A DNA stretch of 64,000 bases, taken from the NCBI GenBank assembly GCA_033239005.1, contig BSQZ01000029.1, forward strand, positions 1,303,501-1,367,500, in the 5' to 3' direction. A program made the position numbers and the translations under genes. Shown here piece after piece: positions 1 through 64,000 of the stretch. The notes under the pieces were generated by a model. That model worked only from the letters and a program-made list of their open reading frames with translations. It was not told the DNA's origin and made no database searches. The DNA comes from Lamellibrachia satsuma (taxonomy: Eukaryota > Annelida > Polychaeta > Sabellida > Siboglinidae). The first letter of the stretch is position 1. Each line of letters opens with the position of its first letter.

Positions 1-505
1 CATAGCATCGACCCTAGTCAAACATCTGAACATGTTGGGGCAATAAGTTAAATAATTCATTGACCTGTCTGTTAACTCACTCACCTCTAATTAAAAGTGT
101 ATCGAAACTTTGCATTATTCTACCCCATATAAAAGCTGTGCACTCAGATTTGAGCTGCCATTGTGACTATACATCACTGATGCAGGGTCATGACAGACAG
201 TTCAATATTTGCAATCATTTACCTGTAGTGGCATGTCAAAGTATCCGGTGTTGACAGGTAGACTTTGATTTGGTGTGGGGGTTCACTGGTGTCAGTAGGG
301 AGCAGGTACAGGTGTTACTCATGTCACTTCAAGGTGTCACATAGTTAGTCTACTTCCACAGCCACACAGAATGTCAACCAAAGAGTTCACCCATTGCTTT
401 CACTCATCACATAATTACTCTGTATGGTCTGTGTCCAATGGTTCTCAGTGTGAGCAAAGTTACACCTGAATGTTTTTAATCACAGAGACCTGTACTCTAA
501 TTGTA
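1..505. other. Unique sequence, no gene seen
   Basis: No exon, RNA gene or repeat family could be recognised. The only open frame (60-254, 64 codons) has no motif or splice context and looks like chance. Confidence 0.5.
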
Positions 506-975
506 AGGCTCTGCCCATGAAGGGCCCCTAGAACTCACATAAAATATGGCTTTGTCCACGAAAGGCCCCCTAGGATTCACATATAACACAGCTCTGTCCA
601 TGAAAGGCCCCTTATGACTCACGTAGAACACAGCTCTGTCCATGAAAGACCCCCCAGGACTCACATAGAACACAGCTCTGTCCATGAAAGGCCCCCCTAT
701 GACTCACGTAGAACACAGCTCTGTCCATGAAAGGCCCCCTAGAACTCACATAGAGCACAGCTCTGTCCACAAAAGGCCCCCTAGGACTGACATACAACAC
801 AGCTCTGTCCTCAAAAGGCCCCCTAGGACTCACATAGAACACGGCTCTGTCCTCGAAAGGCCTGCTAGGACTCACATAGAACACGGCTCTGTCCTCGAAA
901 GGCCCCCTAGGACTCACATAGAACACGGCTCTGTCCTCGAAAGGCCGCCTAGGACTCACATAGAACACAACAAGG
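506..975. repeat. 42-bp minisatellite, about 11 copies
   Basis: The unit combines an ACTCACATAGAACACAGCTC-type half with a TGTCC(A/T)(C/T)GAAAGGCCCCCT half. Landmarks recur exactly 42 bp apart (for example TGAAAG at 601, 643 and 685). Because 42 is a multiple of three, both strands stay open for more than 100 codons. I read those frames as a by-product of the array and not as a protein. Confidence 0.9.
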
Positions 976-1559
976 AAAGGGAAATTCATGGGAAACTAGA
1001 CCTAGGATATCTGTGCCCTTTTCCAATTGTCCATTCTCTGGAACCCCACACTCCCAACATATCGCTTTTTGAAGGTACACACTCGTACAGTCGTGTGGTA
1101 TAAACTGTCTATTCTAACATCTTCACCACCCAAATTTGTTTTATGAACCACAATTTTAGAATAGATATAATTTATACTGAATAACATGAGTTAATTAAGC
1201 ACAATCAGACTTTGTATATTGAAAGATGAAGTACAGGTAAATGAAGGCCACGTATTGTGTGCATTCTGCAGCTGGTCTGACTGGTGCAAGCAATCAGTTG
1301 ATCACAGTACAATCAACGAGAAACCTTTTCCCACTGAAGCAGGAAATTTGTTTTCAAAGGATTGCTTTAGTGTTTGTGAAACCTCCCCCATTGCTTTCCT
1401 CTTTGCAAGCTGCATGATGTCCAATCCATCATACTCATACACCAGGAGACATGTGTCTACTTCACACTTCTCTGTCTTCCTGGTCTCTCTGTCAGTGAAT
1501 CTCTCACATGTCACAGGTTGTTGAACTATGTAATTATCATGTAGATTAAAAATGGTTTA
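976..1559. other. Unique sequence with weak open frames
   Basis: Open frames on both strands overlap at about 1220-1520. The minus-strand one (1302-1514, 70 codons) has a protein-like composition but no recognised domain and no convincing splice sites. I do not call it a gene. Confidence 0.4.
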
Positions 1560-1810
1560 TATTGTATATGTGCATGAATACTTTTCCATGCATCTGTACA
1601 TACTTGTATGTATGGCATTGTATGAACACATGCATGTTTGTGTGTACATGCATGCACACGTGTGTGTGCATGTGTGTGGTGCATGCATGCATGCGTGCAT
1701 ATGTGCATGCATGTACGTGTATGTGCATGCATGTGTGTGTGCATGCATGCGTGCATGTGAGCATGCAGGCATGCGTGCGTGAATGCATGCGTGCACATGT
1801 TTGTGATTGG
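1560..1810. repeat. TGCATG/TGTG-rich microsatellite
   Basis: Irregular runs of TGCATG, GTGTGTG and CATGCG give long alternating purine-pyrimidine stretches, a composition prone to left-handed DNA. It is open in several frames on both strands purely because of its composition. Confidence 0.85.
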
Positions 1811-2284
1811 GTATACATATACTTGATGGTATTTCTGTGTTATGGCTGCAGAAGCTGGCTAACTAGGTGCAATCAGGGCTCATGGGTGTCTTGCTGGCTA
1901 CACTGGGTTCACTGGTCTATGCACAGCCACAGCTGAAAAAATCATGGGTCCCTATGAAACATTGATACCTTTATAGCACAAAAACCTACTTTTAGCACTG
2001 TTCATTGTTTCTTTATTCACCCAGCATGGTACCCTAATGAAGACAACACAGCGGCAATGTTTAATATAAAGATTATGTAAAGAAATGTTTATGTAATTTA
2101 AAGAAATGTAAAGGTTATATATAGATCCATCATGGCTGAGCTGTTTGTTGAAACACCAACTTGACTTCTCTGTTGTCAATTCACTGTTCTACTGAACTAC
2201 TAGGGCAGGCCAGTATAGGGATTGAAACAATTTACCCAAGCTGCCAGGTGTTTCAAACCTGATCTACCTTAGAAGTATTGGAAC
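1811..2284. other. Unique sequence, no gene seen
   Basis: AT-rich sequence up to the start of a SINE. No exon-like open frame with splice borders was found. Confidence 0.45.
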
Positions 2285-2314
2285 TATGCGGAGCAGTAGC
2301 AGAGTAGTTAGAAC

Positions 2315-2471
2315 TAATGTTGGGAATCGGTTGGAATTTCATAATCGATCATCGGTTATAATCGGATGGCACCAACCGATCAACTTTCAATTATATTTAT
2401 ATTATCGCTTATAATCGATTGGGCCTAGTTATTAAACACTACATATCAATTAACATTACAATTTATATGAA

Positions 2472-2559
<88 letters not shown>

Positions 2560-2856
2560 TGGAACTTCTTTGGAACTGAAACTCCTTTATTCGATGGAGA
2601 ACATTGTCATGTCCAAGTATTCCGTGGTCGAGGGGCCGTCTTATTTCCACACCAGAGACTGGGCTTTGTATTTCTCGCATTTCATCCGTCAAACATACCA
2701 TATTTCGTAACCAATGACACGCAGAGTCGCGGATCTATTCAAGCATTTGTTTTGCATTTTCCCCGATAATCGATTATGGATTTCATAATTGATCGTCACA
2801 TTGCTAAAGCCCAACCAATCGATTTTCGATTATAATTGATCATCAGAACAACACTA
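2315..2856. mobile_element. Nonautonomous hAT-like element, 542 bp
   Basis: The ends are imperfect inverted repeats: TAATGTTG on the left, and TAGTGTTG when the right end is read on the other strand. Each end is followed by several ATCGATTATAATCG-like subterminal motifs. An 8-bp direct duplication flanks it, GTTAGAAC on the left and GTTAGAGG on the right (6 of 8 match). An 8-bp target duplication and this type of end fit the hAT superfamily. No transposase frame is present. It interrupts a SINE and contains a (TA)n run. Confidence 0.65.
2473..2558. repeat. (TA)n microsatellite, about 43 units
   Basis: An uninterrupted TA dinucleotide run inside the hAT-like element. The Tyr-Ile polymers it would encode on either strand are artefacts. 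Confidence 0.97.
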
Positions 2857-3290
2857 GTTAGAGGTTGGACTCTCAGTGAAGAGAACAACACTAGTTAGAA
2901 GGTTGGACTCTCAGTGAAGAGAACAACACTAGTTAGAAGGTTGGACTCTCAATGAAGAGAACAACACTAGTTAGAAGGTTGGACTCTCAGTGAAGAGAAC
3001 AACACTAGTTAGAAGGTTGGACTCAGTGAAGAGAACAACACTAGTTAGAAGGTTGGTCTGTCAGTGAAGAGAACAACACTAGTTAGAAGGTTGGACTCTC
3101 AGTGAAGAGAACAACACTAGTTAGAAGGTTGGACTCTCAGTGAAGAGAACAACACTAGTTAGAAGGTTGGACTCAGTGAAGAGAACAACACTAGTTAGAA
3201 GGTTGGACTCTCAATGAAGAGAACAACACTAGTTAGAAGGTTGGTCTCTCAGTGAAGAGAACAACACTAGTTAGAAGGTTGGACTGTCAA
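2857..3290. repeat. 38-bp minisatellite built from a transposon/SINE junction, about 12 copies
   Basis: Each unit joins GTTAGAAGGTTGGACTCTCA (SINE body) to GTGAAGAGAACAACACTA. The last bases, AACAACACTA, equal the right end of the hAT-like element. The two parts meet at AGAAC, which is present both in the SINE body and just inside the transposon end. Some units are 34 bp because CTCT or a similar stretch is missing. Confidence 0.88.
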
Positions 3291-3779
3291 TCAAGAGAAC
3301 CATTTGAATACTCTTGCTGCCATTTTGAAGCTTGTGTAGTTTTGTTCATGTTGTGTCAGTTCACTCAGTACACGTGAGGTGCTTGTGGTGGATATAACAA
3401 AGGTTTATAGATTAATAATCTTTGTGTAGCAATTGTAGTGTGGTTAAATGCCAACAAAGTCAAATTGGTGTTGGAATGAATAGGTCTGCGAGGAGGTGAA
3501 GTGCAAAGTGCTGTACAGGGTCCTAAGGACTGGAGACCATGCTATATAATCATTTATGAGCTCAACATTTTTTAACATAGTAGAGTTTATTAAACATCTT
3601 CAATACAGTTTTGAACTAGTAATGAAATAAGCCACAGTGTCGCTGTAGCGGGCCGCCATAGTCAAATACCATAAACCAATATTTAACAAGATTTAACAAG
3701 ATTTGCCATCCAAGCCAAAGGCCCAGATGGCAAGTGGACAAGGAAGCCATTGGCTTATCGAGAGTCCAACAATGTTCAC

Positions 3780-5999
3780 CTACTTATAACCCGCCCTTCT
3801 GATATATGTGTCAACCTTGTTTTTAAACATATTCACGCTGCTAGCAGTTACACAATCTGTAGACAGTTTGTTCCATTCATTTACTGTCCTCTGTGAGAAC
3901 GAGTGCTTCCTGATGTCCAATCTACATTGATCCTTTACTACTTTTACCTCATGTCCTCTAGTTCTGCTATCCTTCTTGAGTGAGAAAAACATATTTCTAT
4001 CAATATTTTCATACCCATTCAATATCTTAAAAACTTCAATCTGATCTCCTCTTAACCTCCTTGTCTCTAGAGTTGTTAAACCACATTCTTTCAGGCGTTC
4101 TTCATAACTAAGGTCTCTAAGTTCTGGAATCATTTTAGTTGCTCTCCTTTGTATGCGTTCAAGCGTATCTATATCCTTCTTACGATATGGTCTCCATGCT
4201 TGTATACAGTATTCTAAATGAGGTCTAACTATTGCTTTATAAAGAGGTATAATTAACTTTTTTCCCTTGTATGTTATGTTTCTTCTAATCAATCCAAGAA
4301 TTTGATTACCCTTTGAAGCTGCAATACCACACTGCTCTGAAACTTTCATATCAGCGCTTATTGTTACACCTAAGTCCTTTTCTTTTACAGTAGTACCAAG
4401 AACAGTAGCTCCCATTTTATAGTTTACATTCAAGTTCCCATGTCCTGTATGTAGGCATTTACATTTCCCAAAATTGAACAGCATCTGCCATTTCTCAGAC
4501 CATTTCACTAATCTGTCTAGATCGTTTTGTAAATGTTGTTTATCACCATCAGTATTAACCTTTCTAAACAGTTTTGTGTCGTCCGCAAATTTCAGTACGT
4601 TACTTGTTATACTGTCTTCCAAGTCATTGATATAAATTAAGAATAATATAGGTCCTAATACTGATCCTTGAGGTACCCCACTCAAAACCGATTTCCAATT
4701 TGAAACTTCGCCATCTACTACAACTCGTTGTCTTCTGTCAGTCAGCCATTGTTCTATCCAGTCAGTTATGCTATCCCCAATACCATGGGCTTTTAATTTA
4801 AGTAGCAATCTTTGATGTGGCACTTTGTCAAAAGCTTTCTGAAAATCTAAGTAGATAATATCTACTGGCGATCCCTCGTCTATCCACTTAGTGATTTCTT
4901 CCAAAAAACATAACACATTTGTTAAGCATGACCTCGCTTTAAGGAATCCATGTTGAGATGAATTTAATAATTTATGCTTAACGAGGAAGTCCACCATATG
5001 GTCTTTAATTAACCTTTCTAATAATTTACAAATCACTGACGTTAAACTCACTGGTCTGTAATTCTCTGACTTATTTCTCGAACCCTTTTTAAATAATGGT
5101 ATGATGTTTGCTTCTTTCCATTCAAACGGAACAACTCCCTCTTTTAATGACAAGTTGAATACTCTTGCAAGTGGTATACTGATTTGATCTACTGTTTCCA
5201 TTAGTAATTTTGGAGGAATCCCATCCACTCCCGGTGATTTGTTATCCTTCATTGCCTTTATTTTCCTAGCTACCAATTCTGAAGTTACAACTAACGGTCC
5301 TAAATAGTCAGATTTAGTCCCCTGAAATTTAGCATCAGCAACTGGTAATGAACTAATATCTTCTTTTGTAAACACTGAACTGAAGTAACCATTTAGGTCT
5401 TTCGCCATTAAAAACCCCTGTGATATTATATTTCCAGCACTGTCTTCTAGAGGTCCAACCTTGTCTTGTACGTTTTGTTTACTCCTGACATATGCATAAA
5501 AACTCTTGCTGTCAGTTTTTATGTTACATGCCAGTTTTTGCTCATAGCTTCTTTTAGATTGTCTGATTTCAGTTGTAGCTGCATTAAGTGCCTCTTTGTA
5601 TTTTGCATAGTCTTCTTCCTTTCTGGTACGCCTATAAACCCTCCACATAGTTTGTTTTAGCATTATTTTTCTAATTGCCTCTTTTGACACGTGTTTCTTT
5701 CTACACCGTTTTCCTTGTTTTCGGAAGGGAACAAATTTATCAATGATACTCTCAATTTCATATTTTAGAATATTCCAGCATTCAATTGCAGTCTTATTCA
5801 TCAGCATGTTATTCCAATCTAGCTGTGCTAAGTATTTTCTCATATCTTTGTAGTTACCTTTGTAGAAGTTTCTCTTGTACGTTTTCTTATTTTTACTTTC
5901 TGATTTTACATTGATGTCAAAATGTATTTGATTATGGTCACTATTACCCAATGGTTCAAATATTTTTACATTGTCCACTAATTCTTTTTGTGATGACAA
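3780..5999 (-). CDS. LINE ORF2, C-terminal endonuclease edge plus reverse transcriptase (739 codons)
   Basis: This is the RT part of ORF2 of the CR1-type element, the enzyme that copies the element's RNA into DNA at a nicked target. It opens with the end of an AP-type endonuclease domain (GNSDHNQIHFD, holding the conserved SDH). It continues with a basic helical linker and then the RT core: DFQKAFDKVPHQ, SGVPQGSVLGPILF and FADDTKLF with the catalytic Asp pair. The thumb region follows (DLGVTISADM, HLEYCIQAW). The frame from the endonuclease is open throughout, but the upstream endonuclease lies in other frames because of indels, so the full enzyme is not encoded. The listed start is only the first Met in the open frame. 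A 64-codon plus-strand frame at 5466-5660 is its shadow. Confidence 0.93.
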   Translation of the reverse strand: MSSQKELVDNVKIFEPLGNSDHNQIHFDINVKSESKNKKTYKRNFYKGNYKDMRKYLAQLDWNNMLMNKTAIECWNILKYEIESIIDKFVPFRKQGKRCRKKHVSKEAIRKIMLKQTMWRVYRRTRKEEDYAKYKEALNAATTEIRQSKRSYEQKLACNIKTDSKSFYAYVRSKQNVQDKVGPLEDSAGNIISQGFLMAKDLNGYFSSVFTKEDISSLPVADAKFQGTKSDYLGPLVVTSELVARKIKAMKDNKSPGVDGIPPKLLMETVDQISIPLARVFNLSLKEGVVPFEWKEANIIPLFKKGSRNKSENYRPVSLTSVICKLLERLIKDHMVDFLVKHKLLNSSQHGFLKARSCLTNVLCFLEEITKWIDEGSPVDIIYLDFQKAFDKVPHQRLLLKLKAHGIGDSITDWIEQWLTDRRQRVVVDGEVSNWKSVLSGVPQGSVLGPILFLIYINDLEDSITSNVLKFADDTKLFRKVNTDGDKQHLQNDLDRLVKWSEKWQMLFNFGKCKCLHTGHGNLNVNYKMGATVLGTTVKEKDLGVTISADMKVSEQCGIAASKGNQILGLIRRNITYKGKKLIIPLYKAIVRPHLEYCIQAWRPYRKKDIDTLERIQRRATKMIPELRDLSYEERLKECGLTTLETRRLRGDQIEVFKILNGYENIDRNMFFSLKKDSRTRGHEVKVVKDQCRLDIRKHSFSQRTVNEWNKLSTDCVTASSVNMFKNKVDTYIRRAGYK

Positions 6000-6660
6000 A
6001 ACTATATCTAATACATTTTCTCCCTGGTTGGTTCTAGTACGTGCTGAGTAAGAAAGCTATCCTGGATTAAACATAGAAATTGTTGATCCTCAATCCCTGT
6101 GCTCTCTAGAGAATTCCATTGTATGTGTCCATGGTTAAAATCTCCCATTATGATACATTCCCTTTACTAACTTCCTTTATAGCGTTTTTTATTTTTGTGT
6201 TGTCCTCTTCGTTTATGTTTGGACTTGGTAAACTAATCCAACAGTTAATTTTGAATTTCCTGAAACAATTTTGCACCAAGCAGCTTCATCGCAATCTGCT
6301 TCCCTTTCTAGTTTCATTTCATAAGCCTGAATAGATTCTTTAACATATAAAATAACTCCCCGCCCTTCTTCCTATTCGATCTTTCCTAAACATTACGTAT
6401 CCTGTCAGTCCTAATTCAGCATCTGTTATATCTATGTTGGCCCATGATTCAGTTATACCAATTATGTGAGGGTCAATATCTTCTACCATAATGTTTAATT
6501 CGCTTTTTCTTATTTACTATGCTCCTTGCATTTAAACATACGCATCTATAACCTTTTTCAGAGATGTTTTTCGGATGATTTGATATTGGTTTATCTGTGC
6601 TAGTGGTCTCTTGTTCTGCTTGAGACACCTCTAGGTAACCCCCTGCACTTCTAGTTTAAA
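6000..6660 (-). pseudogene. Broken AP-endonuclease region of LINE ORF2
   Basis: Aligning by eye to the second copy at 63233-63826 shows the same endonuclease landmarks (ITESW, ILYV and MGDFNH regions). Here several single-base gaps scatter them over three frames. Confidence 0.8.
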
Positions 6661-7545
6661 GAATGTTTACTTCCAAAATATTTGTCATTGTACCCAAGTC
6701 GCTATCTACTGCTGCTGAAAGTTTGTCCGCGAATACTGCCGCCCCTTTCCACTTAAATGAAGCCCATCCTTCATGTACATATCACCCTCCCAACAAAACT
6801 TTCCCATAAATCCACAAATCCAACTTCCTCTTCCCTACACAGCCTCTGGACTAACATGTTAATTGCCATCCCCGACAATTTCGATATTTATGACCCCTCC
6901 TGCCCATCACAGGTAAAATCCCTGACAGTATTACCTGCTCAACCCGCGCCTGTTTTAGTGTTCTGACCAACTGCCTATATTTCCTAACTATGGCAGTTGT
7001 ACCCTCCTCTCTACGTTATTTGTCCCTACATGTACTAAAACAGATCCACCCTTACCCGAGCCTACGATGTTTTTACCCTCTCAGTTATCGCCTCTATTTT
7101 GGCTCCAGGCAAGCAGACCACCACATCATCTCCCTTGTTTAAGACTCTGTCGGTCTTCCTAACTATCGAATCCCCCACAAACACCCTCGCTCTCTTCCTC
7201 ACCCCCTCTATCACTGCTGCAGAATAACTCTTCCTTTCGATCCCCTCCATCACATTCTGTCCTGACCCCTTCCCTTCCGTCTCCCCCACTCCCTTCTCCT
7301 TCCCTCCTGTCTCCCCTACTCCCCTCTCCTTCACTCCGGTTGTTTTCCCTCCCGTCTCCCCCACTCCCTTCTCCTTCCCTCCTGTCTCCGCTACTCCCCT
7401 CTCCTTCACCCCGGTTGTCTTCCCTCCCGTCTCCCCCACTCCCTTCTCCTTCCCTCCTGTCTCCCCTACTCCCCTCTCCTTCACCCCGGTTGTCTTCCCT
7501 CCCGTTCCTTTCCTTCCCGTCTCCTTACGTCCTGTCTCCCTATAT
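6661..7545 (-). pseudogene. LINE ORF1 with SGNH-esterase motifs and internal 25-residue repeats
   Basis: The minus frame at 7484-7062 encodes three near copies of a 25-residue Gly/Lys/Glu-rich block (75 bp each, about 7250-7520). It is followed by VFVGDSIVRK, whose GDS matches the nucleophile block of SGNH hydrolases, and by CLPGAKI. Downstream, in another frame near 6760, lies MKDGLHLSGKG, which fits the Asp-x-x-His block. The frame between the blocks is interrupted. CR1 ORF1 proteins often carry such an esterase, thought to act on lipids. The + strand of the repeat part is almost pure pyrimidine. Confidence 0.78.
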
Positions 7546-8640
7546 GTAGAGAAAGTAATCAGTATATCATTACTTGCTAATTATGCAGTACAATAAAACA
7601 GTGATAACTTTTTGTTGTTGTTTGTACAACCTTGGGCGATGTTGTTTGTATAACCTTGGGCGATGTTAACACAAAGAATCATGTTTAGCCCCTGACTTGT
7701 TGACTTAGTTAGATGTTGATCCTGATTTAGTGTTATGTAGCATTAGAAACATATTAATTAGAAAAGATGAGAGATTAATTGTAATTAAATAGATTTAGTG
7801 TAATGAAATGAATGCAGTGGCTTCACTAGCACATAATAAATGTTGCTTTCGTGAGGAGTGAGTAGGGTAACTTAAAGGGGTCAGTTGGCACACCTGCAGG
7901 GCAGGTAGCAAAGTGTTGGCATTCTGACCTGGACGTGACAGTGGCTGTAGTGTATCTACAACAGTTCTTACCATCTCATTTCACAAGTAATATGATAACA
8001 CGGTAAGTTATGTTGGTATGAGTAAATCACTATGCATTTAACTGAAAATTCATTAAAAAAATACTAGTATCAAGTATCTATTTATTTCAGTTAATACTTC
8101 TCACAATTTCTATCTTCATTATTAACTCCTCAGTTTGCGCACTCTTTGTAAGTAATATTCTTTATTTTGATTCACTTTTCAATATACCCAAGTTCCATTT
8201 CCTTTAAGGATGCGAGTGTTGAAATACTCTCTGATGTCCAGCCAGTGGTTGAACATGTCCAGAAAGTAGTTTTTCCTGCAAGTGAGGCATTTTCATGACA
8301 ACAATATTGGTCATCAATAAAAGTCACTGATATGTAGCACCTAGGCTTTGTTCAGTGGTTAACAACCCACTAGATTGTATCGGCCCATGAAACAGCTATT
8401 GGACATATATACTTGTTAACTAGCCACAAGTCAGGCTTCAATCATAATTATCATCTAGGCTAGGCCCTGAGGACATGCATGTCTACTGCACCTATTTAGC
8501 AAGCTGTCAGAGTGACTGCTACAGACAGGGCAGGCAAATGGCAGTCTCGTGTAGGGATCAGTTAGATTGATTCTAATTGAGAGGACTGCATAAAGAGGGA
8601 TATAAGAAACAGAGGAGGATGACAACTGGAGGCTGCCGAT
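7546..8640. other. Unique sequence, no gene seen
   Basis: AT-rich sequence with a short two-copy duplication (TTGTTTGTACAACCTTGGGC-like, about 7615-7665). No exon or element was recognised. Confidence 0.45.
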
Positions 8641-8644
8641 AGGG

Positions 8645-9016
8645 AGAAGTTGGAAGGGGTAACAGCTGGGGTGGTGCAGCAGTACATGAACTAGCCTCAC
8701 CCCTTTATAAAGGGAGCAAGGAAAGGGATAACAGCTGGGATGGTGCAGCAGTACATGAACTAGCCTCACCCCTTTATAAAGGGAACAAGGAAAGAGATAA
8801 CATCTGGGGTGGTGCAGCAGTACATGAACTAGCCTCACCCCTTTATAAAGGGAGCAAGGAAAGAGATAACAGCTGGGGCGGTGCAGCAGTACATGAACTA
8901 GCCTCACCCCTTTATAAAGGGAACAAGGAAAGAGATAACATCTGGGGTGGTGCAGCAGTACATGAACTAGCCTCACCCCATTTTAAAGGGAGCAAGGAAA
9001 GAGATAACATCTGGGG
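8645..9016. repeat. 69-bp minisatellite, about 5 copies
   Basis: The unit contains GCAGCAGTACATGAACTAGC followed by CTCACCCCTTTATAAAGGGA, so each copy carries the palindrome CCCTTTATAAAGGG. The period of 69 keeps a minus frame open (8455-8976). I treat that frame as an artefact. Confidence 0.9.
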
Positions 9017-11508
9017 CCTACTTCAATCTATACCTAACTTGCGTTGTTGTTCTGCATAAGTGACGTTTAGTGGCATAAATAAAGGGTAATTTAACAGGAC
9101 ACAGCATCAGGACTCATCAGTTCATGTTCAGAAAGATTCGGACAGCGTATCTGTGATTTATTTTTGTATGCCATATCATATGGCATATGCTTCCAGACAG
9201 CTGAGGTTTTAATTATTTTAAGTGTCTGAATAAATTTGGCCAATATGGTGCTATTTTTATTTAAATTTTTTCCCACTGACCCGTTTTTGTATTAGAAAAA
9301 ATCTGTAAACCAACTAATAAAAAATAAAAGGCCTAAGTAGAATGATCTAACAAATAATAGGGCTAATAGTCTTATATAAGTGGAATGATCGCACAAATAA
9401 TGTGTTTGCATACATGCATGCATTCATACATGCATCCATGCATCCACACATACATTGAACTGACAGATAATAGGGGCTTGTATACAATAACCTGAATGTG
9501 AGTGAGAGTGTTTGTTTTATGTAGAACACACTATAATATATCTCTTGAGCCCTGTCCGTGATAAGATACACATATTAACTGTTGATTCTGCCACTCCCCA
9601 GTCATTTCACAGGAAACTGTGGTTGATTAGGCCTGCAATGTGCAGTTGTCAGTGAGGCCAGTCTGCTGGACATACCTGTGGCTTCACTGGCCAGTTCACA
9701 GGGCTGCACGTATAGAAAGTGGATGTTTACCTGACATGGACCATTGACGATGTAAGCATTCTATGCAACATCCAATGCAATCTTAAACCTGTTGCAACAG
9801 TCTACTGAGTCACACTCAAGTGTTGGTTACTCTAGCAAGTAACAGGATGAAACCAGAGAAAGCTTTTTGACTGATCCAATGCATCGAGTTTGACACAACA
9901 ACAGAAGTCTACAGACTATGAGACCACAGCCAGCATTCAGCACAGAATAATCTCCATTGAAACATGCAATCATACAGGTGAAGCAGTAGCTGGTTGTGGA
10001 TTTTCAACAAAGTTGACACTTCTAATGTATTCATGAAGTGTGCTTGTGACATGAATATAGTCAGCCAAAAATAGTCAATGATATGGCCAGTTGAAATCAT
10101 GGATGGTCATGCACACATGTGATTGTAGCCACAAAAATGAGGTATGTTGACTACAGTATACATACATGGGTTTGGGCAACATAGACTGTCTGAGACAGGT
10201 GGTTCTGCAGGTAGTTAATACATCTTTTAAAGTCAATTTAAATGGGATCACAGTAGACAGTGAGACATCCTTTGATTATCTTGTCATAATGACATAATTG
10301 TCACATTTTCAAACTTATTCTGAACTTCAATAGCAAGGGATGAGTTGTTGAACTTGTGGGTGAGATTGGTTTTTGTCTTTGTCACAATTTTACATTTTTG
10401 CAAGCTTATTATATCGTATATTTTCCTATTCTAATGCCATATTTAGCTGATGTATGTGTGTTTAATGTGGACACATCTGTAATAATTAATTACAATGACT
10501 GTATTGTCTTACTAAAGGTGGAGTCCTGTGCTAGATGTTAATTCATGCTAGATATTGTAAGGCAAATGTTTCTAAGTATTAGATATATTTTAAAGATATT
10601 TGTTTCGCAATTTAGCTATATTTAGCAATTAAATTTAACAACAGTATTCTTTTAGTAGGAGTTCAACTGACCTCCAGTCATTGCTCCTTTTACCTCTTGG
10701 ATACTCCTGCCGGTTTTATACACTTCGCAGTTACTGTCTGTACATAATGACACATCATAATAATGTAATCTGTTTGGCAATTTGCTTTGTTCATCACATG
10801 ATTACATCTTGCAATGAAGAAACCTTTGTACAAGAAAATAATATAATATTCTAAATCGCCATCATCGATTCAGTGAAAACAAATCATTAGAAAAGTTATT
10901 TTTAGTGAAATACTTAAGATTATCCAATAACAAATAGATGTTTTGCAAAAATATGCAGCTGCAAAAATTGCTCACATGCTGTCACTGCATGACAAGAAGC
11001 AACATATTATATGTATAAACATCACATGGGTGATTATTATGAATAGTTGCATACATTTTACATCAACATATTTGACCCACTAGTGACATCTCTAACACAA
11101 AATCTAGTGACTTCGACAGGTAATAGTTTTGTGCAACTAGCGAATATGACTGCGTTGTTGACATTTTAAATGGGTAGACTTGAAACAGTTTCCAAGGCTT
11201 GCTATTGACATTGTTTCAACACGATCAAACTGTGGAAAATATATTTGCATGTACCATACATGTATCATGATTCTTGTAAACTATATCGTGTACTGTATAG
11301 TGAGGAAAATATCACAATTCATTGATGCATAGTGAATCGTTTCAACCTTAATTCTTACTGTTATACTCGTGCAAATGTTCCCAGTCTTGCACACAGCTGG
11401 TGTGGTTCACTGTACCCACTGGCTCACTGACCAGCTGTTATACACAACCTTGGCCCCATTCCTAGTTAGCAACAAGACAACACATTAATTAATAGTGTAA
11501 CTCAGCAG
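9017..11508. other. 2.5 kb of unique AT-rich sequence
   Basis: No exon, RNA gene or named element could be seen. Open frames are short (at most 74 codons) and without motifs. A small ATGCATGCA-rich patch lies near 9415-9450. Confidence 0.45.
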
Positions 11509-12140
11509 ACTGTTGACACTTAGGGGCTAGTCTGTCTCCAGAGTTGACACTTAGGGGCTAGTCTGTCTCCAGAGTTGACACTTAGGGGCTAGTCTGTCTC
11601 CAGAGTTGAGACATAGGGGCTAGTCTGTCTCCAAAGTTGACACTTAGGGGCTAGTATGTCTCCAGAGTTGAGACATAGGGGCTAGTCTGTCTCCAGAGTT
11701 GACACTTAAGGGCTAGTCTGTCTCCAGAGTTGAGACATAGGGGCTAGTCTGTCTCCAGAGTTGACACTTAGGGGCTAGTCTGTCTCCAGAGTTGAGACAT
11801 AGGGGCTAGTCTGTCTCCAGAGTTGACACTTAGGGGCTAGTCTGTCTCCAGAGTTGAGACATAAGGGCTAGTCTGTCTCCATAGTTGACACTTAGGGACT
11901 AGTCTGTCTCCAGAGTTGAGACATAGGGGCTAGTCTGTCTCCAGAGTTGACACTTAGGGGCTAGTCTGTCTCCAGAGTTGAGACATAGGGGGCTAGTCTG
12001 TCTCCATAGTTGACACTTAGGGACTAGTCTGTCTCCAGAGTTGAGACATAGAGGCTAGTCTGTTTTTAGAGTTGAGACATAGGGGCTTAGGAGCTATTCT
12101 GTCACTAGAGTTGACCACTTAGGGGCTAACCTTTCACTAG
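11509..12140. repeat. 31-bp minisatellite, about 20 copies, two alternating variants
   Basis: Units read GTTGACACTTAGGGGCTAGT or GTTGAGACATAGGGGCTAGT, each followed by CTGTCTCCAGA. From about 11600 the two variants mostly alternate, giving a 62-bp higher-order unit. The last copies (12050-12140) are diverged. Confidence 0.9.
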
Positions 12141-12369
12141 AGTTGACACTAATTTATCATCAGGATAAAACAATGCATATGTATGATAAATAAACATTAC
12201 AATCCTGAATTATTACCATTGTGACTGTGAGAGGGCGTCAGTGAGACAACAATGTACATAATGTTTATAATGGCTATAGTGGACACATTCTGGGGTTAAA
12301 CAAAACCACTTCAGTTAACATCCCCTATCCGTAGTGGAATGGACGTCTGTGGTCTTATCAGATCTTCAT

Positions 12370-12970
12370 ACTTCTTTTCCCCTGATGTTGTCTGTCCACA
12401 TGTCCCTTGGTCTTCCCTGTCCACACCTTGATGTTGTCTGTCCATGTGGCTCTTGGTCTTCCCTGTCCACAACTTGATGTTGTATGTCCATGTGTCCCTT
12501 GGTCTCCCCTGTCCGCACCTTGATGTTGTCTGTCCATGTGGCTCTTGGTCTCCCCTGTCCACACCTTGATGTTGTCTGTCCATGTGGCTCTTGGTCTACC
12601 CTGTCCACACCTTGATGTTGTCTGTCCACATGTCTCTTGATCTTCCCTGTCCACACCTTGATGTTGTCTGTCCACATGTCTCTTGGTCTTCCCTGTCCAC
12701 ACCTTGATGTTGTCTGTCCACATGTTTCTTGGTCTCCCCTGTCCACACCTTGATGTTGTCTGTCCATGTGGCTCTTGGTCTCCCCTGTCCACACCTTGAT
12801 GTTGTCTGTCCATGTGGCTCTTGGTCTCCCCTGTCCACACCTTGATGTTGTCTGTCCATGTGGCTCTTGGTCTCCCCTGTCCATACCTTGATGTTGTCTG
12901 TCCATGTGGCTCTTGGTCTCCCCTGTCCACACCTTGATGTTGTCTGTCCATGTGGCTCTTGGTTTTCCCT
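12370..12970. repeat. 46-bp minisatellite, about 13 copies
   Basis: The unit contains CTTGATGTTGTCTGTCCATG followed by TGGCTCTTGGTCTCCCCTGT. The period is not a multiple of three and one strand has no stop in any frame. Three overlapping minus-strand ORFs of up to 197 codons therefore run through it as artefacts. Confidence 0.92.
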
Positions 12971-13021
12971 GTCTCTTTTACCCTCCGCTATTCCCTTCAA
13001 TATTTCCTATCCATGCCTTGA

Positions 13022-13200
13022 TTCCTGTCAATATTTTCATACCCATTCAATATCTTAGAAACTTCAATTTGATCTCCTCTTAACCTCCTTGTTTCTTGGG
13101 TTGTTAAAATACATTATTTTATGCGTTTGTCATAGCTAAGGTCTGTCAGTTCTGGAATCAGCTTTGTTGCTCCTGTATTCGTTTTAGCATATCTATATAG
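13022..13200 (-). mobile_element. Fragment of the CR1-type LINE (RT 3' part)
   Basis: Plus-strand sequence such as CAATATTTTCATACCCATTC and GATCTCCTCTTAACCTCCTT matches the RT C-terminal region at 4003-4175 and 61183-61355. It is more diverged than those two copies and cut at both sides. It abuts the 46-bp array. Confidence 0.85.
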
Positions 13201-13684
13201 AAAAGCACCCTTTTTCTGCAAACAAATACTTTTAAACTACACATGTGTCAGTATACCTATGTATACCTCTTATACATTCATGTAGAGCAACAAAGTTTAA
13301 TAATCACTTTGTTTTTGTTTTTTGTAACTTGTCATGAAAAAATTTTAAAAAGTAAAAAAAATTCTTCTAATCACAACTGTTGAGATTTATTTGCTCAAAG
13401 TTTTGGATGCCGTTGGTAGCCGTCATTAAGAACTGAATTCTGGGACAACTAGTTCTTGATGAACATTTTCACAAATAAAAAATAAAAGTGAAATATGCTA
13501 AAATCCCAGAGCAACCTGATTTGCTGGTTCTGGAGACAGGTGTGACTAGCTGGGGGATATTGATGTACTGACCTGATAACTGTCAGTGTTTAATTTATAA
13601 AGAGATGACAAAACAGTTTTGTAGTGTGCAGTACTAAAGACCCACATTGGTTTCTTCACTGTTCAAAAGTTGCAACAGTAACAG
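13201..13684. other. Unique sequence, no gene seen
   Basis: AT-rich; nothing recognised. Confidence 0.4.
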
Positions 13685-13795
13685 GCATTGTTCTTTGTTT
13701 ACAGTGATGTTACTGTACCATTGTTCTTTGTTTACAGTGATGTTACTGCACCATTGTTGTTTGTTTACAGTTACTGTACCATTGTTCATGTCTAG
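13685..13795. repeat. 33-bp repeat, about 3 copies
   Basis: The unit is CATTGTTCTTTGTTTACAGT followed by GATGTTACTGTAC. The third copy is shortened. Confidence 0.85.
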
Positions 13796-14215
13796 CATTT
13801 ACACTAACAATAAATGTAATCTTTCTAAATATCTTATCTGTGATGTAAACCCAATCTACCAGCGATGTCAAATATATTTGATATAGTATTAATTTAAACA
13901 AATCTTTGTATGGTTCCAAACAGCTCATGGCTAGCAGAAATGCAAGTACAAGTACATGTTATGATGTAATATTTTCAAAACATTCATCAAGTTGCTAGAT
14001 CTAACAATGCAATGTTTTTTTGCACAACCAATACAGTTTATTATTCTTGGCATGTCAGATTCAAATTGTGTAATAATAATAAGAATAATTGATTTCCTTG
14101 CAATCATGAAGATTGAATAAAAGAATTGTTGTTCTACTCAAGGAACCAGACTGTGCTGCTAACAAATGCTCTCAGTTGTTATATATATTCTCCTGCTGAT
14201 GATGATCATTTTGAC
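13796..14215. other. Unique sequence, no gene seen
   Basis: Nothing recognised apart from AT-rich sequence. Confidence 0.4.
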
Positions 14216-14400
14216 ACATGCATGCACACATGCTTGAACACGCACAGGTAAACATGCATGAATACATACAGGTACACATGCGTGAATACATACAGGTACA
14301 CATGTATGAACACATACAGGTACACATGTATGAACACATACAGGTACACATGCATGAACATGTACAGGTACACATGTATGAACACATGCAGGTATATAAG
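14216..14400. repeat. 24-bp minisatellite, about 7 copies
   Basis: The unit is close to ACATGCATGAACACATACAGGTAC. Four overlapping ORFs on both strands come from the period being a multiple of three and the lack of stops. Confidence 0.88.
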
Positions 14401-15200
14401 CATACACACCACTGTTTGCATATGTCAATCATATTGACAGTTCTAAGATAATGTCATTAATGTCATGCTATCAGGCTTATCAGAACCATGTTTTATTACA
14501 GGTGATTTAGTTCAACATTAAGCAATAATTAAGGGGTTTGATAAATCAGTCAAGCTGTATTGTTGTCAGCAGGTTGGGTGATAGGCGCTAGAGACATGTT
14601 CTCTTCAATTATTGATTAATCAATGTGTCAGTTGATTAGTTCATTTATTAATAGTTATGCTGTAATTATGCTATTCTGATTGGCAGGTAGTGTCTTCCCA
14701 TTGACAATCTTCATTAGCAGTAGGCTTTTATAGTAACAATATAATAATTTTATCATTGTCAAGTCATTAGGTTATCTTCTCATTCTCCAGATAAGGTGTA
14801 ATAAATACCTGGTAGTTGTACCTAGAGAGTGGCAGGCTTGTGTCTCAGGCTAGTGTTATCATTATCATGAATGTTATATGGGTCTGGTGATAGGGTCAAC
14901 AAAGTTATCAAGTGATTAAGGTAGCTGGAGTCCAATGAATGTTGTTACTTTATCGATTAAACACAGACAGACATGCAAACAGGCATGCATGCATGCACAC
15001 ACACAGGCATGCATTCACATGAAGTTTGCTATTTGAAGGTTAAATGTAACTTGTTAATGTTTATAAACACATTCAAATAAAAAATCATATATCTAGACGA
15101 GGTGTCACTTTCAATGGTTGGAACAACAGTTACTGTGAGTTGTTTAAAGCTTGTACCCCAATGTGTGTGCGTGAGTGTATGTATATTATATATATTTTAG
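14401..15200. other. Unique sequence with a CATG/CACA patch
   Basis: No exon was seen. A short microsatellite-like CATGCATGCACACACACAGG patch lies near 14985-15010. Confidence 0.4.
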
Positions 15201-15410
15201 ATTGCTATAGAGTGGCAATCTATGCCAGTGGTTATGGCCCCACCTAATACACTCTCACACTCTAGTACAGGTGTCAGTATATGGGTGCATTTTTTTGGCC
15301 TATATTTATATGAGCAGTCGTGGTATAGGGGCATAGATCTCTGTCATGGAATGAGTTCAATACTGACACTTGCTCAACTTTTTTTTGGGTGGGTTGGGTT
15401 AATTTCCTTC
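15201..15410 (+). mobile_element. Possible SINE fragment
   Basis: Sequence near 15316 (GCAGTCGTGGTATAGGGGCA), followed by GGAATGAGTTCAATACTGAC, resembles the A-box and B-box spacing of tRNA-derived SINEs. The match is weak and no target duplication was found. Confidence 0.35.
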
Positions 15411-15414
15411 AGCT

Positions 15415-15790
15415 CTCATTATTTCTCTCTTACACATTGATGTTGTATTGTCATAAACACATAAGTTATAACATTTCTCTCTTACACATTGATGTTGTAT
15501 TGTCATAAACACATAAGTTATAACATTTCTCTCTTACACATTGATGTTGTATTGTCATAGACTCATAAGGTATAACATTTCTCTCTTACACATTGATGTT
15601 GTATTGTCATAGACTCATAAGTTATAACATTTCTCTCTTACACATTGATGTTGTATTGTCATAGACTCATAAGTTATAACATTTCTCTCTTACACATTGA
15701 TGTTGTATTGTCATAGACTCATAAGGTATAACATTTCTCTCTTACACATTGATGTTGTATTGTCATAGACTCATAAGGTATAACATATTA
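15415..15790. repeat. 52-bp minisatellite, about 7 copies
   Basis: The unit is CATTTCTCTCTTACACATTG followed by ATGTTGTATTGTCATAGACTCATAAGGTATAA. Two subtypes are visible (AAACACATAAGTT early, GACTCATAAGGT later). Confidence 0.93.
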
Positions 15791-16180
15791 AATGAGTTGA
15801 ATCAGTGATTTTATTTTGTTGTTTTGAACATTTGACAAATGATTGTCAAGTTTTAGGTTTTTACTTTATTTACTAATGGTAGATTTTTTATCTTCCTGTT
15901 TAGTTAATAATCTAAAATGTTTATTCAGTTATACTTGTACAATTTTGCATATTGGTTTGGTATAAAAAATATTCAGAGTATGTGTGCATTGACATATTTT
16001 GTTGTTGTTACTATAATGTGGGTTCATAGAACTAGATAGAAGAACCCACTTCAAATTCTTGAACAGATTGATGTTTTGGTTTCTTGGAATTTGATATGGT
16101 AATTACCTTTCAAGAATCTTTTTGTATTCTTTCTGAATATTTCTGCTGACTCACTGGGTCTTTGTCAGTGGACTGACAAT
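15791..16180. other. Unique sequence, no gene seen
   Basis: AT-rich; nothing recognised. Confidence 0.4.
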
Positions 16181-17010
16181 GCTAACAGTAGAGGAGGTCA
16201 AGATCAAAGAGGAGGAGCACATGAAGAAACTACTTAAAGCACTACCTTGGATGTTCAACATCACACGACCCAAGGAACAGAAGATGGATAGTAACACTGC
16301 AGTAACCAGCTGAATATCATGTGCATCGGATCTGCCCTACAACTGTCAGAACAACTATTCAAGTCCTATGACATACAGGTATTTTACAAACCAGTCAACA
16401 CCCTGAGGGTGTTGGTACACCCAAAAACAAGAGGACAAAGGAGTTGAAGTGTGGAATATTCTGTGACATATTCTGTGACATATTGTACTCATAATTTGAA
16501 CATCATCACATCACATAGCGAGAATACTAGGCACAAGAATCAAAGAAGTGAAAGAACATCTATCTTGTCACCAACCCTTATCGGCCATCAGTGAACACAA
16601 ACAGAACACCTATCTTGTCACCAACCCTTATCGGCCATCAGTGAACACAAACAGAACACCTATCTTGTCACCAACCCCCATCAGCCATCAGTGAACACAA
16701 ACAGAACACCTATCTTGTCACCAACCCTTATCGGCCATCAGTGAACACAAACAGAACACCTATCTTGTCACCAACCCTTATCGGCCATCAGTGAACACAA
16801 ACAGAACACCTATCTTGTCACCAACCCTTATCGGCCATCAGTGAACACAAACAGAACACCTATCTTGTCACCAACCCTTATCGGCCATCAATGAACACAA
16901 ACAGAAAACCTATCTTGTCACCAACCCTTATCGGCCATCAATGAACACAAACAGAACACCTATCTTGTCACCAACCCCCATCAGCCATCAATGAACACAA
17001 ACAGAACGTA
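16181..17010 (+). mobile_element. Degenerate Penelope-like element, C-terminal RT to GIY-YIG region
   Basis: One frame at about 16337-16450 reads LSEQLFKSYDIQVFYKPVNT followed by LRVLVHPKTRGQ, which closely resembles the region between RT and endonuclease in Penelope-like elements. Another frame further on reads ARILGTRIKEVKEHLS followed by CHQPLSAISEH, which fits the distal part of the GIY-YIG nuclease (conserved Arg, Glu-His and later His). A TGA and several frame shifts show it is dead. The sequence encoding EHLSCHQPLSAISEHKQ is itself the unit of the array at 16550-17008. Confidence 0.7.
16550..17008. repeat. 50-bp minisatellite derived from a GIY-YIG endonuclease end, about 9 copies
   Basis: The unit is AACACCTATCTTGTCACCAA, then CCCTTATCGGCCATCAGTGA, then ACACAAACAG. 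Read in frame, the first copy encodes EHLSCHQPLSAISEHKQ and continues the Penelope-like frame just upstream. The period is not a multiple of three, so later copies change frame. Confidence 0.9.
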
Positions 17011-17400
17011 GAATAGTTTTCCATGAAGGTGTAAGAACACTAGATCATGAGAACAAAATTAATTTCACCTGCAAAGCTTGAACGTGTGTCCTTAAACAAG
17101 ACACCATATCCTTAAATGAGACACCACACCTAGCTGTGTCAAGCTGCTTTGACAATTAATTGTGTCATGACTAAAATATATATGTTGAAATATTCGTGTT
17201 TCTTTTGTTGTTCACTGTATTTGGAAAGAATACATAAAGTTTCTCGAGAGGTAATTGCTATGTCAAATACCCTTTAAATAATATTTTTCCCATGAGTTCA
17301 CAATTTCATGTGACGTGGACATTGTCATGATGACTCAATTGGTTTGATACTTGATTCATGACCAGGAGATACTAAGTTGGAACCTAAAGTCAGCGGTCAA
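17011..17400. other. Unique sequence, no gene seen
   Basis: No exon or element recognised. Confidence 0.4.
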
Positions 17401-17500
17401 CACAGCCGAAATGTGCCTTTTGGATGAGACACTAAAAGTAGTAGGTCCCTTCTACCTAGTGTCTATGCCTGGGCAAATAAAAGACATTATACAGGGGGGA
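17401..17500 (+). mobile_element. Possible SINE 3' part
   Basis: The stretch with TTTTGGATGAGACACTAAAA, then AGGTCCCTTC and later GGGCAAATAAAAGAC, resembles the 3' region of widespread animal SINEs (GGATGAGACGTTAAA type). It is truncated and diverged. Confidence 0.4.
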
Positions 17501-18775
17501 AATGTGTAACTACTTGTGGACTTGCAGAATGACGGTCTCTGTCTATAAACCCACTAACAATGGTAACATAAACACTTGTGCATTAGACCTGTATTGGACT
17601 CTTTGGAGTATAACATAGTGCAGTTTCTTTGAAAGCTTAATGTGCTTTACACAAAATAAAAAATTATACATAGAAAATATGTATAAAACTGTTAAAAATA
17701 ATAAATAAAAAATAAGGGTAAACTAATTAAATATATATATATATACGTAACTAAAAAAATTAGAAGTGCAGAGTACCACATTATATTTATCAAGTGCCAT
17801 CTCAAAATGAATCTAAACAAAATTTTACTAATCTTTGGTAAGTGCAATTTAGGTGCAAACTTCTGTGCTGGCCTACCTTTTGATAACACCACCTTTGAGT
17901 GATTGTGTGCATGGTTGCCCCTGAACACATGCATGCCACTCCTGGTCTGCATGAATGCCCTGTGTTATTCTCAAGTAAGGACACAGTGTCCACTTGTATA
18001 GTATGATTGATGCCCATTGAAATAAAACAACCACACACTGGGACTAGGGGTAGTACCTGGGATTCCCCCAGCCCACAGGGCACAGCCTCTGAATGGACAA
18101 ACCTTTAATTATGCCAATCTTTATGCTCATAATGTTTCACAATGAGCCTGTCTGTAGTAAGCACTTAAATATTAATCACCAAGATGTAATTTATTATAGT
18201 GTACTTGTTTATTTTGAACCAAAGACATAATATCATGGAGGAATTGAAATATTAAATGTTGACATTGTTGATGAAACTGTGCATGCATGCATACATGCAA
18301 GTAATGCCATGTGTATTGAAACAAAACTGTAATTGTAAGTTGGTGGGAATGTTTGTAAACCAAGTTTATGTTGAGTGTAATGAGCTGTATATGAAATTTA
18401 TGAATTAATGTCTAACATTTGTAGTGACATTTCTAGGTATCTCTCCAGGTGTCTTGTGTGCAAAACACAACACTATATAATCTATCACAGAGAAAGCCTT
18501 TCTTCAATTCCAGTCTTGTTCCATATCTTTATTGTGTATTATGTGGATGACATATTGAACTGCTTATCACCTTCTTACACAAATAATCTGCCAGTAATCT
18601 TGTATCTTGCTGTTGGTGTTATATTCAACGTCAGCATGTGCAGTGTGGCCAGACTGTTTATGTACCAGGTTAGATGTTTACTTTTTCCTAATTATATGGA
18701 CTTATCCCCCAAACATTTACTGAGTAACAAAACCATATTCCCAGAGATCCTTTTATCAAAATTCATCCATTTATC
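17501..18775. other. Unique AT-rich sequence, no gene seen
   Basis: Open frames up to 136 codons exist but show no domain and no splice context. A short (AT)n and CATGCATGCATACATG patch are present. Confidence 0.4.
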
Positions 18776-19030
18776 AGTGTGTCCATCTATTCATCCATCC
18801 ATGCCTTCATTCCACTGATCCATCCTCCCACCCACCCACCCACTCACCCACTCGTCCATGCCTACCTTCCATCCATCCATCCATCCATCGATCCATCCAT
18901 CCACCTATCCATATGTCCATCCACCCACAAATCACTTAATTTAACCCCCCCTTCCATCCATTCATTAAGTTATCTGTCCATTCCTCCCTCTGTATCCATC
19001 CATTTAGCCATCCATCTTTCCATCTCTTCA
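18776..19030. repeat. (TCCA)n-type microsatellite
   Basis: Imperfect CCATCCATCCATCCAC repeats, interrupted by CCCACCCACCCACTC. Confidence 0.92.
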
Positions 19031-19914
19031 TCAAGCAGTAATCATTCTTTCAAAGTGCGTGTTGCTGTGGTAAAAGATCATTTTGTTGGTCAATGCATCC
19101 TGAAGAGTATGTTCTGCTCACTGCCCATAGCACATACGTTTGGTGCTCTCAGCCCCCAAACCTTGCGCAGTCATACCCAAGATAGCAATGCTTAATGCAA
19201 ACCTCTTCAACTGCCTTGTCAAGTTGTCACATCATGGAAGTAGTAAAGTAGTAAACATCTTGTGTTGTCAATATTTGTCATTTTCTTGGAACTGGTAAAT
19301 AAACAGCCAAATAAGCAAACAGAATAATGCTGACTACTTTCACTGGTCAGTTATTCAAGCACCTGCATTGGTTATGTTTTGGTTATGTCAGACAAATTGA
19401 TATGGTTTAAAAAGGTGACTCTGTGATGTACATAAGCATTATTGGTGGTCCTTCAGTGTATTGACATTCCAGTTTCTTTGAATGTGAAATTTGACATATT
19501 TTTGGCTTGTCAAGAAACTTGTTTTTTTTTCTCGAAGAGATTCAGCCAAAATATTTAGAAAGAAAACAACTCTGACAGGTGCCTTGATGAAATTGGTGAA
19601 AGGAATTGGATAGATGGTCGTCTTCCATTCTTCAAGTCTAGCTGTCGCATCACTGCCAGACGATGATACATCACTGTTGATACTACTGACTCAAATTGTT
19701 GGGAAATGATTCCAGATAAATAAAAATCCAAACTATCAAATGATGTGTCACATTTTGAAAAAATCACTTTGACTCTCTTCACAAAAATTATCCTTTAATG
19801 GGATACAGAAATTACTATGCCGAAATAGTGATGGCCTCATTGTCATATCTTGTTATGTTTGAGATTTGAACCTGAACATGTTATAAATAGCCGAATGACA
19901 GCATTGAAAAGCAA
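19031..19914. other. Unique sequence, no gene seen
   Basis: Nothing recognised. A 75-codon minus frame (19555-19782) has no motif. Confidence 0.4.
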
Positions 19915-20346
19915 TGACCGGCAGGCTGGCTACTATGTAATGATTGGCAGGCTGGCTACTATGTAATGATCGGCAGGCTGGCTACTATGTACTGATCGGC
20001 AGGCTGGCTATTATGTAATGATTGGCAGGCTGGCTACTATGTAATGATTGGCAGGCTGGCTACTATGTAATGATCGGCAGGCTGGCTACTATGTAATGAT
20101 CGGCAGGCTGGCTACTATGTACTGATCGGCAGGCTGGCTATTATGTAATGATTGGCAGGCTGGCTACTATGTAAAGGAATTGGATATTGATATTGGCAGG
20201 CTGGCTACTATGTAATGATCGGCAGGCTGGCTACTATGTACTGATCGGCAGGCTGGCTATTATGTAATGATTGGCAGGCTGGCTACTATGTAATGATTGG
20301 CAGGCTGGCTACTATGTAATGATTGGCAGGCTGGCTACTATGTAAA
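19915..20346. repeat. 26-bp minisatellite, about 16 copies
   Basis: The unit is TGATTGGCAGGCTGGCTACT followed by ATGTAA, with TGATCGG and TACTGATC variants repeating in a block order. One copy near 20173 is interrupted by AGGAATTGGATATTGATA. Confidence 0.93.
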
Positions 20347-20594
20347 AAAATGGGGTTGGACATTTTTGGCCACTACACACAGGAAAGAATTAAAAATAAT
20401 TATGATTTTTATTAGTATCATGAAAATCTTTGGATTTTCATATGTGCATATGATAACAACTTGGCTGTGGACATTCAAATGCAGATGGAATTTTGCCCAT
20501 GATCACGCACATATTTTAAGAGCTGTCATATTATAATAACATTTTATTGTGTGCTGTAGTACGTCCATATGCTGCTGTGTACTTATGGTAGAGC

Positions 20595-21095
20595 CTTTTG
20601 TCCATTACGCCATCTTATGTCCATTACACCATCTTATGTTCATTACACCATCTTATGTCCATTACACCATCTTATATCCATTACACCATATTATATCCAT
20701 TACACCATCTTATGTCTATTACACCATCTTATGTCCATTACACCATATTATGTATATTACACCATCTTATGTCCATTACACCATCTTATGCATATTACAC
20801 CATACTATGTCTATTACATCATCTTATGTCCATTACACCATCTTATGTCTATTACAGCACCTCATGTCTATTACACCATATCATGTATATTACACCATCT
20901 TATGTATAGTACACCATCGTATGTATATTACACCATCTTATGTCCATTACACCATCTTATGTCTATTACAGCACCTCATGTCTATTACACCATATCATGT
21001 ATATTACACCATCTTATGTATAGTACACCATCGTATGTACATCACACCATCTTATGTCCATTACACCATATTATGTCCATTACACCATCTTAGTG
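20595..21095. repeat. 19-bp minisatellite, about 26 copies
   Basis: The unit is ATCTTATGTCCATTACACC with variants ATATTATG, CATATCATG and GCACCTCATG. A block of about 120 bp recurs once (near 20845 and 20960). All three plus frames stay open, giving spurious ORFs up to 184 codons. Confidence 0.93.
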
Positions 21096-21440
21096 ACATC
21101 TAGTGAACTTGTCATCAAAACTTACTAAATATGTACACGTTCTTATCACCCATCAACCATGCTGCAATAGTTGCATGCAAGTTATTTGTTCTTATAATTC
21201 CACCACTGGAATCCCATCACGGTCTATTGACTGATGCCCATCTATAGTCATAAGTGAACTGAGGTAACTGGCACTGAACAAAACTGCCTAAGCTTTGAAT
21301 CATTCCATAGCAATGACTATGCATATTTTCTCATACTACAATGAGCTCCTATTTGTTCAGTTCTTTTGGTCATGGCATTTTTGGTTGTTTCACAAATTAT
21401 ATGTTCGATTTTTCTTATAATCTACTGTGAATTCCACTGT
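21096..21440. other. Unique sequence, no gene seen
   Basis: Nothing recognised. Confidence 0.4.
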
Positions 21441-21610
21441 TGTAGCCATTCGTAACTGTTTCATATCTCCGCATGTAACATAGGCAATGTTCATGTTGTA
21501 GCCATTCGTAACTGTTTCATATCTCCGCATGTAACATAGGCAATGTTCATGTTGTAGCCATTCGTAACTGTTTCATATCTCCGCATGTAACATAGGCAAT
21601 GTTCGTGTTT
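21441..21610. repeat. 56-bp repeat, 3 copies
   Basis: The unit is GTTGTAGCCATTCGTAACTG, then TTTCATATCTCCGCATGTAA, then CATAGGCAATGTTCAT. The three copies are practically identical, so the duplication is recent. Confidence 0.95.
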
Positions 21611-22150
21611 TCGTATTATATCATTTACCTATTTTTATTATCGATAACATGTTGAACAATGTCATACTTGTATGTATGACTGATGCAGATCACTGATAGT
21701 TGCATAATAGTGTGTCATTTGTGTATATAAAATGAACTGAATGAATTTGGCAAGGTTAAACCCTTGCTTTGGTCTTCTCTGTTTAAGATTTAAAATAAAC
21801 TGTAATAAAATACAAGTAGCTTATCATCTGTTGCGTACTTCATGTTGATTGTGTAACAGGTTATGTAGCAAAATGTTTCCAGATTGGTCTGTTATGTTAC
21901 AAGCTTTCTACCTTTTAATACACTACAAAAATCATATTTTAAGACTTGTATCTGTAGAAAGGATCTCAAAAAAAATTCAGTTCATTGGAATATTTCACAG
22001 ACTATTAGCTTTTTATTTCATATGAACAGGTGTATACACGAATATGTTCATAATAAATGTTATCTATAAAAGCCTGTGATAGCTGCCAAGGAGTTTAGCA
22101 TCTGTCGCCCATGGTGCTGTATCATTCTCAGAGACTTGTTGGATTGCTGG
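21611..22150. other. Unique sequence, no gene seen
   Basis: AT-rich; nothing recognised. Confidence 0.4.
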
Positions 22151-22154
22151 AGAG

Positions 22155-22265
22155 GCATGCACACACACATTGTCACCCCGTCAAGTAGCTCGTCACACAC
22201 ACATTGCCACCCCATCAAGTAGCTTGTCACACACACATTGCCACCCCATCAAGTAGCTCTTCCAA
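22155..22265. repeat. 34-bp repeat, 3 copies
   Basis: The unit is CACACACACATTGCCACCCC followed by ATCAAGTAGCTCGT. Confidence 0.88.
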
Positions 22266-22624
22266 CATCTAAAACACTGCTCAAAGTCAAACACACTGGC
22301 TGTGTACATTGAGGAACACCAGCTGTCTGGCAGCTGATGGTGCACTCCCACATAATCTCTCATTCCTTCTTGTCTGCAATATCAGCATGTTGACCCCGGT
22401 CACTGTGGTCACTCCTAGACTGTGCTGGCCATGCAGGTGATACTGAGTAGTAGATACAGTGTGATGACAAGGAAAAACAATCTCACAAGAATCATATTGC
22501 ATAGTAAGTAGCGACTTCTTATGTGTTACAATCTCTGGGAAGTAACGAACAGCCAGGTTTTATTGAGTAGCTTCAGTTCTTCTTCCATGTAAGTGCATAA
22601 ACCCACTCTACAGTATTGTCACAC

Positions 22625-22940
22625 TGTGATGATTATGTACAGTTATCATAACATCAATAGCATAATTATGTACAGTTATCATAACACCAATAACATAATT
22701 ATGTACAGTTATCATAACATCAATAACATAATTATGTACATACAGTATATAGTAAACATAATTATGTACAGACAGTATATAGTAAACATAATTATGTACA
22801 AACAGTATATAGTAAACATAATTATGTACATACAGTATATAGTAAACATAATTATGTACATACAGTATATAGTAAACATAATTATGTACATACAGTATAT
22901 AGTAAACATAATTATGTACGTACAGTATATAGTAAACACA
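22625..22940. repeat. 30-bp minisatellite, about 10 copies
   Basis: Early units carry CATAATTATGTACAGTTATC. Later units are CATAATTATGTACATACAGT followed by ATATAGTAAA. Confidence 0.93.
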
Positions 22941-24530
22941 GGTCAGGAAAACATCTGGGAAAAAATTATGTTTTCAGAGTAATGGAGAATTTTTTGACCA
23001 GGGCTAGGCAGAAGAATTTCAATAAGGATCTGCAAAATTTAAGTTTTATTTTTAATTTATGGAATTCATTGGCATGTGTTAAATACATCTGATTTTAGCA
23101 TGGTATTCTTTTTATAGCGGCAGTAAATTGTGGTATTGTAGAAAAGACAATTAAAAGAAAAGCTGTTGAAATGATGGAATGTTGGGAAGCTGTTAAGAAT
23201 AAATGATTTACCATGTTAATAAATTTCATCATTTGATAAGTAGATTTAGGTCAAGAAGTAAGGGAACTTTAAGGTATGGACCCGGATAGAGCCAAATATT
23301 CTAGATGCTGTATGTAGAAAGACTACAGAGGTATGGAATGTCTTCTTGTTTACTCAGTGACTAATATGTGAAGGAAATATTACAGTGTAATTCTATAGAC
23401 ATGCAGCCACACCTGTACTAATCCACTGTTTGAACTTGAGCATTGTTTATATACACAATAAGACTTCTATGATAAGGTGGGCACACAGTGGTCAGCTAAT
23501 AATATAATTGGGTATACAACAAAATATACTAGGCTTTGTTCAAAGAAAGTTAAAATGAAATGTTGCATTTTTTGGATAAAAACACAAAGCACACCTATCT
23601 TGGATTCAACAAAAATGCATGCCAAATTACCAAACAGTTTGTAGAGCTCTACTTACAGAATACATTCAAGATATCACAGGATTCTTGGTGAAACAAAAAT
23701 GGCTAAAGAGCAATCATTTTATTTTTACATTTTATTGACATTCTAAGCTTCCATCAACCATCTTGGCAGCACATTCTAAGCTTCCATCAACCATCTTGGC
23801 AGCACATTGCCAGTAACTCAATAATCATCCATTTATTTATTGAAATGTTCTGATATATAGGACATATTGTTATTTTTTTGGACTACGATGGTTACACAGA
23901 TTTAGAGGAGTGTAACTGTATATTATTAGCAATCTAACCATTGCCAATTGTCAACAATTGTTTGTGTATTCATTTAGTCATTTAGCTGTTTGGGCCAGAA
24001 AAGTTACACTAGCTGGCACTTTCAAGGTCTATTACACAATGGTTTGTTTTCCACTGTAATTGGAATGTTGCCAACAAACACAACTTGTTAAATTAAGAAA
24101 AAACATTCATATAATCTCACATAGTCCAGATGTATATTTCAGAATAATTTACAGTGCACTAGAGGGAAGTAATTATCTGAAATATGTAACATTTTCAACC
24201 AACCTGTTTGTAGCTAAAGTGTACATAATGAACTTGAACTTAGACTTAAGATTAGTATCTTGTGTTGTAAGTGTTTGGAATGATAAGAAAGACATGCAGG
24301 TTACAGGGGTGTGGTTGGAAATTCCCACTGATACAACCACATATACTGAACTGACAGGAAGTAATTGTCAGAGTATATGACATTTATACTTCCTGTTCAG
24401 TCAATGTGAATGTGTGAAAGGTGTTTCCAGTTACACCCCTTATTACAATTTACCCCAGATATCTTTAACTATCATACCAAACATATACTTATGACACTAG
24501 ATATAGATCTTAAATCTATGTACAGGTTTG
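22941..24530. other. Unique sequence with one small duplication
   Basis: No exon was seen. A two-copy 33-bp repeat (ACATTCTAAGCTTCCATCAA followed by CCATCTTGGCAGC) lies at about 23740-23807. A 106-codon frame (24060-24380) has no recognised motif. Confidence 0.4.
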
Positions 24531-24650
24531 TTGTATGTCCAACACCTGTCAGTCACACTCTAGATCACTTTCTGTGTGCACTCGTAGTATGTCCAACACC
24601 TGTCAGTCACACTCTAGATCACTTTCTGTGTGCACTCATAGCTTCAACAC
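24531..24650. repeat. 54-bp repeat, 2 copies
   Basis: GTATGTCCAACACCTGTCAG and the following 34 bases are repeated once with no visible change. Confidence 0.93.
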
Positions 24651-25150
24651 AGGCTAGATGAATTCAATGTAAAATAATACCTTTGCAGACCTTGAGCAAA
24701 TCTAATAAATAGCTAGGAATGAGGAGATCTTATTACCTAAATAAATGTGAGGCCCATAAGAGAAATGTAGACTTGTTTTGGCGTTTGTACTGTAAGAAAT
24801 CTATATACCATTTAAAGTGCCAATTTCATAGATTTGTCCAAAACATCAAATAGATCTCTTCCAACCTTCCGTACCTGCTGCTCAGTGCCTAGGTCTACAC
24901 TAATGTCTGCTGAATGTTGTTGATTCACCCGTGAAGGTTTGTGTGGAGGTCTTTGTGATGTAGCCACTCCTTTTTTAATGTGTTACAGCACCAGAGAAGC
25001 TCTGTACAACATAAGCCACTGAACCCAGTCACAACTGCAAAGTGTGACCATGGACAAACCAAACTAGTTATGGCCAAGTGTGATCATAGGTGGAATAAAC
25101 AAGTCACTCCATATTGCCAGCAGTGCCAATATTGTGACTACTGCTACCAA
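24651..25150. other. Unique sequence, no gene seen
   Basis: Nothing recognised. Confidence 0.4.
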
Positions 25151-25159
25151 ACATGACAG

Positions 25160-26480
25160 AAGAGGGAATAAATAAGTCACATAGAGGGAATAAACAAATC
25201 ACTACTGTCAAGAGTGACAATAGACGGAATAAACAAGTCACTACTGCCAAGATTGGCCATAGAGGGAATAAACAAGTCACTACTATGAAGAGTGGCAATA
25301 TAGGGAATAAACAAGTCACTACTATGAAGAGTGGCAATAGAGGAATAAACAAGTCACTACTGCCAAAAGTGGCCATATAGTTTATAAACAAATTGAGAGT
25401 GGAAGTATTGTGTAAAGACTAGTCACTACTGCTGCCAAGGATGACAGTAGAGGAAATAAACAATGACAATATCTGTATTGGAAATAAACAAGTGACAGTA
25501 TCCATAGAGGGAATAAACAAGTGACAGTAGCCATAGAGGGAATAAACAAGTGACAGTAACCATAGAGGGAATAAACAAGTGACCATAGCCATAGAGGGAA
25601 TAAACAAGTGACAGTAGCCATAGAGGGAATAAACAAGTGACAGTAACCATAGAGGGAATAAACAAGTGACCATAGCCATAGAGGGAATAAACAAGTGACA
25701 GTAGCCATAGAGGGAATAAACAAGTGACAGTATCCATAGAGGGAATAAACAAGTGACAGTAGCCATAGAGGGAATAAACAAGTGACATTATCCATAGAGG
25801 GAATAAACAATGACGATATCTGTATTGGAAATAAACAAGTGACAGTATCCATAGAGGGAATAAACAAGTGACAGTAGCCATAGAGGGAATAAACAAGTGA
25901 CAGTAGCCATAGAGGGAATAAACAAGTGACAGTAGCCATAGAGGGAATAAACAAGTGACAGTAGCCATAGAGGGAATAAACAAGTGACATTATCCATAGA
26001 GGGAATAAACAAGTGACAGTAACCATAGAGGGAATAAACAAGTGACAGTAGCCATAGAGGGAATAAACAAGTGACAGTAGCCATAGAGGGAATAAACAAG
26101 TGACAGTAGCCATAGAGGGAATAAACAAGTGACAGTAGCCATAGAGGGAATAAACAAGTGACAGTAACCATAGAGGGAATAAACAAGTGACAGTAGCCAT
26201 AGAGGGAATAAACAAGTGACATTATCCATAGAGGGAATAAACAAGTGACAGTAACCATAGAGGGAATAAACAAGTGACAGTAGCCATAGAGGGAATAAAC
26301 ATGTGACAGTAACCATAGAGGGAATAAACAAGTGACATTATCCATAGAGGGAATAAACAAGTGACAGTAACCATAGAGGGAATAAACAAGTGACAGTAAC
26401 CATAGAGGGAATAAACATGTGACAGTATCCCATATAGTGAATAAACATGTGACAGGACCTATAGCGGGAATAAACAAGTC
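25160..26480. repeat. 29-bp minisatellite, about 43 copies
   Basis: The unit is CCATAGAGGGAATAAACAAG followed by TGACAGTAG. Diverged units occur at both ends and a homogeneous core lies from 25500 to 26400. Internal variants (TATCC, AACC, AGCC) recur in blocks, for example around 25460 and 25815. The minus strand has no stops in any frame, giving five overlapping spurious ORFs of up to 277 codons. Confidence 0.96.
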
Positions 26481-27828
26481 TGTAGATGGAGCAGTTGTTG
26501 CAGAGTGACCTTGGGCAACATTGATATATTGGTGGTGTGAGGAGGAAGTGTCTTACCTGTGTTATAGGTTATAATAACCATCATTTATAGTTATGGTTGC
26601 TGTGTACCAGAATGGCACTGCATCTGTTGTTTGCTTTTATATGCAGTTTGTTCTGGTTCAGCCAACATTGTGAATACTTTCCATGAACAATGGCAGCTCT
26701 GTGTGAGCTTATCTGAGTAATCATCTGATACTATAACCTTGTGAATAAAGCACATATAAACGCTACTTTCACAAAGTGCACGGAAGAGGAAGTTTTCTAC
26801 GCTGCCGGAAAGTTTAATCTATTCTAAAAGGCAGACATAGGGAGGCTACCTCCCCTAGTCGGTGTGACATTGATCAATCCAGACAGACGCCACACACCTT
26901 AGGTCGACCATGTTGTTTCACATACAGTAATTCATTGGAGGGACACATTGGAGGATTCAGCACTTAGTTGGCTCAGGTAGGAATACAGGCAAGGAGAGTT
27001 CTCGCTCGCTCATGCAAATAGCCATGCATTGTACTTGTTACAAGTGGCAGAAATGTGGTTAGTTAAAAGAATATTTATGCTGGGTGTAGTTGATTGTATG
27101 TGTACACCGAAGTGTGGCAGTTTCTACAGGAACAAGGTAACCATGAATAAACACTGACCATAACTGTTCAACATTTGTTGCATTGTTAATGAACTGCAGT
27201 GGTAACCAGTTTATATTGTTGGATTGAAAAAGTCCTCCAACAGAACCAGATAGTAAACTCTTGATGATTGGTTAATATTGCATTACTACAAGCAGGGTCT
27301 CTTGTTGATAAATTGACTTTGAGTGTCAAATCAATGAATTACACAGTTTTTAATAGTTTTACATTAATTTTTATGTTTGTTTGCTGTAGCACTCAGTCAG
27401 TCTGTGTTGCTACATTATTTAACATTTACTGTGCACACAGCACCAGCAATGCAGCATCATTTGTTATGCGCACTGGTGCATTGTGGTGCAGTCTCACATT
27501 GCTGTTTGTGTCAATCTCCAAGGTTTTCAATTCTCTCTCACAATCTCCAACAAGTCAACACATGTTGAGATGACTGCCATAGACTATTATGTCTCACTCT
27601 GTGAATGAAGATATTAATGACCTGCAGTGCATCATCTGAGACACATCAGTCTACGTTTCACAAAAGATTTGGTGAGCCAATATGGGGGTTAAAACATGCC
27701 AATTTGTTTGGTAGTGAGAAGTGTCTGTTGGATGGTCAGTTGTTACCTCTATGAGAAAGTAAATATGTAACAGCAGTAATGTTCTACTGGTATTTACCTA
27801 AGTAATGAAACATTCTCGCCATGTGAGG
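26481..27828. other. Unique sequence upstream of the first recognised PLCE1 exon
   Basis: No exon with convincing splice borders was found. Short open frames (for example 27268-27573) lack motifs. A more GC-rich stretch near 26770-27010 could hold untranslated or regulatory sequence, but nothing proves it. Confidence 0.35.
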
Positions 27829-27998
27829 CATGGTAGCTCGGTGGTTAGAGCGCTGGTGTGTCAGTTGAGACAACCAGGGTTCAAGTCCACATGCTGAGCA
27901 CTGTTTCGAAACTTGGGCAATTACGTTCACCCCCATTTTGCTCCAGTTCACTCAGCAGTATAAATGAGCACCTGTCTTTAGACAGCAGTGGATACATA
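27829..27998 (+). mobile_element. tRNA-derived SINE
   Basis: The A-box-like TGGTAGCTCGGTGGTTAGAG and the B-box-like GGGTTCAAGTCC are spaced as in a tRNA gene. They are followed by a body with TTTGCTCCAGTTCACTCAGC, which parallels the body of the SINE at 53907. The 3' tail is missing. Confidence 0.75.
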
Positions 27999-28285
27999 TG
28001 AAAGCAATTTTTCTTTTATTCGTATTTTTAATTACATATTTTATTACGTTTATTACACAAGCAAGAAATCAAATGACACACTGCGATCGAAGGGCAAATA
28101 TGCTAAATTTCTTCTAAAATACTTATGATGCTAGGCAGATTTCCGACGAAACCTAAAAAAAATTCCATTTGAAGTTAACCACTTAAAATGTTGAATATAT
28201 GAATCCTACAATGTGACAAGTCTACACAGCGCAGGTTGTCGGTATGTATTGTCTCCCCATCTCACCCACCCCTTCCTTATTGCAG

Positions 28286-28597
28286 GTACAACAGTTGATA
28301 GTGAAGGGTGACCTGCCGTGCTCGAAGGAGGAGGCAGCGACATTGGCTGGCATCCAACTGCACCTGGAGGAGACGTGGCCAGACACTGCCATGCAGGCAG
28401 AGCCGGACACTTGGGGTGACGTGTACAAGCCTCTCAGACCCATGCCAAACAAAACACAGATGATAAAGAAGGAGAAGCTTCGACCTGGTAAGATGGCTGG
28501 AAGAAGATGTAGTTGCTTAGACGCACAGAAGCTTGGACTGGCAGACTACCTGCCCCCCGCGTTCACCTTTAGTACGAAGATACTCAAGATGGTAGAG
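28286..28597 (+). CDS. PLCE1: PLCE1 exon 1 of those seen: FERM F2-like region
   Basis: The acceptor is CTTATTGCAG and the donor GAG|GTAAGG; 104 codons, phase 0 at both sides. [20 protein letters not shown] resembles the start of a FERM F2 lobe (a helix with EEA and LA, as in talin). Near the end LADYLPPAF resembles the talin DFLPKEY segment. An upstream exon must exist because the frame enters from a splice site without a Met. Confidence 0.9.
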
Positions 28598-31240
28598 GTA
28601 AGGAGCAAACTTTCTTCTCTCACCTCATAGCATAATAAGTATTAATTACCTTCTAGTGTTGTACCACTTACACTACCTTTGACCTATACATTTTCATTTG
28701 AACTTTTATTAAGAAGTTTCTTTCTAAGCAGCCAGCTTTTATTAACTGTATAAAATGTTAAGGTACTTTTAGAATATCATATATTATTTGTATTTGTTGT
28801 CCCAATGTTTTGCTTATATATGTACACAAGCGAAGGATAACATGAAGGATAACATAATGAACTTTATCATATCTTTAACCATTTATATGTACATAAACCA
28901 TTCCTACACCTGAATATGTTGGACTCATTAAAATATCATCTACAATAGAGAATATGTATGAACCACTTTGCTGCAAACGGAGTACTTGGATCAGTTTTTT
29001 ACTTGGTTCTGCCATAATCCGTAATCATTACTGTTTTGTTTCGCTGATCAGAAGCATTCATTTCAGACATGAGATTAATGTGAACGTTTCTCCTCATCTT
29101 GCCTTGTTTCAGGAGAAACAGAAGAAGCTGTGGCACACGCCATACTATGACAACGAGTTGAAGTTGAAGCAGCTGTACACCCGCATCTGTAGGAACTTGC
29201 CTGCCTACAACTGCAAGCTGTATCAGATGAAGCAACTCCTGCGCGAAAACAGCAGCAAGAAGGTCTCACATCTCCTTTATTTATCCTCCATCTTTTTTAG
29301 TGCTGTCACTCTCTTTACTCGCACTTCATCCATAGACTTATGGTGTCCTCTAGGAGTTCTACTAAGATCACTTCCTCTTAAAATATGTTAATGCCATGTT
29401 AAAATTAGTCATGGTTGTATTAACATTTCATAATGACTTATATGTAATGTGGTTAGCTGTTGGGTTAAAATTTTGCACATCAACGTTACACATTTCTTGC
29501 TACAGTCTTGTATCCTGGGGATCAACAGACTGGTGTTATATGTGTGATGGTCTTTCTTGTTGTAGTCTTGTATCCTGTGGATCAACAGACTGGTGTTATA
29601 TGTGTGATGGTCTTTCTTGCTGCAGTCTTGTATCCTGTGGATCAACAGACTGGTGTTATATGTGTGATGGTCTTTCTTGCTCCAGTCTTGTATCCTGTGG
29701 ATCAACAGACTGGTGTTATATGTGTGATGGTCTTTCTTGCTCCAGTCTTTTATCCTGGGGATCAACAGACTGGTGTTATACGTGTGATGGTCTATCTTGC
29801 TGCAGTCTTGTGTCCTTTGGATCAACAGACTGGTGTTATACGTGTGATGGTCTATCTTGCTGCAGTCTTGTATCCTGTCGATCAACGGACTGGTGTTATA
29901 TGTGTGATGGTCTTTCTTGCTGCAGTCTTGTATCTTGGGGATCAACAGTGAAAAGCTTGTCCTCCTCGACTTCAAGACAAAGACTCCACTGCGCACCTGC
30001 CCCATCCTGGACCTCCAGCAATGGAGCACAGGAAATGGCAAGGGGCACAGCGGGCTCGTATTGGAGTTCCGTGGCTCTAAACCATGGAACCTAGTAGCAC
30101 CCTCTGTTGATGACCTTAAGTCAGTGACCTCTGCACTGTGGGATGTGATGGACATCAGTGGGCGGTTCCTTGAGAGGACGCCTCTACACAGGGATGTCCT
30201 TAACTTTGGTGAGTGCAAATGAAATGTAGTAAGGTAGTGGTTAGCATATCCACCCCTTATACTGACTATTTAGGTTTCAAGTCCCAGATCAGCATTAAAT
30301 TTCTGCCAATAATAACGTCTATTCCCAATCTATTATGAAATTAGCTATATTTGTTGCATTAAATGTTACATTACGCATGAATGTTAAATGTCTAATTACA
30401 CAATAATAATGTGTGTGCTATGACAAACAAATTTGTCTATTTAAATTAATTAATCAAATTAAATATTCAGAGCACACATGCACACACATTATACACACAC
30501 ATACACGTACGCCCACATTTGTATGCACACATGCATGCACAGAAAGGCACACACACCATGCGCGCACGCATGCACACAAAATTTTCTTCATATGGATATT
30601 TGGTCCTATTTCCAGCCTGTCCCCTTGTTGTAGACTTCAGCCGCCGCCACCGGGCCATGAAATGTGTCATAGAGCTATGTACAGTGCACACAGCGGAGCT
30701 TGAACGGCTCCAGAACTTGCTCCACTTCCCAGAGGAGGTTGCCATGGCACTGGCAGACACAGAGTTTGAACTGTTCAACAGTGTCCCTGCAATGTTCTAT
30801 GTTCGACATGTGACACTTGACTTGTCACGGGCAGTTCTGACAACTCGCAAACCCAATGTACAGGATCTAATTCAACGCTTCCACGAGGTGGGTGACAACA
30901 CTGGGTGAAGACACGTGATTAGTCTCACAGTCGTCCTGGCTGAGCCATAGGTGTTATAGAACATATTTCTTATTTATATTCCATTTGTGCATAATCTAAT
31001 TTATAGTTAGCGTTTGTAATTATGTTTGCATATTTTACTATTGTTATTTTCACATTATTTCTTTGCAGCAGTAGACTATCATGTCGTCTGTGTATGCACA
31101 TATGTGCGTTTTAGACAAAGAAATGTTTGCATGCATGCAAGCATGCACACATGTGCACACTATGTGCTAATGTGCTGATAGTGTACAACTGCATGTGCCA
31201 GATCAAAGCATTGCTAAGTTTATTGAGTATCATATAATAG

Positions 31241-31321
<81 letters not shown>

Positions 31322-34300
31322 TAGATCAGCCATTGTGCCTTGAAGAGGAAGTGGTAGAAACAATGAACAAGACTAGTGACAGTTTGATAGGAGACACTGA
31401 CCAACTTGTCATGTGTTATCATATTTACAGTGGCTCCCCAGGCAGTGATGACCTCATAGCTATGGTCAAGATATTCCTTTCCTGTCATCAGTGTGTGACT
31501 AGGTTGCATATACCAAGGGTCAATTGTGTCTGTAATCTGAACACGTTGCAAATATTTGAAGGCCCAGCAATTCCAGTACACCAAGCTGCTGCGGTCATCT
31601 TGTCAATTTTATTATCTTTCCACAACATAAATATTGTGTGTTGTGTCTAGGTGAGCATGTGGATCACACACATCATAGTGACACAGTGACACACCTACTA
31701 CACATGATCTTATTGTGTCTAGGTGAGCATGTGGATCACACACATAGTGACACAGTGACACACCTACTACACATGATCTTGTTGTGTCTAGGTGAGTATG
31801 TGGATCACACACATCATAGTGACACAGTGACACACCTACTACACATGATCTTATTGTGTCTAGGTGAGCATGTGGATCACACACATCGTAGTGACACAGT
31901 GAGACACCTACTACACATGATCTTATTGTGTCTATGTGAGCATGTGGATCACACACATCATAGTGACACAGTGACACACCTACTACACATGATCTTATTG
32001 TGTCTAGGTGAGCATGTGGATCACACACATAGTGACACACCTACTACACATGATCTTGTTGTGTCTAGGTGAGCATGTGGATCACACACATCATAGTGAC
32101 ACAGTGACACACCTACTACACATGATTTTATTGTGTCTATGTGAGCATGTGGATCACACACATCATAGTGACACAGTGACACACCTACTACACATGATCT
32201 TATTGTGTCTAGGTGAGCATGTGGATCACACACATCATAGTGGATCACACACATCATAGTGACACACCTACTACACATGATCTTGTTGTGTCTAGGTGAG
32301 CACGTGGATAACACACATCATAGTGACACACCTACTACACATGATCTTGTTGTGTCTAGGTAAGCACGTGGATCACACACATCATAGTGACACAGCCGAC
32401 CCATGAAAGTCGCAAGGCTGTCCTCTCCTGTATACTGCGGGTCGCACAGACTTGCTGGAACATTGGCAACTTCAACGGCGCCATTGAGATCCTGGCTGGA
32501 CTCAAGTAAGGGAATTTATATACATATAAATAACACACATAAATAACATCATAATTTTCTGCAGTACCATACTGCTTCTTCTTGGTAGTCTCCTTCCCTT
32601 TTATACAGCCCATGAATTACAACAAGTTTCTGGTTGAAATAACTGTTTTATCTTGTTCTTCTGCCATATAAACTACAGTGAATGAATGGAAAGTCCCAGT
32701 CTCGTAGCACTTCCTTATCATCAATGATGTCATGTCAAAGCTTGATGATAAGCGCAGGAAAAATATGCATAATCGAGGCAGGCCGGTAGAACAGAGTATT
32801 ATTTGGAAGTATTAATTAATGGAATTCTAATGAATTTTCTGGTGTTGTGGATATGGAAATATACTACAAGATGTAATATAATATGATTTCAAGCAATCAT
32901 TGTTGTTATTCCCTTTAAGAAGCCCTTCTGATATGTTGATGTTGTAGGTCAGAAAAGCTTGAGCCATTCTGGCTGTCAATACGGGACGAGGACCTCTCTA
33001 TAATGAACTTCCTCTCTGATGCCCTCCTCTCACGGGAACCCACACCTGCGTACCGGGCTGCTATCTCACGGGCTCTCGCCATCCCAGGCTGCAAGGTTGT
33101 GCCTTTCTTTGGAGGATTCCTTCGGGACTTGCGGGCAATCTTCTCCATCGTGCCAAGTGTTGTGGTGCTTGCGTCAGAAGAGCCTGAACAGCTCCACGTA
33201 TGTCATTGTAGTGTCATTGTCGTCTCTCTATGATTAGTTTACAAACATCTAACAGTTTCGATCAGCCTCTTATCATTTTCAAATCAAATCAAATTTATTG
33301 TAACTCTTTACAATATATACAAATCAAATCAAGGTAAACCATATATGATAATGTAAAGAGAACAATAGGGGAAGAACATTATAGAATGTTATACTCCCTA
33401 GTATATATTTCAATACATATATCATAGTATTAAACACAAAAATAGCGTGCAGGTGTAGAAAACGAACAAATTGTAATAGTGATACATGTTATATATTGAC
33501 ATCATTGTGTAATATAAATTGCTTAAGTATACATTTGTAGTTTATTATTGAATAAGAAGTAAAGTTGAGTCTTGTGTTAAAATAATTCCAAATTATAGCA
33601 CCCTTAATTCTTACAGAACGAAGTCTTATTTCTAAAGTTGCCATGGATATGTGTATTTGTGTAGATTGTCTTGTATTGTAACTATGAACATCTTGATTAA
33701 GTTTAAACATATTACCAAAAATTTTTGGTAGAAGACCACTGTTGTATTTATACATACACATTTGTATTGAGTAGACATATAGTTGTCTAAACGTTAAGAT
33801 GTTTAGTAGTTTAAAGGTAGCTTTTGTATGAGTTGACATATTAGCTGATACGAGCATTCTCACCGCTTTCTTTTGAACCTTTATAATACTTGAACAATAT
33901 GAGTCAAATGCACCACCCCACACTTCAATACAATATGTGAAATGAGGGAATAGAAACGAGTAATATAAGGTGACCAGGCATGGTCTAGTTAAACATCTTT
34001 TGGCTTTGTTGATAATGCCTACCCCTTTAGAGATTTTACATTTAACTTTGTTAATATGTTCAGCCCAATTAAGTTTGTTATCACTAGTAACGCCAAGAAA
34101 TGTTGTAGAGGATACTTGTTTAGTTTAGTTTAGTTGAGGTAGTGTTATTGTAATACACATATTGACTTCTATTAGATAAATAACTTTTAATCCAGTCATT
34201 GTCTAAGCCACATATACCATAACATTGGAGTTTTTGACACAGTATCTCATGGTCAACAGTATCAAATGCTTTTAGATAAATCTAAGAACACCCCTAGCAC

Positions 34301-37300
34301 AAATTGTTTGTTTTGTAGTGCTTCTGATATTTTGTCTACAATGGTCATCAGTGCCATGCTAGTGGAGTAATTTTTTCGAAAACCAAACTAATATTTGTAC
34401 AGAATGTTATACTTATTAATAAAATTTATCAGCCTGTTATACATTAATCTTTCCAATATTTTAGAGAAAGTTGGTAATATTGAAATTGGTCGGTAGTTAG
34501 AAAATATTTTTTTTCCTTAGATTTGTAGATAGGTATTACCTTAGCTATTTTTAACTAATCTGGGAATATTCCAGTGTTTATAGAGATATTATATAAATAT
34601 GTTAATGGTTTAATAAAGTTTTTATATGTTTTTTTAATTACTTTACTGGAAATATCATCCCATCCAGGACTAGATATTTTGAGAGAGTTTACTATTGCTG
34701 ATACCTCATTTTCAGTTACCGGTTCAAGATATATAGTTTTAGTATTTAGTATTGCTTTTCATGTATGACATAGGGTCTGTTTGGTTATGTGGAATGTTTT
34801 TTGCTAGGTTAGAGCCAACATTTATATAGAACTTATTAAAACAATCACTTATTTGTTTTGTGTCTGATGTTACTACTTTGTTGACGATGAATTTTGTCTG
34901 CGCTATACGTTCATGTTTCTTGTTTATTATTTCTTTTAAAAGGGACCAAGACTTTTTAAGGTTATGCTTATTTTCTTCAAAGAGAGTTGCGTAATGGTCA
35001 CGTTCAGATTTCCTTAGTAAGCCATTCAACTTACTTTTGTATACTTTATATTTAGTTTCGTTATATCTTGTGTTTTGTCTCCTATATTTAACATATAGTC
35101 TATTCTTCTCTTTTATTGAGTTTTTTAGCCCATTTGTTAGCCATGGTTTCCTGTTCTTGTAGTTAAGCTTGATTGTTTTTATGGGACAGCAGTCATTGTA
35201 TTCTCGCAGTAATGACTTATAAAATACTGAGTAGGCTGTTTGACAATTATTTGTGTATGTTATAATATCCCAGTCAAGATTTTGCATGTTATTATAAAAT
35301 GTATCTATGTTTGCCTGGAAAAGTTTCTGTTTGTTGTGTATTTAAGATTGTTGGTTAATTTGCAATTATTATCAATGAGAAATATTGGGAAGTGGTCAGA
35401 TATATCTGTATACATAATGCCCTGGAGCATGTTTTTATGATTATTTGCAAAAATGTTATCAATTAATGTTGCCGATTGATTAGTTACCCTTGTTGGTTTA
35501 TTTATTAATGGAATATAAGAATGTAAAAACATCAAGTTTAAAAAATTACATGTTGGTGCATGTACTTCATGGTTAAACAGATTAATGTTAAAGTCATAAT
35601 GTAACATAATTTGTTTTCATTGTTAAGAATATCAAGTATATTAGACATTTCATCAATACATTTGTTTATATCATTGTTTGGCGGTCTGTATATGACACCA
35701 ACTATAATATCTTTACCATATGAATTACTATCTTTATGAATCTCTATAAACTGACATTCTATGTAATCATTTAATTTAGTAATGTCTAATCTAGTGTGGT
35801 ATGCAATATTGTCTTTAATGTAGAGGGCAACACCACCACCAACTTTAGTATGCCTATAAATATGTTCTGCTTTATATCCTGGTAAATCACAACTGTTGAC
35901 ATTGTATTATTGACACCATGTTTCGCTAATACCAATAACCGAAAAATTATGATTTAGTACATGGAGATACTGATCTAATTCATGTAGATGTTTGGTAATA
36001 CTTCGAATATTAATGTGTAGTAAAGAAAACATTTTGTTCATTGTTGACAGTTGAGAACATTTGTTAATAAAAGTGTCTTCAACAAAGTAGTCGCAGTTAT
36101 TTTGTACGGCTGAGTAAACGTTATTAAAATATTGCAAATCCGGATCATTATTGTACATAGGCAAACTGTGGCTATTATTATTCAAATCAAAAAGGATTAA
36201 GTAGCTTATTAAGTAAATCACAAAATGATATATTCGTAACATCAAACCAATCATCAGAGATGGCATTGAGGAAATCATAGTGATTTTTGAAATGATTAAA
36301 TGGCAGAATAGACGAAATGCATTTAATGCAGTGCCAGTTGGTAATTAGCTTCACATCATTAATTTGCAAATAAGGTAAACATTTAGTATGATATACACCA
36401 GAACAAATGATACAGGTTAAGGAAGTATGCTTATTAACATACTTTTTACATATACAACACTGTTTTGACGTCATTAAAATATGCTTGACTAAACATGTAA
36501 ATTGAATTCATGTAAACACAGTGGAAAGAAAAAGAAAAACATTTGCAATTACAAGAACATAGCACTATATCATAGCACTTCATGTATTCATGTCACATGA
36601 CATCTGTTATTATTCTAAGTAACTGATTGTAATTAATTATAATATTAACTGTAATAAAAACTTTATCAAGGATGTAATCTTATTAATGTCCTGTAATGTC
36701 ATTGTAATCAAATTGTGCAGTTACTACAATCAAAGTAATTTGAGTCTATTAAATGCAAGATTTCTTATAGCAGCTGGTAATTCCATTACATTTAATAACA
36801 TTCTAAATATGTTGTTGCAAACATGTTGAATGCATATGAAATAATTAAGTATTTGCAGTGTGGCTGAAGTCTAGTTGGTTATGGTAGTAACAGGTCTGCC
36901 AGGGTGATGGTAGTAACAGATCTGCCAAGGTGATGGTAGTAACAGGTCTGCCAGGGTGATGGTAGTAACAGGTATGTCAGGATGATGGTAGTAACAGGTC
37001 TGCCAGGGTGATGGTAGTAACAGGTATGTCAGGATGATGGTAGTAACAGGTCTGCCAGGGTGATGGTAGTAACAGGTCTGCCAAAGTGATGGTAGTAACA
37101 GGTCTGCCAGGGTGATGGTAGTAACAGGTCTGCCAGGGTGATGGTAGTAACAGGTCTGCCAGGGTGATGGTAGTAACAGGTTTGTCAGGGGTTGGATTGT
37201 AAAGTGCTTTGAGCAGTCCCAAGGACTGGATACTGCACAATATAAGTTACCTGATGAATAGTTCAATGTTGTTGAAAGGAACTACTCTCACTAGTCTAAA

Positions 37301-40300
37301 TCATGGTCAATGTTGTTGCAGCTTGTGACAGAGTTCAGCGGAGAGGATCGCTTCATGACACGTATTGGAGTGGGTGGCCTGGTGAACATGGACAAGGTGC
37401 GCCAGGCACACATCATCCTCAATGACATCCACCTGTTTCACAAGCGGGCTGCAGCAATGATGCCACACATCCAGGGGAAGAGGGGAAATAGCCTGGATGG
37501 GGTGTCGTCACTGAAGAGGTAGGACCAAACCCAGCTCCTTTGTAACAAATCTTGGTTATCTGAATATAATTTATTTTGTACAGCATAATGCTGATGAACC
37601 ACTCCCTGATCAACCACCACCTTCATTTCCTGACGATGATTCTTTGACAAACTACATACACTCTATAAGTGGCCCCTCATCAATGACCACCCCTAAAAAA
37701 GTAAAATGCAACCAACGGTTAGGTCAGTTTGAATTTAATCCTGACAAATGACCAAATATTCAGCATATATGGTCACCTCTAATGAAATCCAATAGATGAC
37801 AGCATTTTAAATGCAAAATGGTGCAGAACTGCTAGCTGGATCTAAAAAAAATTATTTGGAGCTTGATCTAACCACTTTCATCAAGACAGCCCATCTTGTT
37901 AAAAGACTTCACTCCATCTTAGCACATTATTGAATTCTAACTATAGACAACATTCAGGATTGTGTGTGATGTATTACAACTGTTTGGTTTCAGTGACACC
38001 CAAGATCTCTCAGACACTGACAGCGACTACAGTCTCGACATATCTACCTACCAGCCAATACAGCCTGTTGGCAATGACCACCAGATCATGTTGATCCCAG
38101 CAAAACTTTCTTGGATGCACTATCATGACCTTCAGTGCATGCACCATGGCACTACCGCAGTGCGGTGTGACAGTCTTACTCCACAGCCTTTCAACTGTTA
38201 TCTGCTGTTGGAAAACGACAATGCCACATTGTCATGGTCTCACCCGAGTTGGAGTTCGCTCAACAAAGGTGGCAGCACTGGTCTGTCACCTGATTTTGAC
38301 TTCAAGGGTGTCGATGATCTCAAGCTGCCTCCGGGCATTTGTGCCAAATACCAAGAGGATAAGGCCTTTGTCGAGGGCCCAGATGAAGGTCATCTTGATG
38401 TTGATATAATTAAGGAGGTCATTGCTGGTGAAACATCTGCTGATCCTGACCCACTTGTGAATCTTGTGTCAATATCACGTCAACATGGACTTCCTCATCT
38501 TGTGCCTCAGCACAACTGTCTCACGATTGTCTTTGGACGCAGTCTCGCGGATAATCGCTTCCTTAAGTTCGTGCTGCCTGATAAGACGGCCAAGGTATGG
38601 TTCCGTGGTCTCCACAGACTCATCCAGGTGGCAACATTACAGCGGCGCAGAACAGACAGGCGCATTGATTGGTTGAAGAGGCAGTATCTGCAGCTGTACT
38701 TTGACTGTGGTCGTTGTCATGGTCCTACACCTGCTGAAGCCCTCAAGGTAGGAACTCTCCTGCTCTTTGTCCTTGCAGAAACAATCATGTAATACAGTGG
38801 ACTCTACCTAACAGAATCATGGATAACAGAATTAGCCGTTTAGTAGAATCAAATATGTTGGCTCAGACGGAATCATTCACCATTACCATTGTACTAAGAT
38901 GTGCCCCCTTAAGTGAATCAGCCACTTAACAGTGCTCTGGCTGGAGGTGATTCTGTTTACTAGCAGAGTACACTGTAGTAATTTAATTCTTTCTTGGCCA
39001 GTGTAATCTTTGTAATGACCATGTTCTGCCTTCAGAAGCCACACTGCTAACATCTCACTAAACCTGCACTGTTTGGTGTTGCTTAAACAGTCCACAAAGA
39101 AACTATAAGAGGCTATAAGAAAGAGGCTATAAGAAAAACTGCACACAAGTAAATAATGTGGAGATTAAAAGGAGACCAAATATATATATATTTTTTAATA
39201 TTGAATAGTTATGAAGATGTTGTTAGAACTAGAGGGCACAATGTAGCATCAGTCAATGAACACTGTAGAATGGATATGAAAAAATGCTTATTGTCACTGA
39301 GGACAATACATTAATTTAATACATTTTCAAATGATTAAATTTAGTAAGGTCACTTGATAAGCCAATATCTTCCTTGTCCATTTGCCACATGGAGTGTGTT
39401 ATTATATACAATGATCCTAAGTGCATGGATATGTGTTATTACCCGGTAAGTAATGATACTATTTGAAATACGTGTTAGCACCTAGAAAACAATGAAAATA
39501 CTTTTGAATACAGTGGACTCTCACTATAAGGAACATGTTGGCACTTGGTCAAGCTGTTCCATGTGTCCAATGCAGCCCAATGGCTACATTCATGGGTAGA
39601 TAAGACAATGCAGGCCAGAACTGGGATTTCAAACTTGTTCACTTAAAAATTTTGGTAATCTTGCATAAACAGGGCCCTTATTATTACGGCTTTGTGTTTC
39701 ACTCTTACCTCGCTTTATCTATCCAGAGACTCATTATATCATACTACATCTTTTTAGGTGCCCAAATGGCACATGATTGTCAAATATTGTGTTGTTGGGC
39801 AGTCTTAGCGATCGGAATTGCGATCACAACAGTGTTTGCCGTGTTTTCATTCGTTCTCAATACGGCTTGCAGAATGAGCAATAATTATACTACAATTGCA
39901 CCAGAATCGTGAAGGTGAGTAAACACACAAAGGGGTCATATCAGTATTATTAAAACAATGAAGTAATATGTAATTTGCTCTACGTGGCATGAAATGGAAA
40001 TATTGCAAAAAAAAATGTACATGAAACAAATTAAACAGGCATTTAAAAATAATATTTAATTACAAGTGCTTTAAAAAAAAGCACCATACGGCTACTTAAA
40101 TTGCTAGTTATAGTGATGCTTAATTGAGGCTATGTAATAAAAACAAATATCTACAATACCAACAAGACACCTATCATGCTTTCATCGATTTCAAGAAAGC
40201 TTTAGATAGAGTATGGCATTCAGCTCTCTGGGCAACCATAAAAAAGTACATCAGCTGTAACCTTATTCGTGTCATTGACAACTGTATACAAAGGCGAGCA

Positions 40301-43300
40301 GCACGGTTCTTCTCAACAGTTCCGTAGGGGAATGGTTCCACACCACAGTCGGTGTATGGCAAGGTTGTCCTCTTTCCCCAACACTCTTCAACATCTTCCT
40401 CGAACGCAACGATGCCATAGCAGGAGATGAACAAGAACTGGCCAACATAGTGAAATGCCTGGACAAATCCTCTTCAGACTATGGGATGGAAATTAATGCA
40501 GAGAAAATGAAGCTCATGACTAACAACTCAAATGGCATACAAGAACAGATACTCGTCAATGGGAAAGAACTAGAAACTGTCGCTAACTTCAAATATCTCG
40601 GTGCAATGCTATCAGATAAAGGATCAAAATCAGAAATCCTTTCGAGAATTGCACAAACCTCAGCTGCAATGGCAAGACTAAAACCAATGTGAAAAAACAG
40701 TGGCATCACCCTGAAAAACAAAATAAGACTGATGCGTTAACTTGTCATATCGATCTTACTATACACTTGCGAGACATGGACCCTAACGGCAGAATTAAAA
40801 AGAAGAATACAAGCTTTGGAGATGAGAAGTTAGAGAAACATCTTGCGCATCTCGTACACAGAACATATTACCAACGAAGAAGTCAGAAAGATAATCGGAC
40901 AACATGAAGACATCCTGACCACAGTCAGAAGACGCAAACGAAGATGGTATGGACACGTCACAAGATCTACTGGCCTGGCAAAAACCATCCTGCAAGGCAC
41001 AGCGAGTGGAAAAGGTGGAAACAGATTTGTATGATTATCATCAGAGGTGCCCCAGTGACCACAGACGGTTACGGGATAGGCCAGTGTCAATAAAAACTGA
41101 CAATGTGATAACCATAATATTTATATACATCATTCATATCTAAAAATATATGTACATATATATATATCCATACACCAGATAAGCAGAATAACAATTATGA
41201 ATTACCCCCGTATGTATCTTGTTAGATTTACCTATATAAATAATATTTAAATCAAAGTCATATGTAGCATATATAATTATATATAGCCAAAAGTAAACTA
41301 TATATGCAATTACTGGTAAAAACCGTTAATGTGTTTACAAGTTAAAATGTTTCTTCACATTCTGGAGAATGACCATGACACCTACTGGATTAGCTATGTC
41401 CACTGCTTGGCTGTCTCGAACACTTAAGATCGATTATGCACTGATGATTTTTAACAATAAAAAATCCACTTCTAAATATCTTATTATTTTCTAATTATTT
41501 TAAATATTATTTTAAAAGTGTCTGGTGCTGCTCTACAAATAATGTGTTTCATGTGAAAAAAATTTTGGAATATTTCCATTATCTATTTCGTGCCACACAG
41601 AGCAAATGAAATATTACTTCGTTGTTTTTAATAAATATTGATATGACCCCTTTGTGTGTTGACTCGCCTTCATGATTCAGATACAATTGTAGTATAATTA
41701 GTGCTCGTTCTGTATACGCGCCATATTGAGAATGAACGAAAACACGACAAACGCTGCTGTTCGTAGCAATTCCGATCGGTAAAACTGCAAACACAATATT
41801 TGACAATCTTTTGTGCCATTTGGGCAGCTAAAGTGATGTGGTATGATATAATGAACGGCTTGGAATAGATAAAGTGAGGTAAGAGTGAAACACAAAGCCG
41901 TACTAATAAGGGCCCTGTTTATGATGATGTAGTATGATATAATGAACGGCTTGGAATAGATAAAGTGAGGTAAGAGTGAAACACAAAGCCGTACTAATAA
42001 GGGCCCTGTTTATGATGATGTAGTATGATATAATGAACGGCTTGGAATAGATAAAGTGAGGTAAGAGTGAAACACAAAGCCGTACTAATAAGGGCCCTGT
42101 TTATGATGATGTAGTATGATATAATGAACGGCTTGGAATAGATAAAGCGAGGTAAGAGTGAAACACAAAGCCGTACTAATAAGGGCCCTGTTTATGATGA
42201 TGTAGTATGATATAATGAACGGCTTGGAATAGATAAAGCGAGGTAAGAGTGAAACACAAAGCCGTACTAATAAGGGCCCTGTTTATGATGATGTAGTATG
42301 ATATAATGAACGGCTTGGAATAGATAAAGTGAGGTAAGAGTGAAACACAAAGCCGTACTAATAAGGGCCCTGTTTATGATGATGTAGTATGATATAATGA
42401 ACGGCTTGGAATAGATAAAGTGAGGTAAGAGTGAAACACAAAGCCGTACTAATAAGGGCCCTGTTTATGATGATGTAGTATGATATAATGAACGGCTTGG
42501 AATAGATAAAGTGAGGTAAGAGTGAAACACAAAGCCGTACTAATAAGGGCCCTGTTTATGATGATGTAGTATGATATAATGAACGGCTTGGAATAGATAA
42601 AGTGAGGTAAGAGTGAAACACAAAGCCGTACTAATAAGGGCCCTGTTTATGATGATGTAGTATGATATAATGAACGGCTTGGAATAGATAAAGCGAGGTA
42701 AGAGTGAAACACAAAGCCGTACTAATAAGGGCCCTGTTTATGATGATGTAGTATGATATAATGAACGGCTTGGAATAGATAAAGTGAGGTAAGAGTGAAA
42801 CACAAAGCCGTACTAATAAGGGCCCTGTTTATGATGATGTAGTATGATATAATGAACGGCTTGGAATAGATAAAGTGAGGTAAGAGTGAAACACAAAGCC
42901 GTACTAATAAGGGCCCTGTTTATGATGATGTAGTATGATATAATGAACGGCTTGGAATAGATAAAGCGAGGTAAGAGTGAAACACAAAGCCGTACTAATA
43001 AGGGCCCTGTTTATGATGATGTAGTATGATATAATGAACGGCTTGGAATAGATAAAGTGAGGTAAGAGTGAAACACAAAGCCGTACTAATAAGGGCCCTG
43101 TTTATGATGATGTAGTATGATATAATGAACGGCTTGGAATAGATAAAGTGAGGTAAGAGTGAAACACAAAGCTGTACTAATAAGGGCCCTGTTTATGCAA
43201 GATTACCAAAATTTCAGCGCATGTTCCTTACATTGGGAGTCCTTATGGCGAGAGGCCACTGCATGTGTCATCACCTGTATGTGTCACCACCTGTACATGT

Positions 43301-46300
43301 GCCCTTATCTGTGCATGTATCATAACTTGTTTGTGTCATCACCTGTACACGTGTCCTCACCTGTATGTGTCATCACCTGTACATGTGTCATCACCTGTAT
43401 GTGTCATCACATGTATGTGTCATCAACTGTACATGTGCCCTTACCTGTACATGTGCCATCACCTGTATGTGTCATCACCTGTACATGTGTCCTCACCTGT
43501 ATGTGTCATTACCTAGTAGGTGATGATGATAGGGGCCTGACATGGAGACCATTGAACACCAAATGAGCCATACATAGATAGTAAGAACTAGTTGTGTAGC
43601 TGTAAATGCAAGTAGTAAACTTGTATATGTGAGTGCACCAACTACCACTCATTGCAGGAGTGAAGATGCACTAGCTAGCACTGCTATCACACTGCTACCA
43701 GCTGTGCTACAGATGCACTAGCTAGCACTGCTATCACACTGCTACCAGCTGTGCTACAGATGCACTAGCTAGCACTGCTATCACACTGCTACCAGCTGTG
43801 CTACAGATGCACTAGCTAGCACTGCTATCACACTGCTACCAGCTGTGCTACAGATGCACTAGCTAGCACTGCTATCACACTGCTACCAGCTGTGCTACAG
43901 ATGCACTAGTTAGCACTGCTATCACACTGCTACGAGCTGTGCTACAGATGCACTAGCTAGCACTGCTATCATACTGCTACCAGCTGTGCTACAGATGCAC
44001 TAGCTAGCACTGCTATCACACTGCTACCAGCTGTGCTACAGATGCACTAGCTAGCACTGCTATCACACTGCTACCAGCTGTGCTACAGATGCACTAGCTA
44101 AGACTGCTACTAACCCTTGCAGGTGTTTGGAGGGCGGATATGGGTGGAGGGCAGTGCTAGTCCAGCAAGAAAGTACCAGTATGCAAACACTGGTAGGAAT
44201 GCTACGGTTAAACCCATCAAGGCGGTACGTTTCTTTTAGCTCAAACATTTTATATTTATTAATTTTAGCAATTCAGTGTTATAGTTGCACTTGTGCTGCA
44301 ATGTTATAATTTAAGTATATTTGAGATTGGTGTCTCGGTTGCTACTATACCTAGTTTTTCCAATCTGTAGGCAGTTTTACATTTCCTCAATAAAAAATGT
44401 GTGTTTTTTCCACATATCTTCAGTGTTGTTTGATACTTGACAAAACAGCTCTGAAGGTATCCATTGACATGCATCAATGAACTGTCTGCAATGTTTATAA
44501 TAGGATTGTGGTTTTTCTGTATGCTTTTTACATGTAGTATGCCACAATATATGTTCTGTTAAATAATATCTGTGATGTCGTTAGTTAGTTGTGAATAGTG
44601 GTCTGAACCCATTAGTACAACAAATAGTGATGACGTACATAGTTTTGATCTCCTGCATTCCCAGCCTTTGTGCCAGCATGGTCATATGTAAGAGCTGTGT
44701 AAAAATTCACAATTAAAGAATTGTTATCACCAACCGGTGACTTTCAAATTCATTATAATATCCAAAACCATTGGAGTTGCCATATTGATTTAAAATAAGA
44801 CACCGTGTAAGTCTGTTGGGGCAAGGTGTGTCAGTAGAATACCAGGTAGCATTACAAGCTTGACCACATATTACAATGAGTCAATAATAAGCTTCAATGC
44901 TTTTACAGTTTTTGTTCTGTGAAACCATTTATTGTTGTAGTAGAATTATTCGTATGGCTTATGTTGCTCTGAGTTATTGATGCACCACCTGGCAGGTGAA
45001 TAACTAGCGCACCTGATATGGTTGTGAAGTTACTCTCCATATGAAAGTCTTGGTAGATGGCATTAGATGTGTTTTTACGTTGTGTCATCCGTCACTGACT
45101 ATACTATTTTTTCTCCTCAGAGCTTTGAGGAACCAAAGCTGCAGCCCCAGCTGAGGTCACCTACAGACAAGATGCCTGGGGAAACCATCAAGGCAATGTT
45201 CCCTGGGCCTGATATGATACACCCCTTGGTGTTTCCTATGATGCTGCCTCAATGCACAAAGACCCCCACCCGAAACAACTCCATCATGCAGCCAACACAT
45301 CTTGACTTGATTGACTTTGTGAACCTCTTCCGATCGTTCAGCATCTGTTCACGCAAAGACCTCAAGGACCTGTTTGAACAGTTTGCGACGACAACACCAC
45401 ACCTAGAACGCAGGATGCCGCGAGAACTGCTGAACGAACAGCCACCCAGCAGAGACACTGGTGAGCAAAATGTACTTTTATTTAATATCTGGAATGTGGC
45501 TCACAAAAGAATTATCAAACTACAAAATACTTATAGAGTAATGTAAAATAAACTCAGTTACAAAAAGTAAATGCTAATTTTTTTTAAACTAACACATGAA
45601 ATGTTATTGTAAATTTATACACAAGAAATTACCAGCATACATACACCATTTAACATTGAGTCCAAAGTGCAGCATTTATTATTAAAATAAAATTAATCAA
45701 ATACACTTTTGTTTTTTAACACATACATTCCTTATTACTTACACAAATATATTATTAAGTATGTCATACATATTCCTTAGTTACTAGAGATTTAAGCTAA
45801 ACCAGTGTGAGTACTGCTATTGCACCAAAATCCCTGGAAACCCACATCTCGTGTGTACTGGTTTGGTTTAAATATGTAGTCACTAAGCAAAATGTGCAAT
45901 AAAATAATAATATAAGCAATATATCTGCATAAATTGTAAGTATTAAAAAACTACAGTGTATTTTATGAATTTAGTTAAATTTAATTAATGTTGCAAAAAT
46001 TATGAAAAAATCCAAGGTTAAATATCATTTAGCTGTGTTAACTTAAATTCTTCCATGGTACTTTTTTCATTCGTCTTCAGTTACATGTTGCTGGTTGATT
46101 CATATATTATTGAATCAATTTTAAACTGTCCACTCTTACATATCGTGCTCTATCTACACAACATCCACCGTACTTGGCTAGTCTCCTGCATCTTTCAGAT
46201 ATCGCTACTATTCCCTAGGCAGCTCAGATCATCCATTTCACAACAACTTATTGTTCCTAAAACTAAACTAAACTTAAGCAAAAACTTAAGACATATTTAT

Positions 46301-49300
46301 TCCAAATTGTATTTCCACCATAAATCTTTGGTTGTCCCTCTTTCTGATAATGGCTTTTGCTTGTTCCTGTTCACGATTATGCTTAATGATTCTGTTTTGT
46401 TGCATCTCCGAGCTCTATCCCCAAGCCTCCACACATTCCACCGTATCTATCCTCATGTCACAATTCATTCCACTGCGTCTATCTCCATGCCACCACACAT
46501 TCCACTATGTCTATCCCCATGCCGCCACACATTCCACTGTGTCTGTCCTCATGCCACCACACATTCCATTGTGTCTATCCCCATGCCACCACACATTCCA
46601 CTGTGTCTATCCCCAAGCCACCACACATTCCACTATGTCTATCCCCAAGCCACCACACATTCCATTGTGTCTATCCCCAAGCCACCACACATTCCACTAT
46701 GTCTATCTACATGCCACCACACATTCCACTGTGTCTATCCTCATGCCGCCACACATTCCACTGTGTCTGTCCTCATGCCACCACACATTCCACTGTGTCT
46801 ATCCCCATGCCACCACACATTCCATTGTGTCTATCCCCATGCCACCACACATTCCACTGTGTCTATCCCCAAGCCACCACACATTCCACTATGTCTATCC
46901 CCAAGCCACCACACATTCCATTGTGTCTATCCCCAAGCCACCACACATTCCACTATGTCTATCTACATGCCACCACACATTCCACTGTGTCTATCCCCAT
47001 GTCGCCACACATTCCACTGTGTTTGTCATCATGCCACCACACATTCCACTGTGTCTATCCCCATGCCACCACACATTCCACTGTGTCTATCCCCATGTCG
47101 CCACACATTCCACTGTGTCTGTCCTCATGCCACCACACATTCCAATGTGTCTATCCCCATGCCACCACACATTCCACTGTGTCTGTCCTCATGCCACCAC
47201 ACATTCCACTGTGTCTATCTGCATGCCCCCACATATTCCACTGTGTCTGTCCTCATGCCACCACAAATTCCACTGTGTCTATCCCCATGTTGCCACACAC
47301 CTCAGTGTCACGAGGACAACATCTTGTAATGCAATAGAAGCAAACTCAATATTTGGAAGTTATCAATTAATAAAAGCAAATTTTAAATTAAATCAATTTA
47401 CAATTAAGTTTAAATTAAATCAATTTACAACTAAGTTAATAGTGAATATTCTATAATGATTTTTATAAGTATTAAAAAAAAATACCTTCTGGTAACTTGC
47501 ATTATTACACAATGTCTGTGTTATGTTCTGAGTAGTGGAACTAAGTAATGGAACTTCTATTATGTAGCATTTTTAATCATAATCAATGAAATGTTGCATT
47601 ACGACACATTTGGCTGCCTTTCAAACTAGCCCCCCAGGCTACACCTTTCAAGTTGAAGTTCTTATGTACAGTTACCTCTTCAGGCTAACCCATGCATCAG
47701 TGATGGTAACAAAGATCTCAATTATGTTTGGCCAATTTTCTACAGGGTGACTTCAGTTGTTGCAGGAGTAATATGATATAACCCCTCTGGTTGATATACA
47801 CCAGCAGTACAAAGGCATTTCAGTAAAATTTTTATCTCTTACAAATTAAGAGAAACATTGTATAACAAGGAAGTGATATTGTAAGCAAGTTGTAGCAGTA
47901 TTTACCACTATAAAGTATGTAGTCATGTCATATATAGCATAAACATTCTGTAACAACCTTAGATATGGTAAACATGCTTTAGATAGGGTAAACATTCTGT
48001 AACAACCTTAGATAGGCTAAACATGCTGTAACAGCCTTAGATAGCGTAAACATTATGTAACAACCTTAGATAGGGTAAACATGCTGTAACAACCTTAGAT
48101 AGGCTAAACATACTGTAACAGCCTTAGATAGGGTAAACATGCTGTAACAGCCTTGGATAGGGTAAACATGCTGTAACAGCCTTGGATAGGGTAAACATGC
48201 TGTAACAGCCTTAGTGTGGCAACTGTTGCAGAGTTTAGAATGCCAGACTCTCAGTTGAGAGGATCAGGGTTCAAGTCCTCTTGCTCCTGTGTTGCTTCAG
48301 TTAACTCAGCTGTAGAATATGAGGTAGAACAGGAATGAATAATCTTTGCACAGAAGTTGCAACATGGCTGAATGCTTCCCAGAGAAGTTGAGATGGCGTT
48401 GGAATGAACAAGTCTGCCAAGGGGTGAAGTGTAAAGCACTTTGAGCAGTCCTAATGACTAGATACTGTGCTATATACAACTATATATAACAACTTACCTT
48501 TGACTTTATTTAGATATTTATTTAGATATCACTAGTCACATAATTATAAATGCCAGTGCGTGTGTTTGAATGTGTGTGCTTGTGCATATGTGTGTGTATA
48601 TATATGGGTAGCTACATACAGATTTTAGTGCAGTGATGTAGTGTTCTCTTATAATGACATAAGAAGCACTGTTGATATCGATTGATATTTATTAACACAA
48701 CAACTTAGAAATATATCTCGCATGGCAGCTGGAAGCACTCCCTGGTTACCTTCAACCTAGGTCAGTCTAGACTTAGTTACATAGGGCTGGCTATACACCA
48801 CAGTCAATATAGACTTAGTTACATAGGGCTGGCTATACACCACAGTCAATATAGACTTAGTTACATAGGGCTGGCTATACACCACAGTCAATATAGACTT
48901 ACGTAGGCTGTACACTACATCTCTCCTTGCTTCAACTCAACAGCCGTCCATTCTGAAATAAAATTATTCATAAAATACTGAAATGTTCTTCTTTTTGATA
49001 CAAATCAAAGTCACTGTAATGTTTGTTGTAAAACATATGTTCTTCAGAACAGGTAAGTAATTACTAGTGTCACTTTAACTACACTATTCTAACAGTCTGC
49101 TGGACGCTTCTTCTGGTGTACTGGCTTCTGACAACACGTATCTTCGTTCACTGAAAGTTCCTCTTGGTAACATTTCACAAATGTCATGTTACGCTTAAAC
49201 TGAACACCGTCCTTGCTCTTCAATATCACCTCTCTTCAATATCACCTCTCCTCCCTTCTTCTTGAGCACTTTGTAGATGTTTGGCTTATAGTTGGTTGAC

Positions 49301-52300
49301 ATTTTATCTTTGCAGTTTACATGAACACTTTGTTGCCATTATCCACTCGTCTTTCAGAAACATACCTCTTTGCATCTGCATAAGCGTTTCCAGCAAGCTT
49401 TTTCAACCAGTCTCTCATAAATGTCTTCATCAACCACAGTTTTTTTATGCCTTAGATCTGGGAGTTTAGACCTCATTTCTCGTCGAAACATGTGATAGAA
49501 TGGTGTTGCTTCCATTGTTTCTTGTGGAATCGACCTGTAAGCTGTCAGAAACTTTGACATTTCGATTTGCCAGTCTTCATTCTCAATTTGTGCAACACGA
49601 ATTACCTTCATCAATGTCTTGCCTTTCGCCATTTGCTTGCAGCCACAACAGTCTTTTTCCAATGTTCAACACCATACTCTTCCAGAAACTCTGTTGATAC
49701 AAACTAAGGATCATTGTCCATTCCTTGCAAATGTGGCTCTCCAAACCTAGCAAACATCAGCCTCAGTGTTTCAATTACCTTGGCATTTATGGTTGACCTT
49801 AGAATCACTACTTCGTAGTAGTGACTGTAGTAGTCCACTACCACAAGAGTGTTCTCTCCAGTACGTCTTCTCTAGTATGTCAGCACTACAGTCTTGCCAT
49901 GGTCCACTTGGTGGTAAGATTCGAGCCTCAACACTGCAGTCTTGCCATGGTCCACTTGGTAGTAAGACTCAAGTCTCAGCACTGCAGTCTTACCATGGTC
50001 CACTTGGTGGTAAGACTCAAGCCTCAGCACTGCAGTCTTGCCATGGTCCACTTGGTTGTAAGACTCAAGTCTCAGCACTGCAGTCTTGCCATGGTCCACT
50101 TGGTGGTACGACTCAAGCCTCAGCACTGCAATATTGCCATGGTCTACTTGGTGGTATGACTCAAGCATCAGCACTGCAGTCTTGCCATGGTCCACTTTGT
50201 GGTAAGACTCGAGCCTCAGCACTGCAGTCCTGTCATGGTCCACTTGGTGGTAAGACTTGAGCCTCAGCACTGCAGTCTTGCCATGGTCCACTTGGTGGTA
50301 AGACTCGAGCCTCAGCACTGCAGTCTTGCCATGGTCCACTTGGTGCTATGACTCGAGCCTCAGCAGTGCAGTTTTGCCAGGTTGAAAGCTCACAGGTTGA
50401 AATGCACACAGGTCCACACTAAGGCAAGCACCTCCTCTGTTTGGTTGTCCTGCTGTTCAACATATGTCAGCTGTCTTGATGCATATGAGATCACTCACCA
50501 CTACTCTTGCAGTTGCATCAGAACTGCACCAAGACCGACTGGTGATGCATCATCCACAACTCTTGTTCTGCTGTACAGGTTGAAGTATGCAAGAGTATCT
50601 ACACATGTGATCATTTTCTTCAACTCTCGGAATGCAGCTTCTTGTTCTGCACCCCATTGAAATATGACGTTCTTGCGTGTTAACTGCTGAATAGGTTCTG
50701 CCACTGACGACATGTCTGGTAGGAACTCATGAATGATCATGCTTCTGCAGCATTCTTTATCTTCCACTGAATAGGTTCTGCCACTGACAACATGTCTGGT
50801 AGGAACTCATGAATGATCATGCTTCTGCAGCATTCTTTATCTTCAACTGAATAGGTTCTGCCACTGAAAAACATGTCTGGAAGGAACTCATGAATGATCA
50901 TGCCTCTGCAGCATTCTTTATCTTCAACTGCCGAAATTTTCTCCTCAGTTCTAGGCCAAAGAATGTGATCTAGGACATGTGAAACTCACACTTCTGACCA
51001 TTCAGAGTTAGTCAAACTTCCCTCAATCGCTGCAGCACTACGAAAAGCCGTCATCAATATCTGTACAATCCACAATGTCTCACAAATGTTGTGATATAAC
51101 GACTTTCCTCATCGATAAGAATCTGATGAAATACCCATTTCAGATCTAGTTTGCTGAACACTGTGCTTTCATTCAAATCACAAAGCAGTTCTTCTGTGGT
51201 TGGGATACGTTGATGTTCTCTCATGATAACTTTGTTTGCCCACCGCATGTCTACACATATGCGCACATCATCTCCATTTCACTTAGGTACGGCAACTAGC
51301 AGGGAGATCCACTCAGTTGATCCTTCCGGTACCTCTAAAATGATTCCATTCTCAAGAAGCTTGTCTAGCTTCTGGTTGACCTTGTCTCGCAAGCCAAATG
51401 GAATTCATCACACTGGTTGACTTCATTTCACTGATTTGTTGATATTCGGCTTGAGCTAATAGTCTTTAAAAAAAAACAACACCACTGAACAAATTACTGT
51501 AATTCTCCCTAATTTCTGTTTCATCATGTTCACCAATCACTTGGTTAGCACTACCCTCAGCATAGACTTTGTTACATAGGCAGTATACTACAAGACTTAG
51601 TGATATACAGGTATTTGTTATAAGAGAATCTTTATGTTGTTAGTGACATGCAGTCACAATGGAAGGCAGGAATATGTACATAAATGTAAAGTTCATAGAC
51701 TAGATATAGACTGAAAGAAGGGGCAAAGACGTGAAAACTTTAAGAAAATGGATAGGAAGCTAAACGAACCTAAGGCTGTGTTGTCACCCTGCTGTGTTAT
51801 TGTTGTCATACTGCTGTGTTATTGTTGTCACACTGCTGTGCTGTTGTCATCACCATGCTGTGTTATTGTCACACTGCTGTGTTGTTGTCATCACCATGCT
51901 GTGTTGTTGTTGTCATTGTCACCCTGCTGTGTTATTGTTGTCACACTGCTGTGTTGTTGTCCTCACTATGCTGTGTTGTTGTTGTCATTGTCACACTGCT
52001 GTGTTGTTGTCATTGTCACCCTGCTGTGTTGTTGTCACCCTGCTGTGTTGTTATTACATTGCTGTGGTGTTGTTGCCCCAGGACTGATGACACGGAACAG
52101 TGTGCTGGACCTGCCATCAGCCGGCACCCATAAGAAGATGTGTGACGTTGTTGCGTCGGCCAGTGTGCTGTGTAACTCCGCAGGCCTCGAGTCACTGCGC
52201 TGCAAGTGTCTGGGCGTGGAGGAGCTGAGGGAGTTCCTGGTCACCTACCAGGAGGAGACACACACGGAGTGGCAGATCATGGAACTTATACAGGTGAGTC

Positions 52301-55300
52301 TCATGTCATACAGGCAGGTCTCATGTCATACAGGTGGGTGTCAAGTCATACAGGTGGGTGTCATTTTATACAGATGGGTCTCATGTTATACAGGTGGGTC
52401 TCATGTCATATAGATTGGTTTCATGTCATACAGGTGGGTCTCATGTCATACAGTAGGGTCTCAAGTCATATAGGTGCGTCTCATGTCATACAGATCAGTC
52501 TCATGTCATACAGGTAGGTGTCAAATCTTAAAAGATGGGTCTCATGTCATACAGGTGGGTCTAGTGTCATACAGGGGAGTCTCATGTCATGCAGGTGTGT
52601 CTCATGTCATACAGGCTGGTCTCATGTCATATAAGTGGGCCTCATGTCAAACAGGTGGGTCTCATGTGATACAGGTGGGTGTCAAGTCATACAGGTGGGT
52701 GTCATGTTATACAGGTGGGTCTCATGTTGTACAGGTGGGTCTCTTGTCATATAGATGGGTCTAGTGTCATACAGGGTCTCAAGTCATATAGGTGCGTCTC
52801 ATGTCATACAGATCAGTCTCATGTCATACAGGTAGGTGTCAAATCTTAAAAGATGGGTCTCATGTCATACAGGTGGGTCTAGTGTCATACAGGGGAGTCT
52901 CATGTCATGCAGGTGTGTCTCATGTCATACAGGCTGGTCTCATGTCATATAAGTGGGCCTCATGTCAAACAGGTGGGTCTCATGTGATACAGGTGGGTGT
53001 CAAGTCATACAGGTGGGTGTCATGTTATACAGGTGGGTCTCATGTTGTACAGGTGGGTCTCTTGTCATATAGATGGGTCTAGTGTCATACAGGGGAGTCT
53101 CATGTCATACAGGCTGGTCTCATGTCATATAAGTGGGCCTCATGTTATACAGGTGGGTCTCATGTTGTACAGGTGGGTCTCATGTTGTACAGGTGGGTCT
53201 CATGTCATATAGATGGGTCTAGTGTCATACAGGGGAGTCTCATGCCATACAGGCTGGTCTCATGTCATATAGGTGGGCCTCATGTCAAACATGTGGGTCT
53301 CATGTCATATAGGTGGGTGTCATGTCAAACAGGTGGGTCTCACGTCAAACAGGTGGGTCTCATGTCAAACAGGTGGGTCTCATGTCAAACAGGTGGGTCT
53401 CATGTCAAACAGGTGGGTCTCACGTCAAACAGGTGGGTCTCATGTCAAACAGGTGGGTCTCATGTCAAACAGGTGGGTCTCATGTCAAACAGGTGGGTCT
53501 CATGTCAAACAGGTGGGTCTCACGTCAAACAGGTGGGTCTCACGTCAAACAGGTGGGTCTCATGTCAAACAGGTGGGTCTCATGTCAAACAGGTGGGTCT
53601 CATGTCAAACAGGTGGGTCTCACGTCAAACAGGTGGGTCTCATGTCAAACAGGTGGGTCTCATGTCAAACAGGTGGGTCTCATGCTTCTACTGTTTAGGG
53701 CAGTCATCAATTGCTGCTTGTGTATAAGTTGTTCAGCTTTGTTCTTTCTCACAAGGCTGCAGGCACAAACAGTTGGGTGCAGTATGTTCTAACTTGTCAC
53801 AAAGAATTATGTTGAGGGAGATGAGAGGGTTAATTTGTTAGAAACACTTTCCATAAAAAATAAAAGTGATATCCTGTTTGGTTAATAAATCTGCAGTTAC
53901 ACAAGGGGGCAGCCGTGGCCTAGTGGTTAAGGTGTTGGACTCTAAATTCAAGGGTTGTGAGTTCAAGACCCACACTGGGCACGGTTCGTGTTCGAAGTTT
54001 TTCGTTTACCCTACTTTGCCTCAGTCTACTCAGCTGCAAATGAGTACAAACACTGTTTGGAAGGTACCTGCGATGGACTAGTGTCCCGTCCAGGAGAGTC
54101 AGTATAACTGCACTCTAAGTTGCTTTGCACTACAGAAACCAGGTTTAAGCACTGGCCATATAAGCCTTCATGGCTTCCTAAGGCGTAATGCCTGGGGGAT
54201 GACTTTACCTTACTTTACCTACACAAGGACATACTGTCTTAATGTGGGTTCATATTTGGGTGGATTTAGAACTGTGGTTAATGTCAGTAAGTTATAATAC
54301 TGCTTAGAAATGAACATGACAAGAATCTACCTGTGTACATACCATTGTGTTTACTGAAATTAACAGATTAAAAACCTTTCTTCACACGTTTACATCACTG
54401 CTGTGGTACGTACTTGTCATATTACCACTAATGTTTGAATATTTATACGTTTTTCAGCGACATGAAACTGACGCCACGATGCGAGCCCTATGCAAGCTGT
54501 CATTTGAAGGCTTTGCGAGATTCCTGATGGACAAAGACAATTACGCGTTTGTTCCGGAGACAGTCAGACAGCCTGATGAAGTAAAGAACAGTTAACATCA
54601 CTTTAAAATTGCTTTTATCTAAATATTTATAGTAATAGTAGTAATGCATATTATTTCTGTACCCCGAATTTAACCATGTCCTAACACAATCTGTAGTGTG
54701 ATTGCTGTGGGAGAAATAATACAAAGTTAAACATGTTTTATCACAATCTGTAGTGTGGTTGTTGTGGGAGAAATAATACAAAGTTAAACATGTTTTATCA
54801 CAATCTGTAGTGTGGTTGTTGTGGGATAAATAATACAAAGTTAAACATGTTTTATCACAATCTGTAGTGTGGTTGTTGTGGGAGAAATAATACAAAGTTA
54901 AACATGTTTTATCACAATCTGTAGTGTGGTTGTTGTGGGAGAAATAATACAAAGTTAAACATGTCCTAACACAATCTGTAGTGTGGTTGCTGTGGGAGAA
55001 ATAATACAAAGTTAAACATGTTTTATCACAATCTGTAGTGTGGTTGCTGTGGGAGAAATAATACAAAGTTAAACATGTTTTATCACAATCTGTAGTGTGT
55101 TTGCTGTGGGAGAAATAATACAAAGTTAAACATGTTTTATCACAATCTGTAGTGTGTTTGCTGTGGGAGAAATAATACAAAGTTAAACATGTTTTATCAC
55201 AATCTGTAGTGTGGTTGCTGTGGGAGAAATAATACAAAGTTAAACATGTTTTATCACAATCTGTAGTGTGGTTGCTGTGGGAGAAATAATACAAAGTTAA

Positions 55301-55839
55301 ACATGTTTTATCACAATCTGTAGTGTGTTTGCTGTGGGAGAAATAATACAAAGTTAAACATGTTTTATCATAATCTGTAGTGTGGTTGCTGTGGGAGAAA
55401 TAATACAAAGTTAAACATGTTTTATCACAATCTGTAGTGTGTTTGCTGTGGGAGAAATAATACAAAGTTAAACATGTTTTATCACAATCTGTAGTGTGGT
55501 TGCTGTGGGAGAAATAATACAAAGTTAAACATGTTTTATCACAATCTGTAGTGTGTTTGCTGTGGGAGAAATAATACAAAGTTAAACATGTTTTATCACA
55601 AGCTTTTAAGATGTTAATAACATAAGTTAAGATTGCGATACTTGCTAAAAGACTGTTTGTTTGTTTGTTGTGTAACAGAACATGAAGCACCCATTGTCGC
55701 ACTACTACATAGCATCATCTCATAATACCTACTTGCCAGGGAGGCAGGTCGGTGGCGATTCTTCTGTTGAAATGTACAGTCAGGTAAGATACACCAAGAC
55801 TCAGTCAACCTATCAGAGCCACTAGGGCATCATTGTGTG

Positions 55840-55878
<39 letters not shown>

Positions 55879-58511
55879 ATGCCTGTGCATGTGTGCATGC
55901 ATGTGCCTGTGTGTGTGTTTGTATGTGAGTGCAACACACATGTATGTACAATTGTAAACACACATGTATGTGTATAAATACTACATAATTATGTCTATAT
56001 ATGCTGTATATACATTTGTACATGTATACATACAACTGTTGTACACATGCTTATCTGTTTATATATTTATTATGCTTATATATATTTTATTTTCATGGTT
56101 GCATGTATATTTTGTATTTGCCTATTAACAGGCTGGTCGCAGATATATGGCACTTTATCAATTTTAGTAATAATGACAATAATACTTCAGGTGCTGCGGA
56201 CGGGTTGTCGGTGTGTAGAGTTGGATTGCTGGGACGGTGATGACACCTATCCTGTCATCACACATGGAGGAGCCATCAGAAGCCTCCCAGTTCATGTTGT
56301 CTCCAAGGTCCCTTTCCGGGTAAGTGACATGAAGGAAATCTTGCAGTCCCAGAACGTGGTATGTTGGATAATAACATTAGCTGAACGCTAACCATCATTG
56401 GCTTTAATATGAAATACCATTTGAAAAATGAAGGTTTCATGAGCGACACGTAAACATTTGTATGTATATGAGATGTTGTATAAACATTTTAAACACAACT
56501 TCTAAGTAACTTGGTGGTATGACATCACTTACTTATTTTCTTTGTGTCCAGGTCTTCAGGTTTACCTTATTTTTGCTCTGCCCCTTTTTCCTTCACCCAT
56601 CTTCTTCCAAGGGTATGTTTCAATTCAGAAATTTCTCATCAAAAATATTCAATTTACGTAGAGCAAGATTAGTGTTTGATGATATATCAACTCATGTCCT
56701 GGATGAATGTCACAGTGGCAGTTGTCACTGTTAATTTCATTTGATGTGTTGTTGTCATTGAATTCCAGCCCGTGGTTGAAGCCATCAACCGCAGTGCCTT
56801 TGAGACGTCACCCTACCCTGTCATTCTGTCCCTTGAGAATCACTGCAGCATAAGTCAGCAGGAGAAGATGGCTGACATCTTTGTGGTGAGGCGTCATTTG
56901 ATTCTTCATTTTGTTGTATGTAAATGAATAATGTATGTAGACATTTGGCGTTCAGTGGGATAACTTGGCAAGTCACATTCTGTAAGTTCTAAGAAAAACA
57001 CAAAAACCATCACAGACAAGAACTCTTTTGGAATTGTCATAACAAGCAACAGGCTACTAACTTGATATCCTATTACATCAATTTCCCATTACTCTACCAT
57101 GGTGATAAATAGTACAATATATATTTTGGGGGTTTAAATAGTTTTAATTCACCTACTAGGTATTTTGAATATGCATTGGCTAGATTCCGACGAAGCAGTT
57201 TGTCCCCTAGTATGGTGTTGGTGTTCATGGGGTTTTCTGCGCAGACAGGCTTCCTGTTTCTTCATCAGTATTCTTGGCTTATGTTTATATAGGTTAGCGA
57301 AATGGCCCCACCTGTTTGTAATTAAATTTGTGTATTGGTGGTGGAATGTCTGTATCCTTTGCATCACATGTTCATGACGACTTCTTGATGTATATATTTT
57401 ATCGTCATGCTTGTAGGAATGTGGGATCTGAGAAGCTTGCCGGATGGGGCTGTACATGTGTTCAGTTCCTGTCTGGTTTGCTTTGAGGAACTCACATTCC
57501 TGTTAATGTTCTTCCCAAAGTGGTTGTGTGATAAGCAGTCCGCTTTGCAATAAAAACGTGTTTTATTTGGCCCGTTTCAGTTCTCTGCTACATCGGACTT
57601 GTGTTTGTTATTGCATAAAAAGCAATTTTGTAGCTATTATACAATATTACCCCACAGAGATGTTGCACAAGACTAAGTAAATCGAAAACCTAAATAATTT
57701 CAGTGTTTTTAATGTGATTTGTTAGGTTCTTTCATTGGACAGCAGATGTTTGTGCATGTGTAGAATGTGAAAGTATCTGCCTCTGTGTTACTACTGTACT
57801 GTGACACCACCACACCATGACATGTGCTACTACTGTACTGTGACAACAACACACCATGACAACTGTGTTACTACTGTACTGTAACACCACCACCACACCA
57901 TGACATGTGTTACTACTGTACTGTGACACCACCACACCTTGACAACTGTGTTACTACTGTACTGTGACACCACCACACCATGACAACTGTGTTACTACTG
58001 TACTGTGACACCACCACACCATGACAACTGTGTTACTACTGTACTGTGACACCACCACACCATGACAACTGTGTTACTACTGTACTGTGACACCACCACA
58101 CCATGACAGCTGCATTCGTTGTAGGAGGTGTTTGGAGACAAGTTAGTGCGAGACTACCTCTTTGAGACAGACGTCACTGATAATTTGGTGCTGCCTTCTC
58201 CTGACCAACTCAAGTACCGCATCCTCATAAAGAACAAGAAGATTGCTTCCAACCACATGCAGCTTCCTTCAAGGCCGGTAGGTTCCTAGGTTTCATTCAA
58301 GGCCGGTAGGTACCAGTCTTCATTCAAGGCCGGTAGGTACCAGTCTTCATTCACAGGCCAAGTGTCTGTGGCTACAGATTAGAGGCAACTGTTCTTTTGG
58401 GGGTTTACCTGACTCATGTTACTGTTGTTCCACAGCTACAGACTCAGGCAAGCAATGGCACGTTTGATGATGATGAGGAAGATGAGGAAGAAGACTTTGA
58501 AGATGACGATG
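28286..58511 (+). CDS. PLCE1: Phospholipase C epsilon ortholog, 16 exons, both ends missing
   Basis: PLC epsilon cleaves PIP2 into IP3 and diacylglycerol at membranes and, through its CDC25 domain, activates small GTPases such as Rap1. Sixteen GT/AG exons with consistent phases give about 1,206 codons. Order: talin-like FERM F2/F3 (exons 1-3), RasGEF (4-7), linker plus PH (8), EF-hand lobes (9-11), catalytic X half (12-15) and acidic X-Y linker (15-16). [16 protein letters not shown] and [10 protein letters not shown] hold the first catalytic His and the acidic Ca2+ ligands. [20 protein letters not shown] and [17 protein letters not shown] are specific to the epsilon family. The Y, C2 and two RA domains must lie beyond 64000. 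Start codon and F1 lobe were not found. Four exons have junctions embedded in tandem arrays. The intronic LINE relic at 33283-36480 and the Gypsy relic lie antisense; the RT fragment at 40124 lies sense. Confidence 0.96.
29113..29262 (+). CDS. PLCE1: PLCE1 exon 2: end of F2, start of F3
   Basis: The acceptor is CTTGTTTCAG and the donor AAG|GTCTCA, a weak donor chosen because it alone keeps phase. It encodes 50 codons. [17 protein letters not shown] matches the F2/F3 boundary of talin-type FERM domains, where an aromatic-Gly segment opens the PTB-like F3 lobe. Confidence 0.88.
29506..29935 (+). repeat. 60-bp array that repeats the exon 3 acceptor, 8 acceptor copies
   Basis: Each 60-bp unit contains CTTTCTTGCTGCAGTCTTGT followed by ATCCTGTGGATCAACAG. 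This is the polypyrimidine tract, the AG and the first 23 bases of PLCE1 exon 3. Pyrimidine-AG ends fall at 29505, 29565, 29625, 29685, 29745, 29805, 29865 and 29925; only the last joins the real exon. From any earlier AG the exon frame meets TGA after 13 codons. Confidence 0.93.
29926..30208 (+). CDS. PLCE1: PLCE1 exon 3: FERM F3 (PTB/PH-like) lobe
   Basis: Entry phase 0, exit phase 1, donor [30 protein letters not shown] and [11 protein letters not shown] follow the strand pattern of a FERM F3 lobe (compare the LLGIT and IKRW segments of talin). It ends with a helix, [13 protein letters not shown]. The acceptor is the last of eight tandem copies. Confidence 0.9.
30230..30300 (+). mobile_element. 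SINE head fragment in intron 3
   Basis: AAGGTAGTGGTTAGCATATC and, later, GGTTTCAAGTCCC match A-box and B-box positions of a tRNA-derived SINE. The rest of the element is absent. A (CA)-rich patch follows at 30470-30580. Confidence 0.5.
30616..30887 (+). CDS. PLCE1: PLCE1 exon 4: start of RasGEF domain
   Basis: Acceptor CTATTTCCAG, donor GAG|GTGGGT; entry phase 1, exit phase 0. It begins [20 protein letters not shown] and contains [18 protein letters not shown], then ends LIQRFHE, which leads into the CDC25 core motif on exon 5. Confidence 0.93.
31245..31315. repeat. (TA)n microsatellite in intron 4
   Basis: An uninterrupted TA run of about 35 units. Confidence 0.96.
31645..32395 (+). repeat. 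About 72-bp array that repeats the exon 5 acceptor and its first 36 coding bases, 11 copies
   Basis: Each unit has TTGTGTCTAG followed by GTGAGCATGTGGATCACACA and CATCATAGTGACACAG. The second part encodes [12 protein letters not shown], the true start of exon 5 in the RasGEF domain ([12 protein letters not shown] in the real copy). Copies begin at 31651, 31723, 31792, 31864, 31936, 32008, 32069, 32141, 32213, 32296 and 32360. Spacing is 61-83 bp, mostly 72. Two copies (31936, 32141) have lost the AG (TAT). Where CAGTGA follows, the frame stops directly. Confidence 0.93.
32360..32505 (+). CDS. PLCE1: PLCE1 exon 5: RasGEF core
   Basis: Acceptor TTGTGTCTAG, donor CTCAA|GTAAGG, exit phase 2. It encodes [12 protein letters not shown] then [20 protein letters not shown] and [17 protein letters not shown], the most conserved segment of CDC25-type exchange factors. 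I placed the start at the last array copy because the exon 4 frame (FHE) continues directly into VSTWIT. Confidence 0.94.
32948..33197 (+). CDS. PLCE1: PLCE1 exon 6: RasGEF
   Basis: Acceptor TGTTGTAG, donor CAC|GTATGT. It encodes [15 protein letters not shown] and then [20 protein letters not shown]. The latter corresponds to the PF-G-L-D segment of CDC25 domains that helps form the GTPase-facing helical hairpin. Confidence 0.95.
33283..36480 (-). mobile_element. Degenerate LINE with PHD finger, endonuclease and RT remnants
   Basis: Antisense in intron 6. Reading 5' to 3': a PHD-like zinc finger (36474-36187, [20 protein letters not shown] with later His-Thr-Lys-Cys and Trp-His-Cys-Ile-Lys-Cys); endonuclease start ([26 protein letters not shown]); [22 protein letters not shown] fragment [21 protein letters not shown]-terminal region [24 protein letters not shown] at 33923-33489. 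The 3' end reads AATAAATTTGATTTGATTTG on the minus strand, a short-repeat tail as in CR1/L2 relatives. The RT block with the catalytic Asp pair is missing. Frames are broken at many points. Confidence 0.85.
36885..37193. repeat. 26-bp minisatellite derived from a SINE body, about 12 copies
   Basis: The unit is TGATGGTAGTAACAGGTCTG followed by CCAGGG. The sequence AACAAGTCTGCCAAGGGGTG in the SINE at 48216 is the likely ancestor of this unit. A SINE tail follows the array directly. Confidence 0.88.
37194..37256 (+). mobile_element. SINE 3' tail
   Basis: GTAAAGTGCTTTGAGCAGTC then CCAAGGACTGGATACTG and AATATAAG match the tails near 3500 and 48430. Confidence 0.8.
37322..37518 (+). CDS. PLCE1: PLCE1 exon 7: end of RasGEF
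   Basis: Acceptor GTTGTTGCAG, donor AAGAG|GTAGGA, exit phase 2. It encodes [20 protein letters not shown] followed by helical [20 protein letters not shown], closing the catalytic domain. Confidence 0.94.
37994..38747 (+). CDS. PLCE1: PLCE1 exon 8: linker and PH domain
   Basis: The largest exon, 754 bp. An acidic linker ([16 protein letters not shown]) is followed by a PH-like domain. [20 protein letters not shown] and [11 protein letters not shown] match the end of PLC PH domains, and [15 protein letters not shown] matches the PH to EF-hand joint. Acceptor TGGTTTCAG, donor AAG|GTAGGA. Confidence 0.94.
38795..38975. mobile_element. MITE with TA duplication, 181 bp
   Basis: The left end is CAGTGGACTCTACCTAACAG AATCA. 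The right end read on the other strand is CAGTGTACTCTGCTAGTAAA CAGAATCA. TA flanks both sides. These features fit a nonautonomous Tc1/mariner/pogo-type element. It lies 47 bp after exon 8. Confidence 0.8.
38978..39508. other. Intron 8 sequence, nothing recognised
   Basis: AT-rich. No exon or named element was seen. Confidence 0.4.
40124..41034 (+). pseudogene. LINE reverse transcriptase fragment lacking the catalytic block
   Basis: Frames on the + strand read [20 protein letters not shown], then [20 protein letters not shown], then [36 protein letters not shown] and [20 protein letters not shown]. This is the order found in a common invertebrate non-LTR RT. The stretch expected to hold FADD, between FLER and AGDEQ, is absent, and stops and frame shifts occur near 40328, 40690 and 40740. 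It sits inside the inverted-repeat transposon. Confidence 0.88.
41830..43194. repeat. 91-bp tandem array in one transposon arm, 15 copies
   Basis: AATGAACGGCTTGGAATAGA recurs every 91 bp, from 41850 to 43124 exactly. The copies are nearly identical; the main variable site is AAAGTGAGG versus AAAGCGAGG. The left arm has one inverted copy (about 39664-39750). Confidence 0.97.
43260..43512. repeat. 16-bp minisatellite, about 15 copies
   Basis: Units are variants of TGTGTCATCACCTGTA, with CACCTGTACATGTGCC subtypes. Confidence 0.88.
43668..44105. repeat. 47-bp minisatellite, about 9 copies
   Basis: The unit is GATGCACTAGCTAGCACTGC, then TATCACACTGCTACCAGCTG, then TGCTACA. It is highly homogeneous (spacing exactly 47, for example 43711 to 43758). 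Confidence 0.96.
44106..45120. other. Intron 8 sequence, nothing recognised
   Basis: No exon or element was seen between the 47-bp array and the exon 9 acceptor. Confidence 0.4.
45121..45460 (+). CDS. PLCE1: PLCE1 exon 9: EF-hand region
   Basis: Acceptor TTTTCTCCTCAG, donor ACTG|GTGAGC, exit phase 1. [20 protein letters not shown] followed by FEQFA is a hallmark of the PLC epsilon EF-hand region. No canonical Ca2+-binding loop is seen, as usual for PLC EF-hands. Confidence 0.95.
45461..46425. other. Intron 9, first part, nothing recognised
   Basis: AT-rich unique sequence. A TTAAATTAAATCAATTTACA-type duplication appears further down, at about 47385-47430, after the 32-bp array. Confidence 0.4.
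46430..47310. repeat. 32-bp minisatellite, about 27 copies
   Basis: The unit is CCACCACACATTCCACTGTG followed by TCTATCCCCATG. Variant order (CCAAGC, CCATGC, TACATG, TCATGC) repeats in blocks of several hundred bases, showing past block duplication. The three plus frames stay open (up to 424 codons) because no stop exists in the unit. Confidence 0.95.
47311..47935. other. Intron 9 sequence, nothing recognised
   Basis: AT-rich, no exon seen. Confidence 0.4.
47940..48215. repeat. 29-bp minisatellite, about 10 copies
   Basis: The unit is GTAAACATGCTGTAACAGCC followed by TTAGATAGG. It abuts a SINE at 48216. Confidence 0.92.
48216..48480 (+). mobile_element. tRNA-derived SINE, near full length
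   Basis: The head GGCAACTGTTGCAGAGTTTA and the B-box-like CAGGGTTCAAGTCC are followed by a body (AACAAGTCTGCCAAGGGGTG) and the tail GTAAAGCACTTTGAGCAGTC CTAATGACTAGATACTGTG. It serves as the reference for the fragments near 3300-3556 and 37194. Confidence 0.8.
48481..48774. other. Intron 9 sequence, nothing recognised
   Basis: A small GTGTGTGTATATATATG microsatellite is present. No exon was seen. Confidence 0.4.
48775..48905. repeat. 42-bp repeat, 3 copies
   Basis: The unit is TAGACTTAGTTACATAGGGC, then TGGCTATACACCACAGTCAA, then TA. A related TAGACTTTGTTACATAGGC occurs near 51563 on the other side of the Gypsy relic, so it may derive from its LTR or flank. Confidence 0.88.
49875..50360. 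repeat. 48-bp minisatellite inside the Gypsy relic, about 10 copies
   Basis: The unit is CACTGCAGTCTTGCCATGGT, then CCACTTGGTGGTAAGACTCA, then AGCCTCAG. It separates RNase H from integrase in the dead element, so it grew inside pol. Confidence 0.92.
50690..50935. repeat. 81-bp repeat, 3 copies, inside the Gypsy RNase H region
   Basis: TGAATAGGTTCTGCCACTGA and the following bases to TTTATCTTCAAC are repeated. The unit encodes [18 protein letters not shown] on the minus strand, three times. Confidence 0.9.
51431..51776. other. Intron 9 sequence, nothing recognised
   Basis: Possible remnants of the Gypsy flank (TAGACTTTGTTACATAGGC near 51563). No exon was seen. Confidence 0.4.
51777..52078. 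repeat. CTGCTGTGTTGTTGTCA minisatellite, about 15 copies, abutting the exon 10 acceptor
   Basis: Imperfect units of 17-27 bp built from CTGCTGTGTTGTTGTCACC. The last unit runs straight into TGTTGTTGCCCCAG, the exon 10 acceptor, so the array supplies its T-rich tract. Confidence 0.9.
52082..52293 (+). CDS. PLCE1: PLCE1 exon 10: EF-hand lobe
   Basis: Acceptor TTGTTGCCCCAG, donor ATACAG|GTGAGT; entry phase 1, exit phase 0. It encodes [14 protein letters not shown] and [16 protein letters not shown], which match the human-like order before the SFEGFARFL segment. Confidence 0.94.
52284..53690 (+). repeat. 20-bp array that repeats the exon 10 donor junction, about 70 copies
   Basis: The unit is GTGGGTCTCATGTCATACAG. 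Exon 10 ends TTATACAG and its intron begins GTGAGTCTCATGTCATACAG, so the first intron unit starts at the real donor and each unit recreates ACAG|GTGGGT. Later units are ATGTCAAACAG|GTGGGT. A 318-bp block (52474-52791) is duplicated at 52792-53082 practically unchanged. Confidence 0.94.
53907..54219 (+). mobile_element. tRNA-derived SINE with target duplication
   Basis: The A-box-like CCGTGGCCTAGTGGTTAAGG, the B-box-like GAGTTCAAGACCC, a body containing TTTGCCTCAGTCTACTCAGC, and a tail ending in CTTTACCTTACTTTACC. TACACAAGG flanks both sides (53898-53906 and 54220-54228), a clean target duplication. Confidence 0.9.
54458..54580 (+). CDS. PLCE1: PLCE1 exon 11: EF-hand end
   Basis: Acceptor TACGTTTTTCAG, donor [27 protein letters not shown] is almost invariant in PLC epsilon proteins just before the X domain. 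Confidence 0.95.
54660..55610. repeat. 57-bp minisatellite in intron 11, about 16 copies
   Basis: The unit is GTGTGGTTGCTGTGGGAGAA, then ATAATACAAAGTTAAACATG, then TTTTATCACAATCTGTA. The period is 19 codons, which leaves a 400-codon minus frame open; I regard it as an artefact. Confidence 0.95.
55679..55783 (+). CDS. PLCE1: PLCE1 exon 12: start of catalytic X domain
   Basis: Acceptor TTGTGTAACAG, donor [25 protein letters not shown] holds the first catalytic His and the Asn that binds Ca2+. [11 protein letters not shown] follows as in PLC epsilon (ESSVELYSQ in vertebrates, as I recall the family). Confidence 0.97.
55838..55930. repeat. (GTGC)n/(GTGT) microsatellite
   Basis: GTGCGTGCGTGCGTGCGTGC run followed by TGCATGTGTGCATG. 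Alternating purine-pyrimidine. Confidence 0.95.
56191..56319 (+). CDS. PLCE1: PLCE1 exon 13: X domain, acidic ligands and second His
   Basis: Acceptor AATACTTCAG, donor [27 protein letters not shown] supplies the Glu and Asp that bind Ca2+. YPVITHG supplies the second catalytic His. After HG, 8 to 9 extra residues (about GAIRSLPV) precede HVVSKVPFR; family members usually go from HGHTLT-like directly to SKIPFK. Confidence 0.95.
56769..56885 (+). CDS. PLCE1: PLCE1 exon 14: X domain
   Basis: Acceptor TTGAATTCCAG, donor GTG|GTGAGG. It encodes [14 protein letters not shown] and [20 protein letters not shown]. The Glu in SLENHC is another Ca2+ ligand position. Confidence 0.96.
56886..57775. other. 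Intron 14, first part
   Basis: A minus frame at 57149-57457 (102 codons; [20 protein letters not shown]) has a protein-like composition and may be a mobile-element remnant, but I do not recognise it. Nothing else was seen. Confidence 0.35.
57777..58112. repeat. 41-bp minisatellite abutting the exon 15 acceptor, about 8 copies
   Basis: The unit is GTGTTACTACTGTACTGTGA, then CACCACCACACCATGACAAC, then T. The array ends 12 bp before the acceptor CATTCGTTGTAG. Confidence 0.93.
58125..58277 (+). CDS. PLCE1: PLCE1 exon 15: end of X domain
   Basis: Acceptor TTCGTTGTAG, donor [28 protein letters not shown] and [17 protein letters not shown] match the end of the PLC epsilon X domain; the KNKK lysines are the usual phosphoinositide-contacting basic cluster. 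Confidence 0.96.
58268..58340 (+). repeat. 27-bp repeat of the exon 15 donor junction, 3 copies
   Basis: TTCAAGGCCGGTAGGT occurs at 58268 (the real exon end), 58296 and 58323. Each copy keeps the exon end plus the GTAGGT donor. Confidence 0.9.
58436..58511 (+). CDS. PLCE1: PLCE1 exon 16: acidic X-Y linker
   Basis: Acceptor TTGTTCCACAG, donor GATG|GTAAGA, exit phase 1. It encodes [10 protein letters not shown] then [16 protein letters not shown]. The acidic X-Y linker of PLC enzymes is autoinhibitory by repulsion from the membrane. It is the last exon in the window. Confidence 0.92.
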
Positions 58512-58784
58512 GTAAGATATACACTTTGTTCACAGTTTGATGGTAATTTAGCCATGATGGTTTGCATAGCGGTAGAGTAGCGTATGAATATTGGCAGAAA
58601 CTCTAAATCACTTAATCATGAAAATCACTTAATAAGTCACGTAATCATCATGTTAATAATTTCAAAATGTTCATCAAGTTGGGAACTGAATGATCATACA
58701 ATTTTCTTATTGACCCAACTTCATAGTTATGTCAAGAAGAGAACACACTAGTTAGTGCACGAGACCCAATACTGCAACAAGGTT
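58512..58784. other. Intron 16 sequence, nothing recognised
   Basis: Short AT-rich stretch, no element seen. Confidence 0.4.
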
Positions 58785-58786
58785 TA

Positions 58787-60697
58787 CCGTAATTTTCCAT
58801 GTATCATACACATTATTTAATTTCTTTTTACTTAAGAGTCCAGGTGCATATTATACATGGTTACAAGGCTAAAATAAATTCAGGAACTATAGATTGACCT
58901 AAATTATTTACGCAGCTAAACAACAATTCTTACCTATTTTTTCTAAGACAGTGCATTCAATCAATCATTCCACGTACAAAAAAACTATATTCTTTAAAAA
59001 TATTGTGGCTTTGTGCACTTTTGCGGTCCAAATAGTGTCACAGAGTGAGTGATAATACAAGCCGCTCACGCTCTCAGCAGATGCCGCTGATGCAGCGTGG
59101 CACTATAAAAGGTACACCAGACTAACGGACACTCTAAACCATCCCCAGAATCGCCAGGAGACTCCTGGAAATCTATCAAATCAAGGTCTCCCCCATGAGA
59201 GAACAAATCTCTCAGATTTCTAATGAAACAACAAAAATATTTGTGTGGCCTCAATTAACAAAAGATCGCCAATCCCTCCTTTTACTCATGCCCACAACAA
59301 CAGCAGAGGTTAGTTCAATTAAGTTTTGTGCAGGCTAAACAACAGTTTAGTGCAGGCTAAAACACTCTCCTTTGTGCATTGCTTGTTTATAATATGCGTT
59401 AAACGAACGGTCCCTCATTATTGCCCATCGATGTACAGTCGAGCCTTTTTATAACGCGGTGGTGGGGGTCCACGACTTCGGACCACCCTGTACGCGAGGC
59501 ACGTTAGGTGTTCTCATATCTGCCACCAGGAAGCTACTAAACAACAACGATCGCCACCCGCTGCACCAAGTCTACGAACGCTGTCGAAGCCCTGTGTGCT
59601 TGCAGCACTGTATTATACGCCAACATGCAATTTATGGAACTTATTAAACTTATACTAGCATCAATGTGTATTATTTTTAAATGTCACACCCTGTTGATTT
59701 TTTAACTGAATAAACCACATGTACATATACCGTTATGGAATAGATCTACTATAATGATGATGTACTGGCCCAATAGGCTTAAGAATCAAAAATAATAACC
59801 TGGATCTGAGCAGCCGAAAACGTATATAATTTGACAAACGTAGTATGTAAGTTGATAAAACACAGAAAACCTCAATAGGTAGAATTAATAATTGTTTCAC
59901 TTTGTCTTTCAACCGATCTCGACCGAAGCATAAATTTTATTACGCACCACTTAACATTGATTCATCGTTTCATATGCAGATGACGAATTCGTATTTTCGC
60001 GCACCGGTAGAGCCTTGGGTTAGGAATTCGGCATGTTGGTTTCGCATCGCGAAAACGATTAAATTTACGATGTAATGGAAGCATGTAATTTCACCCAAGT
60101 GTTATGTTGGTATTGCATGCTAAATGCATTTAAAACTGTTTATCTGATTCTTACGCAAGGCGCATATGTGAATCTCGATTGCAATTTACAAACTGTCGAA
60201 ACAAAGCCAACAACATGACAGCGATTGATGTCGGAGACAGCGCAAAACAAACAACACGTTGATACTCATTCATTGACATTGTTTCTTGAGAATTGTCAAA
60301 GCAATTCTAAGTAGATTTAAGCAGGCTCATTTGTCATCTTCCCCTGGCGGCAGAAAATCGGGGTCCACGACCGACCACGTTATATCCGAATCTGCGTAAT
60401 AACGGGGCGCATAATAACGAGGCGTGACTGTACAATCCATTAAATATCCATTTAAACAATTTCCATCAACACATCCCCACTTTATACAAGTTTTATTTAA
60501 TTCATATGTGTTTGATAATTGTTAAAGTCGTACATTATGAATGAAAATACTTATTTTTAAAATAGGTTTTACAATTAAAAAAATTACTTTGTAAAACATA
60601 CTTCAACCAAACTATCGGAAGTGGACAAATTGGGGGTTGATCCAAAAAAAAGGGTGCATATTATACTTGGGGGCATATTGTACACGGAAAATTACGG
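58787..60697. mobile_element. TA-flanked DNA transposon relic, 1.9 kb, with a nested element
   Basis: Left end CCGTAATTTTCCATGTATCA; right end on the other strand CCGTAATTTTCCGTGTACAA. TA flanks both (58785-58786 and 60698-60699). No transposase was recognised. Without the nested 995-bp element it would be about 0.9 kb. Confidence 0.8.
59436..60430. mobile_element. Nested TA-flanked DNA element, 995 bp
   Basis: Left end CAGTCGAGCCTTTTTATAAC; right end on the other strand CAGTCACGCCTCGTTATTAT. TA at 59434-59435 and 60431-60432. GGGGTCCACGAC lies just inside both ends in inverted orientation (about 59465 and 60359). The CAGTC-type ends and TA target fit the pogo/Tc1 group. No transposase was seen. 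Confidence 0.8.
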
Positions 60698-60959
60698 TAT
60701 TTCATTTCAATTACACCTGCATTTATATAGCAAGGATGTGAATGTTCTGCTGATTTCTAGAATTCTATGTGTTTATGGTCCCTCACATTGATTATTTACA
60801 ATTCAAGAATTTAAATTAAACTTGATTGAAAATCTATGCTTAATAATTTTTTGTTTTTGTATTTAACAAGATTTAACAAGATTTGCCATCCAAGCCAAAG
60901 GCCCAGATGGCAAGTGGACAAGGAAGCCATTGGCTTATCGAGAGTCCAACAATGTTCAC

Positions 60960-62216
60960 CTACTTATAACCCGCCCTCCTGATATATGTGTCAACCTTGT
61001 TTTTAAACATATTCACGCTGCTAGCAGTTACACAATCTGTAGACAGTTTGTTCCATTCATTTACTGTCCTCTGTGAGAACGAGTGCTTCCTGATGTCCAA
61101 TCTACATTGATCCTTTACTAATTTTACCTCATGTCCTCTAGTTCTGCTATCCTTCTTGAGTGAGAAAAACATATTTCTATCAATATTTTCATACCCATTC
61201 AATATCTTAAAAACTTCAATCTGATCTCCTCTTAACCTCCTTGTCTCTAGAGTTGTTAAACCACATTCTTTCAGGCGTTCTTCATAACTAAGGTCTCTAA
61301 GTTCTGGAATCATTTTAGTTGCTCTCCTTTGTATGCGTTCAAGCGTATCTATATCCTTCTTACGATATGGTCTCCATGCTTGTATACAGTATTCTAAATG
61401 AGGTCTAACTATTGCTTTATAAAGAGGTATAATTAACTTTTTTCCCTTGTATGTTATGTTTCTTCTAATCAATCCAAGAATTTGATTACCCTTTGAAGCT
61501 GCAATACCACACTGCTCTGAAACTTTCATATCAGCGCTTATTGTAACTCCTAAGTCCTTTTCTTTTACAGTAGTACCCAGAACAGTATCTCCCATTTTAT
61601 AGTTTACATTCAAGTTCCCATGTCCTGTATGTAGGCATTTACATTTCCCAAAATTGAACAGCATCTGCCATTTCTCAGACCATTTAACTAATCTGTCTAG
61701 ATCGTTTTGTAAATGTTGTTTATCACCATCAGTATTAACCTTTCTAAACAGTTTTGTGTCATCTGCAAATTTCATTATGTCACTTGTTATACTGTCGTCC
61801 AAGTCATTGATATAAATTAAGAATAATATAGGTCCTAATACTGATCCTTGAGGTACCCCACTCAAAACCGATTTCCAATTTGAAACTTCTCCATCTACTA
61901 CAACTCGTTGTCTTCTGTCAGTCAGCCATTGTTCTATCCAATCAGTTATGCTATCCCCGATACCATGTGCTTTTAATTTAAGTAGTAATCTTTGATGTGG
62001 CACTTTGTCAAAAGCTTTCTGAAAATCTAAGTAGATAATATCTACTGGCGATCCCACGTCTATCCACTTAGTGATTTCTTCCAAAAAACATAACATATTT
62101 GTTAAGCATGACCTCGCTTTAAGGAATCCATGTTGAGATGAATTTAATAATTTATGCTTAACGAGGAAGTCCACCATATGGTCTTTAATTAACCTTTCTA
62201 ATAATTTACAAATCAC
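60960..62216 (-). pseudogene. LINE ORF2, RT C-terminal part (418 codons)
   Basis: It contains DFQKAFDKVPHQ, SGVPQGSVLGPILF, the intact MKFADDTKLF and the whole thumb region. The natural frame is cut upstream by the stop near 62249. Relative to the first copy a few residues differ (for example LKFADD there, MKFADD here). Confidence 0.92.
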
Positions 62217-62246
62217 TGACGTTAAACTTACTGGTCTGTAATTCTC

Positions 62247-63267
62247 TTACTTATTTCTCGAACCCTTTTTAAATAATGGTATGATGTTTGCTTCTTTCCA
62301 TTCAAACAGAACAACTCCCTCTTTTAATGACAAGTTGAATACTCTTGCAAGTGGTATACTGATTTGATCTACTGTTTCCATTAGTAATTTTGGAGGAATC
62401 CCATCCACTCCCGGTGATTTGTTATCCTTCATTGCCTTTATTTTCTTAGCTACCAATTCTGGAGTTACAACTAACGGTCCTAAATAGTCAGATTTAGCCC
62501 CCTGAAATTTAGCATCAGCAACTGGTAATGAACTAATATCTTCTTTGGTAAACATTGAACTGAAGTAACCATTTAGGTCTTCCGCCATTAAAAACCCCTG
62601 TGATATTATTTTTCCAGCACTGTCTTCTAGAGGTCCAACCTTGTACGTTTTGTTTACTCCTGACATATGCATAAAAACTCTTGCTGTCATTTTTTATGTT
62701 ACATGCCAGTTTTTGCTCATAGCTTCTTTTAGATTGTCTGATTTCAGTTGTAGCTGCATTAAGTGCCTCTTTGTATTTTGCATAGTCTTCTTCCTTTCTG
62801 GTACGCCTATAAACCCTCCACATAGTTTGTTTTAGCATTATTTTTCTAATTGCCTCTTTTGACAAGTGTTTCTTTCTACACCGTTTTCCTTGTTTTCGGA
62901 AGGGAACAAATTTATCAATGATACTCTTAATTTCATATTTTAGAATATTCCAACATTCAATTGCGGTCTTATTCATCAGCATGTTATTCCAATCTAGCTG
63001 TGCTAAGCATTTTCTCATATCTTTGTAGTTACCTTTGTGGAAGTTTCTCTTGTACGTTTTCTTATTTTTACTTTCTGATTTTACATTGATGTCAAAATGT
63101 ATTTGATTATGGTCACTATTACCCAATGGTTCAAATATTTTTACATTGTCCACTAATTCTTTTTGTGATGACAAAACTATATCTAATACATTTTCTCCCC
63201 TGGTTGGTTCTAGTACGTGCTGAGTAAGAAAGCTATCCTGGATTAAACAGAAATTGTTGATCCTCAA
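62247..63267 (-). pseudogene. LINE ORF2, linker and RT N-terminal part in two overlapping frames
   Basis: Frames 62247-62690 (MKDNKSPGVDGIPPKLL) and 62533-63267 (GNSDHNQIHFD) overlap because a few bases are missing near 62640 compared with the first copy (GTCTTGTACGTTTTG there, TTGTACGTTTTG here). Confidence 0.9.
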
Positions 63268-63826
63268 TCCCTGTGCTCTCTAGAGAATTCCATTGTATGT
63301 GTCCATGGTTAAAATCTCCCATTATGATACATTCCCCTTTACTAACTTCCTTTATAGCGCTTTTTATTTTTGTGTTGTCCTCTTCGTTTATGTTTGGACT
63401 TCGGTAAACTAATCCAATAGTTAATTTTGAATTTCCTGAAACAATTTTGCACCAAACAGCTTCATCGCAATCTGCTTCCCTTTCTAGTTTTATTTCATAA
63501 GCCTGAATAGATTCTTTAACATATAAAATAACTCCCCTGCCCCTTCTTCCTATTTGATCTTTCCTAAACATTACGTATCCTGTCAGTCCTAATTCAGCAT
63601 CTGTTATATCTATGTTGGCCCATGATTCAGTTATACCAATTATGTGAGGGTCAATATCTTCTACCATAATGTTTAATTCGTTTTTCTTATTTACTATGCT
63701 CCTTGCATTTAAACATACACATCTATAACCTTTTTCAGAGATGTTTTTCGGATGATTTGATATTGGTTTATCTGTGCTAGTGGCCTCTTGTTCTGCTTGA
63801 GACACCTCTAGGTAACCCCCCTGCAC
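63233..63826 (-). pseudogene. LINE ORF2, AP-endonuclease domain
   Basis: CVCLNARSIVNKKNEL, ITESWANIDIT, GRGVILYVKE, VYRSPNI and MGDFNHGHIQW give the usual order of the LINE AP-endonuclease, including the catalytic Glu and Asp-Asn positions. This domain is better preserved here than in the first copy. Confidence 0.92.
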
Positions 63827-64000
63827 TTCTAGTTTAAAGAATGTTTACTTCCAAAAATATTTGTCATTGTACCCAAGTCGCTATCTACTGCTGCTGAAAG
63901 TTTGTCCGCGAATACTGCCGCCCCCTTTCCACTTAAATGAAGCCCATCCTTCATGTACATATCAGCCCTCCCAACAAAACTTCCCCATAAATCCACAAAT

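Follow-up and report, generated by a model that had tools for sequence, protein, structure and literature searches.

How does a transcript come to be spliced at the right acceptor when that acceptor stands last in a row of near-identical copies? The question is raised by exon 5 of a gene on the + strand of the window (the whole 64,000-nt stretch of DNA analysed here), where a minisatellite covers the acceptor and the start of the exon. A sequence-only reading had named the gene PLCE1 and had proposed that the RasGEF core of its protein hangs on the choice of the last near-identical acceptor.

Judged by its predicted protein, the gene is PLC-epsilon-like, in line with that name: a RasGEF domain (Pfam match covering exon 5, E 2.6e-8) is followed by PI-PLC-X (E 1.1e-9 and 1.5e-8, in two frames), and of the relatives (at least 52 proteins among the matches listed, with 7997 candidates scored) many bear the name phosphodiesterase epsilon-1. 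Twenty exons, including four beyond the window, were placed by homology, reading frame and splice signals, and additional pieces of the gene lie at 82086 and 93058 (window-based numbering) without drawn bounds. Exon numbers are relative to the part of the gene that was mapped, exon 5 being the fifth exon of that part. A tree of 15 protein sequences (one fish, no lancelet) groups the window protein with gastropods (support 0.946). The exons before the RasGEF domain (28286-28597 and 29113-30208) have a weak FERM_M match below the cut-off (E 0.015); FERM_M is a precomputed domain in several PLC-epsilon relatives. The PLC X box (56191-56319) has a lineage-specific insertion relative to YHGHTLTTKIxFK of the relatives. 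The features at the junction in question are:

30634..30887, + strand: exon 4, donor CGAG|GTGGGT, phase 0 at its end; an alternative start at 30616 leaves the frame unchanged
31641..32395, + strand: 72-nt minisatellite over the exon 5 acceptor, TCTAG or TCTAT followed by GTRAGY, 11 copies
32360..32505, + strand: exon 5, RasGEF core, 146 nt, opening with GTAAGC; its own donor CAA|GTAAGG is weak

The array was delimited by Tandem Repeats Finder (TRF) at 31641-32395 (period 72, 10.6 copies, 87% matches), and a motif scan gave 11 copies with a spacing of 61-83 nt, whose first exon-like bases are 31651, 31723, 31792, 31864, 31936, 32008, 32069, 32141, 32213, 32296 and 32360. The shared coding stretch measures 36 nt, and the last copy differs from the consensus unit at 2 positions. 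At the level of sequence, the array observed at exon 5 is thereby confirmed, with the 11 tandem copies of the acceptor and of the first 36 coding bases that had been counted before. An AG is present in 9/11 copies (eight of the ten upstream copies and the real one), and copies 5 and 8 have TAT instead; the earlier count of nine or ten AG-keeping copies holds for nine, and ten is not reached. The shared segment runs directly into TGA in 7/10 upstream copies (1-5, 7 and 8), as had been stated for most of them, and reading stays open in copies 6, 9 and 10.

The start of exon 5 at 32360 is supported by homologous proteins. In a 15-row alignment with the consensus EVSSWITHxIxTQPTHEDRK, S335 is invariant and V334 nearly so, and the best tblastn piece for exon 5 begins at 32360. 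Because this exon start is conserved and exon 4 ends in phase 0, the unit carries exon sequence, and the exon start as drawn and the building of the array on the intron 4/exon 5 junction, both claimed earlier, agree with the homologues. An unrelated satellite, which the sequence-only reading had already dismissed, is ruled out by the match of the unit to the conserved exon start together with a DNA search in which the array was compared with the whole genome (735-Mb assembly, 279 contigs, very common words skipped) and matched a single locus. The 26-nt tail of the unit was tried as decayed exon 5 and rejected, since 31% of 5000 shuffles scored as well or better in local alignment to the next 40 exon nt; for its local alignment to the upstream intron the figure was 86% of 3000 shuffles. 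That repeat assembly inflated or collapsed the copy number is very improbable: tandem arrays in general assemble poorly, but these copies differ in substitutions and indels, the contig measures 7.27 Mb, and comparable arrays recur at other places in the genome.

Local acceptor quality cannot decide on the last copy, since copies 3, 7 and 10 match it at every one of the 22 nt up to and including the AG; this part of the earlier interpretation stands. RNA structure hiding the upstream copies was not evident in four folded stretches (z-scores -0.35, -1.37, -0.24 and 0.03), nor did the predicted accessibility of the array RNA set the last copy apart. Copies 10 and 11 lie 64 nt from each other and are hardly distinguished by exon size alone. 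Exon context and re-splicing remain as accounts for the choice of the last copy.

Exon context is the basis of an explanation in which the exon-proximal site is taken directly, with help from exon sequences and from pairing to the exon 5 donor, while the upstream copies are never used and the AG|GT form is a by-product of Val-Ser codons. We give it a nearly even chance. The identity of the local acceptors, the lack of any distinction of the last copy by RNA folding, and the mere 64 nt that a start at copy 10 would add to the exon all count against it; the lancelet data discussed below, which suggest regular splicing, speak for it. It also gains from other arrays in the same gene:

29493..29948, + strand: 60-nt array over the exon 3 acceptor (exon starts at 29926), 8 copies, AG in 8/8; strongest unit donor -3.7
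52082-52293, + strand: exon 10, whose last 6 nt contain the start of a 20-nt array
52288..53684, + strand: 20-nt array from the exon 10 end, 69.9 copies by TRF; donor CAG|GTGAGT or GTGGGT
58263..58359, + strand: 27-nt array over the exon 15 donor (exon ends at 58277), 3.5 copies by TRF; CCG|GTAGGT three times including the real one
outside the window: exon 18 acceptor array, 7 TTAG sites including the real one
73889-76172 in window-based numbering, outside the window: exon 18 donor array (L002), 48 copies by TRF; 29 occurrences of AGGTAAGA
76566-77020 in window-based numbering, outside the window: exon 19 donor array (L003), 12.1 copies by TRF; 8 occurrences of CATGTAAGT

At exon 3 all eight acceptors are intact and no strong donor accompanies them, and the arrays of exons 10 and 15 are donor arrays, so that at those junctions direct choice of the exon-proximal site would be required in this gene anyway. 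The donor array of exon 10 has 41 GT sites at -9 kcal/mol or lower (see below), the real donor counted in. CATGTAAGTCACTTCTCAA occurs in the donor arrays of both exon 18 and exon 19, whose units (48 and 38 nt) are otherwise unlike; it looks as though part of one array had been seeded by the other.

The array could also be regulatory, with frequent use of upstream acceptors yielding early-stop transcripts by which the RasGEF form is lowered or tuned. The eight intact upstream acceptors and the early TGA in seven of ten copies fit such a role, but any unconstrained intron sequence yields early stops, the donor-like sequences described next would remove such products, and no test in this analysis shows regulation; we regard it as improbable.

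The boundary of the unit reads TCTAG|GTGAGC, with GTGAGT in copy 3 and GTAAGC in the last copy, and in all nine AG-keeping copies the AG is directly followed by GTRAGY. Conserved Val-Ser codons (GTRAGY) at the start of the exon make the duplicated acceptor donor-like as well. Pairing with the U1 5' end, for which the sequence used was not one taken from this animal, gave -9.4 to -10.1 kcal/mol for the nine AG-keeping copies and -4.4 for copies 5 and 8. The donor of exon 4 itself, at -9.5 kcal/mol, is about equal to the AG-keeping copies, and on the + strand of the window 1.6% of 4484 GT sites are equally strong, array copies counted in. Among 15 listed exon donors -9.5 is reached by those of exons 1 (-10.1), 4 (-9.5), 12 (-11.0) and 13 (-10.9), and beyond these 15 the donor of exon 10 has -11.7; at -9.5 the AG-keeping copies equal or exceed 12/15 listed donors, exon 13 being counted before its correction to -10.9. 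Splicing to an upstream AG would regenerate the donor GAG|GTGAGC (-9.7). Each AG-keeping boundary is thus a candidate dual-specific or recursive splice site, and between these candidate sites lie intron-like units of 61-83 nt and zero-length exons. Since a donor-like site follows each kept AG, the choice of acceptor need not be irrevocable, and the protein need not rest on a single choice of the last copy. The first interpretation is incomplete in this respect, and also in that arrays of this kind are known from lancelets and that other junctions of the gene carry them; as a whole it is partly supported.

The best overall explanation, which we consider likely, is a junction-spanning minisatellite that is removed directly or via re-splicing. 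The intron 4/exon 5 junction would have been duplicated in tandem, giving a minisatellite of the "mirage" kind described from lancelets. Upstream of the last copy, intron 4 would then contain eight candidate dual-specific (ratchet) sites, the intron-like units and zero-length exons lying between. Exon 4 could reach the last AG in one step, or it could first be spliced to an upstream AG and then re-spliced from GAG|GTGAGC. Both routes would yield an identical mRNA, and for this reason expansion of the array would be tolerated; a mis-splice to an upstream copy could, in principle, leave no mark once re-spliced. As plain arithmetic, ignoring minimum intron size, eight upstream AG|GT points allow up to 256 routes to one product. 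The sequence itself establishes the anatomy, the conserved exon start and the like quality of local acceptor and donor in the intact copies. The mature mRNA is very probably mostly normal; a contribution of re-splicing is a tentative proposal, somewhat doubtful on present evidence.

Several observations bear on this contribution. The Val-Ser codons suffice to produce the AG|GT form, which requires no function. AGGT at -9 or lower occurs in 3/48 array units in sense and 1/48 in antisense orientation, the sense form being not commoner than in a simple control. Single sites at -9 or lower number 73 sense and 10 antisense between 28286 and 58511, with 64/73 inside three arrays, and arrays without a visible acceptor role hold many strong donor-like sites (15 in 41834-43197 and 41 in 52288-53684), so that decoys seem to be tolerated anyway. 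Units of 61-83 nt may fall below the minimum intron of the animal, which would count against re-splicing. Exon 5 itself looks like an RS-exon, its regenerated donor GAG|GTAAGC (-9.6) comparing with -5.0 for its own donor; skipping of exon 5 means the loss of 146 nt and a frameshift. In human cells exon junction complexes are reported to repress regenerated donors and RS-exon skipping (PMC6224609, in part), and such repression would act equally against the ratchet. The array at 41834-43197 (91-nt unit, 15.0 copies, 99% matches) has a strong sense GAG|GTAAGA in each copy; by its reading frames the unit resembles sequence near 39.6 kb and may be of mobile-element origin.

Whether junctions are preferred sites of array formation depends on the null model. 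In the region 28000-79500 arrays span 7/40 mapped junctions, 33 arrays covering 29% of it, and two further arrays, upstream of exons 10 and 15, stop in the intron no more than 40 nt short of the junction. The whole window contains 48 non-overlapping arrays (period at least 10), which account for 15947/64000 bases, compared with 6.9% in 30 Cpn60/TCP1 loci. Free random placement predicted 6.9/30 junctions where 3 were seen (window-only count, before exon 10 was placed). With exon intrusion restricted to 40 nt, a limit fixed post hoc after intrusions had been seen to be 3-36 nt, four junctions were hit versus 0.84 expected in 28000-58700 (P 0.007) and seven versus 0.92 in 28000-79500, where 0/2000 trials reached 7. 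Limits of 20, 40 and 60 nt gave means of 0.48, 0.96 and 1.26 (0/1000 trials reached 7), limits of 80 and 100 nt gave 1.73 and 2.01 (P 0.002 each), and 150 nt gave 2.84 (P 0.03); the junction excess weakens with a looser intrusion limit. Among 28 Cpn60/TCP1 exons elsewhere in the genome two junction arrays were found:

Cpn60/TCP1 locus L035: 55-nt acceptor duplication, 1.9 copies
Cpn60/TCP1 locus L038: 67-nt donor array, 3 copies

Loci were available for 30/49 matches, and the sample comprised 28/30 of these (L014 and L015 were dropped as long single-frame matches); some loci overlap, and exon ends were approximated by match ends. The two arrays compare with 1.02, 1.36 and 1.87 expected at limits of 40, 60 and 100 nt (P 0.26 to 0.57), and this sample therefore shows no junction excess. 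We claim that junction arrays recur in more than one gene, not that junctions are a proven hot spot. A further-reaching version of the re-splicing explanation, in which intron 4 would be a tandem ratchet, a wrong acceptor choice being undone at its eight AG|GTGAGC points (about 0.7 kb in all) so that array growth forgives itself, and in which the junctions of this gene would be preferred birthplaces of minisatellites, is unlikely as a whole. Elsewhere in the genome, myosin-head matches on contigs C18, C36 and C5 include several exon matches inside open frames of 1370-1819 codons, which are common to separate exon matches on one contig; the myosin introns are perhaps filled by stop-free arrays. 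A LINE-like reverse transcriptase on the minus strand of the window (60963-63844) has many relatives at 97-99% identity in ENA contigs (among the best 120 of 7917 matches), which suggests a young, high-copy element.

By the features examined the array resembles a mirage, its repeat unit crossing the exon-intron boundary with 36 exon nt and the acceptor, and by motif it resembles ratchet points, a strong donor-like sequence lying immediately 3' of the acceptor in the nine AG-keeping copies. Lancelet mirage minisatellites (Adh3, the globins BflGb6 and BflGb9, troponin C and PGBD5 repeats) are reported to leave regular splicing undisturbed (PMC3087553 and PMC3902484, both in part). Another mark of the kind is length instability between haplotypes or individuals; the present array comes from a single assembly with one matched locus. 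In contrast to these, acceptor and donor-like site coincide here (AG|GTRAGY), several junctions of one gene are affected, and the protein joins gastropods in a small tree without lancelets. No mirages outside lancelets were found in the literature searched, which covered a minority of the subscription journals. The exon 5 array may be described as a mirage whose boundary takes the dual-specific form, core AGGT being present at the unit boundaries in 9/11 copies. Human UBC and VCX3A arrays likewise have tandem units with core AGGT at unit spacing, and the tandem AGGT sites of UBC can act as 5' and 3' sites (PMC10809524, in part). The units of UBC are coding and may stay or leave without a change of frame, a property the units here do not have; 7/10 of the upstream units stop in frame and must therefore leave.

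Recursive splicing in Drosophila, where ratchet points are AG|GT pairs (PMC8605326, in part), and in human RS-exons shares the adjoining acceptor and donor (PMC8605326 and PMC6224609, both in part) with the candidate sites described here, which would also have the regenerated donor after the first step and zero-nucleotide splicing in common with it. Drosophila and human recursive points are mostly single and in long introns, whereas here about 0.7 kb contains eight upstream candidates, and intron 4 (1472 nt from exon coordinates) is not a long intron of the kind typical of Drosophila ratchet points. As in the intron gain of potato RdRp from AGGT-bearing segments (PMC4974935, in part), splice signals are supplied by tandem duplication; unlike there, an existing intron is lengthened, and no new interruption of coding sequence was seen.

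This locus is a natural test of spliceosome choice among near-identical sites, because one transcript combines acceptor arrays with donors (exon 5) and without them (exon 3) as well as donor arrays that range from 3 to about 70 copies. Should errors turn out to be erased by re-splicing at exon 5 and not at exon 3, that difference would explain the tolerance of expansions at AG|GT junctions and show a way in which new introns may arise. Mirages are more widespread than stated in the papers that we found, provided that the animal is not a lancelet.
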